Source: Arthrobacter sp. Marseille-P9274
GTDB lineage: Bacteria > Actinomycetota > Actinomycetes > Actinomycetales > Micrococcaceae
Direction of reading: 5' to 3'
Assembly: GCF_946892675.1 (NCBI RefSeq)
Contig: NZ_CAMPOV010000003.1
Location: 248,001-312,000, forward strand
DNA length: 64,000 nucleotides
The translations under genes and the position numbers were made by a program. Shown here in pieces: positions 1 through 64,000 of the stretch. Every line of letters starts with the position of its first letter. The first letter of the stretch is position 1. The notes under the pieces were generated by a model. That model was not told the DNA's origin. It saw nothing but the letters and a program-made list of their open reading frames with translations, and searched no databases.

Positions 1-265
1 CGCCAACCCTGCCGGCCTTCGAACCGTTCCCACGGGCATGGTGCAGCGAGACGCTCGCCTGAACATAGTCACAGGTGTTTTAGGATGGCCGGGCCTCGTT
101 GAGCCCACCTCCCGGCGGGTCGCCTGCGCCCGATTCCGAGGGCGCGGAGGGAACGCAGGGTCAGCGGGCGCCGGACCTGGTGATCCCGGTTTGCCGGCCG
201 CCTCCGTTGCCGTTTCATAATGCGGTGGGCTGGCGGCGGTCACTGCCCCGTGGTGGGATGAGGCG
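1..265. other. No gene recognised (left edge)
   Basis: The short open frames here look like chance frames of GC-rich DNA. I see no supported gene. The string ACATAGTCAC at 63-72 also occurs at 7089-7098 inside a diverged repeat, which may mean another scar of the same repeat, but ten bases is weak evidence. Confidence 0.4.
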
Positions 266-931
266 TCAGCCGTGGGCGCGGGGCCGGAGCAGTGTATGCA
301 TCTCAGGGGTGCTCAGGGCCGGAACGGGGAGCGCCGATTGTCCGGACGCCGGCGCCCGCAGTCCGTCCAGCATGATCCATAGGTAGCGCCGGTACAGCTG
401 GCCGGTATCGCTGCGCCCCTCGGGCACGGTCCCGTCCCGGACCGTGCCGGAGATGCTGGTGAGGCCGATCTGGAGGAAGATCAGGTCGGTTCCGGTGACG
501 TCCCGGCGCAGGAGGCCGGCCTCGCGTGCCCGGTCGGCGACCTGGTTGACCAGGGGGGCGAGCCGGTCGCGCTGCCGGTCGTAGTGGTCGGGCCAGGTAC
601 GGCCGGCCAGCATCTGGGCCATGCCCAGGTCCTGGGCCTGGGCCGCCAGGGAGCGTTCGAGGTAGAGCACGAGCCCGTCCCACGGGTCCGGCGCGGCCAG
701 GGCCTCGCGCAGGATCGCCTCCAGTTCGTCGACCTGCCGGCGCCAGATCGCCTCGATCAGCTCTTCCTTGTTCGCAAATCGCCGGTAGGCCGTGCCGACG
801 CCGACCCCTGCGTGGTGGGCCACGTCGTTGAGCGTGGCGTCCAGCCCCCGCCGGGCGAACAGGTCCCGGCCCGCGGCGATCAGGCGCTCCCGGTTGCGTG
901 CCGCGTCCTTGCGCAGTGTCTGTTCCGTCAT
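266..931 (-). CDS. TetR/AcrR-family transcriptional regulator
   Basis: A 221-residue protein with a typical TetR helix-turn-helix at about residues 10-60: an RERLIAAGRDLFARRG first helix, then DVAHHAGVGVGTAYRRFANK, where the recognition helix ends in YRRF-NK. The C-terminal part is the variable ligand-binding domain, so the inducer cannot be read from sequence. It is transcribed away from the MFS gene at 1076, across an intergenic region with several palindromes sharing the half-site GCATCCG. Local repression of the transporter/aldo-keto reductase/monooxygenase operon is the natural inference. Family assignment is secure; the target is inferred. Confidence 0.88.
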   Translation of the reverse strand: MTEQTLRKDAARNRERLIAAGRDLFARRGLDATLNDVAHHAGVGVGTAYRRFANKEELIEAIWRRQVDELEAILREALAAPDPWDGLVLYLERSLAAQAQDLGMAQMLAGRTWPDHYDRQRDRLAPLVNQVADRAREAGLLRRDVTGTDLIFLQIGLTSISGTVRDGTVPEGRSDTGQLYRRYLWIMLDGLRAPASGQSALPVPALSTPEMHTLLRPRAHG

Positions 932-944
932 GTCCCCAGTCTAC

Positions 945-1005
945 AAGCGGATGCCGAGCATCCGTTTATTTGCTATGATTGCAATCGGATATAACGCATC
1001 CGCTT
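945..1005. promoter_or_regulatory. Candidate TetR operator region
   Basis: CGGATGC-CGA-GCATCCG (948-964) is a perfect 7+3+7 palindrome. AAGCGGATGC (945-954) is repeated in inverted form as GCATCCGCTT (996-1005), and GATTGCAATC (977-986) is a third palindrome. The cluster lies between divergent tetR and MFS starts, the usual place for a TetR operator. Binding is inferred. Confidence 0.55.
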
Positions 1006-1075
1006 CTGGCAGGGCAATACCCGCCGCGCATCTGCGTCACCACAGATTCCCCCTCCGCATGATCGAAAGGCTCCT

Positions 1076-2332
1076 GTGACCTCACCAACCGACCGGGCCG
1101 CGACCGAGCGGTTCCCGTGGCTGGCGATCCTGGTGCTGGCCTCCGCCGGGTTCCTCGCCCTCGCGGTCGAACTCAGCCCCGCCGGACTCCTGACCCGGAT
1201 CGCCCCGGACCTGAACGCCAGTGTGGCGATGGCGGGATCACTGACGGCCCTGTACTCGCTGGGCAACGCGATCCTCGCTCTGCCGCTGACCTCGCTGGCG
1301 GTGCGGTTCTCCCGCCGCTTCTCCCTGGCCGGCACCCTGCTCGTCTTCGTCGCGGGCAACGCACTGGTCGTCTTCGCCTCGGACTTACTTCCGGCCCTGG
1401 CGGGCCGGTTCATCTCCGGTGGGGCACACGGGCTACTGATGTCCCTGGCCCCGGCGGCCGCGATCGGTGTCGCAGGCCTCGAGCATGAACGCCGCGCCCT
1501 GAGCATCGTGATCGGCGCGAACACCGTGGGCATCGCCCTGGGCGCCCCGCTGGCTTCCCTGGTCGGCACCGCTCTGGGATGGCGGGCCACATTCATCAGC
1601 GCGGCGCTGCTGGCCCTGGTGTGCGCGCTGCTGCTGGCGGCGAAGATTCCGCCGCTGCGGGCCGGGCAGACCCGGCAGATGCCGCTGAGCCAGGCGATCC
1701 GCCAGCCGGGCGTGTTCCGCATCGGCGCGGGATGGATGCTGATGATGCTCGCCTACATGGCCGTCCTCACCTACATCGACCCCTACCTCGCCGCACTCGG
1801 GGCGCCACCGCTGCTGACGATCCTGTCACTGTTCGTCTTCGGCACCGGCGGCGTCGCCGGCGTGTGGCTCGCCGGGCAGATCGCGGCCCGCTCCCGCCTG
1901 GCCGCACTCCTGTCCATGCCGCTGCTGATGGCCGCGACCCTGCTGCTCATGTCGATCGGGCTCACGAGCATCCCGGTCATCCTCGTCTTGCTGTTCGTCT
2001 GGGGGATCGGGTTCTCCGGCTTGGTGATGGTCTGGCAGCAGACCCTGCTGCTGGTCGGGTTCCGCTCCCCGGAGAAGTCGATGGGCATCGGCGTCGTCCT
2101 GACCCAGGCCGGCATGGCCGCCGGCTCCGCCCTCGGCGGGATCGTCCTCGACCGGTTTGGCGTCATGGCCACACCCCTGGCCGGCGCGGTCATCACCGTC
2201 GCCGCCCTTGCGCTGCTCATCGGCATCAGCCCCATCCTCACCGCGGCCGAGACCGGCAGGCGGGCTGCCGCCGCGGTCGAAACCACCCCGCATACGGACG
2301 CCGTCACCGCGGCTGCGTCTATCACCGATTGA
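1076..2332 (+). CDS. MFS transporter (DHA1, AraJ/drug-efflux type)
   Basis: A 418-residue membrane protein with about 12 hydrophobic segments and a short hydrophilic C-terminal tail. The N-half has the early-loop pattern of DHA1 efflux proteins: LAVRFSRRFS after TM2, then RFISGGAHG. It starts at GTG 1076 with GAAAGG about 6 nt upstream. It is the first gene of a plus-strand run followed by two aldo/keto reductases and an FAD monooxygenase, and it is divergent from a TetR regulator. That arrangement fits export of a toxic substrate or intermediate. The substrate is unknown. A sugar-efflux role is also possible for AraJ-like proteins. Confidence 0.85.
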   Translation: MTSPTDRAATERFPWLAILVLASAGFLALAVELSPAGLLTRIAPDLNASVAMAGSLTALYSLGNAILALPLTSLAVRFSRRFSLAGTLLVFVAGNALVVFASDLLPALAGRFISGGAHGLLMSLAPAAAIGVAGLEHERRALSIVIGANTVGIALGAPLASLVGTALGWRATFISAALLALVCALLLAAKIPPLRAGQTRQMPLSQAIRQPGVFRIGAGWMLMMLAYMAVLTYIDPYLAALGAPPLLTILSLFVFGTGGVAGVWLAGQIAARSRLAALLSMPLLMAATLLLMSIGLTSIPVILVLLFVWGIGFSGLVMVWQQTLLLVGFRSPEKSMGIGVVLTQAGMAAGSALGGIVLDRFGVMATPLAGAVITVAALALLIGISPILTAAETGRRAAAAVETTPHTDAVTAAASITD

Positions 2333-2350
2333 GAAGGAGAGACACCTGTC

Positions 2351-3205
2351 ATGGCTGCTACTGTTCCCGCGATCACCCTGAACAACGGCGTGCAGATGCC
2401 GAAGCTGGGCCTCGGCGTCTTCCAGATGAGCGACCAGGAAGTCCTCGATACCATACCCGTAGCACTCGACGCCGGGTACCGGCTCATCGACACCGCCTCG
2501 CGCTACTACAACGAAAAGGCCCTCGGGCAGGCGCTGGCCCGGACCGACGTGGCCCGTGAGGAGCTGTTCGTCACCACGAAGCTGTGGTTCAAGGACCACG
2601 GCTACAAGCAAACCAAGGAAGCGTTCCAGGTATCGCTGGACAACCTGGGCCTGGACTACCTCGACCTGTACCTGATCCACCAGCCCTTCGGTGACTACTA
2701 CGGCTCCTGGCGGGCGATGGAGGAGCTGCTCGACGAGGGCCGTATCCGCGCAATCGGCGTGTCGAACTTCTTCGACGACCGGTACGCCGACCTCGTCGCG
2801 CACCACCGCGTCGTGCCGGCAGTGAACCAGCGCGAGACGCACCCGTTCAACCAGCAGACCGCCACCCAGGAGCTCCTCGCGAAGCACGGCACGGTCCTGC
2901 AGGCGTGGGGTCCGCTCGGCCAGGGGAACCCCGAGATCCTGGGCCACCCGGTGCTCGCCGAGATCGCCGAGGCGCACGGACGGAGCCTGCCCCAGGTCAT
3001 CCTGCGCTGGCTCGTCCAGCGCGGCGTCGCCCTGGTCGCCAAGTCCACCCGCATCGAGCGGCTGCGCCAGAACGCGGCCGTCTTCGACTTCGAGCTGACA
3101 GACGAGGAGATGGCCCGGATCGCCGCCCTCGACCAGAGGAAGGCCGGCGGCGAGTTCGACCACCGTGACCCGCGCATGCTCGAACTGCTCCTCACCCTCG
3201 ACTGA
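2351..3205 (+). CDS. Aldo/keto reductase (2,5-diketo-gluconate reductase type)
   Basis: A 284-residue NADPH-dependent reductase with a TIM-barrel fold. The catalytic tetrad of the AKR superfamily is visible: Asp in LIDTAS, Tyr in the following RYYNEK, Lys in TTKLW and His in LIHQP. The cofactor-binding tail VAKSTRIERLRQN is present. GAGAAGGAGA lies a few bases before the start. It sits 18 nt after the MFS gene and is followed by a paralogous AKR, so the pair probably acts on related carbonyls. Substrate is not predictable from sequence. Confidence 0.88.
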   Translation: MAATVPAITLNNGVQMPKLGLGVFQMSDQEVLDTIPVALDAGYRLIDTASRYYNEKALGQALARTDVAREELFVTTKLWFKDHGYKQTKEAFQVSLDNLGLDYLDLYLIHQPFGDYYGSWRAMEELLDEGRIRAIGVSNFFDDRYADLVAHHRVVPAVNQRETHPFNQQTATQELLAKHGTVLQAWGPLGQGNPEILGHPVLAEIAEAHGRSLPQVILRWLVQRGVALVAKSTRIERLRQNAAVFDFELTDEEMARIAALDQRKAGGEFDHRDPRMLELLLTLD

Positions 3206-3240
3206 ACACCGCCCACCACGTCCGACAGGAGACGCGAACC

Positions 3241-4137
3241 ATGACCGACACAACTCCACGACTGGACCTGAACAACGGGGTGGCCATGCCCGCGCTGGGC
3301 TTCGGTGTCTTCCAGTCCGCCCCGGAAGAGACCGCCAGAGCCGTCGAGACGGCGCTGCGCACCGGCTACCGCCACGTCGACACCGCCGCCGCGTACTTCA
3401 ACGAGCGGGAGGTCGGCGAGGGCCTGCGCCGCTCCGGCCTCGACCGGGACGAGGTCTTCCTCGAGACCAAGGTCTGGCTCAACGACTACGGGTACGACGC
3501 GACCCGCCACGCGTTCGAGAAGTCCGCCGGGAAGCTCGGCGTCGAGACCATCGACCTGCTGATCCTGCACCAGCCGATGCCGTCTCGGTTCGACCTGACC
3601 GTTCAGGCCTACAAGGGCCTGGAGTCCCTCCTCGCCGATGGCAGGGTCCAGGCCATCGGTGTCAGCAACTTCATGCCCGAGCACCTCGACAGGCTCCTCG
3701 CCGAGACCGAGGTGGTCCCGGCCGTCAACCAGGTCGAGGTGCACCCGTACTTCCGGCAGGCCGCCGTCCAGGAGGCCAACCAGAAGCACGGCGTCCTGAC
3801 CCAGGCGTGGTCGCCGATCGGCGGGATCACGTTCTACCCCGGCTGGAACGAGGACGGCCGCAGCACCCTGGAGGACCCGACGATCCGCGGGATCGCCGAG
3901 CGGCACGGCAGGACTCCGGCGCAGGTGATGCTGCGCTGGCACCTCGACCAGGGCCGCCAGGCCATCCCCAAGTCCACCAACCCGGCCCGCATCGCGGAGA
4001 ACCTCGACGTCTTCGGCTTCGAGCTGACCGCCGACGAGCTCGCCGCGATTGACGCCCTCGACACCGGCGTCCGCGGCGGCCCCGACCCGGAGTCGATCAC
4101 CATCGCCCAGCACGGCGCGGAGATCCCCGAGGCCTGA
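3241..4137 (+). CDS. Aldo/keto reductase, second copy
   Basis: A 298-residue paralogue of the preceding gene, 35 nt downstream behind AGGAGACGCGAACC. The tetrad is intact: Asp in HVDTAA, Tyr in AAYFNE, Lys in ETKVW and His in LHQPM. The NADPH-binding segment IPKSTNPARIAEN is present. The two reductases share the same layout but differ throughout, so this is an old duplication. A hairpin terminator follows at 4155. Confidence 0.88.
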   Translation: MTDTTPRLDLNNGVAMPALGFGVFQSAPEETARAVETALRTGYRHVDTAAAYFNEREVGEGLRRSGLDRDEVFLETKVWLNDYGYDATRHAFEKSAGKLGVETIDLLILHQPMPSRFDLTVQAYKGLESLLADGRVQAIGVSNFMPEHLDRLLAETEVVPAVNQVEVHPYFRQAAVQEANQKHGVLTQAWSPIGGITFYPGWNEDGRSTLEDPTIRGIAERHGRTPAQVMLRWHLDQGRQAIPKSTNPARIAENLDVFGFELTADELAAIDALDTGVRGGPDPESITIAQHGAEIPEA

Positions 4138-4154
4138 GCACGGGCACCGCCGAC

Positions 4155-4190
4155 GAGGGCCGCACGGATCGCACGGTCCGCGCGGCCCTC
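4155..4190 (+). terminator. Rho-independent terminator after the AKR pair
   Basis: GAGGGCCGC (4155-4163) pairs with GCGGCCCTC (4182-4190). An inner CGGA/TCCG pairing (4165-4168 with 4177-4180) extends the stem. A T/C-rich tract, TCTCCTTCTC, follows. It separates the reductases from the monooxygenase gene, which probably depends on read-through or its own promoter. Confidence 0.65.
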
Positions 4191-4244
4191 TCTCCTTCTC
4201 CCCATGAACGAAAGGACTTCCTTGAACAATCCCGGCGTCGCCCC

Positions 4245-5342
4245 TTGGCCGACGTGCTGATCGCCGGCGGGTCCCTGGCCGGCCTCATGGCCGGCATCGG
4301 GCTCGCCCGGCAGGGCCACCGAATCACGCTCCTCGAGCGCGCCGACCGGCACCGCCCCTCCGGGGCGGCGCTCTCGGTCAGCGAGGCGGCGCTGCGCACG
4401 ATCCTCGGCCCCGAGCACGCCCGCGCCGCGGTCCGCATGGCCGCACCCCGCGACGGCGAGGCCGCATCCGCCGTGCCCTCGACCTGGGCCGGCCTGTACG
4501 AGGGGCTGTGCCGGGCCGCGGAGAGCGAACCGCGAATGACCATGCGCCACCGCGCCCGTGTCGCCGAGGTCGGCCAGGACCGCGGCGGTGTCTGGGCGCG
4601 CACCGACGACGGGCACCGCCACAGGGCGGACGTACTGATCGGCGCGGACGGGCACCGCAGCCTGGTACGCCGTACCGTCGCCCCGGAGCGCCCGGACGCG
4701 TCCTTCGCCGGCTACGTGCTCTGGCTCGGTGTCGCGGCCGAACGCGACCTGGACTACGCGGGCCGGTGGCCGGGCGGGCTCGACATCCGCCACACCGGAA
4801 ACCACGTGCTGCTGGGCTACCCACTGGCCGGTCCCGACGGTTCCACCGCTCCCGGGCACCGGCGGCTGGGCTGGGCCTGGTACGACGGCACCCGCAACGC
4901 GCTCTTCCGCCGGCTCGGCGCCGTCCGAGGCCAGATCGCGCACCACTCACTACGGTCAACAGACCTGGACAAGGGCGTGCGTGACGGGCTCGCCCGCGAA
5001 GCAGCGAAGCGGTGGCCACGCCCGTGGCGGGACGCAATCGGCAACTCCATCGACCGGATCGACTTCGTGGGCACCCCGATCGCCGAGTACGTCCCGGACC
5101 GGCTCGTCAACGGCCGCATGGTCCTCGTCGGCGACGCCGCCCACGTGCCCACCCCGATGACCGGCCGCGGTTTCGGCACCTCCCTCGACGACGCCGAAGC
5201 ACTCGCCCGCCACCTCCGCGACACCGACGGGAGCCAAGCACCGCACGCGCTGGCAGCATACGAAGCCGAACGGCTCGCGCCGGCACAGAACCTCGTCCTG
5301 TCAGGGCAGGGGTTCAGCCGATCCTTCGCCCGCCCGGCGTAG
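4245..5342 (+). CDS. FAD-dependent aromatic monooxygenase
   Basis: A 365-residue group A flavoprotein hydroxylase. It has an N-terminal Rossmann motif VLIAGGSLAGLMAG, the second FAD/NAD(P)H motif DVLIGADGHRSLVR, and the GD motif LVGDAAHVPTPMTGRG that binds the ribityl chain. The assigned start is TTG 4245, which has no ribosome site. A good site (AAAGGA) sits before TTG 4222, but that frame (MNNPGVAP) hits a stop at 4258. One extra C in the run at 4241-4244 would join them as GVAPLADVL, so the true N-terminus may be frameshifted. Such enzymes hydroxylate phenols or salicylates; the substrate is unknown. Confidence 0.8.
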   Translation: MADVLIAGGSLAGLMAGIGLARQGHRITLLERADRHRPSGAALSVSEAALRTILGPEHARAAVRMAAPRDGEAASAVPSTWAGLYEGLCRAAESEPRMTMRHRARVAEVGQDRGGVWARTDDGHRHRADVLIGADGHRSLVRRTVAPERPDASFAGYVLWLGVAAERDLDYAGRWPGGLDIRHTGNHVLLGYPLAGPDGSTAPGHRRLGWAWYDGTRNALFRRLGAVRGQIAHHSLRSTDLDKGVRDGLAREAAKRWPRPWRDAIGNSIDRIDFVGTPIAEYVPDRLVNGRMVLVGDAAHVPTPMTGRGFGTSLDDAEALARHLRDTDGSQAPHALAAYEAERLAPAQNLVLSGQGFSRSFARPA

Positions 5343-5520
5343 ACACCCGGCACCGGACCAACCCTGCACCCACGGCACAGGAGTCCAGACGAGGATGCCG
5401 GACCTGCCTGCGGCAGGCATCCGATGCCGATGCTTCGCTCTCGCCCAGCTGGCCGAACCGATTGGCCAGGTCCGCAGAGGCCGCCCGAACCATTGCGTAC
5501 ACCTGGCTGCCATGCACACG

Positions 5521-5632
5521 GTACACACCCGGCTCCTGTTTGGGCCCCGATACGATCAGGCGACGCAGTCCGGCAAGTACACACCCGGCTCCTGTTTGGG
5601 CCCCGATACGATCAGGCGACGCAGTCCGGCAA
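5521..5632. repeat. 56-bp tandem duplication (two copies)
   Basis: The unit beginning GTACACACCCGGCTCCTG is present at 5521-5576 and again, without mismatch, at 5577-5632. A third partial copy (GTACAC) follows at 5633. The segment 5343-5802 holds no recognised gene. The perfect identity indicates a recent duplication or a variable-number repeat. Confidence 0.95.
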
Positions 5633-5802
5633 GTACACGCACGGTGCCGCCAGAGTCTTCGAAGCAGGACCGCGGTCCTCGGCGATCTGCGCTTAACCGC
5701 CCGTTGCAACAAAAACGACCCGGGAGAGGCGGCAACGCAGTTAGCCGCGATCGACAGACCAGCCCGCAACCGCTGTCGCACAAGCCGGTGGCGAGTTCAA
5801 AG

Positions 5803-7014
5803 GGTCGTCGCAACGCCGCGTTTTGATGTGAGGTGTTGTGTATGGTTTCCCGACGGGATTTGGCGGGTATGCGGGCCGCGTTTTGGGTGTTGATGGCCGG
5901 GGGTTCCACATTGACTGCGGCGTGTGATGCTGTGGGTGTGAACAGACAAACAGGGCGGCGTTGGCGCCTGGCAACCGGCGGACGAATACCGCGGAGACGC
6001 CTCAAACCCTCCGGGCGGTATCTGTCATTGGATGAACGGTTGCAGATCGCAGATCTGCGGTTGTCCGGTGCCTCGGTGCGTTCGATTGCCCTCGGGATCG
6101 GGAGGTCGGCTTCAACCGTAAGCCGTGAGCTGCGTCGAAACGGCAGCGCCCGTAATGCCTATGCTCCTTATGCCGCGCAGAAGCGGGCAGAGTTCCGCGG
6201 ACGCCGGCCGAAGGCCAGTAAGTTTGACTATCCCGAGCTGGCATTACTGGTGCAGACCAAACTGTGCGTGAAATGGAGCCCGGAGCAGATCAGTCTCCAC
6301 CTCGATGAAAATTTTCCCGACCAGAGCCGGATGCGGGTGTCCCACGAAACCATCTACCAGGCCCTGTTTGCTCAGGGGCGCGGCGGGCTGCGCACCGGCC
6401 TGCACCAGCATCTGCGCACCGGCCGCGCGGTGAGGCGGCCGCGCGGACGCACCGGAAAACGCCCATCAAAGATCCCTGACATGGTCCTGATCAGTGAACG
6501 GCCTGCCGAGGTCGCTGACCGTGCCGTGCCCGGGCATTGGGAGGGCGATCTAGTTCTTGGCTCGAACTGCCGGTCGGCCATCGCCACTCTGGTCGAACGC
6601 AAGACCCGCTACGTGATGCTCGTCCATCTCCCTGATGACCACGGCGCCCCGGCCGTCCGTGACGCGCTCCTGGCCGTGATTGCCACCCTCCCGACACACC
6701 TGTCCAAGTCCCTGACCTGGGATCAGGGCACCGAGCTGGCCAGGCACCGGGAGATCACCCTGGCTACGAAGATGGACATCTATTTCTGTGACCCGCACAG
6801 TCCTTGGCAACGCGGCTCCAACGAAAACGCCAACGGCTTGCTGCGGCAGTACTTCCCCAAAGGGACCGACCTGTCCGTCCACGCCCCGGAGCGTCTGCTG
6901 GAAGTTGCAGCCGAACTGAACGACCGGCCCCGCAAGATTCTCGGCGGAATCAGCCCCGCACAAGCCATGCAGCGGCTACTGTTGGACCCCGAAGTGCCCC
7001 TCGTTGCAACGACC
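5803..7014 (+). mobile_element. IS30-family insertion sequence
   Basis: The ends are inferred from an imperfect inverted repeat: GGTCGTCGCAACG (5803-5815) and CGTTGCAACGACC (7002-7014), 12 of 13 matching. The right repeat lies within the last codons of the transposase. Target duplication is not obvious. A related string, CGTTGCAAC-AAAA-ACGACC, lies just outside the left end at 5702-5720, possibly a scar of another copy. The family call rests on the transposase. Confidence 0.65.
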
Positions 7015-7020
7015 GCATGA
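5842..7020 (+). CDS. IS30-family transposase
   Basis: A 392-residue DDE transposase. An N-terminal helix-turn-helix region (LSLDERLQIADLRLSGASVRSIA.. with GRSASTVSREL) precedes the catalytic core. Core residues are Asp in WEGDLVLG, Asp in LTWDQGTEL and Glu in GSNENANGLLRQYFP, in the spacing usual for IS30. ATG 5842 follows GAGG by 8 nt; an upstream GTG at 5833 is possible. The frame is intact and near full length, so the element may be active. The stop codon lies just past the right inverted repeat. Confidence 0.92.
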   Translation: MVSRRDLAGMRAAFWVLMAGGSTLTAACDAVGVNRQTGRRWRLATGGRIPRRRLKPSGRYLSLDERLQIADLRLSGASVRSIALGIGRSASTVSRELRRNGSARNAYAPYAAQKRAEFRGRRPKASKFDYPELALLVQTKLCVKWSPEQISLHLDENFPDQSRMRVSHETIYQALFAQGRGGLRTGLHQHLRTGRAVRRPRGRTGKRPSKIPDMVLISERPAEVADRAVPGHWEGDLVLGSNCRSAIATLVERKTRYVMLVHLPDDHGAPAVRDALLAVIATLPTHLSKSLTWDQGTELARHREITLATKMDIYFCDPHSPWQRGSNENANGLLRQYFPKGTDLSVHAPERLLEVAAELNDRPRKILGGISPAQAMQRLLLDPEVPLVATTA

Positions 7021-7027
7021 ATTCACC

Positions 7028-7108
7028 CATCCTCCAACACTCCACTCCCCGGCCGGACCCAGTCTCCGACCAGCAATGCCCCCGGTCGACATAGTCACGG
7101 TTATCGGT
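7028..7108. repeat. Diverged ~80-bp repeat, copy A
   Basis: This segment matches 29473-29550 over its whole length with scattered substitutions. Shared blocks include CATCCTCCAAC, AGTCTCCG, TCGACATA and CACGGTTATCGGT. It begins about 14 nt after the inferred right end of the IS30 element. It has no recognised coding function. Confidence 0.8.
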
Positions 7109-7132
7109 ACTTCGCATGCAGCACAGGGCCCG

Positions 7133-7183
7133 CAGTAGATGAGACCTCCCCGTCGTCCTGCTGTGGGGAGGTCTCATCTACTG
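7133..7183. terminator. Perfect 19-bp inverted repeat
   Basis: CAGTAGATGAGACCTCCCC (7133-7151) is exactly complementary to 7165-7183, with a 13-nt loop. It lies 48 nt beyond the stop of the minus-strand transporter at 7231, so it may terminate that transcript. There is no clear T-run on either strand, so a mobile-element or protein-binding role is also possible. Confidence 0.55.
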
Positions 7184-7230
7184 ACTCTTGATAGTTGCGA
7201 GTTCCACTGAAGCGTGACGCGCGAGGCTCC

Positions 7231-8625
7231 TCAGGCCTTGGTTGATTCCGGAACAGGAAGCGGTGTCGTTTCGTGCTCCTTGGCCTTGGACCATTCGCCG
7301 TCGCTCTCCCTGTCCATGATCTCCTGGTTGTAGCGTGCCTCGGCTTTGCCCCAGCCGCCGGGCAGCAGTGAGACGGAGAGGACCGAGATCGCGGCAATCA
7401 CCAAGAGGTAGATGACGACGGCGTCGGAGGTACCGAAGGCAGCGTACAGCGAGGTAGCGATCATCGGGGCGAAGGCTGGGCCGGCGATCTGCGAGATCGT
7501 ATAACCCACCGAGGCTCCGGTATACCGGACCTCCCGGCTGAACACCATGGAGAACAAGGAACCGGTGGTGCCGCAGGCAGGGGCGGTGGCGATGCCGTAC
7601 ATGACGACCACACCGGCGACGAAGCCGGGGACGGCACCGGAATTTATTAGCATGAAGCCCGGCACAATGGTCAGCAGGATCATCAGCGCCCCCAGGAAGT
7701 AAACCGTCTTGCGCCCCCAGGTGTCAGAGACCGCCCCGAAGACGGGGGTCAGCACCGCCGCGACGACAGCGCCGACGAGTACCCCCATCAGGGTGTCGCC
7801 GCGTTGCAGGCCGACAACAGTGGAGCCGTAGTTCACCAGGTAGCTCATCGCGATGTACGCGATAACGCCCTGAGACAGGTAGGTACCGGCAATGAGGAAG
7901 ATCTCCTTGGGATGCCGTTTAAAGGCCTCGACCAGCGGCACCTTGACGAGGGACTGCTTCTCGCGTGCGGCGGCGAAGGCCGGGGACTCGGCGATGCTCA
8001 TACGGATGACCAGCCCGACGAGTACCAGCAGGGCGCTGGCCAGGAATGGGAGGCGCCAGCCCCACGAGAGGAACTGCTCATCGGGGAGATTCGAGATGGC
8101 GAGGAAGGACACCGTGGCGAGGGCCACGCCGACGGGGGCACCGGTTTGCGGGAAGGATCCGTAGAAGCCTTTCCGGCCTTTCGGCGCGTGTTCCACGGCC
8201 ATCAGGACAGCGCCGCCCCATTCGCCCCCGACCATCAGGCCCTGGAATAGGCGTAGAACGGTCAGCAGGATCGGGGCGAGGAGGCCGATCTGCGCATAGG
8301 TCGGCATCAGGCCCATGCCTAGGGTGGCCAAGCCCATGCCGACGAGTGAGATGACCAGCATCTTCTTGCGGCCGACGCGGTCGCCGAAGTGCCCGAACAG
8401 GACACCGCCCAGGGGGCGGGCCAGGAACCCCACCCCCAGGGTGGCAAAGGCCAGCAGGGTACCGACCACCGGGCTGGTTTGCGGGAAGAACAGCTGCGGG
8501 AAGACAAGGGCCGCCGCAGTGCCAAAGATGAAGAAGTCGTAGTACTCGATGCTGGTGCCGATGAAACTGGCCAATGCCACCTTGACGGGCGATGAGTGCC
8601 TCGTCGAGTCCTTTTCGCTGCTCAT
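7231..8625 (-). CDS. MHS-family MFS transporter (aromatic acid/metabolite:H+ symporter)
   Basis: A 464-residue permease with 12 predicted membrane segments. The metabolite:H+ symporter signature is present: FIGTSIEYYDFFIFGTAA at TM1, the loop GHFGDRVGRKKML, and GFYGSFPQTGAPVGVALAT. Members take up benzoate, shikimate, dicarboxylates or betaines. The start is ATG 8625 behind AAAGGA; an in-frame ATG 180 nt upstream lacks a ribosome site. It faces away from the hydroxyquinol cluster, and a 19-bp palindrome lies 173 bp upstream. The same palindrome is found by the neighbouring iclR, so it probably imports that pathway's substrate. Confidence 0.87.
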   Translation of the reverse strand: MSSEKDSTRHSSPVKVALASFIGTSIEYYDFFIFGTAAALVFPQLFFPQTSPVVGTLLAFATLGVGFLARPLGGVLFGHFGDRVGRKKMLVISLVGMGLATLGMGLMPTYAQIGLLAPILLTVLRLFQGLMVGGEWGGAVLMAVEHAPKGRKGFYGSFPQTGAPVGVALATVSFLAISNLPDEQFLSWGWRLPFLASALLVLVGLVIRMSIAESPAFAAAREKQSLVKVPLVEAFKRHPKEIFLIAGTYLSQGVIAYIAMSYLVNYGSTVVGLQRGDTLMGVLVGAVVAAVLTPVFGAVSDTWGRKTVYFLGALMILLTIVPGFMLINSGAVPGFVAGVVVMYGIATAPACGTTGSLFSMVFSREVRYTGASVGYTISQIAGPAFAPMIATSLYAAFGTSDAVVIYLLVIAAISVLSVSLLPGGWGKAEARYNQEIMDRESDGEWSKAKEHETTPLPVPESTKA

Positions 8626-8797
8626 GGGTTGTCCTTTGGTACTTGCCGTGATCGACATCTGAATTGAGGGGGACGACGCCGCTCGCTGGTGCCGAGTGCG
8701 TTTCCAGAGGGGAAACGGCTGTCGGGACCTTGACAGTCCCCAGGGCTGGTACGTCCGTGTGATCAGGGTTCCATGAGGTACATCACATCGGAGCTGT

Positions 8798-8816
8798 ATG
8801 TTCACTCAATGAACAC
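8798..8816. promoter_or_regulatory. IclR operator candidate, copy 1
   Basis: ATGTTCACTCAATGAACAC contains TGTTCA-N5-TGAACA (8799-8815). An almost identical palindrome occurs at 10073-10091. Both flank the transporter/iclR/monooxygenase genes, and IclR proteins commonly bind this kind of short palindrome. Binding is inferred from recurrence and position. Confidence 0.65.
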
Positions 8817-9256
8817 TGGATTGCGGGGAGCAGAATGCCGTGGCATCCGGATCCGTCAGAAGCAACAGTTGGCAGCTCTCCGCGGTCCATAGCAGTTCAC
8901 GTTCTTCGCTCCCGCGGCCCAGGCAGCCCAAGCAGGGAGACACCGGCTACTCGGCGGCAACCGGGAACCGTGCAAACGGTGCCCCCCGCCACAAACGGCA
9001 CGTGGACCGACCTTGATCCCTGCGGGGGTTCCACTCGGGTGTGCTCCCAACTGGCTCCTCGCCGGGGAGCTCCAGGACCGCGGCAAGCCGGTCTTCCCCT
9101 CCACAGATCGCAGCCCGCGTGCCCGCCGGCTCGCGCCCAGGCGTCGAAGCGGTTCTTACCTCATTACTATCGACGTGACCGCAGGCGCATCTGCCGCTTT
9201 TTCCGCTGAAGCTCCCGAAGCCAGCCAGCTGCACCTCTACCCCTGCGGGCTTGGTT
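8817..9256. other. Gene-free stretch between operator 1 and iclR
   Basis: No protein family is recognisable in any frame, and there is no clear hairpin apart from the operator at its left edge. It may be decayed DNA between two minus-strand genes. Confidence 0.4.
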
Positions 9257-10033
9257 CTAGCCCTTACCTACCGAGGGTCGCGCTCTGCGCAAGCCGCGCG
9301 ATATTCCCCTGCCGGCAGTAACCAGGGCGGGGACAACGGAATTCAGGTTGACGGTTCCGGCCGCGACCACGACTGAGAGAGCGGCCACCACTTCCCCCGA
9401 GTCATCAAGAATGCGGGTAGCCGCTGATTGTGCGCCAGCGCTGGTTTCTTCCCGGACTATGGCCACACCGGTGCGCCGGCATTCGGCAAGATCGGCGCGC
9501 AGCTTTCCAGGGTCGGTTATGGTGGCCGGGGTGTAGGCCTTCAAACCGGAGGCGACCACCTGGTCGAACAGATCCGTCCCGCCATGAGCCAGCAACACTT
9601 TTCCGACGCCCGAGCTGTGCAGGGGAAGCCTTCCACCGACTTGGGACACGAGGCCCACTGCGGCCGAGGACGAAAGACGTTCGACGATCACCGCTTCCAG
9701 CCCGTCGAGAACAGCAAGCTGCACGTGCTGCCGCAGGGCTTCGTGCAAGTCCTCCATAAAGGGCAGGGCGACGCTGCGCAGCGGCAGGCTGCGCGGCGCG
9801 AGAGAGCCCAGTTCCCAAACCTTAATCCCGACCACGAATTTGCCGTCCTCCGCCTGCTCCAGCACGCCTGCTGCAAGCAGCTCCAAAACCATGCGCCGTA
9901 CTGTCGCATGTGGCATCCGGGTACGGCGGGTAAGGTCAGCCAGGCTCAGTCGGGCATCTCCCGGCCGGAACGCGAACATCACCGCAAGCATTCGCGAGGC
10001 GACGCTGCGGCCCGATTCGGTGGTCGAGGGCAT
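9257..10033 (-). CDS. IclR-family regulator of hydroxyquinol branch 1
   Basis: A 258-residue regulator with an N-terminal winged helix (LSLADLTRRTRMPHATVRRMVLELL) and a C-terminal IclR effector domain containing VGGRLPLHSSGVGKVLLA. ATG 10033 is preceded by AGGAG. It is divergent from the FAD monooxygenase/maleylacetate reductase/dioxygenase operon. The ATGTTCA-N5-TGAACAT palindrome lies between them and a second copy lies near the transporter. IclR proteins control hydroxyquinol and resorcylate clusters in other actinobacteria (TsdR in Rhodococcus), which supports the role. Whether it activates or represses cannot be told. Confidence 0.88.
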   Translation of the reverse strand: MPSTTESGRSVASRMLAVMFAFRPGDARLSLADLTRRTRMPHATVRRMVLELLAAGVLEQAEDGKFVVGIKVWELGSLAPRSLPLRSVALPFMEDLHEALRQHVQLAVLDGLEAVIVERLSSSAAVGLVSQVGGRLPLHSSGVGKVLLAHGGTDLFDQVVASGLKAYTPATITDPGKLRADLAECRRTGVAIVREETSAGAQSAATRILDDSGEVVAALSVVVAAGTVNLNSVVPALVTAGRGISRGLRRARPSVGKG

Positions 10034-10072
10034 AACGGCTCCTGTTCTAGGCCGCCACCAGCCGGCGGAAGA

Positions 10073-10091
10073 ATGTTCATTCACTGAACAT
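10073..10091. promoter_or_regulatory. IclR operator candidate, copy 2
   Basis: ATGTTCATTCACTGAACAT is a perfect 7+5+7 palindrome, 40 bp from the iclR start and about 105 bp from the monooxygenase start. It matches copy 1 at 8798-8816. Autoregulation plus control of the catabolic operon is the likely function. Confidence 0.7.
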
Positions 10092-10195
10092 CCTAGTACT
10101 CGGGCAGGCAGGCCGAGCAGAGGATGGATGCAGTTCGACTGTCCCGGCGCCCGACAACGCGAAGCGCGGGCCCCTTGCGGAAAGGCAGAGTCACC

Positions 10196-11416
10196 ATGAC
10201 CCTCACAACAGACAACACAACCGGCCCACACGAAATGAGGATTGCCATCCTCGGCGGCGGAATTGGCGGGCTCGCTGCCGCCGCCTTCCTCAACCGCGCC
10301 GGGCTGCAGGCCACCGTCTACGAGCAGGCCCCCGAACTCGGCGAGGTCGGAGCCGGGCTGGTCGTTTCCCCCAATGCGGTACGACTGATACGCCGCCTCG
10401 GCCACATCGACACGTTCCTGGACAAGGCCGTGCCCCTGGAGGTGGGCTGGGAGTTCCGCCGCTGGGACAACGGCAAGGTCCTCTCGGCCGAGCAGCTCAC
10501 GGGCAGGTGCGAGGAGCTCTACGGCGAACGCACTTACGTGGCGCACCGCGCCGACCTCCTCGAAGCAGTCAAGGCTGCAGTCCCGGAGCAGTGGCTCCGG
10601 CTGGGCAAGCGCTGCGTGAAGGTTAACCCGCACGATGGCGGCGCCGTTCTGAGTTTCGACGACGGAACAACGGCCGATGCCGACATCGTCATTGGCGCGG
10701 ACGGCGTCCACTCAGTGGTCCGCAGCGTAGTTGCAACTCCCGGGCCGGCCGAATACTCCGGCATGTGTGCGTTCCGGGCAATCGTGCCGGCCGAAGCTGC
10801 GCCGGAATTCGCTCGGCGCAAGGCGCAGACGCTGTGGATTGGCCCCGACCACCACTTGGTGCACTACCCCATCTCAGGCGGCCGGGCAGTCAATATCGTT
10901 GCCTTCGCCCCGGCTGGTGACTTCACCGATGAGTCCTGGAGCACGAAGGCAACCGTCGATGAACTGCTCGCGGAGTTCGACGGATGGGACCCGCGCCTTA
11001 CAGAGCTGATCAAAGCCGCAGGTACTCCTGGTCGGTGGGCCCTGCTGGACCGGGCGCCGCTGACCCGCTGGTCCCGGGGCAGGCTCACCCTCCTCGGCGA
11101 CGCCGCCCATCCCATGTTCCCCTTCTTCGCCCAAGGGGCTGCCCAGGCGATCGAGGACGGCGCCGCCCTCGCCCAGTGCCTGGCCGACGACCTGGGGAAC
11201 CCGGAGCGCGCCCTGGAAACCTACGAACGGGTTCGCATCGAACGGACCACGAAGATCCAGCAACTCAGCCACGCGCGCAAGGACATCAACCACCTGCCCG
11301 ACGGCCCGGCCCAACTGAAGCGCGACGCCGGGCTGGCCGAGGGCGACCCGTTGCTCAGGAACGGCTGGCTCTACGGCCATGACGCCGAACTCGCGGTAAA
11401 GGAGGCGATGGTCTAA
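10196..11416 (+). CDS. FAD-dependent monooxygenase (salicylate hydroxylase-like) feeding hydroxyquinol
   Basis: A 406-residue flavoprotein. Motifs are IAILGGGIGGLAAAAFL (FAD ADP-binding), DIVIGADGVHSVVRSVV and LLGDAAHPMFPFFAQGA. This is the salicylate 1-hydroxylase/3-hydroxybenzoate 6-hydroxylase subgroup. ATG 10196 follows GAAAGGCAGAGTCACC. The stop overlaps the next start (TAATG), so it is translationally coupled to maleylacetate reductase. Given a hydroxyquinol dioxygenase downstream, the enzyme should make 1,2,4-trihydroxybenzene, for example by decarboxylating hydroxylation of 2,4-dihydroxybenzoate or by hydroxylation of resorcinol. The substrate is inference. Confidence 0.85.
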   Translation: MTLTTDNTTGPHEMRIAILGGGIGGLAAAAFLNRAGLQATVYEQAPELGEVGAGLVVSPNAVRLIRRLGHIDTFLDKAVPLEVGWEFRRWDNGKVLSAEQLTGRCEELYGERTYVAHRADLLEAVKAAVPEQWLRLGKRCVKVNPHDGGAVLSFDDGTTADADIVIGADGVHSVVRSVVATPGPAEYSGMCAFRAIVPAEAAPEFARRKAQTLWIGPDHHLVHYPISGGRAVNIVAFAPAGDFTDESWSTKATVDELLAEFDGWDPRLTELIKAAGTPGRWALLDRAPLTRWSRGRLTLLGDAAHPMFPFFAQGAAQAIEDGAALAQCLADDLGNPERALETYERVRIERTTKIQQLSHARKDINHLPDGPAQLKRDAGLAEGDPLLRNGWLYGHDAELAVKEAMV

Positions 11417-12489
11417 TGCTGGTGTTTGAGCATGTGACGTTGGGGCAGCGGGTGCTGTTCGGGACCGGCAAGGCCGCCGAAAACCTCGCATCCGAGGTGT
11501 CCCGGTTCGGCGCACAGAAGGTGATGGTGATCGCCAGCGAGTTCGAAGCGGCCATCGCCAGGGAAGTGACTTCCGGCATCGATGCGGCGTTGAATTACGA
11601 GGACGTGGCGCCGCACGTGCCGATTGAGAAGGCCGAGAAGGCCCGCGCCGCGGCCGCGGAACATGGCATCGACCTGCTGGTGTGCGTCGGCGGCGGCTCG
11701 ACCACCGGGCTGGCGAAGGCCATCGCCCTGACCACCGGGATCCCGATCGTCGCGGTCCCGACCACGTACGCCGGGTCCGAGGCCACCAACGTCTGGGGCC
11801 TGACCGAGGCGGCCCGCAAGAGCACCGGCGTCGACGACAAGGTCCTGCCCGCCACCGTCATCTACGACGCGAACCTGACCCTCTCACTGCCGGTCGAGCT
11901 GTCCGTGGCCTCCGGGCTGAACGGGATGGCGCACTGCATCGACTCGATGTGGGGACCGCGCGTCGACCCGATCAACCAGGCCCTCGCCGCCGAAGGCATC
12001 CGCGCCCTCAATGCCGGCCTGCCGGCCATCGTGATGGACCCGGCCGGACTCGAGGGCCGGGAACAGGCGCTCTACGGCGCCTACCTCTCCGCCGTCGCGT
12101 TCGCCTCCGCCGGCTCCGGCATGCACCACAAAATCTGCCACGTCCTCGGCGGGACCTGGAACATGCCCCACGCCCAGACCCACGCCACCGTCCTGCCCTA
12201 CGTGCTCGCGTTCAACACCCCGGCCGCCCCGCAGGCAGCGGAACGGATCACCGCCGCGTTCGGCACCACGGACCCGGTCGACGGACTGAACCGGCTCCGG
12301 GAAACCCTCGACGCGCCGACGGCGCTGAAGGACTACGGTTTCACCGAGGAGAACATCGCCGAAGCCGTGGACCTGATCCTGCCCGTCATCCCGGCTTCCA
12401 ACCCGCGCACCCCGACCGCCGCGAACCTGACCGCGCTGCTGCAGGCGGCGACCGCCGGCGACGACCCCAAGACCCTCACCGACCTCTAA
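11416..12489 (+). CDS. Maleylacetate reductase, copy 1
   Basis: A 357-residue member of the iron-alcohol-dehydrogenase-like superfamily that reduces maleylacetate to 3-oxoadipate with NAD(P)H. Seen here are the nucleotide-binding [16 protein letters not shown], the [17 protein letters not shown] segment typical of maleylacetate reductases, and the [20 protein letters not shown] region. Family length is about 350-360. It overlaps the monooxygenase stop by one base and is followed 11 nt later by hydroxyquinol dioxygenase. The gene order is therefore hydroxylase, reductase, dioxygenase. A second, fused copy exists at 38988. Confidence 0.93.
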
Positions 12490-12500
12490 GGCAGGCAGCC

Positions 12501-13427
12501 ATGAACAACGCTCCCACCGACACTGCGGCCACCGGCATCACCCCGGAGCAGTCCCGGGTCGAGCAGGACCTCGTCGACACCGTCGTCGCGTCCTTCGACA
12601 ACACCCCCGATGAGCGGCTGAAGCAGCTCATGCAGTCCCTCACCCGGCACCTGCACGCCTTCATCCGCGAGGTGAGGCTCACCGAAACCGAGTGGAACAA
12701 GGCCATCGAATTCCTCACCGCCGCCGGCCACATCACCGACGACAAACGCCAGGAATTCATCCTGCTCTCCGACGTCCTCGGCGCCTCCATGCAAACCATC
12801 GCCGTGAACAACCAGGCCTACGCCGGCGCCGCCACGGCCACCGAAGCCACCGTCTTCGGGCCCTTCTTCACCGAGCACGCCCCGGAAATCCCGCACGGCG
12901 GCGACATCGCAGGCGGCGCGCACGGCCAGCCCTGCTGGGTCGAAGGCACCGTCACCGACACCGACGGGACCCCCGTCCCGGGCGCCCGGATCGAGGTCTG
13001 GGAAGCCGACGACGACGGATTCTACGACGTCCAGTACACGGACGGCCGGGTCGCCGGCCGCGCCCACCTTTTCTCGGACGCCGACGGCAACTACGCATTC
13101 TGGGGCCTCACCCCGACCCCGTACCCGATTCCGCATGACGGTCCGGTCGGGAAGATGCTGGAGTCGGTCGGCCGCTCCCCCGTCCGCGCGTCCCACCTGC
13201 ACTTCATGGTCACGGCCGAGAACCTGCGCACTCTCGTCACGCACATCTTCGTCGACGGCGACCCGCAGATCGAGATCGGCGACAGCGTGTTCGGCGTCAA
13301 GGACTCCCTCATCAAAAAGTTCGACCAGCAGCCCGCCGGCACCCCCACCCCCGACGGCCGCGACCTCGGAAACCAGGCCTGGGCACGTACCCGCTTCGAC
13401 ATCGTCCTCGCACCCAAAGACGCCTAG
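12501..13427 (+). CDS. Hydroxyquinol 1,2-dioxygenase, copy 1
   Basis: A 308-residue intradiol dioxygenase that cleaves 1,2,4-trihydroxybenzene to maleylacetate. The N-terminal helical dimerisation domain (about 1-110) precedes the beta-sandwich. Predicted Fe(III) ligands are Tyr175, Tyr208 (in [10 protein letters not shown]), His232 and His234 (SHLHFM), with the spacing of known hydroxyquinol enzymes. The start ATG 12501 follows GGCAGGCAGCC, a weak site. The reading frame stays open far upstream, overlapping the reductase in another frame, but that part is not family-like. A strong terminator follows at 13447. Confidence 0.93.
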
Positions 13428-13446
13428 GTTCGCGCTGCGGTGCTGC

Positions 13447-13484
13447 ATTGTGGGGTCCGGCTACAGCCGGGCCCCACAATTTTA
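13447..13484 (+). terminator. Rho-independent terminator of hydroxyquinol operon 1
   Basis: A 15-bp stem, 13447-13461 with 13466-13480, contains one G-U pair and has a 4-nt loop (TACA). It is followed by TTTT. It starts 20 nt after the dioxygenase stop, a textbook end of the operon. Confidence 0.9.
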
Positions 13485-13780
13485 GTGACGGTAACGACTG
13501 AGAACCCGGGGGTGATGCCCCACCGGCGCCAACCCCCAAGCAGACGACCTCGCCGATCAGGCTACCCGCCGCCTGACGGTTCCTTTGGACGACCATCTGG
13601 CACGTCCGGCTCGCAAAACACATACGGCGGGTGCGGACGAACATCTACGATCGGGGCATGTCCTTGCGGAGGTCGAGCCGGGCTCACTTTTCCTCCGGTC
13701 GCGATTCTGCCGGCGCTGGCGACGGTGCTTACTTATTCTGTACCGTTTGAGGGCCCGGGCACCCAACCCGGATACGCGAA
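13485..13780. other. Gene-free stretch
   Basis: No protein family is recognisable on either strand between the two convergent terminators. It may be an old junction between modules. Confidence 0.4.
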
Positions 13781-13823
13781 CAGCGCCGCAGGGAATCAGT
13801 CTCGTGAATCCCCTGCGGCGCTG
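13781..13823 (-). terminator. Hairpin terminator for the 13833-15603 operon
   Basis: CAGCGCCGCAGGG (13781-13793) pairs perfectly with 13811-13823 (13 bp). It lies 10 nt past the stop of the minus-strand hydrolase. No long T-run follows. Confidence 0.6.
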
Positions 13824-13832
13824 CGTGGCTCG

Positions 13833-14477
13833 TTATCGGCTGAGTCCGACGGTTTCGGCGGGTACTGCCGTTAGCACGGATTGGATCTCTTCAACGCTCG
13901 CTGTTCCCCCCAACAGCGAGAAGGTCTCCAGCGTAGCTTCGTGGGCTGCGTCCGTCGCGGCGGCGCAGGCATCCTTAACGAGGACCGCACGGTATCCGAG
14001 GTTGACCGCGTCCCGCGCCGTGCCTTCGACGGTGACGTTGGTGGACACTCCAGTGAAGAGCACCGTTTCGATCCCGTGCCGGCGCAGGATGGCATCCAGT
14101 GCAGTGGAAGGGAATGCGGAGGTACCCGGATGGCTCACGACGGGTTCGGTGTCCAGCGGGGCTAGGTCCGGGATGATGTTGGCACCGGGGCTGCCTTCCA
14201 CCAGCGCGCCAAGGTCCTTAATCGCCTGGTTGAGTCCGGAATTCAGGACGAGTTCCGGGTACCCCGGGCGGAAGGCGGCGCGTGCCCAAATCACGAGCAG
14301 GCCTGCCTCCCGGGCCGATGCCACAAGACTGGAGGTCTTGGCGATCACGCCGTGGCGGGCCACGGATTCAGCGAAGAAAGGTGCGAAAGCCCCCTCGCGA
14401 GTGACGATGTCCTGTTGCCAGTGCACGTTGATAAGTGCGGTGCGGGAGGGATCGACCTGCAGTAGTTTTTCGGCCAT
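13833..14477 (-). CDS. Isochorismatase-family hydrolase lacking the usual cysteine
   Basis: A 214-residue alpha/beta hydrolase of the isochorismatase/nicotinamidase superfamily. The N-terminal acid is in ALINVHWQQD. The segment FTGVSTNVTVEGTARDA aligns with the nucleophile loop, where amidase members have Cys before Val-Glu; here that position is Thr. Cys-less members such as PhzD hydrolyse vinyl ethers rather than amides. ATG 14477 has AAGGAAC upstream. It is the second gene of a two-gene minus-strand operon with an MDR oxidoreductase (10-nt gap), and a divergent IclR gene lies beyond. Substrate unknown. Confidence 0.82.
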   Translation of the reverse strand: MAEKLLQVDPSRTALINVHWQQDIVTREGAFAPFFAESVARHGVIAKTSSLVASAREAGLLVIWARAAFRPGYPELVLNSGLNQAIKDLGALVEGSPGANIIPDLAPLDTEPVVSHPGTSAFPSTALDAILRRHGIETVLFTGVSTNVTVEGTARDAVNLGYRAVLVKDACAAATDAAHEATLETFSLLGGTASVEEIQSVLTAVPAETVGLSR

Positions 14478-14487
14478 GGCGGGTTCC

Positions 14488-15603
14488 TTACTTGTCGTTG
14501 GGGTTGATGATGAAGTTGCTGAAGCCGCCATGGCGGTTCTCGATGCCGTTGATGGCGTCGTTGACCTTGGCCAGCGGATAAGCGACGTTCTCCAGGATGG
14601 ACAGGTCAACCATGCCGTTGGCTGCCATGGCGGCCATGTCCTCGCCTTCGCCTGCGGTGAACCAGACGGAGCCGATCAGCTGCTGCTGCTGGTCCATCAT
14701 GTGGTGGACATCGATCGGGACGTCTCCGGCGGTAGCACCGATATTGACGGCCTTGCCGCCGCGGCGGAGGGATTTCATGCCCTGCAGGAAGGGTTCGTGC
14801 GGCGCGCCCGGGCCGAGTGCACTGATGTGCACGTCCACTCCGCCGTCGGTCACGCTGTGTACCCACCGGTCGATGGGTCCGTCGAGGGTCGAAAAGGTTT
14901 CGATGCGTCCGGGTGCCAGGGCGCGGACGCGTTCCAGCAGGTCCCTGTCCCGGCCGGTGCCCAGAATTCTTGTCGCGCCCATGGCCTGCGCGTACAGCGC
15001 GACGCCCAGGCCCAGGGTGCCACTGATCCCGTTGACCAGGATGGTGGTGTCGGTACCGACGCCGGCCTTGCGCAGTGCGGAGTAGGCGGTTCCCAGGTAA
15101 CCGAAGCGCGCTGCATGTTCGAAGCTGACCGATTCGGGCAGCTTCACGAGCGCGTATTGCGGGGCGATCATGTATTCAGCCAGCCCGCCGTATGGGTATC
15201 TATCCAACGTCTGGGAGGCGGTGGCGGTGAAGCCGAAGTAGCCTGCGAAGGCGTAGCTGGTGCAATTGATGTGGTCACCGCGCCGGCACGCGAGGCAGCC
15301 ACCGCAGTGACGTCCCGGGTTCACGTAGACCCGGTCGCCGGGTTTGAACCCGTGGACGTCCGCTCCAACCGAATCGATGACGCCGGCCGGGTCCAGGCCG
15401 AAAATGGCGGGCAGGGCGGGCAGGGGGTTCTGAGGGAACCATGTGGTCCAGTTGGCGAGAATATTCGCCAGGTTCGGGACGATGTTGCAGGCCTGGACCG
15501 AGACCCGTACGTCTGCAGGGCCCGGCTCGGGCAGGGGAACCTCTTCCAGCACCATTGGTTCGCCGACGTGGTGCATCCGGGCCGCCGTCATAGTCTTGCT
15601 CAC
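14488..15603 (-). CDS. Zinc-type MDR alcohol dehydrogenase/oxidoreductase
   Basis: A 371-residue medium-chain dehydrogenase. The structural-zinc loop is intact: four Cys in PGRHCGGCLACRRGDHINC. The Rossmann motif is NGISGTLGLGVALYAQAMG. The usual catalytic-zinc GHE motif reads FGLDPAG, so a His/Glu ligand pair is missing and the chemistry may be quinone-reductase-like. The start is GTG 15603, behind AAAGGAG; ATG 15591 is an alternative. A close paralogue lies at 26741. It is cotranscribed with the isochorismatase-like gene and divergent from iclR. Confidence 0.85.
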   Translation of the reverse strand: MSKTMTAARMHHVGEPMVLEEVPLPEPGPADVRVSVQACNIVPNLANILANWTTWFPQNPLPALPAIFGLDPAGVIDSVGADVHGFKPGDRVYVNPGRHCGGCLACRRGDHINCTSYAFAGYFGFTATASQTLDRYPYGGLAEYMIAPQYALVKLPESVSFEHAARFGYLGTAYSALRKAGVGTDTTILVNGISGTLGLGVALYAQAMGATRILGTGRDRDLLERVRALAPGRIETFSTLDGPIDRWVHSVTDGGVDVHISALGPGAPHEPFLQGMKSLRRGGKAVNIGATAGDVPIDVHHMMDQQQQLIGSVWFTAGEGEDMAAMAANGMVDLSILENVAYPLAKVNDAINGIENRHGGFSNFIINPNDK

Positions 15604-15654
15604 TCGCTCGCTCCTTTGGGAAATCAAGGGCCGGTCCTGAGCCAGCCAACATTC

Positions 15655-15742
15655 AATATAAGAGTCTCTGATGTGATGGCCAACACATTTGCCCATCCAG
15701 TGGGAAACTCTCTGGGAGCGCTCTAATATAAGAAGTGCTGAT
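15655..15742. promoter_or_regulatory. Direct-repeat IclR operator candidate
   Basis: AATATAAGA-N4-CTGAT occurs at 15655-15672 and again at 15725-15742, exactly 70 bp apart. Both copies lie between the divergent MDR and iclR starts. This AT-rich repeat stands out in a GC-rich region. Some IclR proteins (PcaU, PobR) bind repeated sites of this kind; binding here is inferred. Confidence 0.6.
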
Positions 15743-15758
15743 AATGAAGGAGCCACTC

Positions 15759-16565
15759 GTGGCAGGAAATAATTCGATGCCCGGACAGTCGGTGTCCAGC
15801 AAAACGTTCCTGATCCTGGAAGCGTTCGCCGGGGAACGAACGGTGCTTTCGATGTCGGAAATAGCCCGTGCCACCGGCCTGCCGTCCAGCACGGCCCACC
15901 GGCTCATTCAGTCACTGGTCAGCTGGGGCGGCCTCGAACGCACGGCCGGCGGGGAATATGCCATCGGGGTCCGCCTGTGGGAGATCGCAGCGCGGGCCAA
16001 CCGGACCTATGGCCTGCGCGAGACGGCGATGCCGTTCCTGCAGGGTCTCTGGGAAACCACCAAGGCCCACGTGCTCCTTGCCGTCCTGGAGGGCAGTGAG
16101 GCCCTCCTGATCGAACGGATAGCGGGCACCCGGGATGTTCCGGTTGCAGGACGCGCCGGCGGAAGACTGCCCCTGCACGCCAGCTCATCGGGAAAAATCC
16201 TCCTGGCCCATGGGGAACCGGCCGTCCGGGACGCCGCACTGTCCCGTCCGCTGGCCGCCTTCACACCCCGCACCATCACCGACCGGGAGGAACTGCAGTC
16301 GGAGCTGGACCGTGTCCGCAGGGACGGGGTGGCGACATCGCTGGATGAACTAACCGCGGGCTCGGCCTCGTGCGCCGCCCCCGTCTTCGGTCCACCCGAA
16401 ATCGGAGTCGCTGCCGTGTCACTCCTCAGTTCGCCAGGGGCCAGGGACCTGGCCGAGATGAAGATCCTGGTCCAGATGGCCGGGCGCGGCCTCTCGCATG
16501 CACTGGCCGGGAACCGCGGGGCCGCATCAATCAGCCCCCGGCTGCGGCGCCGGGTAAAGCCATAG
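15759..16565 (+). CDS. IclR-family transcriptional regulator
   Basis: A 268-residue IclR protein. The N-terminal helix-turn-helix is MSEIARATGLPSSTAHRLIQSLV, followed by the effector domain with AGGRLPLHASSSGKILLAHG. GTG 15759 is chosen because AAGGAG lies 6 nt before it; an earlier ATG at 15744 would put that site inside the gene. It is divergent from the MDR/isochorismatase-like operon, with an AATATAAGA direct repeat between them. It is one of three IclR genes in the window, each beside a different catabolic module. Confidence 0.88.
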   Translation: MAGNNSMPGQSVSSKTFLILEAFAGERTVLSMSEIARATGLPSSTAHRLIQSLVSWGGLERTAGGEYAIGVRLWEIAARANRTYGLRETAMPFLQGLWETTKAHVLLAVLEGSEALLIERIAGTRDVPVAGRAGGRLPLHASSSGKILLAHGEPAVRDAALSRPLAAFTPRTITDREELQSELDRVRRDGVATSLDELTAGSASCAAPVFGPPEIGVAAVSLLSSPGARDLAEMKILVQMAGRGLSHALAGNRGAASISPRLRRRVKP

Positions 16566-16619
16566 CGTCAGCCCGGCACCCGAACCGGGCAGGCCGGATG
16601 CCAGGTGTTGCCGAATCCT

Positions 16620-17123
16620 TCAGTCCTCGCCGGCTGCGCTGCCGGCCATGAGGTTCCGAACGCAGATTTCCATCGTTTCCCGCAGGCGCTTGACCTGCGC
16701 ACCAGTGAGTCCGGCGAGCATCTGCCCCTCGATCCGGTCGGCAGCTTCCTCGCTTCTGGCCAGTACAGCCCTGCCCTCATCCGTGAGGTAGTTCCGCAGA
16801 ATGCGCTGGTGATCCGCGTCGGGACGGCGTTCCACGAACCCGCTGCGGACAAAGGCCGCAACCATCACCTGCATCGACTGCGCGGTGACGAACGAGCGCC
16901 GCGCCAACTGCGCAGAGGACAATCCGGGATTCCGCCGCAAAATGCTCAATGCAGCATACTGCGGCGTGGTCAGGCCCTGCTCGTGCATGATGGCATCCAG
17001 GTCGCGGCGCACCGCCGACTCGAGCCGCTTGACCAGATAAGTCACCCGGGTCTGGTCAGGGCCGGCCTGCCCGGCCGGCGCTGCTTCCACGTCGTCAAAA
17101 CGTTCTGCGCTCATGGTTGACAT
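16620..17123 (-). CDS. MarR-family regulator of the ferulate/coumarate operon
   Basis: A winged-helix MarR protein (about 167 residues). The recognition region is LSSAQLARRSFVTAQSMQVMVAAF and the wing is RRPDADHQRILRNYLTDEG. Start choice is uncertain. In-frame GTG 17171, ATG 17123 and ATG 17114 exist, none with a good ribosome site. I choose 17123 because two MarR-type palindromes (17126-17166) would otherwise lie inside the gene. It is divergent from the hydroxycinnamoyl-CoA hydratase-lyase operon. MarR repressors such as FerR and CouR that respond to feruloyl- or coumaroyl-CoA control such operons elsewhere, so the same is likely here. Confidence 0.85.
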   Translation of the reverse strand: MSTMSAERFDDVEAAPAGQAGPDQTRVTYLVKRLESAVRRDLDAIMHEQGLTTPQYAALSILRRNPGLSSAQLARRSFVTAQSMQVMVAAFVRSGFVERRPDADHQRILRNYLTDEGRAVLARSEEAADRIEGQMLAGLTGAQVKRLRETMEICVRNLMAGSAAGED

Positions 17124-17125
17124 GT

Positions 17126-17166
17126 TATCAGAGTCACTGATATCTCTTGTATCAGAAAGACTGATA
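17126..17166. promoter_or_regulatory. Tandem MarR operators
   Basis: TATCAG-N5-CTGATA occurs twice, at 17126-17142 and 17150-17166, with centres 24 bp apart. The second extends to GTATCAG-N5-CTGATAC. They lie between divergent marR and the hydratase-lyase gene. Two in-phase palindromes suggest cooperative binding of two dimers; this is inference from layout. Confidence 0.8.
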
Positions 17167-17245
17167 CTCACCCCGGATCACGGTTCTACAGGGACCGATG
17201 CCGAGGCACCCTCACCAACAGATACCCACCCTCTGGAGAATTGTC

Positions 17246-18103
17246 ATGACTGCTGAAAACGCACCGGTCCAGGAACCCTGGGGCAACACCGTTGCCGTGG
17301 ACTTCGACGAAAACCGCATCGCCTGGGTCCGCTTTAACCGCCCCGACAAGCGCAATGCGATGAACCCGACGCTGAACCGGGAAATGTACGCCACCCTTGA
17401 GTACCTTGAAACCGACGACCGCTGCGCGGTCCTCGTGCTTACCGGCACCGAGGATTCCTGGTCGGCGGGCATGGACCTGAAGGAGTACTTCCGTGAAACC
17501 GACGGCAAGCCCCGCTCGGTGCAGAACAAGGTCCGGACCGAAGGCACCAACTGGCAGTACCGCAAACTGCTCAGCTACTCGAAGCCGACCATCGCCATGG
17601 TCAATGGCTGGTGCTTCGGCGGAGCATTTGTGCCGCTGGTCTCCTGCGATCTGGCCATCGCCGCCGAAGACGCCACCTTCGGACTCTCCGAGGTGAACTG
17701 GGGCGTCACCCCGGGCAACCTGGTTACCCGCGCCCTGGCCGAAACCATCCCGACCCGTGACGCCATGTACTACATCATGACGGGCGAACATTTCGACGGG
17801 CGCCGCGCCTCGGAAATGCGCCTCGTCAATGAGGCCGTCCCGGCCGATCAACTGCGCGAGCGGACGATCGCCCTGGCCAAGCAGCTGACCAGCCTCAGCC
17901 AGTGGGTGGTCCGCGGGGCAAAGATGGGCTTCCGGCACTCCCGGCTCATGTCATGGGAAGCGGCGGAAGATTTCCTGTACGCCAAGCATGACCAGGCCAT
18001 CCTGTTCGACACGGACGCCCGCGAACAGGGCATGACCCAGTTCCTGGACGACAAGACCTACCGTCCCGGCCTGGGCACCTACACCACCGCAACCGCAGAG
18101 TAA
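17246..18103 (+). CDS. ech: Hydroxycinnamoyl-CoA hydratase-lyase (feruloyl-CoA to vanillin)
   Basis: A 285-residue crotonase-fold enzyme that hydrates feruloyl-, caffeoyl- or coumaroyl-CoA and cleaves off acetyl-CoA to give the benzaldehyde. It has the long family signatures NAMNPTLNREM, SAGMDLKEYFRET, KPTIAMVNGWCFGG and ATFGLSEVNWGVTPGN. The last carries the catalytic Glu known from the Pseudomonas enzyme. The C-terminus QGMTQFLDDKTYRPGL also matches that group. ATG 17246 follows CTGGAGAA. It is first in the operon with vanillin-type dehydrogenase and feruloyl-CoA synthetase. The match is strong enough to separate it from ordinary enoyl-CoA hydratases. Confidence 0.93.
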   Translation: MTAENAPVQEPWGNTVAVDFDENRIAWVRFNRPDKRNAMNPTLNREMYATLEYLETDDRCAVLVLTGTEDSWSAGMDLKEYFRETDGKPRSVQNKVRTEGTNWQYRKLLSYSKPTIAMVNGWCFGGAFVPLVSCDLAIAAEDATFGLSEVNWGVTPGNLVTRALAETIPTRDAMYYIMTGEHFDGRRASEMRLVNEAVPADQLRERTIALAKQLTSLSQWVVRGAKMGFRHSRLMSWEAAEDFLYAKHDQAILFDTDAREQGMTQFLDDKTYRPGLGTYTTATAE

Positions 18104-18113
18104 GGACCCGGGA

Positions 18114-19583
18114 ATGACCACCACAACAGACATCGTCAAAGTCCCGCTGAGGATCGCCGGTGAAGCAGCAGACCCCGCCGGCGGCCGCTACTTCGATAAG
18201 ATCCGGCGGCTGACGGGCGAACCCGTGGCGACCGTCGCCGCGGCCGGGCGCGGCGACGCCGAACGGGCCGTGGAAGCCGCGGCCCAGGCCGCCCCCGGCT
18301 GGGCCGCCACCGCACCGGCCCAGCGGCGCCGGGTCCTCGAAACCGCCGCCGGGCTGCTCACGGAGCGCTCCGAGACGATCGCGGCCATCATGGGCAAGGA
18401 AATGGGCGCAGCCTCGGCCTGGTGTCATTTCAACGCCATGCTCGCCGCGAACATGCTCCGTGAAGCCGCAGCCCAGGTGTATTCAACCGTGGGCCAGGTG
18501 ATCCCCTCCGACGTTCCCGGCCTCACCGCCATGGCGGTCCGCGAGCCCGTCGGCGTCGTTGTCGGCATCGCCCCGTGGAACGCCCCCCTGATCCTTGGCG
18601 TACGGGCCATCGCCATGCCGCTCGCGTTCGGCAACACCGTAGTACTGAAGGCCTCCGAAGAAACCCCCGCCACCCATGCGGCCATCATCGAGTGCCTCAT
18701 CGACGCCGGGCTCCCTGCCGGAGTCGCGAACCTGATCACGAATGCCCCAAAAGACGCCGCGGACGTCGTCGATGCCCTGGTCAGCCATAAGGCCGTGCGC
18801 GTCATCAACTTCACCGGATCCACGAAGGTCGGCCGGATCATCGCAGAGAAGGCGGGCCGGCATCTGAAGCGCTCGGTCATGGAACTGGGCGGCAAGGCCC
18901 CGTTCGTGGTCCTCGCCGATGCGGACCTGGAAGCGGCCGCAGCAGCAGCCTCCTTCGGTGCGTTCATGAACCAGGGCCAGATCTGCATGTCTACCGAACG
19001 ACTCATCGTGGACAAGTCCGTGGCCGCGGAATTCACCCGGCTGCTGGCCGAACGGGCAGCCAAACTCGTCGTGGGCGACCCGGAAGAGCACTCCACGCAG
19101 CTGGGGCCGCTCGTGCACGAGGGCGCCGTCGAACACGTCTCCGCGCTGGTCCGGGACGCAGTGGAAAACGGAGCCACCGTGGTCACCGGAGGCCAGGCCG
19201 ACGGGCTGTTCTTCCCGCCCACCGTGCTGTCCGGCGTCACCAAGGCCGCGCGGATCTACACGGAAGAGTCCTTCGGCCCGCTGGCCCCGATCATCGAGGT
19301 AGACGGCATCGAGGAAGCCATCGAGGCGGCCAACGACTCCGAATACGGGCTCTCCGCCGCGCTGTTCACCGCCGACGTCAGCCGCGGGCTGGAACTGGCC
19401 AAGCGGATCCAGTCCGGCATCTGCCACATCAACGGTGCTACCGTGCACGACGAGGCCCAGATGCCCTTCGGCGGCGTGAAGGCCAGCGGCTTCGGACGCT
19501 TCGGCTCCGCTGCCTCGCTGGAGGAATTCACCGAGCTGCGCTGGATCACCGTATCGACCGAAGAACGCCACTACCCGATCTAG
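18114..19583 (+). CDS. vdh: Vanillin/hydroxybenzaldehyde dehydrogenase
   Basis: A 489-residue NAD(P)-dependent aldehyde dehydrogenase. The cofactor region reads GIAPWNAPLILGVRAIA and NFTGSTKVGR. The general base Glu is in VMELGGKAP and the catalytic Cys in NQGQICMSTERL. It lies 10 nt after the hydratase-lyase and before the CoA ligase, so it most likely oxidises vanillin or 4-hydroxybenzaldehyde to the benzoate. The family also includes benzaldehyde and salicylaldehyde dehydrogenases; the operon context decides the call. Confidence 0.9.
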   Translation: MTTTTDIVKVPLRIAGEAADPAGGRYFDKIRRLTGEPVATVAAAGRGDAERAVEAAAQAAPGWAATAPAQRRRVLETAAGLLTERSETIAAIMGKEMGAASAWCHFNAMLAANMLREAAAQVYSTVGQVIPSDVPGLTAMAVREPVGVVVGIAPWNAPLILGVRAIAMPLAFGNTVVLKASEETPATHAAIIECLIDAGLPAGVANLITNAPKDAADVVDALVSHKAVRVINFTGSTKVGRIIAEKAGRHLKRSVMELGGKAPFVVLADADLEAAAAAASFGAFMNQGQICMSTERLIVDKSVAAEFTRLLAERAAKLVVGDPEEHSTQLGPLVHEGAVEHVSALVRDAVENGATVVTGGQADGLFFPPTVLSGVTKAARIYTEESFGPLAPIIEVDGIEEAIEAANDSEYGLSAALFTADVSRGLELAKRIQSGICHINGATVHDEAQMPFGGVKASGFGRFGSAASLEEFTELRWITVSTEERHYPI

Positions 19584-19597
19584 GCATGGAGACACTT

Positions 19598-21139
19598 GTG
19601 AGTATTGCGCGGACAGCCGACGCCGGAACCAGCCAGGACACCGGCATCATGCAGTTCCCGGGACTGCGATATGGGGAACTGGTTGAACGCCGTGCCCTGC
19701 GCCAGCCGCAGCGCACCGCCATCATCCACGAGGGCGAGCACATCACCTACGGGGACCTGCTCACCCGGATCCACGCGGCGGCAGCATTCCTGCAGGAACA
19801 GGGAATCACCCCGGGCGACCGGGTCGTCTGCTTCTCCGAAAACCGGCCCGAAATACTCACAGCGCTCTACGCCTGCTCGCGCATCGGAGCCGTGTTCACC
19901 CCGGTGGGCATCACCTCGCCGGCGGCCGACGTCAGGTACATCCTCCGCGACCTCTCCGCCAGCGCGATCCTGGTATCCGAACGCTCCGTTCCGACGGCCC
20001 TGGAAGCCGTCGGAACGGATGCGGTGCCGATCTTCCGGCTACAGCCTACGAGCGGATCCGCGAATCCCTGCCTGCCGCTCAGCGGTGACGGTCAGGCAGC
20101 GGAAGTCCGCCCCGGCCCGGACACGCCGGCCCTCATCGTCTACACCTCGGGCACCTCGGGGCATCCCAAAGGCGTCGTCCTCAGCCACGCGGCGCTGTTC
20201 TTCAACGGCGTCAACACGCTGCTCGGCCTGGACATCGCCGGCGATGACGTCACGCTCGTGAACACCCCGCTGTCCCACATCGCCGCCCTGAACACGATTG
20301 CCGTCGCCACCCTGCACAAGGGCGGCACCGTGGTGATCGAGAGCAAGTTCGACGCCGGCCGCTGCCTGGAACAGATCCGGCAATACGGCGTCACCACCAT
20401 GTTCGCGGTCCCATCGATGTTGACGCTGATGGCACAGGCACCCGGATTTGCCGACGCCGATACATCCAGCTTGCGCTGGATCCTCGGCGGCGGCGCCCCG
20501 ATGCCCCCGGAACTCGTCGCCCTGTGGGCGAGCCGGGACGTCCCGGTCCTGGCGTCCTACGGCATGACCGAGGCCGGTCCGTCCGTCAGTTTCCGGCGCC
20601 GCACCGACGCGCTCGGCAAACCGGAATCCTCCGGAACACCGGCGCTGCTGACCGACGTCCGCATCACCTCGTCCAACGGAGCAGACCTGCCGCCGGGCGA
20701 AACCGGCGAAATCCTCGTCCGGGGCCCGCACGCCGCGTCCGGCTACTGGCGCAACGCTGCCGCCACCGACGCCGCCTTCCGTGACGGCTGGCTCGCCACG
20801 GGCGATCGGGGCCTGATCGATTCCGACGGCGACCTGTGCATCACGGGCCGGACCAAGGAAATCATCATCACCGGCGGAGAGAACGTCGACCCGGCAGAGA
20901 TCGAACATCTCATCGCCGGCTTCCCCGGCATCCTCGATGTCGCCGTCGTCGGCCGCCCGGACCCGGTCTGGGGAGAAGTCATCACCGCGGTCATCGTCTC
21001 CGAGACCGACGTGGAACTCAATCAGCTCCAGGAATTCCTGCGCCCGAAGCTCGCACGCTTCAAGCTGCCGCGGCAGATCGAACGGCGGGAAGAACTGCCC
21101 CGCAATCCCGTGGGAAAGCTGCTTCGGCGCGAGCTTTGA
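19598..21139 (+). CDS. fcs: Feruloyl/coumaroyl-CoA synthetase
   Basis: A 513-residue adenylate-forming ligase. The P-loop is VYTSGTSGHPKGVVLSH, followed by ASYGMTEAG, the hinge region GDRGLIDSDGDLCITGRTKE and the C-terminal lysine in NPVGKLLRREL. GTG 19598 is preferred because GGAG lies 6 nt before it; the ATG at 19586 has no site. It activates the hydroxycinnamate that the first gene of the operon then cleaves. The exact acid cannot be read from sequence. Confidence 0.88.
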   Translation: MSIARTADAGTSQDTGIMQFPGLRYGELVERRALRQPQRTAIIHEGEHITYGDLLTRIHAAAAFLQEQGITPGDRVVCFSENRPEILTALYACSRIGAVFTPVGITSPAADVRYILRDLSASAILVSERSVPTALEAVGTDAVPIFRLQPTSGSANPCLPLSGDGQAAEVRPGPDTPALIVYTSGTSGHPKGVVLSHAALFFNGVNTLLGLDIAGDDVTLVNTPLSHIAALNTIAVATLHKGGTVVIESKFDAGRCLEQIRQYGVTTMFAVPSMLTLMAQAPGFADADTSSLRWILGGGAPMPPELVALWASRDVPVLASYGMTEAGPSVSFRRRTDALGKPESSGTPALLTDVRITSSNGADLPPGETGEILVRGPHAASGYWRNAAATDAAFRDGWLATGDRGLIDSDGDLCITGRTKEIIITGGENVDPAEIEHLIAGFPGILDVAVVGRPDPVWGEVITAVIVSETDVELNQLQEFLRPKLARFKLPRQIERREELPRNPVGKLLRREL

Positions 21140-21197
21140 GAACGCTCCACAGGACATCCACGAGCACCCGATCCATTCGACACCAGAAGGACCTGCC

Positions 21198-22427
21198 ATG
21201 ACCAGCACCGCCAGTGCACCGGCGCCCGCCACCGAAGCACCAACCGGGGAACGCCTCTATGAGGAGTGCGATCCCATGAACTACGAAGCGCTTCTCACCT
21301 CTGCCGAGACGGCCCAGTTGCGCAAACTCCGCGGCTTCCTCGACACCGAGGCCCGGCCGCTGCTGGCCGACTACTGGGAGCGGGCGGAATTCCCCACCCA
21401 GCTCATCAAACCGATGGCCGCCCTGGACCTGATCACTCCGGCGTCCCTCACCGAAGACGGTGCCGCGCCACGTTCCCTGTACGAGGGGTTCCGAAACTTC
21501 GAACTCGCCCGCACCGACGCCTCCCTGGCCACCTGGTACAACGGCCAGTCCGGACTCTTCCGCACCACCATCTCACGCGGCGGCAGCGCCGAGCAGGCCA
21601 AACAGTGGCTGCCGCTCATCGACTCCTTCGAAATGACCGGCGTCTTCGCCCTCACAGAACCGGACCACGGCTCCGATATCGCCGGCGGCTTGGAAACCTC
21701 CGCCCGCCGCGAAGGCGACACCTGGATCCTCAACGGCCAAAAGCGCTGGATCGGCAGCGCCGCCTTCGCCGACTACCTGGCCGTCCTGGCCCGCGACACC
21801 GCGGACAGCCAAATCAAGGCATTCCTCGTCAAGGCGGACTCACCAGGCGTCACCCTGACGACCATCCCCGGAAAAATGTCCCTCCGCATGGTCCAGAACT
21901 CCGACATCGCGCTCGACAACGTCGAAGTGTCCGACGACTACCGGCTCGCCCGCATCAACTCCTTCACGGACGTCGCCGACCTGCTCCGCTCCATGCGCTC
22001 CAACGTCGCCTGGTTCGCCGCCGGCGTCCAGGCCGGCGCCTACGAAGCCGCCCTGCGCTACGTCAGCGAACGCGAACAGTTCGGCCGTCCGGTCTCAGGC
22101 TTCCAGCTGATCCAGGACAAGCTCGTGACCATGCTCGGCAACACCATCGCGTCCATGGGCATGGTTGTCCGCCTCTCCCAGCAGCAGGACAACGGCATCT
22201 ACCGGGACCAGGACTCGGCCATGGCGAAGGCCTGGACCTGCACCAAGATGCGCGAAACCGTCGCGGCGGCCCGCGACATCTGCGGCGGCAACGGCATCCT
22301 CATCCAGAACGATGTTGCCCGGTTCTTCGCCGACGCCGAAGCCATCTACACCTACGAAGGCACCAAAGAAATCAACACCCTCGTCGTAGGCCGAGCGATC
22401 ACCGGACGCAGCGCCTTCACCCGCTAG
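21198..22427 (+). CDS. Acyl-CoA dehydrogenase (last gene of ferulate operon)
   Basis: A 409-residue FAD-dependent dehydrogenase. The FAD/substrate motif is FALTEPDHGSDIAGG and the catalytic Glu region is IYTYEGTKEINTLVVGRAITG, as in glutaryl-CoA-like members. ATG 21198 follows AGAAGGACCTGCC. Pseudomonas ferulate clusters also carry an acyl-CoA dehydrogenase after fcs, but with an acetyltransferase that is missing here. It may dehydrogenate dihydroferuloyl- or dihydrocoumaroyl-CoA to the substrate of the hydratase-lyase; that role is inference. Confidence 0.85.
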   Translation: MTSTASAPAPATEAPTGERLYEECDPMNYEALLTSAETAQLRKLRGFLDTEARPLLADYWERAEFPTQLIKPMAALDLITPASLTEDGAAPRSLYEGFRNFELARTDASLATWYNGQSGLFRTTISRGGSAEQAKQWLPLIDSFEMTGVFALTEPDHGSDIAGGLETSARREGDTWILNGQKRWIGSAAFADYLAVLARDTADSQIKAFLVKADSPGVTLTTIPGKMSLRMVQNSDIALDNVEVSDDYRLARINSFTDVADLLRSMRSNVAWFAAGVQAGAYEAALRYVSEREQFGRPVSGFQLIQDKLVTMLGNTIASMGMVVRLSQQQDNGIYRDQDSAMAKAWTCTKMRETVAAARDICGGNGILIQNDVARFFADAEAIYTYEGTKEINTLVVGRAITGRSAFTR

Positions 22428-22548
22428 CCCTCCAACTAGGTCAGGCCCCCGGCGCGTAGGCCGGCACCTTTCGAGCCGGGCGGCCCACCGCAGCTCCCTG
22501 AAATCAACCTTCGCAACAGTAGCCAGGGCCTCTGGAAGGCCCGATTAT

Positions 22549-22850
22549 GTTTATGGTCGCCCGGGCGGCAAACGCGGCTTCTATGGAGCGTTCTCCCAGA
22601 CCGGCGCGCCCGCCGGAGTGGCCTTGTCCACGGCCGCCTTCCTGCGCGCCCAACTGCCGGAAGCCGCATTTCTGTCCCGGGAATGGCGCCGCCCTTGCCG
22701 GTCAGCGTTGTTCTGACCACGTGGGCCTGTTCATCCGGCTCACGGTCTCCGGGAGCCCTCCTTTGTCATCACCGTGCGCAGCAGGAACTGGTTGAAAGTA
22801 CGATTCTCCGAGGCCTTACGCGCCATTCAAAAGGAGTCTTTAGTACGACT
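22549..22850 (+). pseudogene. Decayed MHS-family transporter fragment
   Basis: One frame reads RGFYGAFSQTGAPAGVALST, matching the GFYGSFPQTGAPVGVALAT segment of the intact transporter at 7231. After a stop, VGLFIRLTVSGSP continues the match in a second frame, and WLKVRFSEALRAIQKE in a third. So an internal piece of a metabolite:H+ symporter survives with at least two frameshifts and both ends missing. It lies just after the ferulate operon and may once have been its uptake system. The rest of 22428-22853 shows nothing recognisable. Confidence 0.8.
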
Positions 22851-22853
22851 AGG

Positions 22854-23645
22854 CTATGCCTGGTCCTGGCCAAGCAGCGACTTGGCAAGCCGGGCGCTTA
22901 CCGCCTTGGCGGCAGGCAGCAACACCTCGAGAACGGGACGGAGCAGGAAACCTTCCGTCGGAACGACAACCGCCAAGGAAGCAACCGCCATACCGTACGG
23001 GCCTTTGATAGGAGCCGCCACGGCGGTGGCGTCCGGGTGGATATATCCACGCGTCTCGAAGTACCCCTCACGCCGCGCCTGCGCCAGCATCTGTTGAACG
23101 TCCTTCGCAGACAACTCCGGCTCGAAGGCATAGCGCGGACGAGGTCCGGCTATGACGGTCTCACGTACCTCGCTGGCAGCATCGGCGAGGAGCACGAAGC
23201 CGCTCGACGTGGCATACCAGGGCATCCTCCCCCCGATGGACGTCAGATTGATGACCGGTTTGGGACGCGAGAGACGCTCGAGGAACAGGATCTCCGCGCC
23301 CTGGAGGATGGCCAGCTGTGCATGATGCTGAAGGCGGTTGTTCACCTCCTGCAGATAGGGCAGAGCCGTCTCACGCAAACCGAAAACACCCGGCGCCCGG
23401 ACTGCGACCTCCCACAAACGCACGCCCAAAATCAGATCACTGCCTCTGCGCTCGAGCAATCCGAGCCTCACCAGCTCGGTCACGACGCGGTGCACGGTGG
23501 AAACAGGCATCGAGGTGCGGCCGGCGAGCTGTGTCAGCGACAGCTCGTTACTGTACTGATCAAACGCCTCCAGTACGCGCAATGCACGGGAGACAGCAGA
23601 CTCTCCGCTCGATGACCTCGCCAAAATTCCTCCAATTTTTCGCAT
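22854..23645 (-). CDS. IclR-family regulator next to the P450 system
   Basis: A 263-residue IclR protein: N-terminal helix-turn-helix LSLTQLAGRTSMPVSTVHRVV and effector domain with IGGRMPWYATSSGFVLLAD. It is divergent from the P450 gene across 75 bp that contain a palindrome. ATG 23645 sits inside CGCATGATGCG (23641-23651) and has no clear ribosome site, so a later start is possible. Control of the P450 and its partners is inferred from position. Confidence 0.86.
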   Translation of the reverse strand: MRKIGGILARSSSGESAVSRALRVLEAFDQYSNELSLTQLAGRTSMPVSTVHRVVTELVRLGLLERRGSDLILGVRLWEVAVRAPGVFGLRETALPYLQEVNNRLQHHAQLAILQGAEILFLERLSRPKPVINLTSIGGRMPWYATSSGFVLLADAASEVRETVIAGPRPRYAFEPELSAKDVQQMLAQARREGYFETRGYIHPDATAVAAPIKGPYGMAVASLAVVVPTEGFLLRPVLEVLLPAAKAVSARLAKSLLGQDQA

Positions 23646-23687
23646 GATGCGTAAAGCAAGCCAGCCGGTGTGTGATGGTCATCATAC
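23641..23687. promoter_or_regulatory. Candidate IclR operators before the P450 gene
   Basis: GTGTGATG-GT-CATCATAC (23670-23687) is an 8+2+8 palindrome with one mismatch. CGCATGATGCG (23641-23651) is a perfect 11-base palindrome over the iclR start codon. Both lie between divergent iclR and the P450. Neither resembles the operator of the other IclR genes. Confidence 0.5.
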
Positions 23688-23720
23688 TTGAGGACATCCG
23701 CACGTCCTGGAGGAGTTCCC

Positions 23721-24920
23721 GTGACCGTTTCCGCATCATCCGTTACCTCGACGGTCCCGACCGTCGACTGGCTCGACCCGGCTGCCCTGGACCGTGACCC
23801 CTACCCCAGCTATAAGCGGCTGCGGGAAGAAGCCCCCGTTGCATGGTGGCCTGCGGTTCAAAAGGTGCTCATCTCCAGCTCCACAGGATGCACCTTTGCG
23901 GAGAATCATCCCGAAGTGTTCTCTTCGAACGTCGCCCAAGCAGCTATGGTCCGCGCATTGGGCGGCCGCCCGCTGATCCGCAAGGACGACCCCGAACACG
24001 CCTCCGAGCGGGCCTCCATGAACAAGACCCTGCGGCCGAAGCAGATCATGGAAATCTGGACGGAACGGTTCCGTGCCAACGCCGAAGAATACCTCGGCCG
24101 CATGGTCGACTCGAGCAACGGAACCGCCGATCTCAACACGGCCTACGCCGCACCTGTAGCGGCAAAAAACCTGTGCGACATGCTCGGCCTGGCCGAGGTC
24201 GCTCCTCTGGACCTGGCCCGATGGTCGATCGACTTCATCGCAGGTCAAGGCAACGTGCTGGACCGGCAGGACATCTGGGACCGTTGCGACCGATCCCGCA
24301 GCGAATGCGACGCCGCCCTGGATGAGGTATTGCCGCGTCTGCGCCGTTTTCCGGATGCCTCCATCACCTCCATGCTGCTGGAAGGCGGCATGGACGAGGA
24401 CCGTGTGCGCAACAACGTCAAACTCACCATTTCCGGGGGCATGAACGAACCGCAGCACATGATCACCAGTATGGTGTGGCTCTTGGAGCGCCACCCCGAG
24501 CAGAAAGCCCAAGTGCTGGAAGACACGGCCCTGTGGAAAAACGTGTTCACCGAAGCAGTCCGTTATTTCTCCCCCATCGGAATGATCACCCGTCAGACAG
24601 TATCCGAGGTCGAGCTCGAAGGTGTGCTGATACCGGCGGGCTCTCAAGTGGGCATGATCTTGGCTTCAGCCAACAGGGACGCCGCGCGATTTGAGGAACC
24701 CGACCGCTTCGACATCCACCGCACGGCTGCCTCCAATCTGGCCTTTGGGGCGGGAGTTCACCAGTGCGCGGGCAAGTGGGCTGCCCAGAAAGCCATCGGG
24801 GAGATCGCTGTCCCGCTGCTTTATGAACGCCTGCCGGGGCTCCGGCAAGATCCCGAGCGCGCTGAAACCTGGGCCGGATGGGTCTTCCGGGGCCTGACGA
24901 GCCTGCCCGTCACCTGGTGA
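23721..24920 (+). CDS. Cytochrome P450, GcoA/CYP255-like (aryl-O-demethylase candidate)
   Basis: A 399-residue soluble P450. The heme loop is LAFGAGVHQCAGKWA with Cys349 as thiolate ligand. The I-helix reads SGGMNEPQHM, where most P450s have AGxDT; an acidic-Pro pattern is also seen in GcoA, as MQEPGHG. The ending WAGWVFRGLTSLPVTW closely matches the end of GcoA, the guaiacol O-demethylase. GTG 23721 follows GGAGGA. A ferredoxin and a ferredoxin reductase follow, making a class I system rather than the GcoB-type reductase. Substrate is inferred as a methoxy- or alkoxy-phenol, consistent with the formaldehyde dehydrogenase downstream. Confidence 0.85.
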   Translation: MTVSASSVTSTVPTVDWLDPAALDRDPYPSYKRLREEAPVAWWPAVQKVLISSSTGCTFAENHPEVFSSNVAQAAMVRALGGRPLIRKDDPEHASERASMNKTLRPKQIMEIWTERFRANAEEYLGRMVDSSNGTADLNTAYAAPVAAKNLCDMLGLAEVAPLDLARWSIDFIAGQGNVLDRQDIWDRCDRSRSECDAALDEVLPRLRRFPDASITSMLLEGGMDEDRVRNNVKLTISGGMNEPQHMITSMVWLLERHPEQKAQVLEDTALWKNVFTEAVRYFSPIGMITRQTVSEVELEGVLIPAGSQVGMILASANRDAARFEEPDRFDIHRTAASNLAFGAGVHQCAGKWAAQKAIGEIAVPLLYERLPGLRQDPERAETWAGWVFRGLTSLPVTW

Positions 24921-25035
24921 CCCTCGGACATCCCAACACTGCGGGAATGGACGACGTTTCCTATTCCCGCTCCTGCTCTGCCTGACCCGCCGGTCCAGAG
25001 CCCTCAGCCATCCCACCCTTAGAAGGGAGCATCCC

Positions 25036-25350
25036 ATGAGTTCCATCACCTACCGTCTCCTTGACGGATCGGACCGGACGATCGCCTCCGACGGCACCGC
25101 TTCCGTCATGCAGGCCGCAGTACGCAACGGCGTTCCCGGAATTCTCGCCGAATGCGGCGGCCAGGCCATGTGCGCAACCTGCCATGTTTATGTCGCCCCC
25201 GAACACGTCCAGGCACTACCTGCCATCACGGAAGAGGAAGAGGAGATGCTCGAGTGCACGGCCGCCGAGCGACGGGACAACAGCCGTCTGTCCTGCCAAC
25301 TACCCACGACCAAAAACCTCACGGTACAGATCCCGGAAACCCAGGTGTGA
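25036..25350 (+). CDS. [2Fe-2S] ferredoxin (adrenodoxin/putidaredoxin type)
   Basis: A 104-residue ferredoxin. Cluster ligands follow the Cx5Cx2C pattern in ECGGQAMCATCHVY, with the fourth Cys in RLSCQL. It starts at ATG 25036 behind AGAAGGGAGCATCCC. It would carry electrons from the reductase to the P450. Its stop overlaps the GTG start of the reductase. Confidence 0.92.
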   Translation: MSSITYRLLDGSDRTIASDGTASVMQAAVRNGVPGILAECGGQAMCATCHVYVAPEHVQALPAITEEEEEMLECTAAERRDNSRLSCQLPTTKNLTVQIPETQV

Positions 25351-26630
25351 CGGACATGAACGATACGGCCAACCGAAGCGCCGGAACGCTGATCATTGGT
25401 AACAGCCAGGCCGGCCTTCAGCTGGCAACGAGTCTGCGCGAATATGGCGACACCGGCCCCATCACCCTGCTCGGCGAAGAAGAGTACACGCCGTATCAGC
25501 GGCCGCCGCTGTCGAAGGGCTTCATCAAGGGCGAGACAACTACCGCCGACTGCGTGTTCCGCACGCCCGAGTGGTACACCGAGCAGGGCATCGAACTGGT
25601 GGTGCGCGAACGCATCACCAGCATCAGCCGCGACCCTGACGGCGGCGCTGCCGTCTCCGAAAGCGGCCGGCGCTTTTCCTTCACTCGCCTCGCCCTCACC
25701 ACCGGGGCTACTGCCCGCCGGCTTCCCCTGGAGGGCGCCGAACTAGAGGGCGTGAACTACCTGCGCGATGCCGCCGACGCGGCCCGCCTGCACGACCAGC
25801 TGAAACAGTCGCACAACGTGGCCATCATCGGCGGCGGGTTCATCGGATTGGAAATTGCCGCCGGTGCCCGTGACACCGGCAAGAAGGTCACTATCCTCGA
25901 AGCCGCTCCAAGACTGATCGGCCGGGCAGTCTCCAATCTCACCAGTGAATTCTATCTGCAGGCTCACCGGCGTCGGGGCACCAATGTTGTGCTCAACGCA
26001 AAAATCTCCCGCCTCATCGGAGAGGACGGCCGCGTAACCGGAGTCGAATTAAACGGCGGCCGGGTTGTCCCGGCCGATACCGTGGTCATCGGAATCGGCG
26101 TAGTCCCACGTTCAGAACTTGCGCAGCAGCTGGGCCTGACGGTAGACAACGGCGTCGTGGTCGACGAGCGGTGCCTTGCCTCGGACGGCCTTACCGTGGC
26201 AGCAGGAGACTGTGCGAACGTGCCCGGCCTCTGCCTAACCAACCTCCCGGAGGAGGTCCGCGTCCGGCTCGAAAGTGTGCCCAACGCGGTCGAGCAGGCC
26301 AAAATAGCCGCCAAAACGCTACTCGGACTACCCGGAAGATATCGGACCGTGCCGTGGTTCTGGTCAGAACAAAGCAACCTCAAACTGCAAATCGCCGGTC
26401 TGTCACAAGGACACGATCAGGTCCTTCTTCGTGGTGATCCCGGCAGCGAAAAGTTCTCAGTCCTCTACTACCGAGACACCCGGATCATCGCGGCCGACTG
26501 CATCAATACACCCAGGGACTTTACTGCCGTACGGAATGCACTCGGCAAAGACCAGAACATCAACATCGAACGGGCCGCCGACCCGACCATCGCACTGAAA
26601 GACCTGGCAGAGGATTTGCTGTCCGTCTAA
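25347..26630 (+). CDS. FAD-dependent ferredoxin reductase of the P450 system
   Basis: About 427 residues of the putidaredoxin-reductase type. The N-terminal dinucleotide motif is TLIIGNSQAGLQLA, the NADH motif is VAIIGGGFIGLEIAAGA, and VAAGDCANVP is the C-terminal FAD motif. Either GTG 25347, overlapping the ferredoxin stop, or ATG 25356 is the start; the overlap suggests coupling. The first motif has Asn-Ser where most have Gly-Gly (GNSQAG), a variation seen in this family. It passes electrons from NADH to the ferredoxin. Confidence 0.9.
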   Translation: MTDMNDTANRSAGTLIIGNSQAGLQLATSLREYGDTGPITLLGEEEYTPYQRPPLSKGFIKGETTTADCVFRTPEWYTEQGIELVVRERITSISRDPDGGAAVSESGRRFSFTRLALTTGATARRLPLEGAELEGVNYLRDAADAARLHDQLKQSHNVAIIGGGFIGLEIAAGARDTGKKVTILEAAPRLIGRAVSNLTSEFYLQAHRRRGTNVVLNAKISRLIGEDGRVTGVELNGGRVVPADTVVIGIGVVPRSELAQQLGLTVDNGVVVDERCLASDGLTVAAGDCANVPGLCLTNLPEEVRVRLESVPNAVEQAKIAAKTLLGLPGRYRTVPWFWSEQSNLKLQIAGLSQGHDQVLLRGDPGSEKFSVLYYRDTRIIAADCINTPRDFTAVRNALGKDQNINIERAADPTIALKDLAEDLLSV

Positions 26631-26740
26631 CCATCGCAGGACCGTTCAGCACCGTCTTTTCGTCAGCTTCAGCTCTTCACCCAACTAACCAGTCGATCCC
26701 GCACGGCATCTCGCGACCGAGCGGATGCAAGGAGCACACC

Positions 26741-27853
26741 ATGAGTTTGATGCACGCGGCCCGCCTCCACGAAGTAGGGGCGCCCTTCCAGGTCGATCAA
26801 ATCGAGATTCCCCAGCCTGGCCCGCGGGACGTCGTAGTCGAGGTGAAGGCCTGCAATGTGGTTCCCAATCTGCGCAATGTCATCACCAAGTACCCGGACT
26901 GGTTCCCGTTCCTGCCCTTGCCTCAGCTGCCGGCCGTGTACGGGTTGGACGCAGCAGGGGTCGTGAGTCAGGTCGGATCTCAGGTGCGCAACGTAAAGGT
27001 GGGCGACCGCGTATATGTGAATCCCGGGCGCGATTCCGGGGACTCCCATGCGTCCCGCGCCGGGGAACCGATCAACGATCCGGCCTATACCTTCCAAGGC
27101 TACTTCGGCTTCGGCGCCGGATCCCGGGAGGTCTTCACTGACTACCCCCAGGGCGGGTTCTGCCAGTACATGAAGGCTCCCGCGAACGCACTGGTCATCC
27201 TCCCCGAAGAAATTTCCTTCGAACAGGCCTGTCGCTTCGGCTACCTCGGCACTTCCTATGCCGGACTGAAGAAAACCGGAGTACGTGCGGGCACGTCAGT
27301 GCTCATCCACGGCGCCACTGGCACCTTGGGGCTAGGCGCCGTCCTTAACGCCCTGGCAATGGGCGCGACCAAGGTCTTCGCTGTGGCCAGGGACCGGGAG
27401 CTGCTCGAGCGAGTACGTCAACTCGCTCCCAGACGCGTCCGTGTCCTGTCCTACGGAGACCAACCGGTGGGGACATGGGTTCGTGAGCACACCGCGGGGC
27501 GGGGAGCGGATGTATTCATCGATGCCATCGGCCCCGGAGCACCTAGCGAGACGTCGATGGCCGGAATCGATGCATTGCGCCGAGGCGGCCGAATGGTCAA
27601 CGTCGGTGGGATGGCCGAACCACTGCAGGTGGACATGATCCGCGTGATGACCTTCCAGATCAGCATCATCGGCTCCCTTTGGTTCAGCGTCGGGGAGGGC
27701 CAGGACATGGCCGAGATGGCGGCGGCAGGAACATTAGACTTGTCGGTCTTCGACCATGAGATCTACCCGCTGTCACAGATCAACGAAGCTCTTGATGCGG
27801 TGGAGAAACGCAGGGGTGGATTCACCAATGTCGTCATCGTCCCCGGTTCCTAA
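26741..27853 (+). CDS. MDR oxidoreductase with a lost structural-zinc site
   Basis: A 370-residue paralogue of the protein at 14488, sharing VNPGR.., the AYTFQGYFGFGA-type segment and HGATGTLGLGAVLNALAMGA. The four structural-zinc Cys of the paralogue are all gone: the loop reads GRDSGDSHASRAGEPINDP. The catalytic GHE is also absent (YGLDAAG). So it is probably a zinc-free reductase or an enzyme on new chemistry. ATG 26741 follows AAGGAGCACACC. It lies between the P450 redox genes and the formaldehyde dehydrogenase. Confidence 0.85.
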   Translation: MSLMHAARLHEVGAPFQVDQIEIPQPGPRDVVVEVKACNVVPNLRNVITKYPDWFPFLPLPQLPAVYGLDAAGVVSQVGSQVRNVKVGDRVYVNPGRDSGDSHASRAGEPINDPAYTFQGYFGFGAGSREVFTDYPQGGFCQYMKAPANALVILPEEISFEQACRFGYLGTSYAGLKKTGVRAGTSVLIHGATGTLGLGAVLNALAMGATKVFAVARDRELLERVRQLAPRRVRVLSYGDQPVGTWVREHTAGRGADVFIDAIGPGAPSETSMAGIDALRRGGRMVNVGGMAEPLQVDMIRVMTFQISIIGSLWFSVGEGQDMAEMAAAGTLDLSVFDHEIYPLSQINEALDAVEKRRGGFTNVVIVPGS

Positions 27854-27979
27854 TTCATTGCATCAACGACCCAATAGAAAGGCCTTGCCATCCGCGGGAA
27901 AGCGGTAGTGGCCGGCGAGGTCGGAGAACGATATGGCTTGCTTGCTAAGTGGATAGGTAGGACGCTCCGGTCGCACCAC

Positions 27980-28005
27980 TGCTGGCCTGCCGTGTCAGGC
28001 CAGCA
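27980..28005. terminator. Short perfect hairpin
   Basis: TGCTGGCCTG (27980-27989) pairs with CAGGCCAGCA (27996-28005), 10 bp with a 6-nt loop. There is no T-run. It lies between the MDR gene and the formaldehyde dehydrogenase and may attenuate the upstream transcript. Confidence 0.45.
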
Positions 28006-28124
28006 CAGAATGGAAGGTTCGCGGCATGACCCTGCTGCTCTTCCGTACCAAGCGCCTCCAGTCAGGCGACAAGAATTCGGCGCGCCCCGCTGAAATATTC
28101 ATTCAATGAGGAGACACCCCCAGC

Positions 28125-29213
28125 ATGGTTCGTAAGGTCAAGGCCGTTGTTGCCAGAGAAAAGAACGCCCCGGTCAGCATCGAGACCATCCTCGTGCCCG
28201 ACCCGGGCCCGGGAGAGGCCCTGGTCGACATCCTCACCTGCGGCGTCTGCCACACCGACCTGCACTACAAGCAGGGCGGCATCGGCGAGGACTTCCCCTA
28301 CCTCCTCGGCCACGAAGCCACCGGCACCGTCGCCGCCATCGGCGAGAACGTCACCGAAGTCGCCGTCGGCGACCGCGTCATCCTGAACTGGCGCGCCGTC
28401 TGCGGCCAGTGCCGCGCCTGCGCCAAGGGCCAGCCGCAGTACTGCTTCAACACCCACAACGCCACCCAAAAAATGACCCTCGAAGACGGCACCGAACTCT
28501 CCCCCGCCCTGGGCATCGGAGCGTTCGCCGAGAAAACCCTCGTCGCCGCCGGCCAATGCACCAAGGTCGACGCCGACGCCGACCCCGCCGCCGTCGGCCT
28601 GCTCGGCTGCGGCGTCATGGCCGGCATCGGCGCCGCGATCAACACCGGCGAGGTCAAACGCGGCGAATCCGTCGCCGTCATCGGCTGCGGCGCCGTCGGC
28701 ATCGCCGCGATCGCCGGCGCGAAACTCGCCGGCGCGACCACGATCATCGCCGTCGACATCGACGACAACAAGATCGACATGGCCAAGCAGCTCGGCGCCA
28801 CCCACGGCATTAACTCCAAACAGCAGGACCCGGTCGAAGCGATCCGGGAACTCACGAACGGCTTCGGCGCCGACGTCGTGATCGAGGCCGTCGGCCGCCC
28901 GGAAACCTACAAACAGGCCTTCTACGCCCGCGACCTCGCCGGCCGCGTCGTCCTCGTCGGCGTGCCCACCCCCGAGATGACCCTCGAACTGCCCCTGCTC
29001 GACGTCTTCGGCCGCGGCGGGGCCCTGAAGTCCTCCTGGTACGGCGACTGCCTGCCCAGCCGGGACTTCCCCATGCTCGTCAACCACTACAAACAAGGCA
29101 ACCTCGACCTCGACGCCTTCGTCACCGAACGCATCACCCTCGACCAAATCGAAGAAGCCTTCAACAAAATGCACGAAGGCAAAGTCCTCCGCTCCGTGGT
29201 GGAGGTGGCATGA
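28125..29213 (+). CDS. S-(hydroxymethyl)mycothiol dehydrogenase (formaldehyde detoxification)
   Basis: A 362-residue class III-like zinc alcohol dehydrogenase. Catalytic-zinc residues are in [11 protein letters not shown] and LLGHEATG, and the structural-zinc Cys are in [16 protein letters not shown]. The NAD motif is [15 protein letters not shown]. The C-terminal half ([14 protein letters not shown]) matches actinobacterial mycothiol-dependent enzymes. These oxidise the adduct of formaldehyde and mycothiol. Formaldehyde is the by-product of O-demethylation, which links the gene to the P450 upstream. A metallo-hydrolase normally follows and does so here, but truncated. It has GAGGAG before ATG 28125. 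Confidence 0.9.
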
Positions 29214-29314
29214 GCATGCGCGTCGAGAACCTCGTCACCTCCGGCACCTTCTCGCTGGACGGCGGGACCTGGGACGTCGACAACAACGTCTGGGTCATCG
29301 GCCCTCCGAAGTGA
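29210..29314 (+). pseudogene. Truncated MBL-fold hydrolase partner of the mycothiol enzyme
   Basis: ATG 29210 overlaps the dehydrogenase stop (ATGA). The 34 residues contain VENLVTSGTFSLDGGTWDV and DNNVWVIG, the start of the metallo-beta-lactamase-fold proteins that accompany mycothiol formaldehyde dehydrogenases. It then reads GPPK and stops. The HxHxDH metal site and about 170 residues are missing. The break at about 29300 is followed by gene-free DNA and a repeat shared with the IS30 flank, pointing to a rearrangement. Confidence 0.8.
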
Positions 29315-29472
29315 TCATTGAACATCGGTAATGGGAAATTCATTTCGCCAACTACTGATGTCCCAAAGCCGGTGCCGTTACGCGACAGTAAAAGCCGAGA
29401 ACTTATGCAGGGGTCTGAATGAGAGGCTCGTGCCATAAGCTCGAGCCCTATCGCGTGGCTGTCCCGTTTGAG
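29315..29472. other. Gene-free junction after the truncated hydrolase
   Basis: No gene is recognised. A half-site-like TGAACA occurs at about 29319, but without a partner. This is probably foreign DNA joined at the truncation. Confidence 0.4.
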
Positions 29473-29550
29473 CATCCTCCAACGCTCCGCTCCCCCGATG
29501 GCAGTCTCCGCTCAGCAACGGCGCCAATCGACATATCCACGGTTATCGGT
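29473..29550. repeat. Diverged ~80-bp repeat, copy B
   Basis: This copy matches 7028-7108, including CATCCTCCAAC, AGTCTCCG and TCGACATA-N2-CACGGTTATCGGT, with scattered changes and a 3-bp length difference. A weaker echo, CATACTCCCGGTTATCGG, is at 50417-50434. All copies lie at module boundaries. Confidence 0.75.
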
Positions 29551-29822
29551 TACCCAAGGTCAGGCGGCTTGCCGCACGGGTCACTGGCGGGCCCCCTTTG
29601 CCATCTTGCATTGGCGACGGCGACCTCCGCCAATCGGGGTTGGATATGCACCCTTAGTTTGGCTGGTGGTTGGTGCCGGGGTGTATAGCCGTAGGCCCGG
29701 CGGAAGACATCGATGAATGCGCTGGTCGAGGACCAGCCGCAGCGGCGGGCGACCGAGATGCTCAGGCCGTCTGCCAGCATCCTCAACGCGTGGTAGAGAT
29801 ACAGCTGGTGCCCGCTAGGCCA
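29550..29822 (-). pseudogene. C-terminal fragment of an AraC-family regulator
   Basis: The minus-strand frame reads YHALRMLADGLSISVARRCG, then WSSTSAFIDVFRRAYGYTP, the second helix-turn-helix of an AraC DNA-binding domain. Its N-terminal sensor domain is missing and the end is altered (RHQPPAKLR). There is no start codon of its own with a ribosome site. It is a remnant at the junction between the demethylation island and the OYE gene. Confidence 0.75.
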
Positions 29823-29992
29823 GTGAGCCGGGGCCTAACGCAATTCAGGATGCGCGGGGAGGAATATGAACTGTGGTTTGGGCCGTATGTTCTTGCCGCC
29901 GGCGGACATCCCCTAAGATACAAGGCGTGCGCAATAAACGGCTTGTGCATGGATCTCGACTCCGCGGCCCCATGTAGTTTAAGGAGAGCACT

Positions 29993-31051
29993 TTGGCAGA
30001 CCTGTTCGATCCCCTGGTTCTTGGAGACTTGACGCTGCCGAACCGCGTGATTATGTCTCCTCTGACTCGCTGCAGGACGGGGGTCGACCGCGTGCCCAAT
30101 GACCTTATGGCGGAGTACTACGCGCAGCGGGCTGGCGCCGGGCTGATCATCAGTGAGGCGACTGTCGTGAGCGAGCAAGGCATTGGCTACCCAAATACGC
30201 CGGGAATCTGGAACAGTGCGCAAGTGGACGGGTGGACCCAGGTGACGGAAGCTGTCCATGCCGCCGGCGGGCGGATTTTCCTTCAACTGTGGCATGTCGG
30301 ACGGGTCTCGGATCCGGTGTACTTTGACGGTGAATTGCCCGTAGCACCGAGTGCGATCAGACCTGCCGGCCGGGTGCGGCAGGTACGGCCCCACCGTGAA
30401 TATGTCACGCCGCGCCCATTGACGACGGATGAGATCCCGGGCATTGTCGAGGATTTCCGCCGTGGAGCCGAGAACGCGAGGCGGGCTGGATTCGACGGTG
30501 TGGAAATCCATGCAGCGAACGGCTACCTCATCGATCAGTTCCTTCAGGACTCCACCAACCAGCGCACGGACCGCTACGGCGGCAGCCTGGAAAACCGCGC
30601 CCGTTTCCTGATGGAAATCACCGACGCCGTCACATCGGTGTGGGAACCGGGCCGGGTCGGGGTCCATCTGCGACCCCGCGGCGAGGAACACGATATGGGC
30701 GACAGCGATGCGCAGGCGCTTTTTGGCTATGTCGCCGAGCAATTGGGCAGCCGCAACATTGCTTTCCTGTTCATCCGCGAAATCGAGGCCGCGGACAGCC
30801 AGCTGACAAGGATGAAGAAACTGTTCGGCGGAGCGGTCATCGCCAATGAAGAAATGGACTATGCCGACGCGCAGCGCCTCCTCATGTCGGGTTCTGCGGA
30901 TGCCGTGGGCTTCGGCCGGCTCTACATTGCCAATCCGGACCTGGCAGAAAGACTGGCCCTCGGAGCCGACCTCAACCCGCCCATCCCGCAAACCTTCTAT
31001 GCGGAGGGCGCCCTTGGTTACACCGACTATCCTGCCCTCGTTTCCAGATAG
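29993..31051 (+). CDS. Old Yellow Enzyme-family NADH:flavin oxidoreductase
   Basis: A 352-residue FMN-binding TIM barrel of the N-ethylmaleimide/xenobiotic reductase group. The N-terminus LFDPLVLGDLTLPNRVIMSPLTRCR is typical. The active site reads VEIHAANGYLIDQFLQ, and NQRTDRYGGSLENRARF follows. TTG 29993 is the start, since AAGGAG lies 7 nt before it. Members reduce activated C=C bonds of enones or nitro compounds. A MarR gene follows 27 nt later. Its tie to the neighbouring pathways is unknown. Confidence 0.9.
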   Translation: MADLFDPLVLGDLTLPNRVIMSPLTRCRTGVDRVPNDLMAEYYAQRAGAGLIISEATVVSEQGIGYPNTPGIWNSAQVDGWTQVTEAVHAAGGRIFLQLWHVGRVSDPVYFDGELPVAPSAIRPAGRVRQVRPHREYVTPRPLTTDEIPGIVEDFRRGAENARRAGFDGVEIHAANGYLIDQFLQDSTNQRTDRYGGSLENRARFLMEITDAVTSVWEPGRVGVHLRPRGEEHDMGDSDAQALFGYVAEQLGSRNIAFLFIREIEAADSQLTRMKKLFGGAVIANEEMDYADAQRLLMSGSADAVGFGRLYIANPDLAERLALGADLNPPIPQTFYAEGALGYTDYPALVSR

Positions 31052-31078
31052 CCCGGGTACCCGGCGAAAGGTGCAGCA

Positions 31079-31546
31079 ATGGCATTTGCGGACGACGCGG
31101 TAGAGATCCGCGCCCAGGGATGGCTGCGCGTGGCCCTGTTTCACGCCTTGTTAGAGCGTTCTTTGGAGACCGCACTCCAAGACGCCGTGGGTCTTTCGGC
31201 CTCCGAGTACACGGTCCTGGAAGTACTCAGCCGGCAGCGCGGAGTTCACCATATGCGCATGCATCAGCTCTCCCGGGCCACCGCCATGTCACAGAGCGCG
31301 ACCACGCGCCTTGTGAACAGGCTCGAGGCCCGTGGTTACCTCGCCCGGTTCCTTTGTGTGGACGATCGCCGCGGCATTTACACTGAACTCACCGATTCCG
31401 GTACGGAACTCCTGGCCAAGGCCCGGCCTGTACACGACAACGCGCTGCTTTCGGCCCTGGCCGAGGCTGAAGCCCTCCCCGAACTCGTCCCGCTCCTGGA
31501 CCTCTTCGGACCCCGACCTCAGCAGCCGGGACCGGGCGAAGAATAA
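31079..31546 (+). CDS. MarR-family regulator
   Basis: A 155-residue winged-helix protein with RMHQLSRATAMSQSATTRLVNRLEARGYL as recognition region and DDRRGIYTELTDSGTELL as wing. ATG 31079 follows GAAAGG. It is cotranscribed with the OYE gene, so it probably senses the electrophile or phenolic that the enzyme reduces. No palindrome stands out before the OYE gene. Confidence 0.87.
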   Translation: MAFADDAVEIRAQGWLRVALFHALLERSLETALQDAVGLSASEYTVLEVLSRQRGVHHMRMHQLSRATAMSQSATTRLVNRLEARGYLARFLCVDDRRGIYTELTDSGTELLAKARPVHDNALLSALAEAEALPELVPLLDLFGPRPQQPGPGEE

Positions 31547-31775
31547 AGCCGCCAGGTGGCGGTACTAGCAAGAACCCGCGGGGTGCCTGCGGAGCCGGGG
31601 CTGCGCGCCGAAAGGGCTCCGGCCAAGGACCGCCATCCTTCCCCTCGTCCGACCGCTTGCCAGGCGGCAGCCGCTCAGGTGGGGGCGTCATTGGCCGTTT
31701 GTCGCGGCCTTCCACGGGGATCCTCCGGCAGCGGGTACGACCTGCAAGCGTCCCCTTGTTCGCCAGGGCTGGCCT
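31547..31775. other. Convergent intergenic stretch
   Basis: It lies between two convergent regulator genes. A small CCGCC/GGCGG inverted repeat at 31549-31562 is too tight to be a strong terminator. Nothing else is seen. Confidence 0.4.
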
Positions 31776-32534
31776 TCAGGAGCCGGGGAGCCGGCTCTCG
31801 TCCAAGGGGTGCGCCGCCGTCGTGCCGTTGTCCGCATGCTGTGCGGCAAGGTCAAGGGGATGCGCAAATCCATGGCGGCCGACGACCACCCAGATGGCAA
31901 CGCAGTCTTCACGGTAGGGATTGCTCAACCGGTGAGGTGCGGTGGAATCGAAATTAAGGCTGTCACCGGGCTCAAGCGTCTGCGCGTTGAAGGCGACCTG
32001 GACGTCCAGCCTTCCGGAGAGCACATGCAGATACTCCCAGCCCGAATGGCGCATCAGGTTGTCAGGACTGCACGATTCGCTGCCTGCGGTATACGTGACG
32101 CGAAGAAATTCAGTGAGCGGATCGTCCTGGCTGGTAAGCCTTTCCCAACGGACGCCGCCGACCCTGATCTCGGGGCGTTCTGCTGCGGCCTGAAAGCCGG
32201 GCAAAGTGTCACCGCGGCGAACAGGCAATTGAACCGGCAGTGCCTCCTCAAAACGTTCCACAGGGGCTGACTCGGAGACCGGCAGCTGCGTGCCGGATCC
32301 GGCCATCATCGAGTCCAGCGACAGGCCGAGCTCGGACACGATGGCGTACAAGGTGCCGATAGAGGGCGTGGCACGCCCCAACTCCACCTGGGAGATAAAA
32401 CTGGCCGAAACGCCCACCCGCCGGGCCATCTCGCGCAGGGACATTTTGGCGTCCGTTCGGGCCTGCCTCAGACGCTCCCCAAGCTGAAGGCGGCTGAGGT
32501 CGAGTAGTGCCGAATCGTTTTCCGTACTTGGCAT
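31776..32534 (-). CDS. XRE-family regulator with cupin sensor domain
   Basis: A 252-residue protein. The N-terminal helix-turn-helix (about residues 18-75) reads LREMARRVGVSASFISQVELG, and a C-terminal cupin barrel has GWEYLHVLSGRLDV and LEPGDSLNFDSTAPHRLSNP. ATG 32534 follows GAGGAG. It is divergent from the ABC importer operon, across a region with palindromes overlapping a promoter. The cupin probably binds the imported compound or a product. Confidence 0.88.
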   Translation of the reverse strand: MPSTENDSALLDLSRLQLGERLRQARTDAKMSLREMARRVGVSASFISQVELGRATPSIGTLYAIVSELGLSLDSMMAGSGTQLPVSESAPVERFEEALPVQLPVRRGDTLPGFQAAAERPEIRVGGVRWERLTSQDDPLTEFLRVTYTAGSESCSPDNLMRHSGWEYLHVLSGRLDVQVAFNAQTLEPGDSLNFDSTAPHRLSNPYREDCVAIWVVVGRHGFAHPLDLAAQHADNGTTAAHPLDESRLPGS

Positions 32535-32683
32535 GAACTGCTCTCCTCGAAGGATGGACACGCAGGTGGCTTCCCGCGGAAGGCGCTGAAGGCGGCAGCT
32601 CCCAACGCCGGACGTGTAGTCCAGCTTATTGCAGCCCCTCTAAAGGAGCCAGAGTGTAAACCGGTGTCGCACAACTCCCCATA

Positions 32684-32728
32684 AGTGTAATCTATTACTT
32701 GACACTATGTTGCTGGTCACTTTACATT
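32684..32728 (+). promoter_or_regulatory. Promoter and overlapping operator of the ABC/hydroxyquinol operon
   Basis: TTGACA (32699-32704) and TACATT (32723-32728), 18 bp apart, form a good -35/-10 pair ending about 31 bp before the first gene. GTAAT-CT-ATTAC (32687-32698), a perfect palindrome, directly abuts the -35. AGTGT/ACACT (32684-32688 and 32702-32706) brackets it. GTGTAA also occurs at about 32654. A repressor bound here would block the promoter. Confidence 0.6.
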
Positions 32729-32759
32729 GATCTACATCACATCAATGAAAGAGGTTCCT

Positions 32760-34250
32760 ATGACCAACAGCCCAGCTGTGTTGCTTTCAGTGAGCGGGGT
32801 CTCCAAGCGGTTTGGCGGTGCCCGGGCGCTGGACAACGTATCGGTTGATTTCCACGCTGGAGAGGTTCACGCCCTGCTGGGCGAGAACGGCGCGGGAAAA
32901 AGCACCCTGGTTAAGATCATTGCCGGCGTCGTTCATGCCGATGCCGGCACCGTCTCGGGGCCGGCGGGGTCGAACCATCTCGACGTGGCGATGGTCTTCC
33001 AGGAGCTCTCCGTGGTTCCCGAGTTGTCCGTCCTGGACAATATGGCCCTGAGCATGCGCCGGGAGCGCGGAACCGTCCTGCGCCGCCAGCGGATGGAAAA
33101 GCGGATTCGCACGGCCCTTGATGCCGCCGGGCTGCAGGACGTGGAGCTGGGCATGCCGGTGGAGGCGCTGCCGCTGGCCAAGCGTCAGCTGCTGGAGATC
33201 GCCCGCGGTCTCGTTGCCGACGCGAAGGTCCTCATCCTCGACGAACCGACGGCGACCCTTTCGGACGTCGAGATCGCACGGGTGCATGAGGTGGTCCGTT
33301 CACTGACGGCCAAGGGACACGCCATCGTGTACATCACCCACCGGCTTGGCGAAGTCTTCACGCTCGCGGACCGGATCACCATCATGCGCTCCGGACAGGT
33401 CGTAGCGAACGGGCCGGTCGGTGACTTCACCATGGACTCCATGGTCACCCTGATGCTCGGTGAAGAACACCAGGGCGGAGTGGCCGTGCCCATCACGGAC
33501 GTTCCCGATGCCGGCATCCGGCGCGTGCTCAACGTGTCCGGCATCGGCTCCGGCAACCATTTCTCCGACGTCAGCTTCACCGCCGAAGCCGGCGAGGTGG
33601 TCGCACTGTTCGGGCAGATCGGCTCCGGCGCGGACGAAGTCGTCAGGGCGCTGGTCGGGCTCGCTCCCATCACTTCAGGAACGGTCACGCTCGACGGCCG
33701 GCAGCTGCCGCACCTGAACCGCGCCGGCTCGCAGAAGCACGGCATCGCCTACGTCTCAGCGGACCGGGTGCTCGAGGGCGTCTTCCTCAGCGGCACGGTG
33801 GCCCGCAACATCAGCTCCGGCGCTTTAGGCGACGTCAGCCGGATGGGAGTCATTCAGCGTGCCGACGAATTCAGGCTGGCGGCCAGGATCTCCGAAGAAG
33901 TGGCCTTCGACGCCAACCGCATCAACATCCCGGTGGGTTCCCTCAGCGGCGGCAACCAGCAGAAGATCGCCATCGGCCGTGCCCTGGCGACCAAACCTTC
34001 CGTCCTGGTGCTCAACGAGCCAACCCGCGGAGTAGACATCGGAGCGCGTTCCGAAATCTACCGTGCGCTGCGCAAGCTGGCGTCCGCGAACGTTGCCGTT
34101 GTCGTCTACTCCAGCGACATCGTCGAGCTGCGCGAGCTCGCCGACCGGGTCATCACCATGTTCCGCGGCCGGGTCGTCAACAACCAATCCATTGCCCAGG
34201 TCCAGGACAACCAGATCCTGGCCGAGATCCTCCATGGAGCAGCAGCATGA
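32760..34250 (+). CDS. ABC importer ATP-binding protein, ribose/sugar type (RbsA-like)
   Basis: A 496-residue tandem ATPase. The first domain has Walker A GENGAGKSTLVK and Walker B LILDEPTATLS. The second has FGQIGSGADEVVRAL in place of a canonical P-loop and the signature LSGGNQQKIAIGRAL, as is normal for RbsA/MglA/XylG. ATG 32760 follows GAGGTTCCT. It energises the two permeases downstream. The family carries pentoses, hexoses, inositol, autoinducer-2 and related polyols, not usually aromatics. Confidence 0.92.
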   Translation: MTNSPAVLLSVSGVSKRFGGARALDNVSVDFHAGEVHALLGENGAGKSTLVKIIAGVVHADAGTVSGPAGSNHLDVAMVFQELSVVPELSVLDNMALSMRRERGTVLRRQRMEKRIRTALDAAGLQDVELGMPVEALPLAKRQLLEIARGLVADAKVLILDEPTATLSDVEIARVHEVVRSLTAKGHAIVYITHRLGEVFTLADRITIMRSGQVVANGPVGDFTMDSMVTLMLGEEHQGGVAVPITDVPDAGIRRVLNVSGIGSGNHFSDVSFTAEAGEVVALFGQIGSGADEVVRALVGLAPITSGTVTLDGRQLPHLNRAGSQKHGIAYVSADRVLEGVFLSGTVARNISSGALGDVSRMGVIQRADEFRLAARISEEVAFDANRINIPVGSLSGGNQQKIAIGRALATKPSVLVLNEPTRGVDIGARSEIYRALRKLASANVAVVVYSSDIVELRELADRVITMFRGRVVNNQSIAQVQDNQILAEILHGAAA

Positions 34251-35260
34251 ACACCCGAATCGCCACTGCATCCGCGCCCCCCGTGCGGCCAAGCCGCCGG
34301 TTCGAGGCACCCCGGAACCTGAAAGCGGCACTAACGGACGGATCCGTCGTCATCGGGCTCGTCACCGTGGTCCTCTTCTTCATCTCCACGGCCGCCATCC
34401 CGGGATTCGCCACGCTGCAGAACCTGCGGGCACTCTTCCTGTCCGTGGCGCTGGTGGGCATCGCCGCCATCGGCCTGAGCATCATCACGATTGTCGGCAA
34501 GATGTTCTCCCTGTCGGTCAGCGCGATGATCGCCGCATCCACCATCGTGTTCGCCTCGACGCTTCAATACGGCGCCTGGACCGCGATCATCGCCGCAATC
34601 CTGTTCGGCGCCGTCACGGGAGCGGCACAGGGCTTCCTGGTCGGCAAGCTAGGCACCGACCCGATCGTGACCACCATCGCGGCCGCAGCGGTAATCACGG
34701 GCGTGGCACAGATCCTCACCGGCGGACTGAACGTAGCCAGCCAGGGCGACGCCGGAGTATTCCGCCAGTCCGTCCTCGGCGTCATTCCCTTCCAGGTCTT
34801 CATATTCTTCCTCGTGGCCGCCGCCAGCTGGTGGTGCCACCGATACACCGTCATCGGCCGCAAGATCACGATGGTCGGCCTGAACGAAAAAGCCGCGCTG
34901 GTCTCCGGACAGCGGTCCTGGCCCATGGTCCTGCTCGCCTTCGTCGTCTCGGGGGTACTGGCCGGACTGGCCGGCGGTCTGCTCGCCTCGGAAGCCGGCC
35001 AGGGCAACCTGCAGCTCGGCGCGACCTTCGGTTTCGATGCGATCACTGCCGTCGTCGTCGGCGGCATCAGCATCAAGGGCGGACTGGGCAACCCCCTGGG
35101 GGCAGCCGTAGGAGCCGTACTCGTCGGGCTGCTGGGCAATGCCCTCATCCTGCTCGGGTTCAGCTACGAAATCCAACTCATCTTCAAGGGCGTACTCGTG
35201 TTACTGGCTGTTGTTGGAACCGGTATCGCGACCAACCGCCAGTCGGGCAGAAAGCGCTAG
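34247..35260 (+). CDS. ABC sugar-type permease (RbsC-like), first
   Basis: A 337-residue integral membrane protein with 8-10 hydrophobic segments and the family motif AITAVVVGGISIKGGLGNPLGAAVGA near the end. It overlaps the ATPase stop by 4 nt (ATGA). It pairs with the next permease as a heterodimer. Confidence 0.9.
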   Translation: MNTRIATASAPPVRPSRRFEAPRNLKAALTDGSVVIGLVTVVLFFISTAAIPGFATLQNLRALFLSVALVGIAAIGLSIITIVGKMFSLSVSAMIAASTIVFASTLQYGAWTAIIAAILFGAVTGAAQGFLVGKLGTDPIVTTIAAAAVITGVAQILTGGLNVASQGDAGVFRQSVLGVIPFQVFIFFLVAAASWWCHRYTVIGRKITMVGLNEKAALVSGQRSWPMVLLAFVVSGVLAGLAGGLLASEAGQGNLQLGATFGFDAITAVVVGGISIKGGLGNPLGAAVGAVLVGLLGNALILLGFSYEIQLIFKGVLVLLAVVGTGIATNRQSGRKR

Positions 35261-35264
35261 GACA

Positions 35265-36260
35265 ATGATCAAGCTCTACTGGAACTTCCGGACCCTGTTG
35301 GCCTGTGCCTTGGCCGCAGTAGCCTTCGCGGCCTTTGCGGCAACCGTCCCCGGATTCATTAACCCCGGCAACCTGTACGCTCTGCTGCAGACATTCGCGC
35401 CGCTGGCCCTCGTGGCCGTCGGCCTGGCCATCGTCATGATTGCCGGCGAATTCGATCTCTCGATTGCCGGACTCATGCCGCTGGCAGGACTCATCGCAGT
35501 GCGGGTCTCCGAATCCGCCGGTATCCCCGCCGGAATAGCCGCTTCCATCCTCACCGCCGGCGCCGTCGGCCTGCTCAACGGCTGGCTGACAACCCGATTC
35601 GCAGTACCCTCGCTGGCGATCACCGTCGGAACGCTGGTACTGACCATCGGACTGGGGTTCGCCGTCACGGGCGGCAAGGTCGTCACACTTACCAACTACG
35701 AGTTCGGGCTCTGGCTCGATGAGGGCATCCTCGGCCTGCTCTCCCCCCGGGCACTGTTCATGCTGCTGCTGGTCGCCGGCGCCGTGTGGCTGATGGCCAA
35801 GACCTGGCACGGCGTAGTCGTCCGCGCCACCGGAAGCGATTCGGCCCGTGCGGCTGCCTCCGGCCTGCCGGTAGGACGGACCCTGATGATGGTCTTTGTC
35901 CTCTCCGCCCTCTTTGCCGGGATCGCCGGATCCCTCCAGGGACTGTCCCTGGCCGCCGGTTCCCCCGGGGACGCGCTGACCTTCCTGCTTCAGGTCGTCA
36001 CCGCGGCGATTATCGGCGGCGTCGCGCTCACCGGCGGCAAGGGCCAGATCGGCGGCGTCATCGCCGGCGCCCTGCTGCTGGCGGTTGTCAGCAACGGCAT
36101 GAGCCTGCAGGGCACCAGCACCGCCGTCATCCAACTGGTCAACGGCGGACTCCTGCTGGCCATCGTCATCTTCGACGGACCTCTGAACCGCCTTTCCCAG
36201 CGCTCATTGGACCGGCCGGCCCTTGGCGGCCAGGCCCCTGCCAGCCAACCCGCCGCCTAG
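35265..36260 (+). CDS. ABC sugar-type permease (RbsC-like), second
   Basis: A 331-residue permease of the same family. The conserved EFDLSIAGLMPLAG loop follows TM3 and VTAAIIGGVALTGGKGQIGGV lies in the C-terminal half. ATG 35265 lies 4 nt after the first permease stop, next to TAGGA. Two different permeases in one operon is a layout seen in some sugar and polyol importers. Confidence 0.9.
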   Translation: MIKLYWNFRTLLACALAAVAFAAFAATVPGFINPGNLYALLQTFAPLALVAVGLAIVMIAGEFDLSIAGLMPLAGLIAVRVSESAGIPAGIAASILTAGAVGLLNGWLTTRFAVPSLAITVGTLVLTIGLGFAVTGGKVVTLTNYEFGLWLDEGILGLLSPRALFMLLLVAGAVWLMAKTWHGVVVRATGSDSARAAASGLPVGRTLMMVFVLSALFAGIAGSLQGLSLAAGSPGDALTFLLQVVTAAIIGGVALTGGKGQIGGVIAGALLLAVVSNGMSLQGTSTAVIQLVNGGLLLAIVIFDGPLNRLSQRSLDRPALGGQAPASQPAA

Positions 36261-36273
36261 GAGGCAGCCCACC

Positions 36274-37284
36274 ATGAAAAAGTCACCCATCAAGGCTCTT
36301 GCCGTGGCCGCATCGCTGGTCGTGTCACTGGCGCTGGCATCCTGCGGCAGTCCGTCTGCAGGGCAGGGCACCGAGACGAGCGCGGGAACTCAGGGGAAGA
36401 AAGTCACCCTCCTGACCGTGGCCCAAAGCTGCGACTACTGCGCGAAGCATACGGAGGAATTCAAGCGGATCGCCGCCGAGGCGGGTCTGGACCTGACCGT
36501 CATCGTGAACAACTTCAACGCTGCCGAACAGGCCCAGCAGGTCAACCAGGTCATCAGCACGGACCCCGACGCGGTCGTCGTCTGGCCCGCCGATGCGACA
36601 GCCATCATTCCCTCGCTCGTGCGGCTGAAGCGGGCGGAAATCCCGGTCGTCGTGGCCAATTCCTATCCCCAGACGAAAGACAAGAGCCTCTGGACCGCCT
36701 ACACCGGGCCGAACGACATCGCGAACGGCGAGCAGGCCGCCCTGGCCCTGATCGAAGGATTCAAGGAAAAAGGCTACGGAGACCAGGGCAACGTTGTCGC
36801 CCTGCTGGGCCCGCTGGGCACCCCGCCGTCCATCGACCGGCTGAAGGGCTTCGAAGACACATTGGCGGAGAAAGCGCCCGGAATCAAAGTCATCGGCACA
36901 CAGCCCGGCAACTGGGACCAGACCACCTCGACGTCGGCCAGCGCCGCACTGTTCACCCAGTACGGCGGGAAGGACCTCAAGGGCATGTATTCGGAAGCGG
37001 ACAACATGCTCGCTGGCGCCCTGGTCGCCGCGGATCGCGCCGGCATTGACGTCCAAAAGATGGTCATGGTCGGGCACAACTGCTCCATCGAGGGCTACAC
37101 GAACATCAGTGAAGGAGACCAGTACGCCACCGTCCTGCAGAGCCCCATCGAAGACGGAAGTCTCGCCGCGAACACCGTCATCAACATTCTGGAAGACAAG
37201 CCGGTGGAGAAGGACAACTTCCTGGTTCCCCGCAGCATCAACAAGACCAACCTTTCCGAGTGCGACGCCGCGGTCGGAAAGTAA
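36274..37284 (+). CDS. Sugar-type periplasmic-binding lipoprotein
   Basis: A 336-residue substrate-binding protein. It has a lipoprotein signal, MKKSPIKALAVAASLVVSLA followed by LASC, with Cys as the lipidated residue. The mature part is a type I periplasmic-binding fold: the NFNAAEQAQQVNQVIS and DAVVVWPADATAIIP segments are like ribose/inositol-binding proteins. It starts at ATG 36274 behind TAGGAGGCAGCCCACC. It sets the specificity of the importer, but the ligand cannot be read by eye. Confidence 0.9.
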   Translation: MKKSPIKALAVAASLVVSLALASCGSPSAGQGTETSAGTQGKKVTLLTVAQSCDYCAKHTEEFKRIAAEAGLDLTVIVNNFNAAEQAQQVNQVISTDPDAVVVWPADATAIIPSLVRLKRAEIPVVVANSYPQTKDKSLWTAYTGPNDIANGEQAALALIEGFKEKGYGDQGNVVALLGPLGTPPSIDRLKGFEDTLAEKAPGIKVIGTQPGNWDQTTSTSASAALFTQYGGKDLKGMYSEADNMLAGALVAADRAGIDVQKMVMVGHNCSIEGYTNISEGDQYATVLQSPIEDGSLAANTVINILEDKPVEKDNFLVPRSINKTNLSECDAAVGK

Positions 37285-37297
37285 TAGGGAGGAATCC

Positions 37298-38119
37298 ATG
37301 AGCACCTGGACCATTGATCTGCCCGACTGCGTGGTCGTGACCGGCACCGCCAGCGGACTCGGCCTGGAATGTGCCAAGTCCCTGCTGGCTGCCGGCAGCC
37401 GCGTGATCGGCGTCGATCTCGCCGCACCCGAAGCCGACCTGGCGGGACATCCGCTCTACCTGCACCTCGCGGGAAGCGTGACCGACCAGGCCCTCTGGGA
37501 CCGTGTCGCCGAATCCGCATCCGTTTACGGAGGCGAATCCCTGGGTTACATCGGCTCGGCGGCCGTCCTGTCGGTGGACCTGCTGGAGAACGAGAGCATG
37601 GACTCCTGGCGCCGCACCTGGGAAATCAACGTGCTGGGAAACGTGCTCGGCCTCAAGACGCTGCTCCCGCAGCTCAAGGCCGCGCGGCATGCAAGCGTCG
37701 TGGTGGTGAGCAGCATCGACGCGGACTTCGGCGAGCAGCAGCTGGCGTCCTACGCGTCCTCCAAGGCAGCGCTGTCCGGCGCGGTCCGTGCCATCGCACT
37801 GGACTACGCCCGCCACACCATTAACATCAACCTGCTCGCACCGGGCCCGATGAGGGCCGGGCTGTTCAACCGCCACCTCGCCTCGGCGGAAGACCCACAG
37901 AAATTCCTCGCCACCCGGGAAGCCCGCCAGCCCAAGGGACGCATCACCGGAGCCGACGAAGTCGCCAACGCCGCCCTGTTCCTGCTGAGCAGCCGGGCAT
38001 CTGCAGTCTTCGGCACTACGCTGGTCGCCGACGGGGGCCTCACCGCCGGATTCGACTTCCGCACCGGTGAGGAAGGCTCCACAGCCGCACCCGTGCCGGC
38101 TGCGCTCCCGGCCCCCTGA
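37298..38119 (+). CDS. Short-chain dehydrogenase/reductase, first
   Basis: A 273-residue SDR. The cofactor motif is VVVTGTASGLGLECA, then VVVVSSID (catalytic Ser) and YASSKAALSG (Tyr/Lys). It starts at ATG 37298 behind AGGGAGGAATCC, 13 nt after the binding protein. Placed straight after the importer, it probably oxidises a hydroxyl of the imported compound or an early intermediate. Substrate unknown. Confidence 0.88.
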   Translation: MSTWTIDLPDCVVVTGTASGLGLECAKSLLAAGSRVIGVDLAAPEADLAGHPLYLHLAGSVTDQALWDRVAESASVYGGESLGYIGSAAVLSVDLLENESMDSWRRTWEINVLGNVLGLKTLLPQLKAARHASVVVVSSIDADFGEQQLASYASSKAALSGAVRAIALDYARHTININLLAPGPMRAGLFNRHLASAEDPQKFLATREARQPKGRITGADEVANAALFLLSSRASAVFGTTLVADGGLTAGFDFRTGEEGSTAAPVPAALPAP

Positions 38120-38148
38120 CACATCCACTCCCCTCGGAAGGACACACC

Positions 38149-38949
38149 ATGGAACTTTCCCTCAGCGGCAAGAAGGCTCTTATCACCGGTGCCGGCAGCG
38201 GCATCGGACGCGCCACCGCGCTCGAACTCGTCGCAGAAGGCTGCACCGTCGCCGCGCTGGACATCGACGAGGGTTTGCTCAAGCAGCTCAGCGCCGACGC
38301 GGCCGGAGGCCCGGGCACCGTGCTGACCCTGGCCGCCGACTTCAGCCGTGCCGACGACACCACTGCCAAGGTCCAGGCGGCCCTCGACGAGCTGGGCGGC
38401 CTCGACCTGCTCATCAACAACGTCGGGGCCGGTTCCGTGCGTGAATTCGCGGACCTGACCGACGAGGACTGGCAGAAGACGCTGGACCTGAACTTCATGA
38501 GCTACGTCCGCTCCATCCGCGCAGCGCTTCCCGCGCTGCGCCAGTCAAGCGCCCCGGTGATCATCAACAACGCATCGGACCTGGCCCGGCAACCCGAAGC
38601 CATGCCGGTGGACTACTCGGCCAGCAAAGCAGCCGTACTGGCACTGACCAAGTCCCTGGCCCGCGCCGAAGGACCCCGCATCCGGGTCAATGCCGTGGCT
38701 CCCGGCCCCATCTGGACGCCGTTCTGGACCAAGCCCGGAGGCTTCGCCGAAACCATGGCAGCGGCCTACAACATGGAACCGGAGGCCGCCGTTGCCCACG
38801 AAATGAAGCAACGGCAACTGCCGCTCGAACGGCTGGGGCAGCCGGAAGAGGTTGCCAAGGTCATCGTCTTCCTGTGCAGCCCGGCCGCCGGCTTCGTCAC
38901 CGGATCCGTGTGGGGAGTCGACGGCGGCAGCATCCGCAGCATCATCTGA
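38149..38949 (+). CDS. Short-chain dehydrogenase/reductase, second
   Basis: A 266-residue SDR with ALITGAGSGIGRATA, NNVGAGSV (the NNAG position), a Ser in NNASDL, YSASKAAVLALTKSLA, and a C-terminal GSVWGVDGGSIRS. The catalytic Ser/Tyr/Lys set is complete. It starts behind GGAAGGACACACC. Two SDRs plus an MDR dehydrogenase in one operon imply several successive alcohol/ketone conversions. Confidence 0.88.
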   Translation: MELSLSGKKALITGAGSGIGRATALELVAEGCTVAALDIDEGLLKQLSADAAGGPGTVLTLAADFSRADDTTAKVQAALDELGGLDLLINNVGAGSVREFADLTDEDWQKTLDLNFMSYVRSIRAALPALRQSSAPVIINNASDLARQPEAMPVDYSASKAAVLALTKSLARAEGPRIRVNAVAPGPIWTPFWTKPGGFAETMAAAYNMEPEAAVAHEMKQRQLPLERLGQPEEVAKVIVFLCSPAAGFVTGSVWGVDGGSIRSII

Positions 38950-38987
38950 GTCCCGCAGCATTAACCCCGAACAAGGAGACCCTCCTC

Positions 38988-40478
38988 ATGGCAGATCAAG
39001 ACATCGCGCGAATCCTCGAGCTGGAAGACGAACGCTTCGACGCAGTGCTTGCCAAGGACTTCGACGCGTTCGCCCGGCTCTGCCACCCACGGCTGAGCTA
39101 CACGCATTCAAACGGCCTGCGCGACACCCTGGAAAGCTACGTCGAACAATGCCGGGCCGGTGTCTATGACTACCAGAGGATCGACCACCCGGTTGAAGAG
39201 GTCATCCTCGTCGGAGACACCGCCCTGGTGGTCGGCCGCATGGAGGCCGACCTGCAGGTCAACGGCCGGTCCACCCGGCTGGACAACGGCTCCCTTGCGG
39301 TGTGGACGCGCGAGGGCGGCACGTGGAAGTTCCTCGCCTACCAGCCCAGCCCGCGGCCGAGCGGCATTCAGTCCAGCCGGCAGCCGACGGACAAGGAAAA
39401 CGAAGAAAGCATGGTCAAAAAGGTGAACGAATTCCGCTACGAAGCCCTCCCGATGCGCGTAACCTTCGGCGCCGGAACCCTGGCCTCTCTCCCGGAGGAG
39501 GTGCGATCGCTTGGCCTCAAACGCGTCCTGGTTCTGGCCACCCCCTTCCAAAAGGATCTCGCCGAGCAGGTTTCCGAACAGTTGGGCGAGCTCAGCGCCG
39601 GCGTACACGCCGAGGCCGAGATGCACGTGCCGATCGAATCGGCGCACAAGGCCCGTGAACGTGCCGAATCCGCGCAAGCCGACGGATACGTGGCGGTCGG
39701 CGGGGGTTCGAGCACCGGGCTCGGAAAGGCCATTGCCCTCGAATTCGGGATGCCGATCATCGCAGTGCCCACCACATATGCCGGCTCGGAAATGACGCCT
39801 GTCTGGGGACTGACCGCGAACGGCGAAAAGAAAACAGGCCGGGACCCCAAGGTCCTGCCGACCAGCGTGATCTACGATCCCGAGCTGACCCTGACCCTGC
39901 CCGTGGGAATGTCCGTCACCAGCGGCTTCAACGCGATCGCCCATGCCGTCGAGGGCCTCTACGCGCCGGACGGATCCCCCATCATCTCATTGATGGCCGA
40001 AGAGGGCGTTCGCGCGCTCGTCCGTGCTCTGCCCAGCATCGTCGAGAACCCCGCCGACAAGGACGCCCGCTCCGACGCGCTTTACGGGGCATGGCTCTGT
40101 GGCGCGACGCTGGGTGCCACCACCATGTCGCTGCACCACAAGCTCTGCCACACCCTGGGCGGGACCTTCAACCTGCCCCACGCCGAAACACATACCGTCG
40201 TCCTGCCGTATGCGCTGGCCTATAACCAGGACCACGCGCCCCAGGCCATGCCTGCGTTGCGCCGTGCCACGGGAGCAGAAAACCCCGCTGCCTACCTGCG
40301 GGAGCTCAGTCTGAAGCTCGGGGCGCCGGGTTCCCTGCGTCAACTGGGCCTGGAAGAGGCAGACATCGAAAAAGCCGTCGCGATCGCGACCAAGAACCCC
40401 TACTCGAACCCGCGGGAAGTGACCGAAAAGGGCATCCGCGACCTGCTCACCAAGGCGCTCAACGGCGCAGACCTGTAG
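38988..40478 (+). CDS. NTF2/SnoaL-like domain fused to maleylacetate reductase
   Basis: One open frame of 496 residues. Residues 1 to about 125 (LELEDERFDAVLAKDFDAFA, then GGTWKFLAYQPS) are an NTF2/SnoaL-like cone-shaped domain. A linker of about 15 residues follows. Residues from 142 are a full maleylacetate reductase ([52 protein letters not shown]). ATG 38988 has AAGGAG upstream. An internal ATG at 39411, behind GAAGAAAGC, could also give a separate reductase. NTF2-fold proteins include dehydratases and cyclases (scytalone dehydratase), so the extra domain may catalyse a dehydration before ring cleavage. The fusion is seen directly; its function is inferred. Confidence 0.85.
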   Translation: MADQDIARILELEDERFDAVLAKDFDAFARLCHPRLSYTHSNGLRDTLESYVEQCRAGVYDYQRIDHPVEEVILVGDTALVVGRMEADLQVNGRSTRLDNGSLAVWTREGGTWKFLAYQPSPRPSGIQSSRQPTDKENEESMVKKVNEFRYEALPMRVTFGAGTLASLPEEVRSLGLKRVLVLATPFQKDLAEQVSEQLGELSAGVHAEAEMHVPIESAHKARERAESAQADGYVAVGGGSSTGLGKAIALEFGMPIIAVPTTYAGSEMTPVWGLTANGEKKTGRDPKVLPTSVIYDPELTLTLPVGMSVTSGFNAIAHAVEGLYAPDGSPIISLMAEEGVRALVRALPSIVENPADKDARSDALYGAWLCGATLGATTMSLHHKLCHTLGGTFNLPHAETHTVVLPYALAYNQDHAPQAMPALRRATGAENPAAYLRELSLKLGAPGSLRQLGLEEADIEKAVAIATKNPYSNPREVTEKGIRDLLTKALNGADL

Positions 40479-40524
40479 GGCGCCGGCCCCGGCCCTCCCT
40501 GTTGATCCTCCCGAAAGGCCCATC

Positions 40525-41598
40525 ATGACCCATCCTGCACTCGACGAAACGACCGCACCGCCCAGCATCGGCGTACGCGCGGTCATTGTCGACCGCGGCC
40601 CGGACTCCTCCATCAGCGCCCGGGTCGGTACGGCCAAACTGGGACCGCTACCGCCGTTCGCGCTGCTCGTCCGCCCCGCTTACATCGGGATCTGCGGCAC
40701 CGACCTGGAAATTCTGCACGGGCGGATGCCGGAGACCTTCCTGATTAACTATCCGCACATCATGGGCCACGAGTGGTCCGGCGTGGTGGAACAGGTCGGC
40801 GAATCCGTGACGGGGTTCAACGTCGGCGACAGGGTCCTGGGCCACGGCCATCTCGGCGGCAACGACTGGTTCGGCGTCACCCACGACGGTGCCGCAGCCG
40901 AGCTGTTCCACGTGCCGGCAGCCATGTGTTTCCCTGTCCCGGACAGCGTGGACATGCTCACCGCCGCGATGATCGAACCCTTCGCCTGCGTTCTTACCGG
41001 GGTGAAGAAAATCGGTGGAATCAGCGCAGCGGACACCGTTCACATCCACGGCCTGGGCGCTATCGGCCTGGCCGCCCTCGTCCAGGCCGTCACAGCCGGG
41101 GCGAAGACAGTGGTCTTCGATCCCAGTACACGCCGTCGTCAGGCCGCGCTGGAAATCGGCGCCGCAGCCGCGTTCAATCCGCTGGAGACCGCGGACATCA
41201 ACACCGCGGCCGCCGACGCCATCGGGCACGGCTTCGCCGACGTCGTCATCGAAGCCTCCGGCAACCCGGCCGCCCAGGCCGCCGCGCTGGAAAGCGCCGA
41301 TCACAACGGACGCGTACTCCTGATGGGCGTCTCCAAACCCAAATCAGCCCCCGCCCGGCTCGGGCTGCTCCAAGAGCGCAACCTCACGATTACCAGTTCC
41401 ACCGGAGCACCTGTAGACGTATGGCCCGCGGCCATCCGCTACGTCGAACGCGCCAAGATCGATCTCGGTGCCATCGTTTCCTCGATCCATCCGTTCGCCG
41501 ACGCAGAGGAAGCCATCCGCTGCGCCGAAGACTCCGAGGCCGAGATCAAAGTCATGCTCTCCCCGACACCGGTCTCCGGCGTCGGCGCCGCCAAATAA
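40525..41598 (+). CDS. Zinc-dependent MDR polyol-type dehydrogenase
   Basis: A 357-residue dehydrogenase of the sorbitol/threonine/inositol type. Catalytic-zinc residues are in IGICGTDLEILHG and IMGHEWSG. The structural-zinc loop is missing: the usual four-Cys stretch is replaced by HGHLGGNDWFG. The NAD region reads VHIHGLGAIGLAALVQA. It starts behind CCGAAAGGCCCATC. Its place between the fusion reductase and a TIM-barrel isomerase suits oxidation of a ring or chain polyol. Confidence 0.85.
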   Translation: MTHPALDETTAPPSIGVRAVIVDRGPDSSISARVGTAKLGPLPPFALLVRPAYIGICGTDLEILHGRMPETFLINYPHIMGHEWSGVVEQVGESVTGFNVGDRVLGHGHLGGNDWFGVTHDGAAAELFHVPAAMCFPVPDSVDMLTAAMIEPFACVLTGVKKIGGISAADTVHIHGLGAIGLAALVQAVTAGAKTVVFDPSTRRRQAALEIGAAAAFNPLETADINTAAADAIGHGFADVVIEASGNPAAQAAALESADHNGRVLLMGVSKPKSAPARLGLLQERNLTITSSTGAPVDVWPAAIRYVERAKIDLGAIVSSIHPFADAEEAIRCAEDSEAEIKVMLSPTPVSGVGAAK

Positions 41599-41625
41599 AC
41601 CAAACACACTTCGAAGGGACTCCTG

Positions 41626-42564
41626 ATGAGCGAGAACAACATCATCGAAAACCGCGACCTGCTGGCCTCCTGCTGGACCTGGGCCGGAGACGCCGCCCCG
41701 CTGCGTGGCGACGAAACCAGCCCGATCGACATCCGCACCCGTGTCGAGACCGTGGCGCGGGCCGGTTGGAAGGGCGTCGGGCTGATCCACGCCGACCTGC
41801 CCCGAATTGAAGCAACCATCGGCATCAAGGGACTCAAGCAACTGCTGGATGACAACGGCATCGTGCACGTGGAAATGGAATTCCTGGCCGACTGGTGGAA
41901 AACGGGCACTCTGCGCGCCGAGTCCGACCGCTGGCGCGGGATACTTCTGGACACCGCCGGCATCCTGGGCGTAGAAACCATCAAGATCGGTGCCGAACTC
42001 GCCGTTACCGGGGAACCCGCCCCTGTCGATGCCACGGCCTTCCACGAGGAATTCGACGCACTGGCAACGCAGGCAGGCAATGCGGGCACCCGGGTCGCGC
42101 TGGAGCCCATGCCGATGAACAACCTCAAAACCATCGAACTCGGAGCCAAGTTCGTCACGGAAGTCAACAACCCCTTCGGCGGACTGACCGTGGACACCTG
42201 GCACACCTACCGCGGCGGAACCAGCTACGCGGACCTGGCCAACATCCTTCCCATGGACAAAGTCTTCGTCGTCGAGATTGACGATGCCCGAGCCGAAGTT
42301 GTCGGCAGCCTCTGGGAAGACACCATCAACGAACGCCTCTACCCCGGCGAAGGAGAAATGGACACCGCAGGCTTTATCAAGGCCATGCATGAAGCAGGCT
42401 GGCGAGGCCACTGGGGCGTAGAAATCCTGGCAGAATCCCACCGTCGACTGCCGCTGGAAACCGCGGTCACCCGGGCCTACGCCGCAGCCGCTGCAAGCCT
42501 CGACGCCGCCGAACGGCTCATCGCCGAGGAACAAACAGTCTCCGGCACAGCAACCCAGCGCTAG
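41626..42564 (+). CDS. TIM-barrel sugar isomerase/dehydratase (IolE/IolI-like)
   Basis: A 312-residue protein of the xylose-isomerase-like AP-endonuclease 2 family. Likely metal ligands are Glu in [10 protein letters not shown], Asp/His in LTVDTWHTY, Asp in EIDDARAE and Glu in WGVEIL. The family includes inosose dehydratase, inosose isomerase, hydroxypyruvate isomerase and 3-keto-glycoside processing enzymes. In an operon ending in hydroxyquinol dioxygenase, isomerisation or dehydration of a keto-polyol is the plausible role. It starts 27 nt after the dehydrogenase behind GAAGGGACTCCTG. Confidence 0.85.
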
Positions 42565-42572
42565 GAAAGACC

Positions 42573-43505
42573 ATGACCGAGCAGACCCCTACCATCGAAA
42601 CCGGCATCCTCCCGGGGACACCCACCACCTCCGGCGAACAGCAAGCCGTCGAGGAACAACTGATCCGGAACGTGCTCCACTCATTCGATAACTGCCAGGA
42701 TCCACGGCTGAAGCAGATCATGCAGTCACTGACCCGGCACATTCACTCCTTCATCCGCGATGTCCGCCTGACCGAGGCGGAATGGAACGCAGCTATCGAA
42801 TTCCTCACCGCCGTCGGCCACATCACCGACGACAAGCGACAGGAATTCATCCTGCTTTCCGACGTCTTCGGCGCCTCCATGCAAACCATCGCCGTGAACA
42901 ACGAGAAGATCGCCGATGCGACCGAGGCCACCGTTTTCGGGCCGTTCTTCGTCGAAGACGCCCCGCTGATCGAGAACGGCGGCGACATAGCCGGAGCAGC
43001 GCCCGGCCAGCCCTGCTGGGTCGAGGGCAGCGTCAAAGACACGAACGGCAACCCCCTCCCCGGTGCACGCATCGAGGTCTGGGAAGCCGATGAGGACGGG
43101 TTCTACGACGTGCAGTACACCGACCAACGCGTCTCAGGCCGCGCACACCTATTCGCCGACGCGGACGGAAACTACAGGTTCTGGGGGCTGACCCCCACAC
43201 CGTACCCGATTCCCCACGACGGACCAGTCGGACAAATGCTGGAAGCAGTCGGACGCTCCCCCATGCGCGCCTCGCACCTGCATTTCATGGTCAGCGCCCC
43301 GCACATGCGCACCCTCGTGACCCACATATTCGTCCGTGGCGACGAGTTGCTGAAGTACGACACCGTCTTCGGGGTCAAGGAATCCCTCGTGAAAGACTTC
43401 GAGCAGCAACCCCCGGGAACCCCGACACCCGACGGACGCGACCTGGGCGACCGGTCATGGGCCCGAACCCGGTTCGACATCGTACTGGCTTCAACAAGCA
43501 CGTAG
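42573..43505 (+). CDS. Hydroxyquinol 1,2-dioxygenase, copy 2
   Basis: A 310-residue intradiol dioxygenase, highly similar to copy 1. Predicted Fe(III) ligands Tyr178, Tyr211, His235 and His237 keep the same spacing. The N-terminal 25 residues differ and copy 1 has a short insertion near residue 108. It starts behind AGGAAAGACC, 8 nt after the isomerase. It is the last gene of the ABC operon, so that pathway must reach a 1,2,4-trihydroxybenzene. A hairpin follows at 43519. Confidence 0.93.
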
Positions 43506-43518
43506 ATCAGGTTAAGCA

Positions 43519-43549
43519 CCGGACGGCCTTCGTCGAGGAGGTCGTCCGG
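43519..43549 (+). terminator. Hairpin terminator of the ABC/hydroxyquinol operon
   Basis: CCGGACGGCC (43519-43528) pairs with GGTCGTCCGG (43540-43549), one G-U pair, 11-nt loop. It lies 13 nt past the dioxygenase stop. No T-run follows. Confidence 0.6.
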
Positions 43550-43674
43550 CCCGCGACAGATTGCCATCGATAGGTACTGCAAGAAGGCGAGTGCCGCAGT
43601 CACTTTGGCAAAACCTCGGTTCCAGCGCGGCAGACTAAATAAACCCCGGATTTCAGCCTCCTCAGTTAGTCTGC

Positions 43675-43955
43675 GTCCATGCCCAAATACCGGTAGACAG
43701 TGGCGCGACTTGCCCGACGATCTTGCTAATCTCCGACGGCCTGAGGCCCCTGGCCTTCAACTCAGGGGCGCGCTTCACCCTTGGGTCCTCGGCGGTACGC
43801 CGTCCCGCTCGCGCCCGTTGGCCGCAGCTGCAGCCATTCCGGCCTTGGTCCGCTCGACCAGCTGGTCACGTTCGAGCTGGGCGAACACGGACATGACCGC
43901 GAGCATGGCTTTGCCCATGGCACCGGTGGTGGTGATTCCGCCGGCCAGGGAAGTG
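43675..43955 (-). pseudogene. Serine recombinase (resolvase/invertase) remnant 1
   Basis: On the minus strand, GAMGKAMLAVMSVFAQLERD and LVERTKAGMAAAAANGR are the long helix of a Hin/resolvase-type recombinase. Further on, ELKARGLRPSEISKIVG is part of the C-terminal helix-turn-helix, in another frame, and a second shift disrupts the rest. The N-terminal catalytic domain with the active Ser is missing; homology breaks at about 43955. A similar remnant on the same strand is at 49782. Confidence 0.85.
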
Positions 43956-43983
43956 TGTGGAAATTTTTTCCTTACAGCAATGT

Positions 43984-44214
43984 TCATCTCCAGGTGAAGG
44001 AACCATTGCGCCGCGGTTTGCGCGGGGCGGGTCTGAGCTTTAGGTCTTCGGCGGGTATCAGAATCCGCTGGAGATTATCGAGGTCCCATGCCCAGAGGAC
44101 GCCGAGGTGAGGTGCCGCCGCTTCAACGACACAGCGGATGGTGCGTCCGTTCGGGTCGGTGGCTTCCACGGTTTCGCCTCGGCGAAGATTCGCGAGATCA
44201 GTCAAGGTTTTCAT
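43984..44214 (-). CDS. Small hypothetical protein
   Basis: A 76-residue frame (MKTLTDLANLRRGETVEATD..) ending in a basic tail RPAPRKPRRNGSFTWR. No family is recognised. AAAGG abuts ATG 44214; a TTG at 44205 would have better spacing. It lies between a recombinase remnant and the GntP transporter, in opposite direction to the latter. It may be real or a chance frame. Confidence 0.4.
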   Translation of the reverse strand: MKTLTDLANLRRGETVEATDPNGRTIRCVVEAAAPHLGVLWAWDLDNLQRILIPAEDLKLRPAPRKPRRNGSFTWR

Positions 44215-44414
44215 CCTTTCGGGGTTTAGTAGTGATGTCTTGGAGCGGGAACCGTCCCATCCATAGAGCTCGATCCGTCCGTGTAACAGCACCCCATCCA
44301 ACAGTGGAGCAGTTGTCGTATACTTGTATACAAGTATTCAATATGGTTTCATGGTGTGGTCAGTCACAGTCGTATACGCGATCTGCGTAGCCTCTAACCA
44401 CTAACGGAGATTCA

Positions 44415-45905
44415 ATGGACGTCGAGTTCGAGCATCTATCGACAGGCCCCCTGCTCTTGATCTGCGCGGGCGCGATCGCAGTACTGCTGTTCTTGATCCT
44501 GAAGGTCAAGATGCACGCAGTGATCGCTCTGCTGATCGTGAGCGTTGGCACGGCCTTCGCTACTCGTATCCCTACCGGCTCGATCATGGATTTGCTGCTG
44601 GGCGGTCTGGGCGAAACCCTTGGGGACATCGCCTTCCTGATCGCCTTCGGCGTGATGTTCGCCAGGCTCATTGAGTTCAGCGGCGGCACAAAGGTTCTTG
44701 TTGACGCGTTGATCGACAAGCTTGGTGAGAAGCGCGCGCCGCTGGCACTTGGCATTGCTTCGCTGGTGTTCGGCATCCCGATCTTCTTCGATGCGGCCTT
44801 CCTGGTCATGCTTCCGCTGTATCTGGCCGTCGCCCGTCGCGTGGGTGGCAGCATCCTGCTTTATGTGCTCGGTCCGGCTGCTGCCCTGTCGATAATGCAC
44901 ATGCTGATGCCCCCGCACCCGGGAGTTACGACTGCCACCGTGCTGTTGGGCGCAGACATCGGCCTGGTGATGCTGTTCGGGCTGATCATTGCAGTACCGT
45001 CCTGGTACCTGGGCGGGCATCTGCTCGGGGCCCGGATGGGCCGTCGATTCATGATTCCGGTCCCCGAGGCCTTCTCCGGCGGCCCCCAGGTCGACTCGCC
45101 CTACACCTCACCCGGCCGCGCGGCGCCCGACAGCAAGGGTGGTGCCGACTCGCCAATGCCCGCGACATCCCGCACGACCACCGCCGTTCGCACCGACGCG
45201 GAGACGGCGGCCGCCCCGCCGAGCGTCCCGAAGCTCCTGTCTCTCATCTGCCTTCCGCTCGTGTTGATCCTGCTCAACACCGGGACGAGCATGCTGGCCA
45301 AACTCACACAAAATGAGGACGCACAGTGGGTACAGTTTCTCGAACTCATCGGGTCAGTCCCCATCGCCCTGCTCATCACGGTCGTCATCGCCAGCTACGT
45401 GCTGGGGACCCGCCGCGGCGTGGGCCAGGTGTTTCTCGAAGACATGCTGGACAACGCGCTCAAGCCCATCTGCTCTGTCCTCCTGGTCGTCGGTGCCGGT
45501 GGCATGTTCGCTGCCATTCTGGAAGCAAGTGGAATCGGTGATGCCATCGCCGGCGCCCTGGACGCCAGCGGACTCCCGCTCCCCGTGGCACTGTTCCTCA
45601 TCTGCGGCATCATGAGTGCGGCAGTGGGCAGCACGACTGTCTCAATCACGACGGCTGCCGGCCTTATGGGCGCAACCATCGCCGCAGCCGACCTGAACCC
45701 GCTCCAACTCACGGCACTGGTTCTCGTGATGGCCGGCGGGTCCGGGATCCTGCCGCACGTCAACGACGCCGGCTTCTGGCTCATGAGCCGGCTCCTCGGT
45801 ATGACCGTCTCGGAGACGCTCAAGACCTGGACCATCGTGAAGACGATGATCGGCGTCTTCGCAGCCCTGTTCGCAACCGTTCTCTACCTCATCGCCGGTC
45901 TGTAA
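44415..45905 (+). CDS. GntP-family carboxylate/gluconate permease
   Basis: A 496-residue membrane protein with about 12-14 segments. Family hallmarks are GIPIFFDAAFLVMLPL, MPPHPGVTTATVLLGADIG and GSTTVSITTAAGLM. A polar, Pro/Thr-rich cytoplasmic loop of about 60 residues lies in the middle. ATG 44415 follows CGGAGATTCA. GntP proteins take up gluconate and other hydroxy- or oxo-acids. Here it heads a module for tricarboxylate-like intermediates, so a substrate such as a pyrone dicarboxylate or citramalate-type acid is possible. Confidence 0.9.
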   Translation: MDVEFEHLSTGPLLLICAGAIAVLLFLILKVKMHAVIALLIVSVGTAFATRIPTGSIMDLLLGGLGETLGDIAFLIAFGVMFARLIEFSGGTKVLVDALIDKLGEKRAPLALGIASLVFGIPIFFDAAFLVMLPLYLAVARRVGGSILLYVLGPAAALSIMHMLMPPHPGVTTATVLLGADIGLVMLFGLIIAVPSWYLGGHLLGARMGRRFMIPVPEAFSGGPQVDSPYTSPGRAAPDSKGGADSPMPATSRTTTAVRTDAETAAAPPSVPKLLSLICLPLVLILLNTGTSMLAKLTQNEDAQWVQFLELIGSVPIALLITVVIASYVLGTRRGVGQVFLEDMLDNALKPICSVLLVVGAGGMFAAILEASGIGDAIAGALDASGLPLPVALFLICGIMSAAVGSTTVSITTAAGLMGATIAAADLNPLQLTALVLVMAGGSGILPHVNDAGFWLMSRLLGMTVSETLKTWTIVKTMIGVFAALFATVLYLIAGL

Positions 45906-45922
45906 ACCGGAAGGAGCCCTCC

Positions 45923-46321
45923 ATGCCAATCGTCATGATCCACCGTTCCTCGCGGGATGATGCACCCGCACTCACCGCTGCGCAGGAACTCAGCCGCGAG
46001 CGGGGCGAGGACCTCATCGTCATGGCCGCAGGATCGGGAAGCCGCGCCGACGGCGCAGCCGAACTCGAATACCAGGCCTTCCTCGACCAAGTGCGGCACC
46101 ACCTCGACAGCCAGACCCAATGGCGCGCCGAACTGATCGCCCCCGGGGACGACCCCACGGAAGCGCTCGTCGAACACGTCGAAACCATCCGGCCCTCCGT
46201 GGTGGTCATCGGCACGCATCATCGATCGGCGGTCGGCAAACTGATCTTCGGCCACGACCTCCAACGCCTGCTCATGGACATAGAAGTCCCGATCCTGCTC
46301 ATTAAGCCCCCGCGCAAATGA
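45923..46321 (+). CDS. Universal stress protein (UspA) domain protein
   Basis: A 132-residue single UspA domain. The C-terminal ATP-binding motif reads [24 protein letters not shown], close to the G-2x-G-9x-G(S/T) pattern but shifted. It starts at ATG 45923 behind GGAAGGAGCCCTCC. It lies between the transporter and an RraA-like gene, with a 4-nt overlap to the latter, so it is part of the operon. Its role is unknown. Confidence 0.8.
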
Positions 46322-46878
46322 CCCCCTCCACTGCCACCGCTCCGTTCACCCCAATGAAAGCGACACCGATGTTCACCCACAAGAAATTCCTTGCCGGATC
46401 CCACACCACCTCCGACCTTGCCGATCTGATCGGCGACGATGTCCGCTCATGCGATGATCAGATGAGGAACTACGGAGGCCGGACACGTTTCGCCGGGACC
46501 ATCCGCACCCTGCGGAGCCCCGATGACAACGTGCTGCTCAAAGACGTGCTGTCCGAACCCGGCGAAAACCAGGTTCTGGTCGTCGACGGCGAAGGATCTA
46601 CCCACACCGCGCTGATCGGAGACGTCATCGCAGCCATCGGCGCGCGCAACGGGTGGGCCGGCGTGATCATCAACGGCTCGGTCAGAGACCAGCATCTGCT
46701 CGGCCAGGTCACGATAGGAGTAAAAGCGATCGGCTCAAACCCCCGCCGCAGCGGCAAAGCCGGCTCCGGTGAAGCGGACGTCCCGGTCACCTTCGGTGGC
46801 GTGACCTTCACCCCCGGCGAGACCGTGTACAGCGACGAAGACGGCATTATTGTGGTGCCCTCACCCATCGAGGGCTGA
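46318..46878 (+). CDS. RraA-like protein (HMG/CHA aldolase family)
   Basis: A protein of 186 residues, or about 169 if ATG 46369 is used. The core has [32 protein letters not shown] and [15 protein letters not shown]. The Gly-Asp and Arg-Asp residues match the pyruvate- and metal-binding sites of 4-hydroxy-4-methyl-2-oxoglutarate / 4-carboxy-4-hydroxy-2-oxoadipate aldolases. Those end the protocatechuate 4,5- and gallate pathways. The PrpF- and LigI-like neighbours support such a role over RNase E regulation. Confidence 0.8.
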
Positions 46879-46911
46879 CATTTTGGAACAACAAGGACTC
46901 AGGGGGCCCGT

Positions 46912-47595
46912 GTGGCTACGTCGATCAGCAATGCAAGCACTCGTGTTTCAGCTGGAACCATCGTCTACCGACAGCTGAGGGACCAGATCGCTGGCCTCGA
47001 GCTGCAACCAGGGACGCGCCTGAACGAGAGCGAGCTGTCCGCTACCCTGCAGGTCAGCAGGACCCCGCTGCGCGAAGCCATCCGGATGCTCCTGACCGAA
47101 GGTCTCGTTGTCCAGCTGCCCACCGGGGGCGTCGTCGTCAGCGAGCTCAGCGAGCGTCACCTTCACGAGGTCTACTCGGCGCGCGCCGCGATCGAAGAGG
47201 TGATCGCGCGGCAGGCCTGCCGGAACGCAACTGCCGACGACGTCCGCCGGCTCCGCACACTGCTGGAGCGGCTCGAACGAAGCCTTGAGGACGCCGGCAC
47301 GACCATGGAACTCGGCGGCGACTTTCATCGCGTCCTGGCGGACATCGCGGACCACTCGGTGTGCAACCGGCTGCTCGACCAGCTCAGCCCGCACACCCAC
47401 AGGTATCGCACCCTCTCCAACGACACCCGGGAACGCCGCGAACAAGCCCTCGCTGAACACCGGGAAATCGTTCAGGCACTCGAGACCGGAGACAGCGACC
47501 TCGTCGGCCAACTGATGAGACGACACATCGAGACGGCCGCCGGCGCCGCGGCCGAATCCGACATTCTCGCACCCGCTGCATCGGCCATGACCTAA
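46912..47595 (+). CDS. GntR-family (FCD) regulator
   Basis: A 227-residue regulator. The N-terminal winged helix has GTRLNESELSATLQVSRTPLREAIRML, followed by an FCD ligand domain with ARAAIEEVIARQA, DFHRVLADIADH and AEHREIVQALETGD (probable metal-binding His). GTG 46912 is the start; AAGGA lies about 15 nt before it. It sits inside the operon it probably controls. Confidence 0.88.
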   Translation: MATSISNASTRVSAGTIVYRQLRDQIAGLELQPGTRLNESELSATLQVSRTPLREAIRMLLTEGLVVQLPTGGVVVSELSERHLHEVYSARAAIEEVIARQACRNATADDVRRLRTLLERLERSLEDAGTTMELGGDFHRVLADIADHSVCNRLLDQLSPHTHRYRTLSNDTRERREQALAEHREIVQALETGDSDLVGQLMRRHIETAAGAAAESDILAPAASAMT

Positions 47596-47655
47596 ACATT
47601 TGATTTAAGGCGCCTCACCCGAATGACCTTCACGCACCACACCAGGAGACCGCTA

Positions 47656-48807
47656 ATGCAATGGATTGATACCACCTTCATGCGGGGCGGGACCAGCAAG
47701 GGACTGTTCTTCCGAGACCAGGACCTACCGGCCCCGGGCCCCGATCGCGACCAGGTTTTCCTTCTCGCTCTCGGCTCACCCGATCCTTTCGGACGCCAGC
47801 TCGACGGCATGGGCGGCGGACTGTCCTCCCTATCGAAAGTCGTAAGCGTCGCGGTATCAAACCGTCCCGACACCGATCTCGAGTACACCTTCGGTCAGGT
47901 CGCAGTGGACGCCCCCCTGGTCGACTACTCCGGCAACTGCGGCAACCTCTCGTCCGCCGTCGTACCCTACGCGTTGGAGAGCGGCCTGCTCAGGCTGGCT
48001 GACGGACCCCAAACGGTCAGCGTCTTCAACACCAACACCGCCAAACAGATCCGCGTTCACCTGCAGGTACGCCAAGGGGTCGCTGCCGTGGCCGGCGACC
48101 TTATCGTGCCAGGCGTCGCAGCCACGGGCGCGCCCATCGAACTTGAGTACCTCCAACCAGGAGGCGCACGCACCGGCACCCTGCTGCCCACCGCCACCGT
48201 GCGGGAGACCCTCATCTGGGAAGGGCAAGGCTATGAAACATCCCTGATCGACGCAGCTAACCCGACGGTCTTCGTCCGGGCCAAGGACCTTGGCATCCTC
48301 GGCGACGAACTGCCCGACCAGCTTGACGCCGATGCCGCACTCCAGGCGCGCCTGGAAGGTATCCGCCGCGCCGGAGCAGTCGCCATGGGCATGGCCCACA
48401 ACCCAGAGTCGGCACCCCAGGCCGTGCCTAAGATCGCCCTGGTCGCCGAACCCCGCATTAGCAAGCTGCTCGACGGGACGACCATCGACTCGGCCTCGTG
48501 CGATCTCACCATGCGCGTGATCTCCATGGGCCAAACCCACCGCGCCACCCCGGGCACCACGGCCCTCTGCGCCGCGGTCGCCGCGCAGATCCCCGACTCC
48601 ATCGTCCACACCGTCCTGCCCGACGACATCAACCCTCAAGCCCTGCGAATCGCCACACCGTCCGGCGTAGTCACCGCGGGCGCCAACGTGAACCGATCCG
48701 CCGGGGGGCAGCCGACCGCCGAAAGTGCCTCCCTCTACCGAACCGCCCGACCGCTCATGCGCGGTCAAGTGGCCCTTCCAATGGAGATCAGCACCACCGC
48801 GGCATGA
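47656..48807 (+). CDS. PrpF-family isomerase (4-oxalomesaconate tautomerase-like)
   Basis: A 383-residue protein of the diaminopimelate-epimerase-like fold. It has TTFMRGGTSKGLFF at the N-terminus and VDYSGNCGNLSSAV with the active-site Cys. ATG 47656 has AGGAGACCGCTA before it. Members isomerise aconitate or tautomerise 4-oxalomesaconate (GalD). The RraA-type and LigI-type neighbours favour the second. No hydratase for the next step is seen. Confidence 0.87.
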   Translation: MQWIDTTFMRGGTSKGLFFRDQDLPAPGPDRDQVFLLALGSPDPFGRQLDGMGGGLSSLSKVVSVAVSNRPDTDLEYTFGQVAVDAPLVDYSGNCGNLSSAVVPYALESGLLRLADGPQTVSVFNTNTAKQIRVHLQVRQGVAAVAGDLIVPGVAATGAPIELEYLQPGGARTGTLLPTATVRETLIWEGQGYETSLIDAANPTVFVRAKDLGILGDELPDQLDADAALQARLEGIRRAGAVAMGMAHNPESAPQAVPKIALVAEPRISKLLDGTTIDSASCDLTMRVISMGQTHRATPGTTALCAAVAAQIPDSIVHTVLPDDINPQALRIATPSGVVTAGANVNRSAGGQPTAESASLYRTARPLMRGQVALPMEISTTAA

Positions 48808-48862
48808 TGAGTCACCGACACGGCAACCTCCTATCGCTGGCTAGACACGAACCCGGTTCAAA

Positions 48863-49630
48863 ATGACACGGCCAATTTTCGACAGCCACTTCCACATCAT
48901 CGATTCCCGCTTCCCGCTTGTGCCCAACAACGGGTACCTGCCGCCCGAATTCACGCCGGCGGATTACCTCCGCCGCGTCTCAGACCTGGGAGTAGCGGGC
49001 GGCACAGTAGTTTCGGGTTCATTCCAGGCCTTCGACCACAGCTACCTGACCGAGGCACTGGCCACACTTGGCCCCACATTCGTCGGTGTTGCCAACATTG
49101 CCGAGGACACAAGCGACGAAGAACTCAACCGCCTCGCTGTAGCCGGAGTCCGTGGTGTTCGGTTCAATCTCTACCGGGGCGGATCGGCAGAAACCGAAGA
49201 CGTTTTGTCCCTAGGACTACGCGTCTGGGACGTTGCCGGCATGCATGCTGAGTTTTACCTGGACGCGAACGACCTGGCCGAACTGGAACCGATCATCACC
49301 AAACTTCCCAAGGCCAGCATCGACCACCTGGGCATGACCTCCAGCCACCGGGACATTCTGCTCCGGCTAGCCTCCCGCGGAGTACGCGTAAAGGCCTCAG
49401 GATTCGGCCGCGTCCAACTCGACGTCGCCTCCACCATCCAGGACATACACAACGAGAACCCCGAAGCCTTGATGTTCGGAACGGATCTGCCCAGCACAAG
49501 GGCGCGTGTGCCATTCCAGCAAGAAGATCTGGAACTCGTAGCCGACCTTCTGGCCGACGAGGCGAACCTCGCCCTACACGACAACGGAGCCCGGTTTTAC
49601 GGCCTGAATAAACTACTCCCCGCCTCCTGA
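48863..49630 (+). CDS. Amidohydrolase (2-pyrone-4,6-dicarboxylate lactonase-like)
   Basis: A 255-residue TIM-barrel hydrolase of the amidohydrolase 2 group. The metal-site HxH is in IFDSHFHIIDSRFP, then VRGVRFNLYRGG, IDHLGM and MFGTDLPST. This order matches LigI and related dicarboxylate lactonases. The preceding gene ends 55 nt upstream and no good ribosome site is seen before ATG 48863. It would open a pyrone or lactone to feed the PrpF-like isomerase; the substrate is inferred. Confidence 0.85.
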   Translation: MTRPIFDSHFHIIDSRFPLVPNNGYLPPEFTPADYLRRVSDLGVAGGTVVSGSFQAFDHSYLTEALATLGPTFVGVANIAEDTSDEELNRLAVAGVRGVRFNLYRGGSAETEDVLSLGLRVWDVAGMHAEFYLDANDLAELEPIITKLPKASIDHLGMTSSHRDILLRLASRGVRVKASGFGRVQLDVASTIQDIHNENPEALMFGTDLPSTRARVPFQQEDLELVADLLADEANLALHDNGARFYGLNKLLPAS

Positions 49631-49781
49631 GCACGCGGTGCGGCAGCCATCTGCTATTTCAATACTCCACGGCTACCAGTCTTGGACCTGGCTCTGACGG
49701 GTGGAATCGCTGTCTTGGTTTGCCCGCCGCCTCTGCCTTGCAGGGACACCGAGCAAATGCAGGTACTAGCGGCAAACCTCG

Positions 49782-50067
49782 TCACTCGGCTTCCAAGCCG
49801 AGATAGCGGTAGACAGTCGCACGGCTGGCACCGATGATCTTGCCGATGTCCGACGGTTTGAGGCCCTGGACCTTTAGCTCCCGTGCGCGCTTCACCTTCC
49901 AATCCCCCGAGGTGACTTGCCGCCGCTCGGCCCGGCGCCCATTGGCGGCAGCGGCAGCCATGCCCGCCCTGGTTCGCTCGACTAGTTGGTCATGTTCAGC
50001 TGGGCGAATGCGGACATGACGGTGAGCATGGCCTTGCCCATGGCGCCCGTGGTGGTGATGCCCTCGG
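49782..50067 (-). pseudogene. Serine recombinase remnant 2
   Basis: The minus strand reads GITTTGAMGKAMLTVMSAFA then QLNMTN and a stop. The match resumes in another frame as VERTRAGMAAAAANGR and ends with a complete helix-turn-helix, LKPSDIGKIIGASRATVYRYLG. The catalytic N-terminal domain is missing, as in remnant 1. The two remnants are only moderately similar at DNA level, so they are not a recent duplication. Confidence 0.87.
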
Positions 50068-50075
50068 TCAGTCAA

Positions 50076-50682
50076 CCGAAGTGGACACCGCGCCCCTCGA
50101 AGTCCCCAGTTTCGGCATGTCCAGTCCCATGAACCGTGTCCACGATCTATGGACCGGAAGCAGCGTTTGCGTTACATCGCTATGGGGCTTCAACTACTAC
50201 TGCTCCCCCGGCACGCATCCCTACAAGCCTGAGTTGTTTCGAAAGCTGTACTCACCCGCACATGCGGAACAACTCTCGAGCAGAGAAAACTCGTCGCATA
50301 AGCCGGTCCCCCACCGCTCCACCAAGACTTGAGACTTTATGCATGCGGGTGGATGGCAGGCGCTCCTCCTACTGAGTGAGCATTGCGTTTACCCTGCTGC
50401 CCACGCATCAAGTTGTCATACTCCCGGTTATCGGCCCTGAAAAACGGGCAGAGGGAGTGGCTGCTCACGGGCTCCGCGACCTGGAGCAGAGTGCTGCTCT
50501 GGACTCAGGGCGTGAAGGTGCGCGCCGGGGCGGCCCAGGGTTAAAAGCCGATTTGGAAGCATCGCTGGTCGCGATCATTAGATGACCCTGGCATACTCCC
50601 TCGGCGAAATCCCATCAGGCCGCTAGTCGGACTGGTCCAGTCAATGATTGCCCCGTTATCAGGGGACCTGCAGGATCTGGGT
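50076..50682. other. Gene-free stretch after recombinase remnant 2
   Basis: No protein family is recognised. CATACTCCCGGTTATCGG at 50417-50434 resembles the end of the repeats at 7028 and 29473. This looks like another decayed junction. Confidence 0.4.
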
Positions 50683-51915
50683 TCAGGCGAGTTTGGTTAC
50701 CTGGTAAGTGTGGCTGGCCGCACGGAGTCGCTGCATGAGCACGTTGCCGAGTGCAGTGGCCGGTGTTAGCGACCCTTTCGCAGTCGGCAGCCGGTCACCG
50801 TCGAGGGCAAGAGCGAGTGCACTCTCCCCTGCCATCACGGCGGTGGCGGCATAGCCGGGATCGCCGGGGCCAGCAGCAATCGCCTGGTATCGGTGCCCGT
50901 TCTCGGTGCGGGCGGTTACCTGGGAGTGGAACCAGCCCGCGCGCTGCGTGCTGGTGCTCGGACCCGAACCTGGTGACGGAAGACAGCGGTCGAGCCCTCC
51001 CCGGGTCGGCGGGAACGCCATCGCGCCCGTGAATGCCCGGAGCCCGAGTGCCAATGCCCTGGCGATGACTGCTCCTGCCGGGCCGCGGGCTACCCCCATC
51101 ACCTCGCCGTACTGAAGGGAGCGGCCGTAGGCCCAACCCTGCAATGCGTTGCTGCGGCGCACTATCCGAGTGTTGACCGCGGCCATGATGAAAGGCGCGG
51201 TCCAGGTGCCGTCATCGGAACGGCGCACAGGACCGGCGTCGGGAGGCTGTTGTGTCGTCGGCTCCCGTGTGCGGTCGGGGCTCAGAGCGTAGGGGTCCGC
51301 GGCTAATGACCGCAGGGCGGTGCTCGATCGCATCGCGTCGAGCTGCCCACGCATCGACTCGAGCGTGCCTCCGCTGATGCCACCCTTGGCCGTAGCAACG
51401 AGTTGGACCTCGACCAAACCGCCAGCGCCATCGGCTTCTGCTGCCTGATGAAGCAGCAATACAGCGAGGTCGGACGGCACGGAGTCGTAGCCGCAGGAGT
51501 GCACGATCCGGGCCCCGCTCGTCCTGGCCAGAGCGTCGTAGCGATCGATCGCCTCCCGGACGAAGGACACCTCACCCGCGAGGTCGGCGTAGTGGGTACC
51601 GGCCCGTGCGCAGGCGTCGACGACAGGTAATCCGTGTTTCGTGTATGGACCGACGGTTGTGAGGAGCACGCGCGTGCCCGCGGCCAGGGCAGCGATCGAG
51701 TCCGCGTCCTCCGAGTCGGCTTCGATGAGGGCCCATCCGTGTGCCGCGACCGGCAACTGCGACCGAACCGCCTCGAGTCTGGACCTCGACCGGCCCGCGA
51801 GTCCGACTCGCATGCCGACCGGTGCGTGCTCCGCGACGTAGCCGGCGATCAGTCGGCCAACGAAACCCGTCGCTCCGTAGAGAACGAGGTCATGTTCCCG
51901 GGATGAGTTGTCCAT
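50683..51915 (-). CDS. Saccharopine dehydrogenase-like / trans-acting enoyl reductase family protein
   Basis: A 410-residue oxidoreductase. The N-terminal Rossmann fold reads DLVLYGATGFVGRLIAGYVA, then LAGRSRSRLEAV, VLLTTVGPYTKHGLPVVDAC and HYADLAGE. These match the actinobacterial family of mycobacterial trans-acting enoyl reductases. It starts at ATG 51915. It stands alone; the neighbours give no pathway clue. The function in this organism is unknown. Confidence 0.82.
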   Translation of the reverse strand: MDNSSREHDLVLYGATGFVGRLIAGYVAEHAPVGMRVGLAGRSRSRLEAVRSQLPVAAHGWALIEADSEDADSIAALAAGTRVLLTTVGPYTKHGLPVVDACARAGTHYADLAGEVSFVREAIDRYDALARTSGARIVHSCGYDSVPSDLAVLLLHQAAEADGAGGLVEVQLVATAKGGISGGTLESMRGQLDAMRSSTALRSLAADPYALSPDRTREPTTQQPPDAGPVRRSDDGTWTAPFIMAAVNTRIVRRSNALQGWAYGRSLQYGEVMGVARGPAGAVIARALALGLRAFTGAMAFPPTRGGLDRCLPSPGSGPSTSTQRAGWFHSQVTARTENGHRYQAIAAGPGDPGYAATAVMAGESALALALDGDRLPTAKGSLTPATALGNVLMQRLRAASHTYQVTKLA

Positions 51916-52302
51916 AACTGCAGCCTTTCACAGCGGCAACTCCAAGCTGACACACGGCTCCTTGCTTTGGTCCTCGGGTACCGTGAGTGGTCCTGCTTGG
52001 GAGACTGGCTCGCGTTCCGTGTGTTTGCCAGTTAGGGTACACCCCTGCCTGACGTCAGATGAGTGGCCGGAATCCCGTCAGAATAGAGCCCATTTCCCAT
52101 TTCTGACATCATGCGACTCGCGTTTTAGAGTTCACTCTGACAAGACGCAGCGCCCCTTGGCATGTTTCCTCTGGCGGCTTCGGTCTCAGCAGTGAGCCCC
52201 ACAGCATCCTGGACATATTCACGATTAGCGGTGAGATAAGGATCTGCGACCCCACCCAGCGGTGCCCCGCCCGGAGTGCCGGAGCACCGTTGGGTTGCCG
52301 AC
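51916..52302. other. Gene-free stretch
   Basis: It lies between two minus-strand genes. Nothing recognisable is seen; it probably contains the promoter of the gene at 50683. Confidence 0.4.
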
Positions 52303-53349
52303 TTAGGAGATCTTCTGCGTGCGGTCCGGGGCGTAGGACTGCGCATCCTCGTCCGCGCCGTCGGTATCGGGCAGCGGGACGAACAGTTCCCCGCCTAGTT
52401 CGCCGGGGCGGACCACGGGGGTGCGGGCACGGTCGTCGAGGAGGAGCCGGGTCACGTCCGGGCGGGAATAGTGCCCGGTCGGGTCCAGGATGTTCTTGGC
52501 CAGGTCGATCTGCGCCAGGTCCAGGTCCGCGTAGACGATGCCTTCGGTGGTGGGGTCCAGCGGCTCGGTGAGCAGGGCGGAGTCCGGCCCGTAGACGCGG
52601 GCGTATCCGCCGCCGCCGGTATAGACCGGGGTGGGGCCGCCGTCTGCGGTGGGGAACTTGCGGGCACCCTCCTCGGACATGACCTGGGTGGCGGCGATGA
52701 CGAAGGCGCTGCCTTCGAAGGCATAGGTCCGCGAGGCGGCCATGATGGATTCCGGGCTCAGCGCCGGCACGTTGCCCAGCATGCCCAGGCAAGGCCAGCC
52801 GGCCACGTGGATCTGCTCGTTCTGCGCGTACATCGCGTACTTGCTCAGCGGCTGCAGGTGCTCGAAGCAGTTCAGCGCCCCGACCCGGCCCAGCGGTGTC
52901 TCTACCACCTTGAGCCCGGAACCGTCGCTTTCGCCGAACAGGGTCCGCTCCGCGTGAGTGGGCTTGAGCTTTCGCCGGTGCAGCAGGATGTTCCCGTCCG
53001 GGCCGATGATCGCCTGGGCCATGTACAGAGAGCCGCCGTCCTTTTCGCTGAAGCCGAGCACCACGGTGACCGCGTTGTCCCGGGCGGCCTCGCGGATCCG
53101 CCTCAGGTGCTCTCCGCCGATCGTGGGCGAGTTGGCATGGTAGCGGGCAACGAATTCCATCTGCTGGTAGACCGGATAGGACCATAGGAAGATCGGGTAG
53201 CCCGGGATCCACGTCTCCGGGAACGCCACCAGGTTAGCTCCGCCGGCGGCGGCTTCCCGAATCAGGTCCACGGTCTTGGCCGTGGTGCCCTCGATGTCCA
53301 GCCATGCGGGCTCGGCCTGTATGGCGGCCACGCGCACTGTCTGTGCCAT
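52303..53349 (-). CDS. Nitrilase
   Basis: A 348-residue carbon-nitrogen hydrolase. The triad is visible: Glu45 in VAFPETWIPGYP, Lys in LLHRRKLKPTHAERT and Cys161 in GALNCFEHLQP. The HRRKLKPTHAERTLFGE stretch is typical of true nitrilases acting on aromatic or arylaliphatic nitriles. It starts at ATG 53349 behind AAGGAGTACCA. It is divergent from an AraC regulator; in Rhodococcus an AraC protein (NitR) controls nitrilase. It hydrolyses a nitrile to the acid and ammonia. Confidence 0.92.
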   Translation of the reverse strand: MAQTVRVAAIQAEPAWLDIEGTTAKTVDLIREAAAGGANLVAFPETWIPGYPIFLWSYPVYQQMEFVARYHANSPTIGGEHLRRIREAARDNAVTVVLGFSEKDGGSLYMAQAIIGPDGNILLHRRKLKPTHAERTLFGESDGSGLKVVETPLGRVGALNCFEHLQPLSKYAMYAQNEQIHVAGWPCLGMLGNVPALSPESIMAASRTYAFEGSAFVIAATQVMSEEGARKFPTADGGPTPVYTGGGGYARVYGPDSALLTEPLDPTTEGIVYADLDLAQIDLAKNILDPTGHYSRPDVTRLLLDDRARTPVVRPGELGGELFVPLPDTDGADEDAQSYAPDRTQKIS

Positions 53350-53512
53350 TGGTACTCCTTTTTATCCGTGGGAATGGATTGCCTCCAAGATATGTTTCAG
53401 GTCACAGGCATGTCCTTGACTTTTTCTGCACACCGCAGGACGTTTCCTGCAGGCGTTGCTAAGATTCCGGCAACCGGCAGCCCGCGGGGCTGCCGTACCA
53501 AGGAGGCACACC

Positions 53513-54442
53513 GTGGCAGTTCTCTCCGCTGCCGACATCGGCACCTGGCAGGAGATTTCCGGCCGGCACTTCGTGCCGTTGCACTGCACCACGCCCGACC
53601 CGGCTTTCACAGCCACCATTTCACCTGTCCGGCTCGCGCCGGACGTCTCTGTCTGCCGGATCGGTTCCGGACCGGTACGCGTAGAGCGCACGGAACGCTT
53701 GGCGCACCGCAACGACGGCGACGACCTGCTGCTGACGCTGCAGCTGGGATCTTCCTGCATGGTCAGCCAGCACGGGCGGACTGCCCGGCTCACCCCTGGT
53801 GCCGCCGCTCTCTACGAAACCAACCGGCCCTACGTTTTGGACCATCCGCTGCCCGGGCAGGACTTGGTGGTCCTGCGTGTCGGGCGGGAGCGCCTAGATG
53901 TGAGGGACCGGCTGATTGCCGAGGCCTGCGGCCGGACCCTGGACCGTCTGGTGCCCGGGATGGGTGCTTTCACCGGCTATCTGCGCGGCATGCTGGCCGA
54001 AGATGCCGAGCTCGGAGACGGGACCCGGCAGGAGCTGGGCGGGACAGCAGCGGAGCTGCTGGCGATGGTGCTCCGCTCGTTCGCTGGTCTCGGGCACGCA
54101 GGCTGGGACAGCGACCAAGCACTGCTGACGGCGGTGAAGTCCCATATCCGGGAGCATCTGGCCGACCCCGGACTGTCCGTGGACGAACTGGCCCGCGCCC
54201 ACCACGTGTCGGTGCGCAAAATCCATGCCCTCTTCTCGGCCACTGGGCAGACTCCGGCCGCCTTTGTCAGGACCCGGCGCTTGCAACTGGCCGCCGCCCT
54301 GCTGCCGGCCCGGGCGGCCACCGGCCAGACCATTGCTGCGGTCGGTGCCGCCTGCGGCTTCCCCGAACCTGCCACCTTCAACCGGGCCTTCACCCGTCAG
54401 TTCGGCTGCCCGCCGTCGACATGGGAGCCCGAGCCCAGGTAA
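53513..54442 (+). CDS. AraC-family regulator of the nitrilase
   Basis: A 309-residue activator. The N-terminal AraC-binding-like domain is followed by two helix-turn-helix motifs: LSVDELARAHHVSVRKIHALFSA, and AAVGAACGFPEPATFNRAFT with FGCPPSTW. GTG 53513 has AGGAGGCACACC before it. It is divergent from the nitrilase gene with 163 bp between them. Induction by the nitrile is the likely function, by analogy with NitR. Confidence 0.87.
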   Translation: MAVLSAADIGTWQEISGRHFVPLHCTTPDPAFTATISPVRLAPDVSVCRIGSGPVRVERTERLAHRNDGDDLLLTLQLGSSCMVSQHGRTARLTPGAAALYETNRPYVLDHPLPGQDLVVLRVGRERLDVRDRLIAEACGRTLDRLVPGMGAFTGYLRGMLAEDAELGDGTRQELGGTAAELLAMVLRSFAGLGHAGWDSDQALLTAVKSHIREHLADPGLSVDELARAHHVSVRKIHALFSATGQTPAAFVRTRRLQLAAALLPARAATGQTIAAVGAACGFPEPATFNRAFTRQFGCPPSTWEPEPR

Positions 54443-54909
54443 CAGACGCGTTCAGCCCATCGTTCGCGCCGGGGATTCCGTCTGGACCGGTGGCCTCCCG
54501 GAGGGCCTTTGTCTTGCTGACGGACCGGGCCCATGAGATGGGCGCCGCCCTGGTGCTCAAGTCGTACGATCCGTGCTGGAAGCTGGCCCCGCGATGTGCA
54601 GGCCTCCGGCGGCAGAGCTATACTGCCGGCCTCAAAGAGCCGTATGTGCGGGAGTTGCCTAATGTCCATCTGAGCCTCCTGGCAGGGAGACTCATCGTAT
54701 TTTGCGAATAGCTGATCTCGGATTGCTTGTTGTGGGCAGGCAAGATCCCACGCATCCTGATTTGGACGCTCACCGGCCTGACGAGAAGGAACGCCGCGTG
54801 CTTGAGTTAGTGGAATACTGTCCTGCTAGCAAAGAGCCAGGTGCCGACCTTTGCACGCGGTCCGATGGGCGTAGTGAAACCAAAACGCTCACCGAAGGTT
54901 GTTAGAGGC
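54443..54909. other. Gene-free stretch
   Basis: It lies between the AraC gene and the metallo-hydrolase. A 67-residue frame at 54702 has no family features and no clear ribosome site. Nothing else is recognised. Confidence 0.4.
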
Positions 54910-55698
54910 ATGACAGTTAACTTCACACTGGTAGGTGGACCGACGGCGGTCCTCGAACTCGACGGTGTCCGCATCATTCTGGACCCCACGTTCGATGCAT
55001 CCCAAACCTACACGGGGGCCGGCACCGAAGGAACGAACGGCATTACTAAGACGACCGGGCCTGCGATCGCCGCAGACTCCATCGGTCGTCTTGACGTCGC
55101 ACTGGTTTCGCACGACCACCACGTTGACAACCTGGACGTGTCCGGCCGCGAAGTCCTGCGAGGTGTTCCTACTGTATTCACCACGAAGGAGGGCGCAGAG
55201 CGCCTCGGTCAAGGGGCAATCGGCCTTGCGGACTACGAGGCCGGGACCGTCCGGCTCCCTGGGGGACGGGAAATTACAGTTACGGGCGTCCCGGCGCACC
55301 ACGGGCCCGAAGGGGTGCACCAGATGGCGGGTCCGGTCGTGGGCTTCATCGTCTCGGGACAGAATCTGCCGACGGTTTATGTGAGCGGCGACAACTCGTC
55401 GCTCGATGTAGTGAGGGACATCAAGGCGCACTTCCCCGCCATTGACCTGGCTGTGCTATTCACTGGCGGTGCTAAGTTCGATGAGATCGCAGGCGGCGCC
55501 TTGCTCACGTTGTCCAACGAGGACGCCGTGGAGGCCACTAGGATCCTCGATCCGCGGCTTGTAGTTCCGGTTCATGCCGAGGGATGGGCACACTTCAGCC
55601 AAGACGCTCATCAGCTACGTGCGGCATTTGAGAAAGCCCGTCTAAACGCCCGCATCGTGGTCGTGGAACCCGGCCAGACCTGCGCGCTGGATGTTTAA
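54910..55698 (+). CDS. UlaG-like MBL-fold metal-dependent hydrolase
   Basis: A 262-residue metallo-beta-lactamase-fold protein. The metal motif appears as VSHDHHVDNLD, where UlaG-type proteins have HxHxDH; TGVPAHHGPEG, VYVSGDNSS and VPVHAEGWAHFSQD supply other ligands. ATG 54910 follows GTTAGAGGC, a weak site. A frameshifted NTF2-like gene follows 16 nt later. Substrate unknown. Confidence 0.82.
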   Translation: MTVNFTLVGGPTAVLELDGVRIILDPTFDASQTYTGAGTEGTNGITKTTGPAIAADSIGRLDVALVSHDHHVDNLDVSGREVLRGVPTVFTTKEGAERLGQGAIGLADYEAGTVRLPGGREITVTGVPAHHGPEGVHQMAGPVVGFIVSGQNLPTVYVSGDNSSLDVVRDIKAHFPAIDLAVLFTGGAKFDEIAGGALLTLSNEDAVEATRILDPRLVVPVHAEGWAHFSQDAHQLRAAFEKARLNARIVVVEPGQTCALDV

Positions 55699-55714
55699 GG
55701 ACGGAGGCGTTCAC

Positions 55715-56129
55715 ATGTCGCTTAAAAACAATAAGGACCTCGTTCATCGCTTCTACGACCTGCTCGCACAGGGGGCATACGAACAGCTAACGGACGTGAT
55801 TCACGACGACTTCACGTTCTATAGCCAGGTTGACACCCCCCCGGAAAGGAGCAGAGGGGTTCATCACCGCCGAAAGACAACACTTGGATGCCTTTGCAAA
55901 CATCCGGTTAGTGACGGAAACAGTGGCCGAAGGAGACCGGGTCGTCGCCTATGTCGTTTTCGAAGGTGACCAGGTGAAGGAACTCTTCGGCATCTCCCCT
56001 GCCGGTGCCCATCTTCGAATGTCGATGTGCAACATTTTCCGCATCACTGATGGAAAAATTATTGAAAAGCGTGCGCACTACGACCGGCTCGATCATATGG
56101 AACAACTCAGGTCCAAGGCTAAGGGATGA
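55715..56129 (+). pseudogene. NTF2/SnoaL-like protein with a +1 frameshift
   Basis: ATG 55715 behind GGAGG opens KNNKDLVHRFYDLLAQGAYE, a SnoaL-like N-terminus. In a run of seven C at 55836-55842 the frame shifts by one base. The match continues as KGAEGFITAERQHLDAFANI to RITDGKIIEKRAHYDRLDHM, ending at 56129. With six C the gene would be intact at about 137 residues. It may be a real mutation, a phase-variable tract or a sequencing error. Proteins of this family often act as small-molecule cyclases or isomerases. Confidence 0.8.
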
Positions 56130-56249
56130 ATAGCACCACTTGAATGCCAAGCTGAAGCGGGGTCCGTTGTACTTGCCGCCGCTTGAATTAGGACGGACCC
56201 CGCGATGGTTATTGCGACGTACATTTGATCAGGACCGCGCACCCTACTG

Positions 56250-56525
56250 AGGGAACGCCTCACCGATGCGGTCTACCGCGCTGGACCAGCAGAGCGCGGT
56301 GGTACCGATATAAATGCGGCCGGGATCGTGCTGCCTAGACCCGCCGGACAGTTGCTGGCCCTGCGCCGGCAGCGCGACGAGATCGCCGCCCAGGTCGAGA
56401 CCCCCCGTGGAGGCCCATTCTCAACACACCTAAGTCCTGAGCCCGGTGCCCAGCACCGGCGTCAGGACGTGCGCCAGGATCCTCACCGAAATCGTCGGCA
56501 CGGACTTCAAGGACGCCGGCCGGGT
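56250..56525 (+). pseudogene. IS110-family transposase remnant
   Basis: Plus-strand frames read AGIVLPRLAGQLLALRRQRD then EIAAQVE, and after a shift VRTCARILTEIVGTDFKDAG. These are the segments before and around the MPGVG region of IS110-type transposases. The frame is broken by stops and both ends are missing. The rest of 56130-56551 shows nothing else. Confidence 0.75.
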
Positions 56526-56551
56526 TGAGAACACTGCAATGCTGCTGTGGG

Positions 56552-56674
56552 TTAGAGGCACTTATCCCAGATGGCGTGGGTGGTGATGAATGCGGCGAAG
56601 GCCCAGTCGCCGTTGTACCAGCTCAGCCCGGTGTTGCCTTCCCTGCGGAAGGCGACTCGGGCCTCGTTCTGCAC
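56552..56674 (-). CDS. Short hypothetical ORF
   Basis: A 40-residue frame starting at GTG 56674 with AAAGGAG 6 nt upstream, reading QNEARVAFRREGNTGLSWYN and ending GDWAFAAFITTHAIWDKCL. The ribosome site is good, but no family is recognised. It lies after the aldehyde dehydrogenase on the same strand and may be the start of a truncated gene cut at the IS110 scar. Confidence 0.35.
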   Translation of the reverse strand: MQNEARVAFRREGNTGLSWYNGDWAFAAFITTHAIWDKCL

Positions 56675-56803
56675 TGGCGTCTCCTTTGAGATGCGCCATG
56701 CCGGCCTTATGCCCAGAATGACTCGTGGGCAGCTGCGCTCCATGCCGTGCTGGGCCTGGCAGGACCAAGACCACCAGGCCCAACACGCGCGTCGTGTTAT
56801 TGG

Positions 56804-58261
56804 CTAGAAGGGGTAGGGGGCGATCTCGGGCCGCATGGTCAGCCACTGTATCTCGGTGAAGGACTCCAGGTTCGCCGCCGGGCCGCCAACGCGGGTGCCA
56901 TTGCCGGAGTTCTTGGTGCCGCCGAACGGGGCATTGGCCTCATCCGAGACGGTCTGTTCGTTGATGTGGACCTTGCCCGAGTCGATCCGGTCGGCGATCT
57001 TCATGGCTTCTCCGACATCGCCCAGGATGCCCACGGAGAGGCCGTATTCGTTGTCGTTGGCCAGGGCGACGGCCTCGTCGATGGTGGAGAACTTGGCCAC
57101 CGGGGCGACGGGGCCGAAGATCTCGTCTTTCCAGGCCGGGTTCTCCGGGGCCAGGTCTGTGAGCACGGTGGGCTGGTAGAACAGGCCCTCGCCGGTGCCG
57201 CCGGCGGCCAGCCGGGCACCGGCGGCGACCGCATCCTGCACGATGGCGTCTACCCGCTTGAACTGGCGTTCGTCGATGATCGGCCCGAGCGCCACCTGAC
57301 CGGACGCCGGGTCGCCCACCGGCAGGTGCCTGGCCTTTTCGGCCAAGGCCGCCACGTATTCAACGTAGAGGGACTCGTGCACGATGTGCCGGCCGGTGGC
57401 CATGCAGATCTGGCCCTGGTGCAGGAACGAGCCGAAGGCCGCGGCACTTACGGCCTTGGCCACGTCCGCTCCGGGCAGCACGATCAGGGCGTTGTTCCCG
57501 CCTAGCTCCAGATGCGCCTTCTTCAGGTGCGCCGCGCACAACTCCCCGACCTTGCGCCCGGCCGCCGTGGACCCGGTGAAGGCCACCACGGACACCTCGG
57601 GGGCGGTGACGGTGGCCTCACCGGTTTCGGCGCCGCCGGGGAGCATATGCAGCAGCCCGGCTGGCAGGCCGGCTTCCTCGAAGATGCGGGCAAGTACGAC
57701 GCCGCCGCAGACCGCGGTGCGCGGGTCCGGCTTGAGCAGGACCGCGTTGCCCAGGGCCAGGGCCGGGGCCACGGAGCGGATGGAGAGGATCAGCGGGAAG
57801 TTGAACGGGGCGATCACCGTGACCACCCCGACCGGCCGGCGGCGGGCAAAGGACCAGCGGTCCTCATTGGTGGAGAGCACCTCCCCCTGCGGCAGCGAGG
57901 GCAGCGCGGCGGCCTCGAAGCATTCGTTGGCCGCCACATGGATCTCCAGGCCCGCCTTGGCCGGGATGCCCCCGGACTCGCGAGCGATCCAGGACCCGAT
58001 TTCCTCGGCATGGGCTTCGAACAGCTGTCCGGCCCGGCGCAGCACCGCGGCCCGTTCCTCCGGCTTGCGCGCCGCCCACTCCGCCTGGGCCACGGCGGCC
58101 GCCCGGGCGGCTTCAGCCACGTCGCCGGGAGTAGCGACACCGACACGGCCCAACACCGCACCGGTTGCCGGCTCGATGACCTCCTGCACTCCGCCGGCCC
58201 CCTCGGTCCAGCCGTCAGTGAAGATCTTTCCATCCCACATGTCTTTGGGGAGAAGCTCCAT
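56804..58261 (-). CDS. Aromatic aldehyde dehydrogenase (benzaldehyde type)
   Basis: A 485-residue NAD(P)-dependent aldehyde dehydrogenase. Its motifs are VVTVIAPFNFPLILSIRSVA, VAFTGSTAAGRK, general base Glu in HLELGGNNALIVLP and catalytic Cys in HQGQICMATGRHIV. The FNFP and LELGGNN patterns resemble benzaldehyde/vanillin dehydrogenases. ATG 58261 has GAAGGACAAATC before it. It lies near the nitrilase and an amine-type permease, so an arylaldehyde from amine or aldoxime breakdown is a reasonable guess. Confidence 0.88.
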   Translation of the reverse strand: MELLPKDMWDGKIFTDGWTEGAGGVQEVIEPATGAVLGRVGVATPGDVAEAARAAAVAQAEWAARKPEERAAVLRRAGQLFEAHAEEIGSWIARESGGIPAKAGLEIHVAANECFEAAALPSLPQGEVLSTNEDRWSFARRRPVGVVTVIAPFNFPLILSIRSVAPALALGNAVLLKPDPRTAVCGGVVLARIFEEAGLPAGLLHMLPGGAETGEATVTAPEVSVVAFTGSTAAGRKVGELCAAHLKKAHLELGGNNALIVLPGADVAKAVSAAAFGSFLHQGQICMATGRHIVHESLYVEYVAALAEKARHLPVGDPASGQVALGPIIDERQFKRVDAIVQDAVAAGARLAAGGTGEGLFYQPTVLTDLAPENPAWKDEIFGPVAPVAKFSTIDEAVALANDNEYGLSVGILGDVGEAMKIADRIDSGKVHINEQTVSDEANAPFGGTKNSGNGTRVGGPAANLESFTEIQWLTMRPEIAPYPF

Positions 58262-58507
58262 GATTTGTCCTTCCATCTGTCAATTCACAAACGTGCCAGG
58301 TTCTGGTGACCTGCGTTTATTGGCTCGGTATGCCTTGGATACTTGCTTCTTGGGACCTCGGCCGGAGAGCCGGCTCTGGCCTCGACGGGCATCTGGTGCC
58401 CGTGGACGCGCTGCCCGCGGCTGTGACCGGGACACGGAACTCGTGGTCATTCACTTCTTGGTACGGAAATGATGATTGCCTTTCAAAAGCGAGCAGGAAC
58501 GGGGTGG

Positions 58508-59986
58508 TCATTCGTGCCTTTCCGGGGCGACAGCCCCGGAAATAACTGCTTGGGCCGCCGGGTGCTCGCCGGAGGCGATGGCCGGGGAGATGGTCTTTCC
58601 CTTGCTGGTGGCGGCCCAGACCACGCCTGCGATGACCGCCAGGACGACGAGCCAGGGCAGCAGGGTGGGGATTCCAGACGTGGCGCCGGTGAGCAGGTTC
58701 CAGTTCACGACGGCCAGATACGCCGCGCCCGCCAGTCCGATGCCGCCGAGGACCGGCGCGATCGCGCTGCTCCAGATTCGAAACTCACGGCGCTTTTTCC
58801 TGAGGAAGAAGGCCAGGACGGCGATGGAGGTAGCCCCCTGCATGACCAGGACGCCAAGGGTACCGAGTCCGATGAGCCAGGCATAAAGGTGCGCATAAGG
58901 GTCGGCGCCGGCGAGCATGAATGAACCGACCACGACGAGCGTGACGATGGTGACCACGATGCTTGCCCTGTGCGGGGACTGCCACCGGGCGTGGCTCCGG
59001 CCGATCGGGCGCGGCAGGACGCCGGAGCGGCCGAGTGCGTAGAGGTACCGGGAGAGGGTGTTGTGGAAGGCTACAAGCACCGCGAAGGAACTGGTGACGA
59101 GCAGGACGTTCATTGCCACGGTCGACCACTGTCCGACGTACTGGGTGTTCACTGCGAAGACGAAGTTACCAGGATCCGACGCGGCCGCTTCCTGGACGTT
59201 GCCGCTGCCGTGTGCCAGCCCGATTGACCAGGTTGACAGCGCGTAGAAGACCGCGATCAGGAGCACGGCTACGTACGTGGCCCGCGGGACCGTGCGCGCC
59301 GGGTCCTTGGCTTCCTCGCCATAGATGGCCGTTGCTTCGAATCCGACGAAGCAGCTGGCGGCGAAGAGCAGCGCCACGCCCAGTCCGTCCGTGAAGACGT
59401 TGCTCGGCTGGAAGGCATCGAGGTTCAGGCCGGTAGCTCCCCCCTGGCCGAGAACGGCGACGTCGAAGATCAGGAGGATGGCGACCTCACCGATCATCAA
59501 CACGCCGAGCACCTTGGCGCTGAGGTTGATTTCCAGATAGCCGAGCACCGCAACCCCGGCCCAGGCGATCAGTGCCCAGACCTTCCAGTCGAGCTGCAGC
59601 CCGGTCAGGTCGGCGACGATGGCGCTCGTGAAGAAACCAAGAACTCCGTAGAGGGCCATGAGCATGCAGGTGTACGACAGCAGTGCCAGGGCCGCGCCGG
59701 CGAACCCGGCGACCCGGCCGAAACCCATCTCGAGGTAGGCGGCAAAACCCGCCGAGCTGGTGACGTGCCGGCTCATGGCCCCGTACCCGACGGCGAAGAG
59801 GATCAGGACGGCGCCGGCGATGACGTAGGCGGCCGGCGCTCCGGTACCCAGCGCCGTGAACGCTACCGGGGAGGCGCCCAGCGCCGCAGCCAGGGGCGCA
59901 GCCGCCGCAACGACGAAGAAGACGATACCGGCTACGCCAACGGCGTTGCGCTTCAGGTCGCCCGGGGCCGAGGAAGGATTGGACAT
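58508..59986 (-). CDS. APC-family amino acid/amine permease
   Basis: A 492-residue transporter with about 12 membrane segments. It opens with GVAGIVFFVVAAAAPLAAALG and has FVGFEATAIYGEEAKDPARTVPRATY, the conserved APC segment after TM6. It starts behind AAAGG. A class III aminotransferase is next to it on the same strand (25-nt gap), so the imported compound is probably an amino acid or amine that is then transaminated. Confidence 0.88.
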   Translation of the reverse strand: MSNPSSAPGDLKRNAVGVAGIVFFVVAAAAPLAAALGASPVAFTALGTGAPAAYVIAGAVLILFAVGYGAMSRHVTSSAGFAAYLEMGFGRVAGFAGAALALLSYTCMLMALYGVLGFFTSAIVADLTGLQLDWKVWALIAWAGVAVLGYLEINLSAKVLGVLMIGEVAILLIFDVAVLGQGGATGLNLDAFQPSNVFTDGLGVALLFAASCFVGFEATAIYGEEAKDPARTVPRATYVAVLLIAVFYALSTWSIGLAHGSGNVQEAAASDPGNFVFAVNTQYVGQWSTVAMNVLLVTSSFAVLVAFHNTLSRYLYALGRSGVLPRPIGRSHARWQSPHRASIVVTIVTLVVVGSFMLAGADPYAHLYAWLIGLGTLGVLVMQGATSIAVLAFFLRKKRREFRIWSSAIAPVLGGIGLAGAAYLAVVNWNLLTGATSGIPTLLPWLVVLAVIAGVVWAATSKGKTISPAIASGEHPAAQAVISGAVAPERHE

Positions 59987-60011
59987 GGGGAGTATGCCTT
60001 TCAGGAAAGGA

Positions 60012-61367
60012 TCAGGCGACGGAGCCGTCGGGGCGGACGCGGCGCAGGACCGACGCGACGGCCGAGACCGCGGTCACGGCCTCATCCTCGGTCATAACGA
60101 GCGGAGGCGAGAGCACCAGGTTGGTGGGGCTGCTGACGCGGGCGATCACGCCGGTCTCGTCGCGGATGACGTCGGCGACCGACCGGCCGGGCTGAGGCAG
60201 GGGAGTCCGCGTTTCCTTGTCGGCCACCAGCTCGAGAGCCAGGCCCATGCCGGCGTGACGGACCTCGCCGACGATGTCGAGCTCGGCGGCGAGCGGGGCG
60301 GCCAGTTCGGAAAGCAGCGTCCCGGTTCGGCGGGAGGCGGTGAGCAGGTTCTCAGTCTCGATGATCTCCAGGTTCTTCAGCGCGACCGCGCACGCGACGG
60401 GGTGGCCGGAGTAGGTGTAGCCCACTGGGTAGCCGTGCCCACTGGTGACGACCTGCCCGATCTCTTCGGTCATGAGCACGGCGCCCAGCGGGATGTAGCC
60501 GCTGCTGATGCCCTTGGCAGTGACGATGATGTCCGGCCGCATGCCCAGGTCGGGTGAGGCGAACCAGGAGCCGGTGCGCCCGAACGCGGTCACGACTTCG
60601 TCCGAGATGAGAAGGATGTCGTGCCGGCGCAGCACCTCCTGCATGCGGGGCCAGTAGTCGGCGGGAGGGATGATGAACCCGGCCACACCCATGATCGGTT
60701 CGCCGATCATCGCGGCGATGTTCTCGGGGCCGATCTGCCGGATGCGCTGCTCGAGTTCCCGCACGCAGAAGTCCGTGACGTCCTCGCCATTGAACAGGTG
60801 GGAGCGGTAGGCGTGCGGCGGGGTCAGGTGGGTGACATTGGGCAGGTGGGGACCCTGGCCTTCGGCCATGTCCGCAAAACCGGTCGCGGTGCCGCCGCCG
60901 TAGGCCAGGCCGTGGTAGGCCATCTGGCGGGAGAGGATCCAGTTCTTCTGGGGACGGCCCTTGAGGTAGTGGTAGTAACGGGCGGTCTTGATGGCCGCGT
61001 CGTCGCCCTCGGATCCGCCGGAGGTGAAGAAGACCTTGGACATGTTCTCCGGTGCAAGCGAGATGAGCCGCTCGGACAATTCGATGGCCTGATCATTGCT
61101 GAAGTCCCAGAATGCGGTGAAGTATTCCAGCTTGCGCATCTGGGCGGCAGCGGCCTCAGCCATTTCGCTGCGGCCGTGGCCGATCTGGGCCAGCCACAGG
61201 CCGCCGGTGGCGTCGAGGTATTCCCGGCCCGAGGTGTCAATGAGGCGGCAGCCGTGGCCTTCGGTCATGATCACGCGCTGGGTCACCGATGACGGCAGGT
61301 GGGGATGGACGACGTGCTTGATGTCCGTTCGGACGAGATCAGTGGCCTCGCGGGACTGGATGGTCAT
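60012..61367 (-). CDS. Class III aminotransferase (omega-amino acid/amine type)
   Basis: A 451-residue PLP enzyme. [21 protein letters not shown] binds the PLP phosphate, [17 protein letters not shown] holds the Asp for the pyridine nitrogen, and [16 protein letters not shown] holds the Schiff-base Lys. ATG 61367 has GGAAAGG about 11 nt upstream. It is cotranscribed with the APC permease and divergent from a LysR gene. Substrates of the family include putrescine, beta-alanine and aryl amines. Confidence 0.88.
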
Positions 61368-61455
61368 CGTGTACGGGCCTTTCCGCTTGCGCTTATCCTT
61401 GGAAGAGGGGGTTAGAAAAAGCATGGCGCCCGTCACAACCAACGGACAATGAACA

Positions 61456-61472
61456 ATCGGCGATCGCCCGAT
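61456..61472. promoter_or_regulatory. Candidate LysR site
   Basis: ATCGGCGATCGCCCGAT is nearly palindromic around a perfect GCGATCGC (61460-61467). It lies between divergent lysR and the aminotransferase, 38 bp before the lysR start. That is the usual place of a LysR recognition site; binding is inferred. Confidence 0.5.
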
Positions 61473-61509
61473 CTGCAAATACGATCAGGGGGTCCAGAAG
61501 GAGGTTTGC

Positions 61510-62457
61510 GTGGACATTCGGCAGTTTCAGTACGCAATCACGCTGGCCGAGACGTTGCATTTTGGGCGCGCCGCCGAGTCCTTGCATATCGCCCAGTCGG
61601 CGTTCAGCACCCAGATCGCGCGCCTTGAGCGCCAGATCGGTGCCCAGCTGTTCGACCGGTCGGCCAACCGCGTGACGATCACCGCCGCGGGCGAGGCCTT
61701 CGTCCGCCGAGCCCAGGAAATCCTCGCCCAGGTGGCCGACGCCAGCCAGGAGGCCCGCATCCTGCACACGGCAAGCCAGAGCCAGCTGAGAATCGGGCTC
61801 TTCTATGAGTCCGCCGGCGAACTTACGCCGCTCATCGTTGCCGCCTTCCGAAAGGCGATGCCGGATGTCGAACTGTCATTCCGGGAACTGACGATGGTCG
61901 ACCAGATCGAGGCCATCGCCAACGAAGACATCGACGTGGCCTTCCTCCGATCACCGATCGCCGACCGGCGCGTGAAGCTCCTCGAGCTTTTCGCCGAACC
62001 GCGGTACGTCGGACTGCCGGCAGGACATGCCTTGGCCGGCCAGGACACGATTAAGACCTATGACCTGGTGGACGAGGCCTTTGTCGTTGCCTCCCCGATG
62101 GCTCCGCCGCAATGGCGGGGCTACTGGTCCTTTGATGATCTGCGCGGCGGGCCGGGCCGCATCGCAGCATCGGTAACAAGTGTCCCGGAGAGCCTAAACG
62201 CCATCGCGTACCAGGGGGCCGTCGACACATTTCCCGCCTCCGCCACACGCCTGCACCGTGCTCCCGGCATGGTCTACCGCCGGATTTCAGACGGGAGCTA
62301 CTCCCCCAGCGCTTTGGCAACCCGTACAGGCGAACACCGCAAACACATACAGGCCTTCCGCAACGTTGCCCAGCAACTATCCATTACGTCTCTGAATGTC
62401 GTGCCTGACGCCGTGTCCGTCGATGACGCGCCGAACGGGACACCGCGCGCAGCCTGA
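61510..62457 (+). CDS. LysR-family regulator
   Basis: A 315-residue regulator. The N-terminal helix-turn-helix is AITLAETLHFGRAAESLHIAQSAFSTQIARLE, and the effector domain begins at about residue 90 (LRIGLFYESAGELTPLIVAAF). GTG 61510 follows AGAAGGAGG. It is divergent from the aminotransferase/permease operon and probably controls it. Confidence 0.9.
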   Translation: MDIRQFQYAITLAETLHFGRAAESLHIAQSAFSTQIARLERQIGAQLFDRSANRVTITAAGEAFVRRAQEILAQVADASQEARILHTASQSQLRIGLFYESAGELTPLIVAAFRKAMPDVELSFRELTMVDQIEAIANEDIDVAFLRSPIADRRVKLLELFAEPRYVGLPAGHALAGQDTIKTYDLVDEAFVVASPMAPPQWRGYWSFDDLRGGPGRIAASVTSVPESLNAIAYQGAVDTFPASATRLHRAPGMVYRRISDGSYSPSALATRTGEHRKHIQAFRNVAQQLSITSLNVVPDAVSVDDAPNGTPRAA

Positions 62458-62519
62458 GACCCGGCTGCCCGCGATCACTCCGATCAGCCTGCTGTGGAGT
62501 CATAGTCCGGCTGACGCGG

Positions 62520-63863
62520 CTAGTCTTCGAGGTCCTGGACAATTTCCTGGAGCGTTCCGATGAAGGACGAGACATCGTCGTCGGTCATCGGCAATGACAA
62601 CGAGAACTCGCCGCGGTGTACGGGGAAGAACCCGCGGTTCGCCAGTTCCAGTGAGCAAATCTGCGTCTTTTCGCCGTCGACGTTGCGCCAGTAGTCCCGG
62701 TGGGTCCGGACTTTGAGTTCGGGAGAATTCATGTACGCGTATGCCATGTGGGAGAACCCCTTCCCGTACACCTTGAACGGGCTGTTCCGCGCCTCGCTCC
62801 ATTCGTTCATCTCGGACATGATCCGCATGGACTGGGCATTAAGCTTGTCGAAAGCACCCCGGTCCATGGTCCGCATGCATGCGGCGCCCGCGATCAGGGC
62901 TAGCTTGTGCCCGTGATGGGTGCCCGAGATCGTCACCTGTCCTGTCTCCAGCACGTTCATGACCTCTGCAGATCCGCCGAGGGCACCGAGGGGTAGGCCG
63001 CCGCCAATGATCTTGCCCATCACCGTGAGGTCAGGCGTTACGCCGTAGAGGCCTTGGAGTCCGTGGTAGCCCGCACGCAGAGTGATCGTCTCATCGAAAA
63101 TCAGGACGATACCAAGTTCCTTAGTGAGGGACCGTAGCTCCTCGACGAACTCCTGGTCCAGAGTGACAAGACCGCCGGCTCCGCTCTCCACTTCAAGGAT
63201 GAGACAGGCGATGGAGCCAGCGTTGGCTCGAAGAATCCGCTCACAGCCGGCCCGGTCGTTCTGGGACAGCATGACGACATTCTCCACATCATCCCTCGGG
63301 ATGCCTCCACTGTCAGCCACGGCTATCGGGTCGGCGTCCGTACCGGAGTCCCCCGGTTGAGGATGTGATGAGATGTGGAGGAGATCGCTGAAGCCGTGGT
63401 ATCCGCCTTCGAACTTCGCGATCTTCGTCTTTCCGGTGTATGCACGCGCAACCCGGATCGCGCTCATGCAGGATTCGGTGGCAGAGCAGGAAAATTGGAT
63501 CTTCTCGACGGAGGGGATGCGGTCGATGAGGATCTGCGCCAGCTCGGCTTCTGCAGTACTCGGGTTGCCGAATGAAATGCCAGAAGGGATGGCTTCCAGC
63601 AACGCTGACGTGATAGCCGGGTGGTTGTGCCCCAGGACGTTGACCGTGAAGTTGTTGTTGAGATCGAGCATCCGGTGGCCGTCGACCGTTTCAAGGTATG
63701 CGCCCTCCCCTTTATCCACGAACACGGCATGGGGCCCGAAGTTGAACGAGTTCCTGCTATATCCGCCGGGAATCAGCTCCCGGCCCTTCCGGGTCATCGC
63801 CGCGGACTGGGCGAACTTCATCGTGAACGCCTCGACGCTCTTTTGCATACTCATCTTGGCCAT
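62520..63863 (-). CDS. Class III aminotransferase / glutamate-1-semialdehyde aminomutase-like
   Basis: A 447-residue PLP enzyme. The N-terminus GRELIPGGYSRNSFNFG is typical of the GSA-aminomutase-like subgroup. The PLP sites are IQFSCSATESCMSAIRVARA, LIFDETITLRAG and VMGKIIGGGLPLGALGG (Schiff-base Lys). It starts at ATG 63863 behind TGGAGTAGCA. A biosynthetic haem role is unlikely in this catabolic setting. It is convergent with the LysR gene. Substrate unknown. Confidence 0.87.
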   Translation of the reverse strand: MAKMSMQKSVEAFTMKFAQSAAMTRKGRELIPGGYSRNSFNFGPHAVFVDKGEGAYLETVDGHRMLDLNNNFTVNVLGHNHPAITSALLEAIPSGISFGNPSTAEAELAQILIDRIPSVEKIQFSCSATESCMSAIRVARAYTGKTKIAKFEGGYHGFSDLLHISSHPQPGDSGTDADPIAVADSGGIPRDDVENVVMLSQNDRAGCERILRANAGSIACLILEVESGAGGLVTLDQEFVEELRSLTKELGIVLIFDETITLRAGYHGLQGLYGVTPDLTVMGKIIGGGLPLGALGGSAEVMNVLETGQVTISGTHHGHKLALIAGAACMRTMDRGAFDKLNAQSMRIMSEMNEWSEARNSPFKVYGKGFSHMAYAYMNSPELKVRTHRDYWRNVDGEKTQICSLELANRGFFPVHRGEFSLSLPMTDDDVSSFIGTLQEIVQDLED

Positions 63864-64000
63864 TGCTACTCCATTTCGTGACTGCCGACCCTTGCTGCTC
63901 CTGCAAAGCGCATCGGCGCTGATAACCCCGCTCGCTCGCTTCGGCCGGTCCTTTTATCGTCAAGCCACGCGGTGCAGCCTTCAATGGCCAAACCGCGATG
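63864..64000. other. Upstream region of the last gene (right edge)
   Basis: It presumably contains the promoter of the aminotransferase at 62520. No further gene or clear site is visible before the window ends. Confidence 0.4.

Follow-up and report, generated by a model that had tools for sequence, protein, structure and literature searches.

An Arthrobacter operon that probably oxidises a cyclitol and aromatises it to hydroxyquinol before ring cleavage

A 64,000-nucleotide stretch of Arthrobacter sp. Marseille-P9274 (NZ_CAMPOV010000003.1, positions 248,001-312,000; hereafter the window, whose positions serve as coordinates) carries an operon that probably catabolises a cyclitol, which would be oxidised, aromatised to hydroxyquinol and then ring-cleaved. 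In the mechanism we propose, a CUT2 importer would bring the cyclitol in, SDR and MDR dehydrogenases would yield a keto-cyclitol, and a QuiC1-like TIM barrel would eliminate water beta to the ketone to give 1,2,4-trihydroxybenzene (hydroxyquinol), with further water loss being spontaneous or due to some other protein. Hydroxyquinol 1,2-dioxygenase would then produce maleylacetate, from which maleylacetate reductase (MAR) would make 3-oxoadipate, leading to succinyl-CoA and acetyl-CoA. Related loci of a second kind (type B) would replace the SDR/MDR enzymes of type A with an IolG/OxiD-type and an OxiC-like Gfo/Idh dehydrogenase. For cleavage of hydroxyquinol to maleylacetate and the subsequent action of MAR the predicted family assignment is strong; import, oxidation and aromatisation we infer from the fold and its active site, from linkage that is conserved between loci, and from those parts of a Corynebacterium system that are covered by excerpts of the published work.

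The operon occupies 32760-43505 of the plus strand, from rbsA to the dioxygenase stop, with intergenic gaps of -4 to 46 nt (Table 1); the next gene called begins 909 nt downstream. Domain profiles and an ORF check bear out the gene content, shared strand and gene order given by a sequence-only reading of this DNA, which had set the end of the operon at 43549, 44 nt past the last stop codon. It had also seen no aromatic hydroxylase in the operon, in agreement with our Pfam/NCBIfam gene list. A divergent XRE-cupin regulator lies 198 nt upstream, and a 70% identical relative precedes the sister cluster L039. The promoter-like site is graded weak because one was found and 1.5 were expected from shuffles of the region; promoter and terminator scans of the operon region gave no excess over shuffles. 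The same gene set is seen in several bacterial groups, and this conservation argues against a chance neighbourhood.

Table 1. Features of the operon and its upstream region (window coordinates).
Feature	Position	Strand	Basis
XRE-family HTH and cupin regulator	31776..32561	-	Pfam HTH_3 and Cupin_2 over cut-off
Promoter-like TTGACA-18-TACATT	32699..32728	+	Consensus match alone
CUT2 importer ATPase, RbsA/AraG type	32760..34250	+	Pfam ABC_tran
CUT2 permease 1	34247..35260	+	Pfam BPD_transp_2
CUT2 permease 2	35265..36260	+	Pfam BPD_transp_2
CUT2 substrate-binding lipoprotein	36274..37284	+	Pfam Peripla_BP_4
SDR dehydrogenase 1	37298..38119	+	Pfam adh_short_C2
SDR dehydrogenase 2	38149..38949	+	Pfam adh_short_C2
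NTF2-like (DUF4440) domain, N-terminal part of the ORF shared with MAR	38988..39410	+	Pfam DUF4440, 66 bits
Maleylacetate reductase (MAR), Fe-ADH family	39411..40478	+	Pfam; solved relatives; 82% in L039
Zinc MDR dehydrogenase	40525..41598	+	Pfam; best NCBIfam match IolM
TIM barrel (xylose-isomerase-like), putative keto-cyclitol dehydratase that would aromatise the ring	41626..42564	+	Pfam AP_endonuc_2; fold match
Hydroxyquinol 1,2-dioxygenase	42573..43505	+	1tmx, E 6.9e-143

Which protein might form the aromatic ring? The structure model of the TIM barrel (pLDDT 94.9) has as its best fold match by E-value 5hmq, which is QuiC1, a 3-dehydroshikimate dehydratase that forms an aromatic ring. Against solved proteins its profile finds QuiC1 at 2.7e-28, IolI at 5e-23 and IolE (3cny) at 1.7e-6, the protein being nearer to IolI and QuiC1 than to IolE; the IolE model TIGR04379 is absent from its two NCBIfam matches at E 0.001. 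Lmo2234, a protein of unknown function, outscores QuiC1 in TM-score (0.79 vs 0.76) and also in profile score, and the curated QuiC model NF042435 reaches 54 bits vs a cut-off of 1200, with positions 16-254 of its 635 matched. We transferred the QuiC1 active-site residues, as listed in an excerpt of PMC7442255, by profile alignment. Among nine mapped positions five are identical (E134=E160, D165=D190, H168=H193, R210=R237, E239=E266), two conservative (Q191 to E217, S206 to T233) and two changed (R64 to A88, L136 to M162), while L97 was left unmapped. E160, D190, H193, E217, R237 and E266 are invariant across 38 TIM proteins. Since Arg64 of QuiC1 is replaced by Ala88, we read the substrate as one without a carboxylate.

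The quinate/shikimate pathway to protocatechuate comprises quinate dehydrogenase, the 3-dehydroshikimate dehydratase QuiC/QsuB and protocatechuate dioxygenase. There too a hydroxylated carbocycle is oxidised, aromatised by a metal-dependent TIM-barrel dehydratase and ring-cleaved, and the model of the window protein resembles QuiC1 in fold and at most of the active-site positions mapped from the excerpted list. Apart from Ala88, it differs from QuiC1 in having no C-terminal HPPD-like domain; the product here is assigned as hydroxyquinol, and cleavage feeds MAR. With the resorcinol/hydroxyquinol pathway (hydroxylase, hydroxyquinol dioxygenase, MAR) the operon has the lower steps in common, with related dioxygenase and MAR, but it carries dehydrogenases and a TIM barrel in place of the hydroxylase. 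The myo-inositol (iol) pathway resembles it in importer class, in the IolG-class dehydrogenase of type B and in the TIM relatives IolI and, more distantly, IolE. However, iolB, iolC and iolD are missing from the window operon, whose gene list does not hold the iolB/C/D/E set of a canonical iol pathway, and an intradiol dioxygenase, not IolD, opens the ring.

MAR and an intradiol dioxygenase both lie near the TIM gene in 25 of 77 TIM loci. These linked loci are spread over three TIM clades and carry SDR/MDR (type A) or Gfo/Idh (type B) dehydrogenases; on the TIM tree, the 27 labelled of 78 rows need 6 changes, vs a shuffled mean of 22.7. The pair is absent from the other 52 loci; of the 47 loci for which 20 kb or more of sequence was available, 30 lack it. 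Most linked clusters carry an importer and every one a QuiC1-like TIM protein. One of the loci, L112, runs on into CoA transferase and thiolase genes.

The ring-cleavage genes themselves are closely related to solved enzymes. The best solved relative of the dioxygenase, hydroxyquinol 1,2-dioxygenase 1tmx, scores 6.9e-143 vs 2.9e-29 for the best catechol 1,2-dioxygenase, and MAR matches the maleylacetate reductases 3hl0 and 3w5s at about 1e-108, and structures named alcohol dehydrogenases at 1.5e-131 (3jzd) and 3.1e-93 (3iv7). Within the family Micrococcaceae all 13 MARs at least 63% identical to that of the window (own copy included) lie no more than 15 kb from a TIM gene, vs none of 70 at 51% identity or less; these counts come from two draws, of 295 genomes for TIM and 290 for MAR, possibly of different genomes. 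As a marker of TIM clusters this MAR subfamily, perfect within the family, did not hold up when the sample was widened to the class, where 12 MAR places with 57-64% identity occur in genomes without a TIM match at E 1e-40 (394 searched). Because it failed beyond the family, we keep the partition as local evidence only.

Most type-B loci lie close to a gene of inositol catabolism. All three type-B IolG proteins checked pass the TIGR04380 cut-off of 355 bits (L040 381, L042 377, L052 395). In 9 of 11 type-B genomes, five of these nine from one genus, the linked MAR and IolD are no more than 50 kb apart, whereas none of 12 other MARs across the same 13 genomes lies so close to IolD. In both type-A genomes checked (G000, G273) iolD is on a different contig from the cluster; in Arthrobacter sp. 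Marseille-P9274, IolD is at C1:167889, on a contig other than the operon's. A search of this genome for an OxiC-like Gfo/Idh, run without a positive control, gave no match at 1e-10.

Parts of a type-B system are published for Corynebacterium glutamicum, and we rely here on excerpts of that work. IhtR represses iolT2-rhcM2D2; the compound releasing it at the lowest concentration is 1,2,4-trihydroxybenzene, and IhtR binding is hardly changed by 5 mM inositol. In the operon oxiC-cg3390-oxiD-oxiE, OxiD and OxiE are inositol dehydrogenases that oxidise inositols. The cluster iol2 is among the genes raised on myo-inositol, yet is dispensable there. Growth of a mutant lacking cg3389-cg3392 and the other inositol dehydrogenase genes is restored on myo- and D-chiro-inositol by IolG or OxiD, and on scyllo-inositol the mutant grows when given OxiE. 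Because the complemented mutant grows, Cg3390 and OxiC appear not to be needed for these three inositols, and an IolI-type isomerase role of Cg3390 on D-chiro-inositol is weakened. The iolT2 and oxiC operons appear in the excerpts as two halves that are not joined to each other, and the gene order of L101 (C. pacaense) matches that published for both; the putative orthology to the C. glutamicum genes rests on gene order in this congener. Like type-B L101, iol2 has a transporter, MAR, dioxygenase, divergent IclR regulator, Gfo/Idh, TIM and two further Gfo/Idh genes, whereas the type-A operon of the window has SDRs and MDR, a CUT2 importer and an XRE-cupin regulator.

What, then, is the cyclitol? 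We favour a quercitol (deoxy-inositol), which fits the chemistry and the dispensability reported, in the excerpts, for three inositols. If the ketone of the oxidised quercitol stands next to the CH2 and two beta-hydroxyls are lost, the remaining oxygens fall in the 1,2,4 pattern of hydroxyquinol. Myo-, scyllo- and D-chiro-inositol were considered as substrates and rejected on the mutant growth described above. Quercitols are abundant in oak and eucalypt, and 2-deoxy-scyllo-inosose dehydrates in acid to hydroxyquinol. As a fallback, another inositol isomer or derivative could arrive at hydroxyquinol redox-neutrally if it were oxidised once, reduced once and dehydrated three times. The sequence-only reading is partly borne out: its core proposal, that a polyol or cyclitol becomes the aromatic ring inside the pathway, gains support from the QuiC1-like fold and active site, from loci in which inositol-type dehydrogenases and sugar transporters are linked to TIM, MAR and dioxygenase, from the nearness of iolD and from the excerpted C. 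glutamicum data. More tentatively, with the odds somewhat against so broad a claim, Arthrobacter, Geodermatophilaceae, Rhodococcus, Corynebacterium and Rhizobium may degrade quercitols by way of a deoxy-inosose, a new QuiC1-like TIM dehydratase subfamily forming hydroxyquinol, and cleavage, in a pathway assembled more than once with different dehydrogenases. This broad reading would also explain why the inositol dehydrogenases of C. glutamicum have as neighbours a regulator that responds to hydroxyquinol, a MAR and a dioxygenase for ring cleavage.

Could hydroxyquinol reach the dioxygenase by another route? The sequence-only reading took a glycosylated phenol as its main alternative. On such a route the dehydrogenases would oxidise the sugar of a hydroxyquinol glycoside to give a 3-keto-glycoside, and the TIM protein would eliminate the aglycone in the manner of levoglucosan or C-glycoside degradation, leaving free hydroxyquinol to be cleaved. 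Sugar-type importers are compatible with this, as is the ChvE-like binding protein in the type-B locus checked, and 3-keto-glycoside elimination also uses Gfo/Idh and TIM pairs. However, the TIM profile that finds QuiC1 and IolI reaches just E 0.3 for 7bvr/7drd (AP_endonuc_2), which we take to be a C-deglycosidase, E 2 for DgpC1 (9m3b) and E 0.31 for 3-keto-glucoside 4-epimerase. Four short genes among the 231 called in the 25 linked spans matched no listed family; with YCII added, 229 fall in non-glycosidase families, the other two (139 and 121 residues) being in L096. The three type-B IolG proteins score 65-71 bits with the levoglucosan dehydrogenase model, under its cut-off of 650, and nearness to iolD also speaks against a glycoside. 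The TIM scores and gene content in particular weaken this alternative, which we hold to be unlikely.

It is slightly less likely still that the operon joins ordinary aromatic catabolism, in which a hydroxylase elsewhere makes hydroxyquinol from resorcinol, hydroquinone or similar, to an unrelated polyol pathway (importer, dehydrogenases, TIM) on the same transcript. Related dioxygenase and MAR genes do adjoin an FAD aromatic hydroxylase in four other loci; in one linked TIM locus, from Sphingomonas (L126), the TIM gene and an FAD hydroxylase are separated by about 3.5 kb, a weak match to a hydroxylase lies 6.6 kb beyond L067, and the Marseille-P9274 genome holds further MAR and dioxygenase loci. 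But TIM, dehydrogenases, MAR and dioxygenase co-occur over three TIM clades in several gene orders, and no hydroxylase was recognised among the genes of the 25 linked spans. Least probable, in our view, is salvage, with dioxygenase and MAR clearing hydroxyquinol or tetrahydroxybenzenes formed by spontaneous water loss from inososes and diones of inositol catabolism. According to an excerpt of PMC11467972, myo-inosose is dehydrated in acid to 1,2,3,4-tetrahydroxybenzene; the type-B clusters near iolD are also in keeping with salvage, as is a Modestobacter cassette (L062) without dioxygenase and MAR. The importer of most clusters, the QuiC1-like TIM protein of all, and the separate contigs of cluster and iolD in the two type-A genomes stand against it.

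Full-text literature searches found no paper on quercitol together with hydroxyquinol, on quercitol with dehydrogenase and deoxy-scyllo-inosose, or on quercitol with inositol dehydrogenase; among the matches listed, none described the gene set as a single pathway and PMC7764795 alone joined cyclitols to hydroxyquinol. The literature drawn on consists of excerpts of PMC7764795, PMC9603128, PMC7442255, PMC8919412, PMC11467972 and PMC6170601. If aromatisation of a cyclitol is true, the quinate/shikimate pathway would no longer be the one natural way of turning a saturated carbocycle into an aromatic that can be ring-cleaved; the operon would also offer enzymes for oxygenase-free hydroxyquinol production from cyclitols and a possible answer to how soil bacteria consume quercitol. 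It would further give a function to the obscure C. glutamicum genes oxiC, cg3390 and rhcM2D2.

The importer has the composition of the CUT2 class, with ABC_tran in two stretches, BPD_transp_2 twice and Peripla_BP_4. The best NCBIfam match of its ATPase is AraG (370 bits, under the cut-off of 689), and the nearest solved relative of its binding protein is 4rsm (2.5e-21), followed by ribose, CUT2 and YtfQ binding proteins; 4rsm, 4rs3 and 5hko were presumably solved with polyols. Because these relatives are mixed sugar binders, they do not reveal the ligand. Elsewhere, L073 (type B) and L058 (type A) have importers with binding proteins of other kinds; those checked are ChvE-like (one type-B locus) and ribose-binding-like, none cyclitol-specific, and a sugar-porter MFS is over cut-off in two type-B loci checked. 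Relatives of SDR 1 occur in L063 (65%), L112 (47%) and L124; SDR 2 is 80-82% identical in Arthrobacter/Kocuria loci and 62-64% in L112 and L124. The best NCBIfam match of MDR is the scyllo-inosose 3-dehydrogenase IolM (NF041097), at 134 bits below the cut-off of 450.

An NTF2-like domain had been put forward as a needed dehydratase. We dropped that role: tblastn at E 1e-9 finds the domain in the window and 6 of 77 TIM loci (L057, L058, L059, L060, L063, L067), all type A and thus 6 of the 25 linked loci, and the structures that its model (pLDDT 88.9) resembles are CaMKII hubs and functionally uncharacterised NTF2 proteins; scytalone dehydratase is not among the best 50 of 1407 fold matches. 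Its fusion to MAR holds for the window, where a single uninterrupted 496-codon ORF (38988-40478) has an in-frame ATG at 39411, but the two are separate genes in L039/L057 and L063.

Where does the hydroxyquinol come from in an operon that encodes its cleavage? The window operon is compact (intergenic gaps of -4 to 46 nt), and no hydroxylase is among its genes, which bears out the gene content recognised in the sequence-only reading: importer, dehydrogenases, maleylacetate reductase (MAR), xylose-isomerase-like TIM-barrel protein (TIM) and dioxygenase. By comparison with solved enzymes, the identities of the dioxygenase and the MAR are secure. That reading had further proposed that quercitol, a deoxy-inositol, oxidised once and dehydrated twice, has the formula of hydroxyquinol. 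The arithmetic holds: C6H12O5 less 2 H and 2 H2O gives C6H6O3. With a ketone at C1 and the CH2 at C2, the beta-hydroxyls at C3 and C5 would be lost, leaving oxygens at C1, C4 and C6, as in 1,2,4-trihydroxybenzene.

Coordinates of features in the window and in loci of other genomes (L-numbers)
Region	Feature	Position	Strand
Window	Operon: CUT2 ATPase, two permeases, binding lipoprotein, SDR1, SDR2, NTF2-like/MAR ORF, MDR, TIM, hydroxyquinol 1,2-dioxygenase	32760-43505	plus
Window	NTF2-like/MAR single ORF	38988-40478	
Window	Internal in-frame ATG of this ORF	39411	
Window	Second MAR and intradiol dioxygenase pair	about 11425-13412 (G000:C3:259425-261412)	
Window	GntP permease, Usp, RraA-like aldolase, GntR, PrpF/4-oxalomesaconate-tautomerase-like protein, amidohydrolase	44415-49630	plus
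L062, Modestobacter bin	TIM and Gfo/Idh matches	4127-6143	
L052	PhyH-family gene	5368-6567	
L065	PhyH-family gene	6476-7753	
L046	IclR-type regulator	6613-8184	
L045	IclR-type regulator	11537-13132	
L126, Sphingomonas	Surroundings of TIM/MAR/dioxygenase	410-8939	

Could TIM be the aromatising dehydratase? When matches to its confident structure model (pLDDT 94.9) are ranked by E-value, chains of 5hmq take the first six places (query-based TM 0.74-0.76); Lmo2234 (TM 0.79; function unknown) and IolI come after them. 5hmq is the 3-dehydroshikimate dehydratase QuiC1, for which the accessible text describes a divalent metal requirement and an active site of Arg64, Leu97, Glu134, Leu136, Asp165, His168, Gln191, Ser206, Arg210 and Glu239 (PMC7442255). 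Profile matches were strongest to Lmo2234 (2.7e-39), then QuiC1 (2.7e-28), IolI (5e-23) and IolE (1.7e-6), with 7bvr at 0.3 and 3-keto-glucoside 4-epimerase at 0.31. In the profile alignment, with the solved chain numbered two higher than the paper by our own count, Glu134, Asp165, His168, Arg210 and Glu239 pair with TIM E160, D190, H193, R237 and E266, while Gln191, Ser206, Leu136 and Arg64 are replaced by E217, T233, M162 and A88. E160, D190, H193, E217, R237 and E266 are invariant in 38/38 TIM proteins; since these include members linked and not linked to ring-cleavage genes, the six residues speak for the chemistry of the whole family and not of the linked members alone. Arg64 would hold the substrate carboxylate of QuiC1, and we read TIM as a putative enzyme of the same metal-dependent dehydration, acting on a ring without carboxylate. 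The proposed window pathway resembles the quinate/shikimate-to-protocatechuate route in its workings without belonging to it, since assigned product, lower pathway and the Arg64 position differ.

The gene set recurs elsewhere, in changed arrangements. Among 295 family genomes, TIM has, besides its own copy, one relative at 78% identity (G273) and 22 at 40-48%; 18 regions were retrieved. A scan of named genomes with the TIM alignment, of which the best 80 of 239 relatives were used, gave 77 distinct loci. In 25 of these, two of which (L059 and L060) have identical TIM rows, the retrieved DNA contains MAR together with an intradiol dioxygenase; where 20 kb or more was available (47 loci), 17 have the pair. 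L077 has MAR alone, the contig ending there.

Cluster types among the 25 linked loci
Type	Loci	Gene content
A	L057, L058, L059, L060, L063, L067 (6, plus the window)	SDR1 or relative, SDR2, NTF2, MDR, CUT2 importer
B	L069, L073, L074, L076, L079, L084, L090, L095, L096, L098, L101, L115 (12)	IclR-type regulator, OxiC-like Gfo/Idh, TIM, IolG-type dehydrogenase, MAR, dioxygenase
C	L061, L064, L065, L066 (4; Geodermatophilaceae and a Frankiales bin)	at least three Gfo/Idh, TIM, dioxygenase, MAR
Alphaproteobacterial	L112, L124, L126 (3)	TIM, MAR, dioxygenase, SDRs

In a TIM tree of 78 rows, 27 of them labelled linked (window and L077 included), the label changes 6 times, against 22.7 in shuffles. 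Linked rows make up 11/12 of the clade common to types A and C and 13/14 of the type-B clade, whose fourteenth row is a second copy within L084; a third clade holds three of the four alphaproteobacterial rows. In L058, L059, L060 and L067, TIM is followed by another XRE gene and by a Gfo/Idh of the OxiC-like kind, 80-83% identical to its type-B counterpart. Type-B loci use a CUT2 importer or a sugar-porter MFS, and 8/12 have an aldo-keto reductase (absent in L090, L095, L096 and L101). The L112 cluster goes on with two CoA-transferase subunits and a thiolase, and a small YCII protein occurs in L112 and L124. In L062 the Gfo/Idh match follows TIM by about 70 nt, without the dioxygenase and MAR that stand between the two in all four type-C loci. 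PhyH-family (phytanoyl-CoA dioxygenase-like) genes lie near TIM clusters of two distant groups. Regulators of the IclR type in type B, at about 520-530 residues, have two IclR-matching stretches per chain.

An FAD aromatic-ring hydroxylase is the ordinary route to hydroxyquinol. Do the linked clusters conceal one? Their spans hold 231 called genes of at least 80 residues, and only four lack a probe-family match (tblastn, E 1e-9, by which broad families such as SDR and ABC count as matched): two YCII genes and two in L096 without family assignment. Hydroxylase probes from other loci matched only two of the 25, L067 weakly (21-28%, 6.6 kb beyond TIM, outside the cluster span) and L126, where an FAD aromatic hydroxylase lies about 3.5 kb from TIM and the span comprises three genes only. 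L126, which also has genes for a TonB receptor and an epoxide hydrolase-like protein nearby, could simply be a cluster for aromatic compounds of the ordinary kind, or this TIM family may serve another purpose there. Within the family, a TIM is found no more than 15 kb from every one of the 13 MARs that share 63% or more identity with the window MAR (itself counted), as against none of the 70 that share 51% or less. This rule breaks at class level (394 genomes), where 12 other MAR places at 57-64% occur in genomes without a TIM match at E 1e-40. Regions around ten of these 12 places and around one 55% MAR were retrieved, 11 in all. The hydroxylase adjoins dioxygenase and MAR in four (L135, L137, L138, L139); in six others the single neighbour examined was not a hydroxylase, L143 being left out, and a dioxygenase of this kind is missing altogether from L136, L140 and L141. 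Because such hydroxylase-linked regions exist besides the TIM clusters, the genes for the lower pathway form a module that pairs with a hydroxylase in some loci and with dehydrogenases and TIM in others.

Is the imported compound then an inositol? All three type-B IolG-type dehydrogenases examined exceed the inositol 2-dehydrogenase cut-off, and IolD exceeds its own in 13/13 family genomes with TIM and MAR. In 9/11 type-B genomes, no more than 50 kb separates the TIM-linked MAR from IolD; these nine represent four of six genera, five of them coming from one genus. This MAR lies far from IolD in G258 and on a different contig in G123 and both type-A genomes. Other MARs of the same 13 genomes are never that close (0/12). 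The L052 neighbourhood adds a sugar porter, a further Gfo/Idh and a further TIM-barrel gene. In Corynebacterium glutamicum, according to the accessible text, the target of the IclR-type repressor Cg3388/IhtR is iolT2-rhcM2D2, which codes for an inositol importer, a maleylacetate reductase and an intradiol dioxygenase. The compound that releases this repressor at the lowest concentration is 1,2,4-trihydroxybenzene; hydroquinone and indole come next, and inositol and resorcinol have hardly any effect (PMC7764795). The operon oxiC-cg3390-oxiD-oxiE (cg3389-cg3392), in the text available, encodes two dehydrogenases of inositols, OxiD and OxiE; the function of OxiC is given as unknown, and Cg3390 is described as a putative sugar phosphate isomerase (PMC9603128). 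The available portion of the former paper does not mention oxiC or cg3389-cg3391, nor that of the latter trihydroxybenzene or quercitol. In gene order, L101 of C. pacaense (dioxygenase, MAR, MFS / IclR, Gfo/Idh, TIM, IolG, Gfo/Idh) equals what is published for C. glutamicum.

The paper on this operon counts the genes of cluster iol2 among those raised on myo-inositol, yet finds them dispensable for growth there, and reports that strains without cg3390 and with a suitable dehydrogenase grew on myo-, D-chiro- and scyllo-inositol (PMC9603128). Another cyclitol is favoured by this dispensability on three inositols. An inosose would keep four oxygens after two such water losses, so that an inositol substrate would need one added reduction; chemically, inososes give tetrahydroxybenzenes (PMC11467972, accessible text). 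Every linked set of type A, B or C, as well as those of L112 and L124, has at least two dehydrogenases, and in L126 two SDR-like matches lie upstream of the core of three genes; this number does not decide the substrate, because it fits oxidation plus reduction and isomer handling alike. Oak and eucalypts are reported sources of quercitol (PMC8919412, text available in part). The proposal that the ring is made inside the pathway gains support in its general form: cyclitol to keto-cyclitol to hydroxyquinol to 3-oxoadipate is the best-supported reading and quite probably correct. Quercitol as the substrate is a tentative choice, somewhat short of an even chance.

The NTF2-like/MAR ORF may record a rearrangement. 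NTF2 and MAR are separate genes in the sister cluster (L039/L057) and in Aldersonia L063, which has the consecutive trio NTF2, dioxygenase, MAR; in the window no dioxygenase separates the two, and both lie in one frame. The terminal dioxygenase is 68-83% identical to type-B enzymes and 47% to that of L039. From the L063 order and this closeness to type B we infer that an inner dioxygenase gene was probably lost and replaced.

The source genome (4.78 Mb, 16 contigs) has five MAR places and ten intradiol-dioxygenase matches, and the window itself holds a second pair of the two. After the operon stands the GntP-to-amidohydrolase cluster. PrpF, GntP, Usp and GntR relatives lie just before the sister operon in L039, and because relatives of both thus adjoin there, this gene set and the hydroxyquinol operon may travel together.
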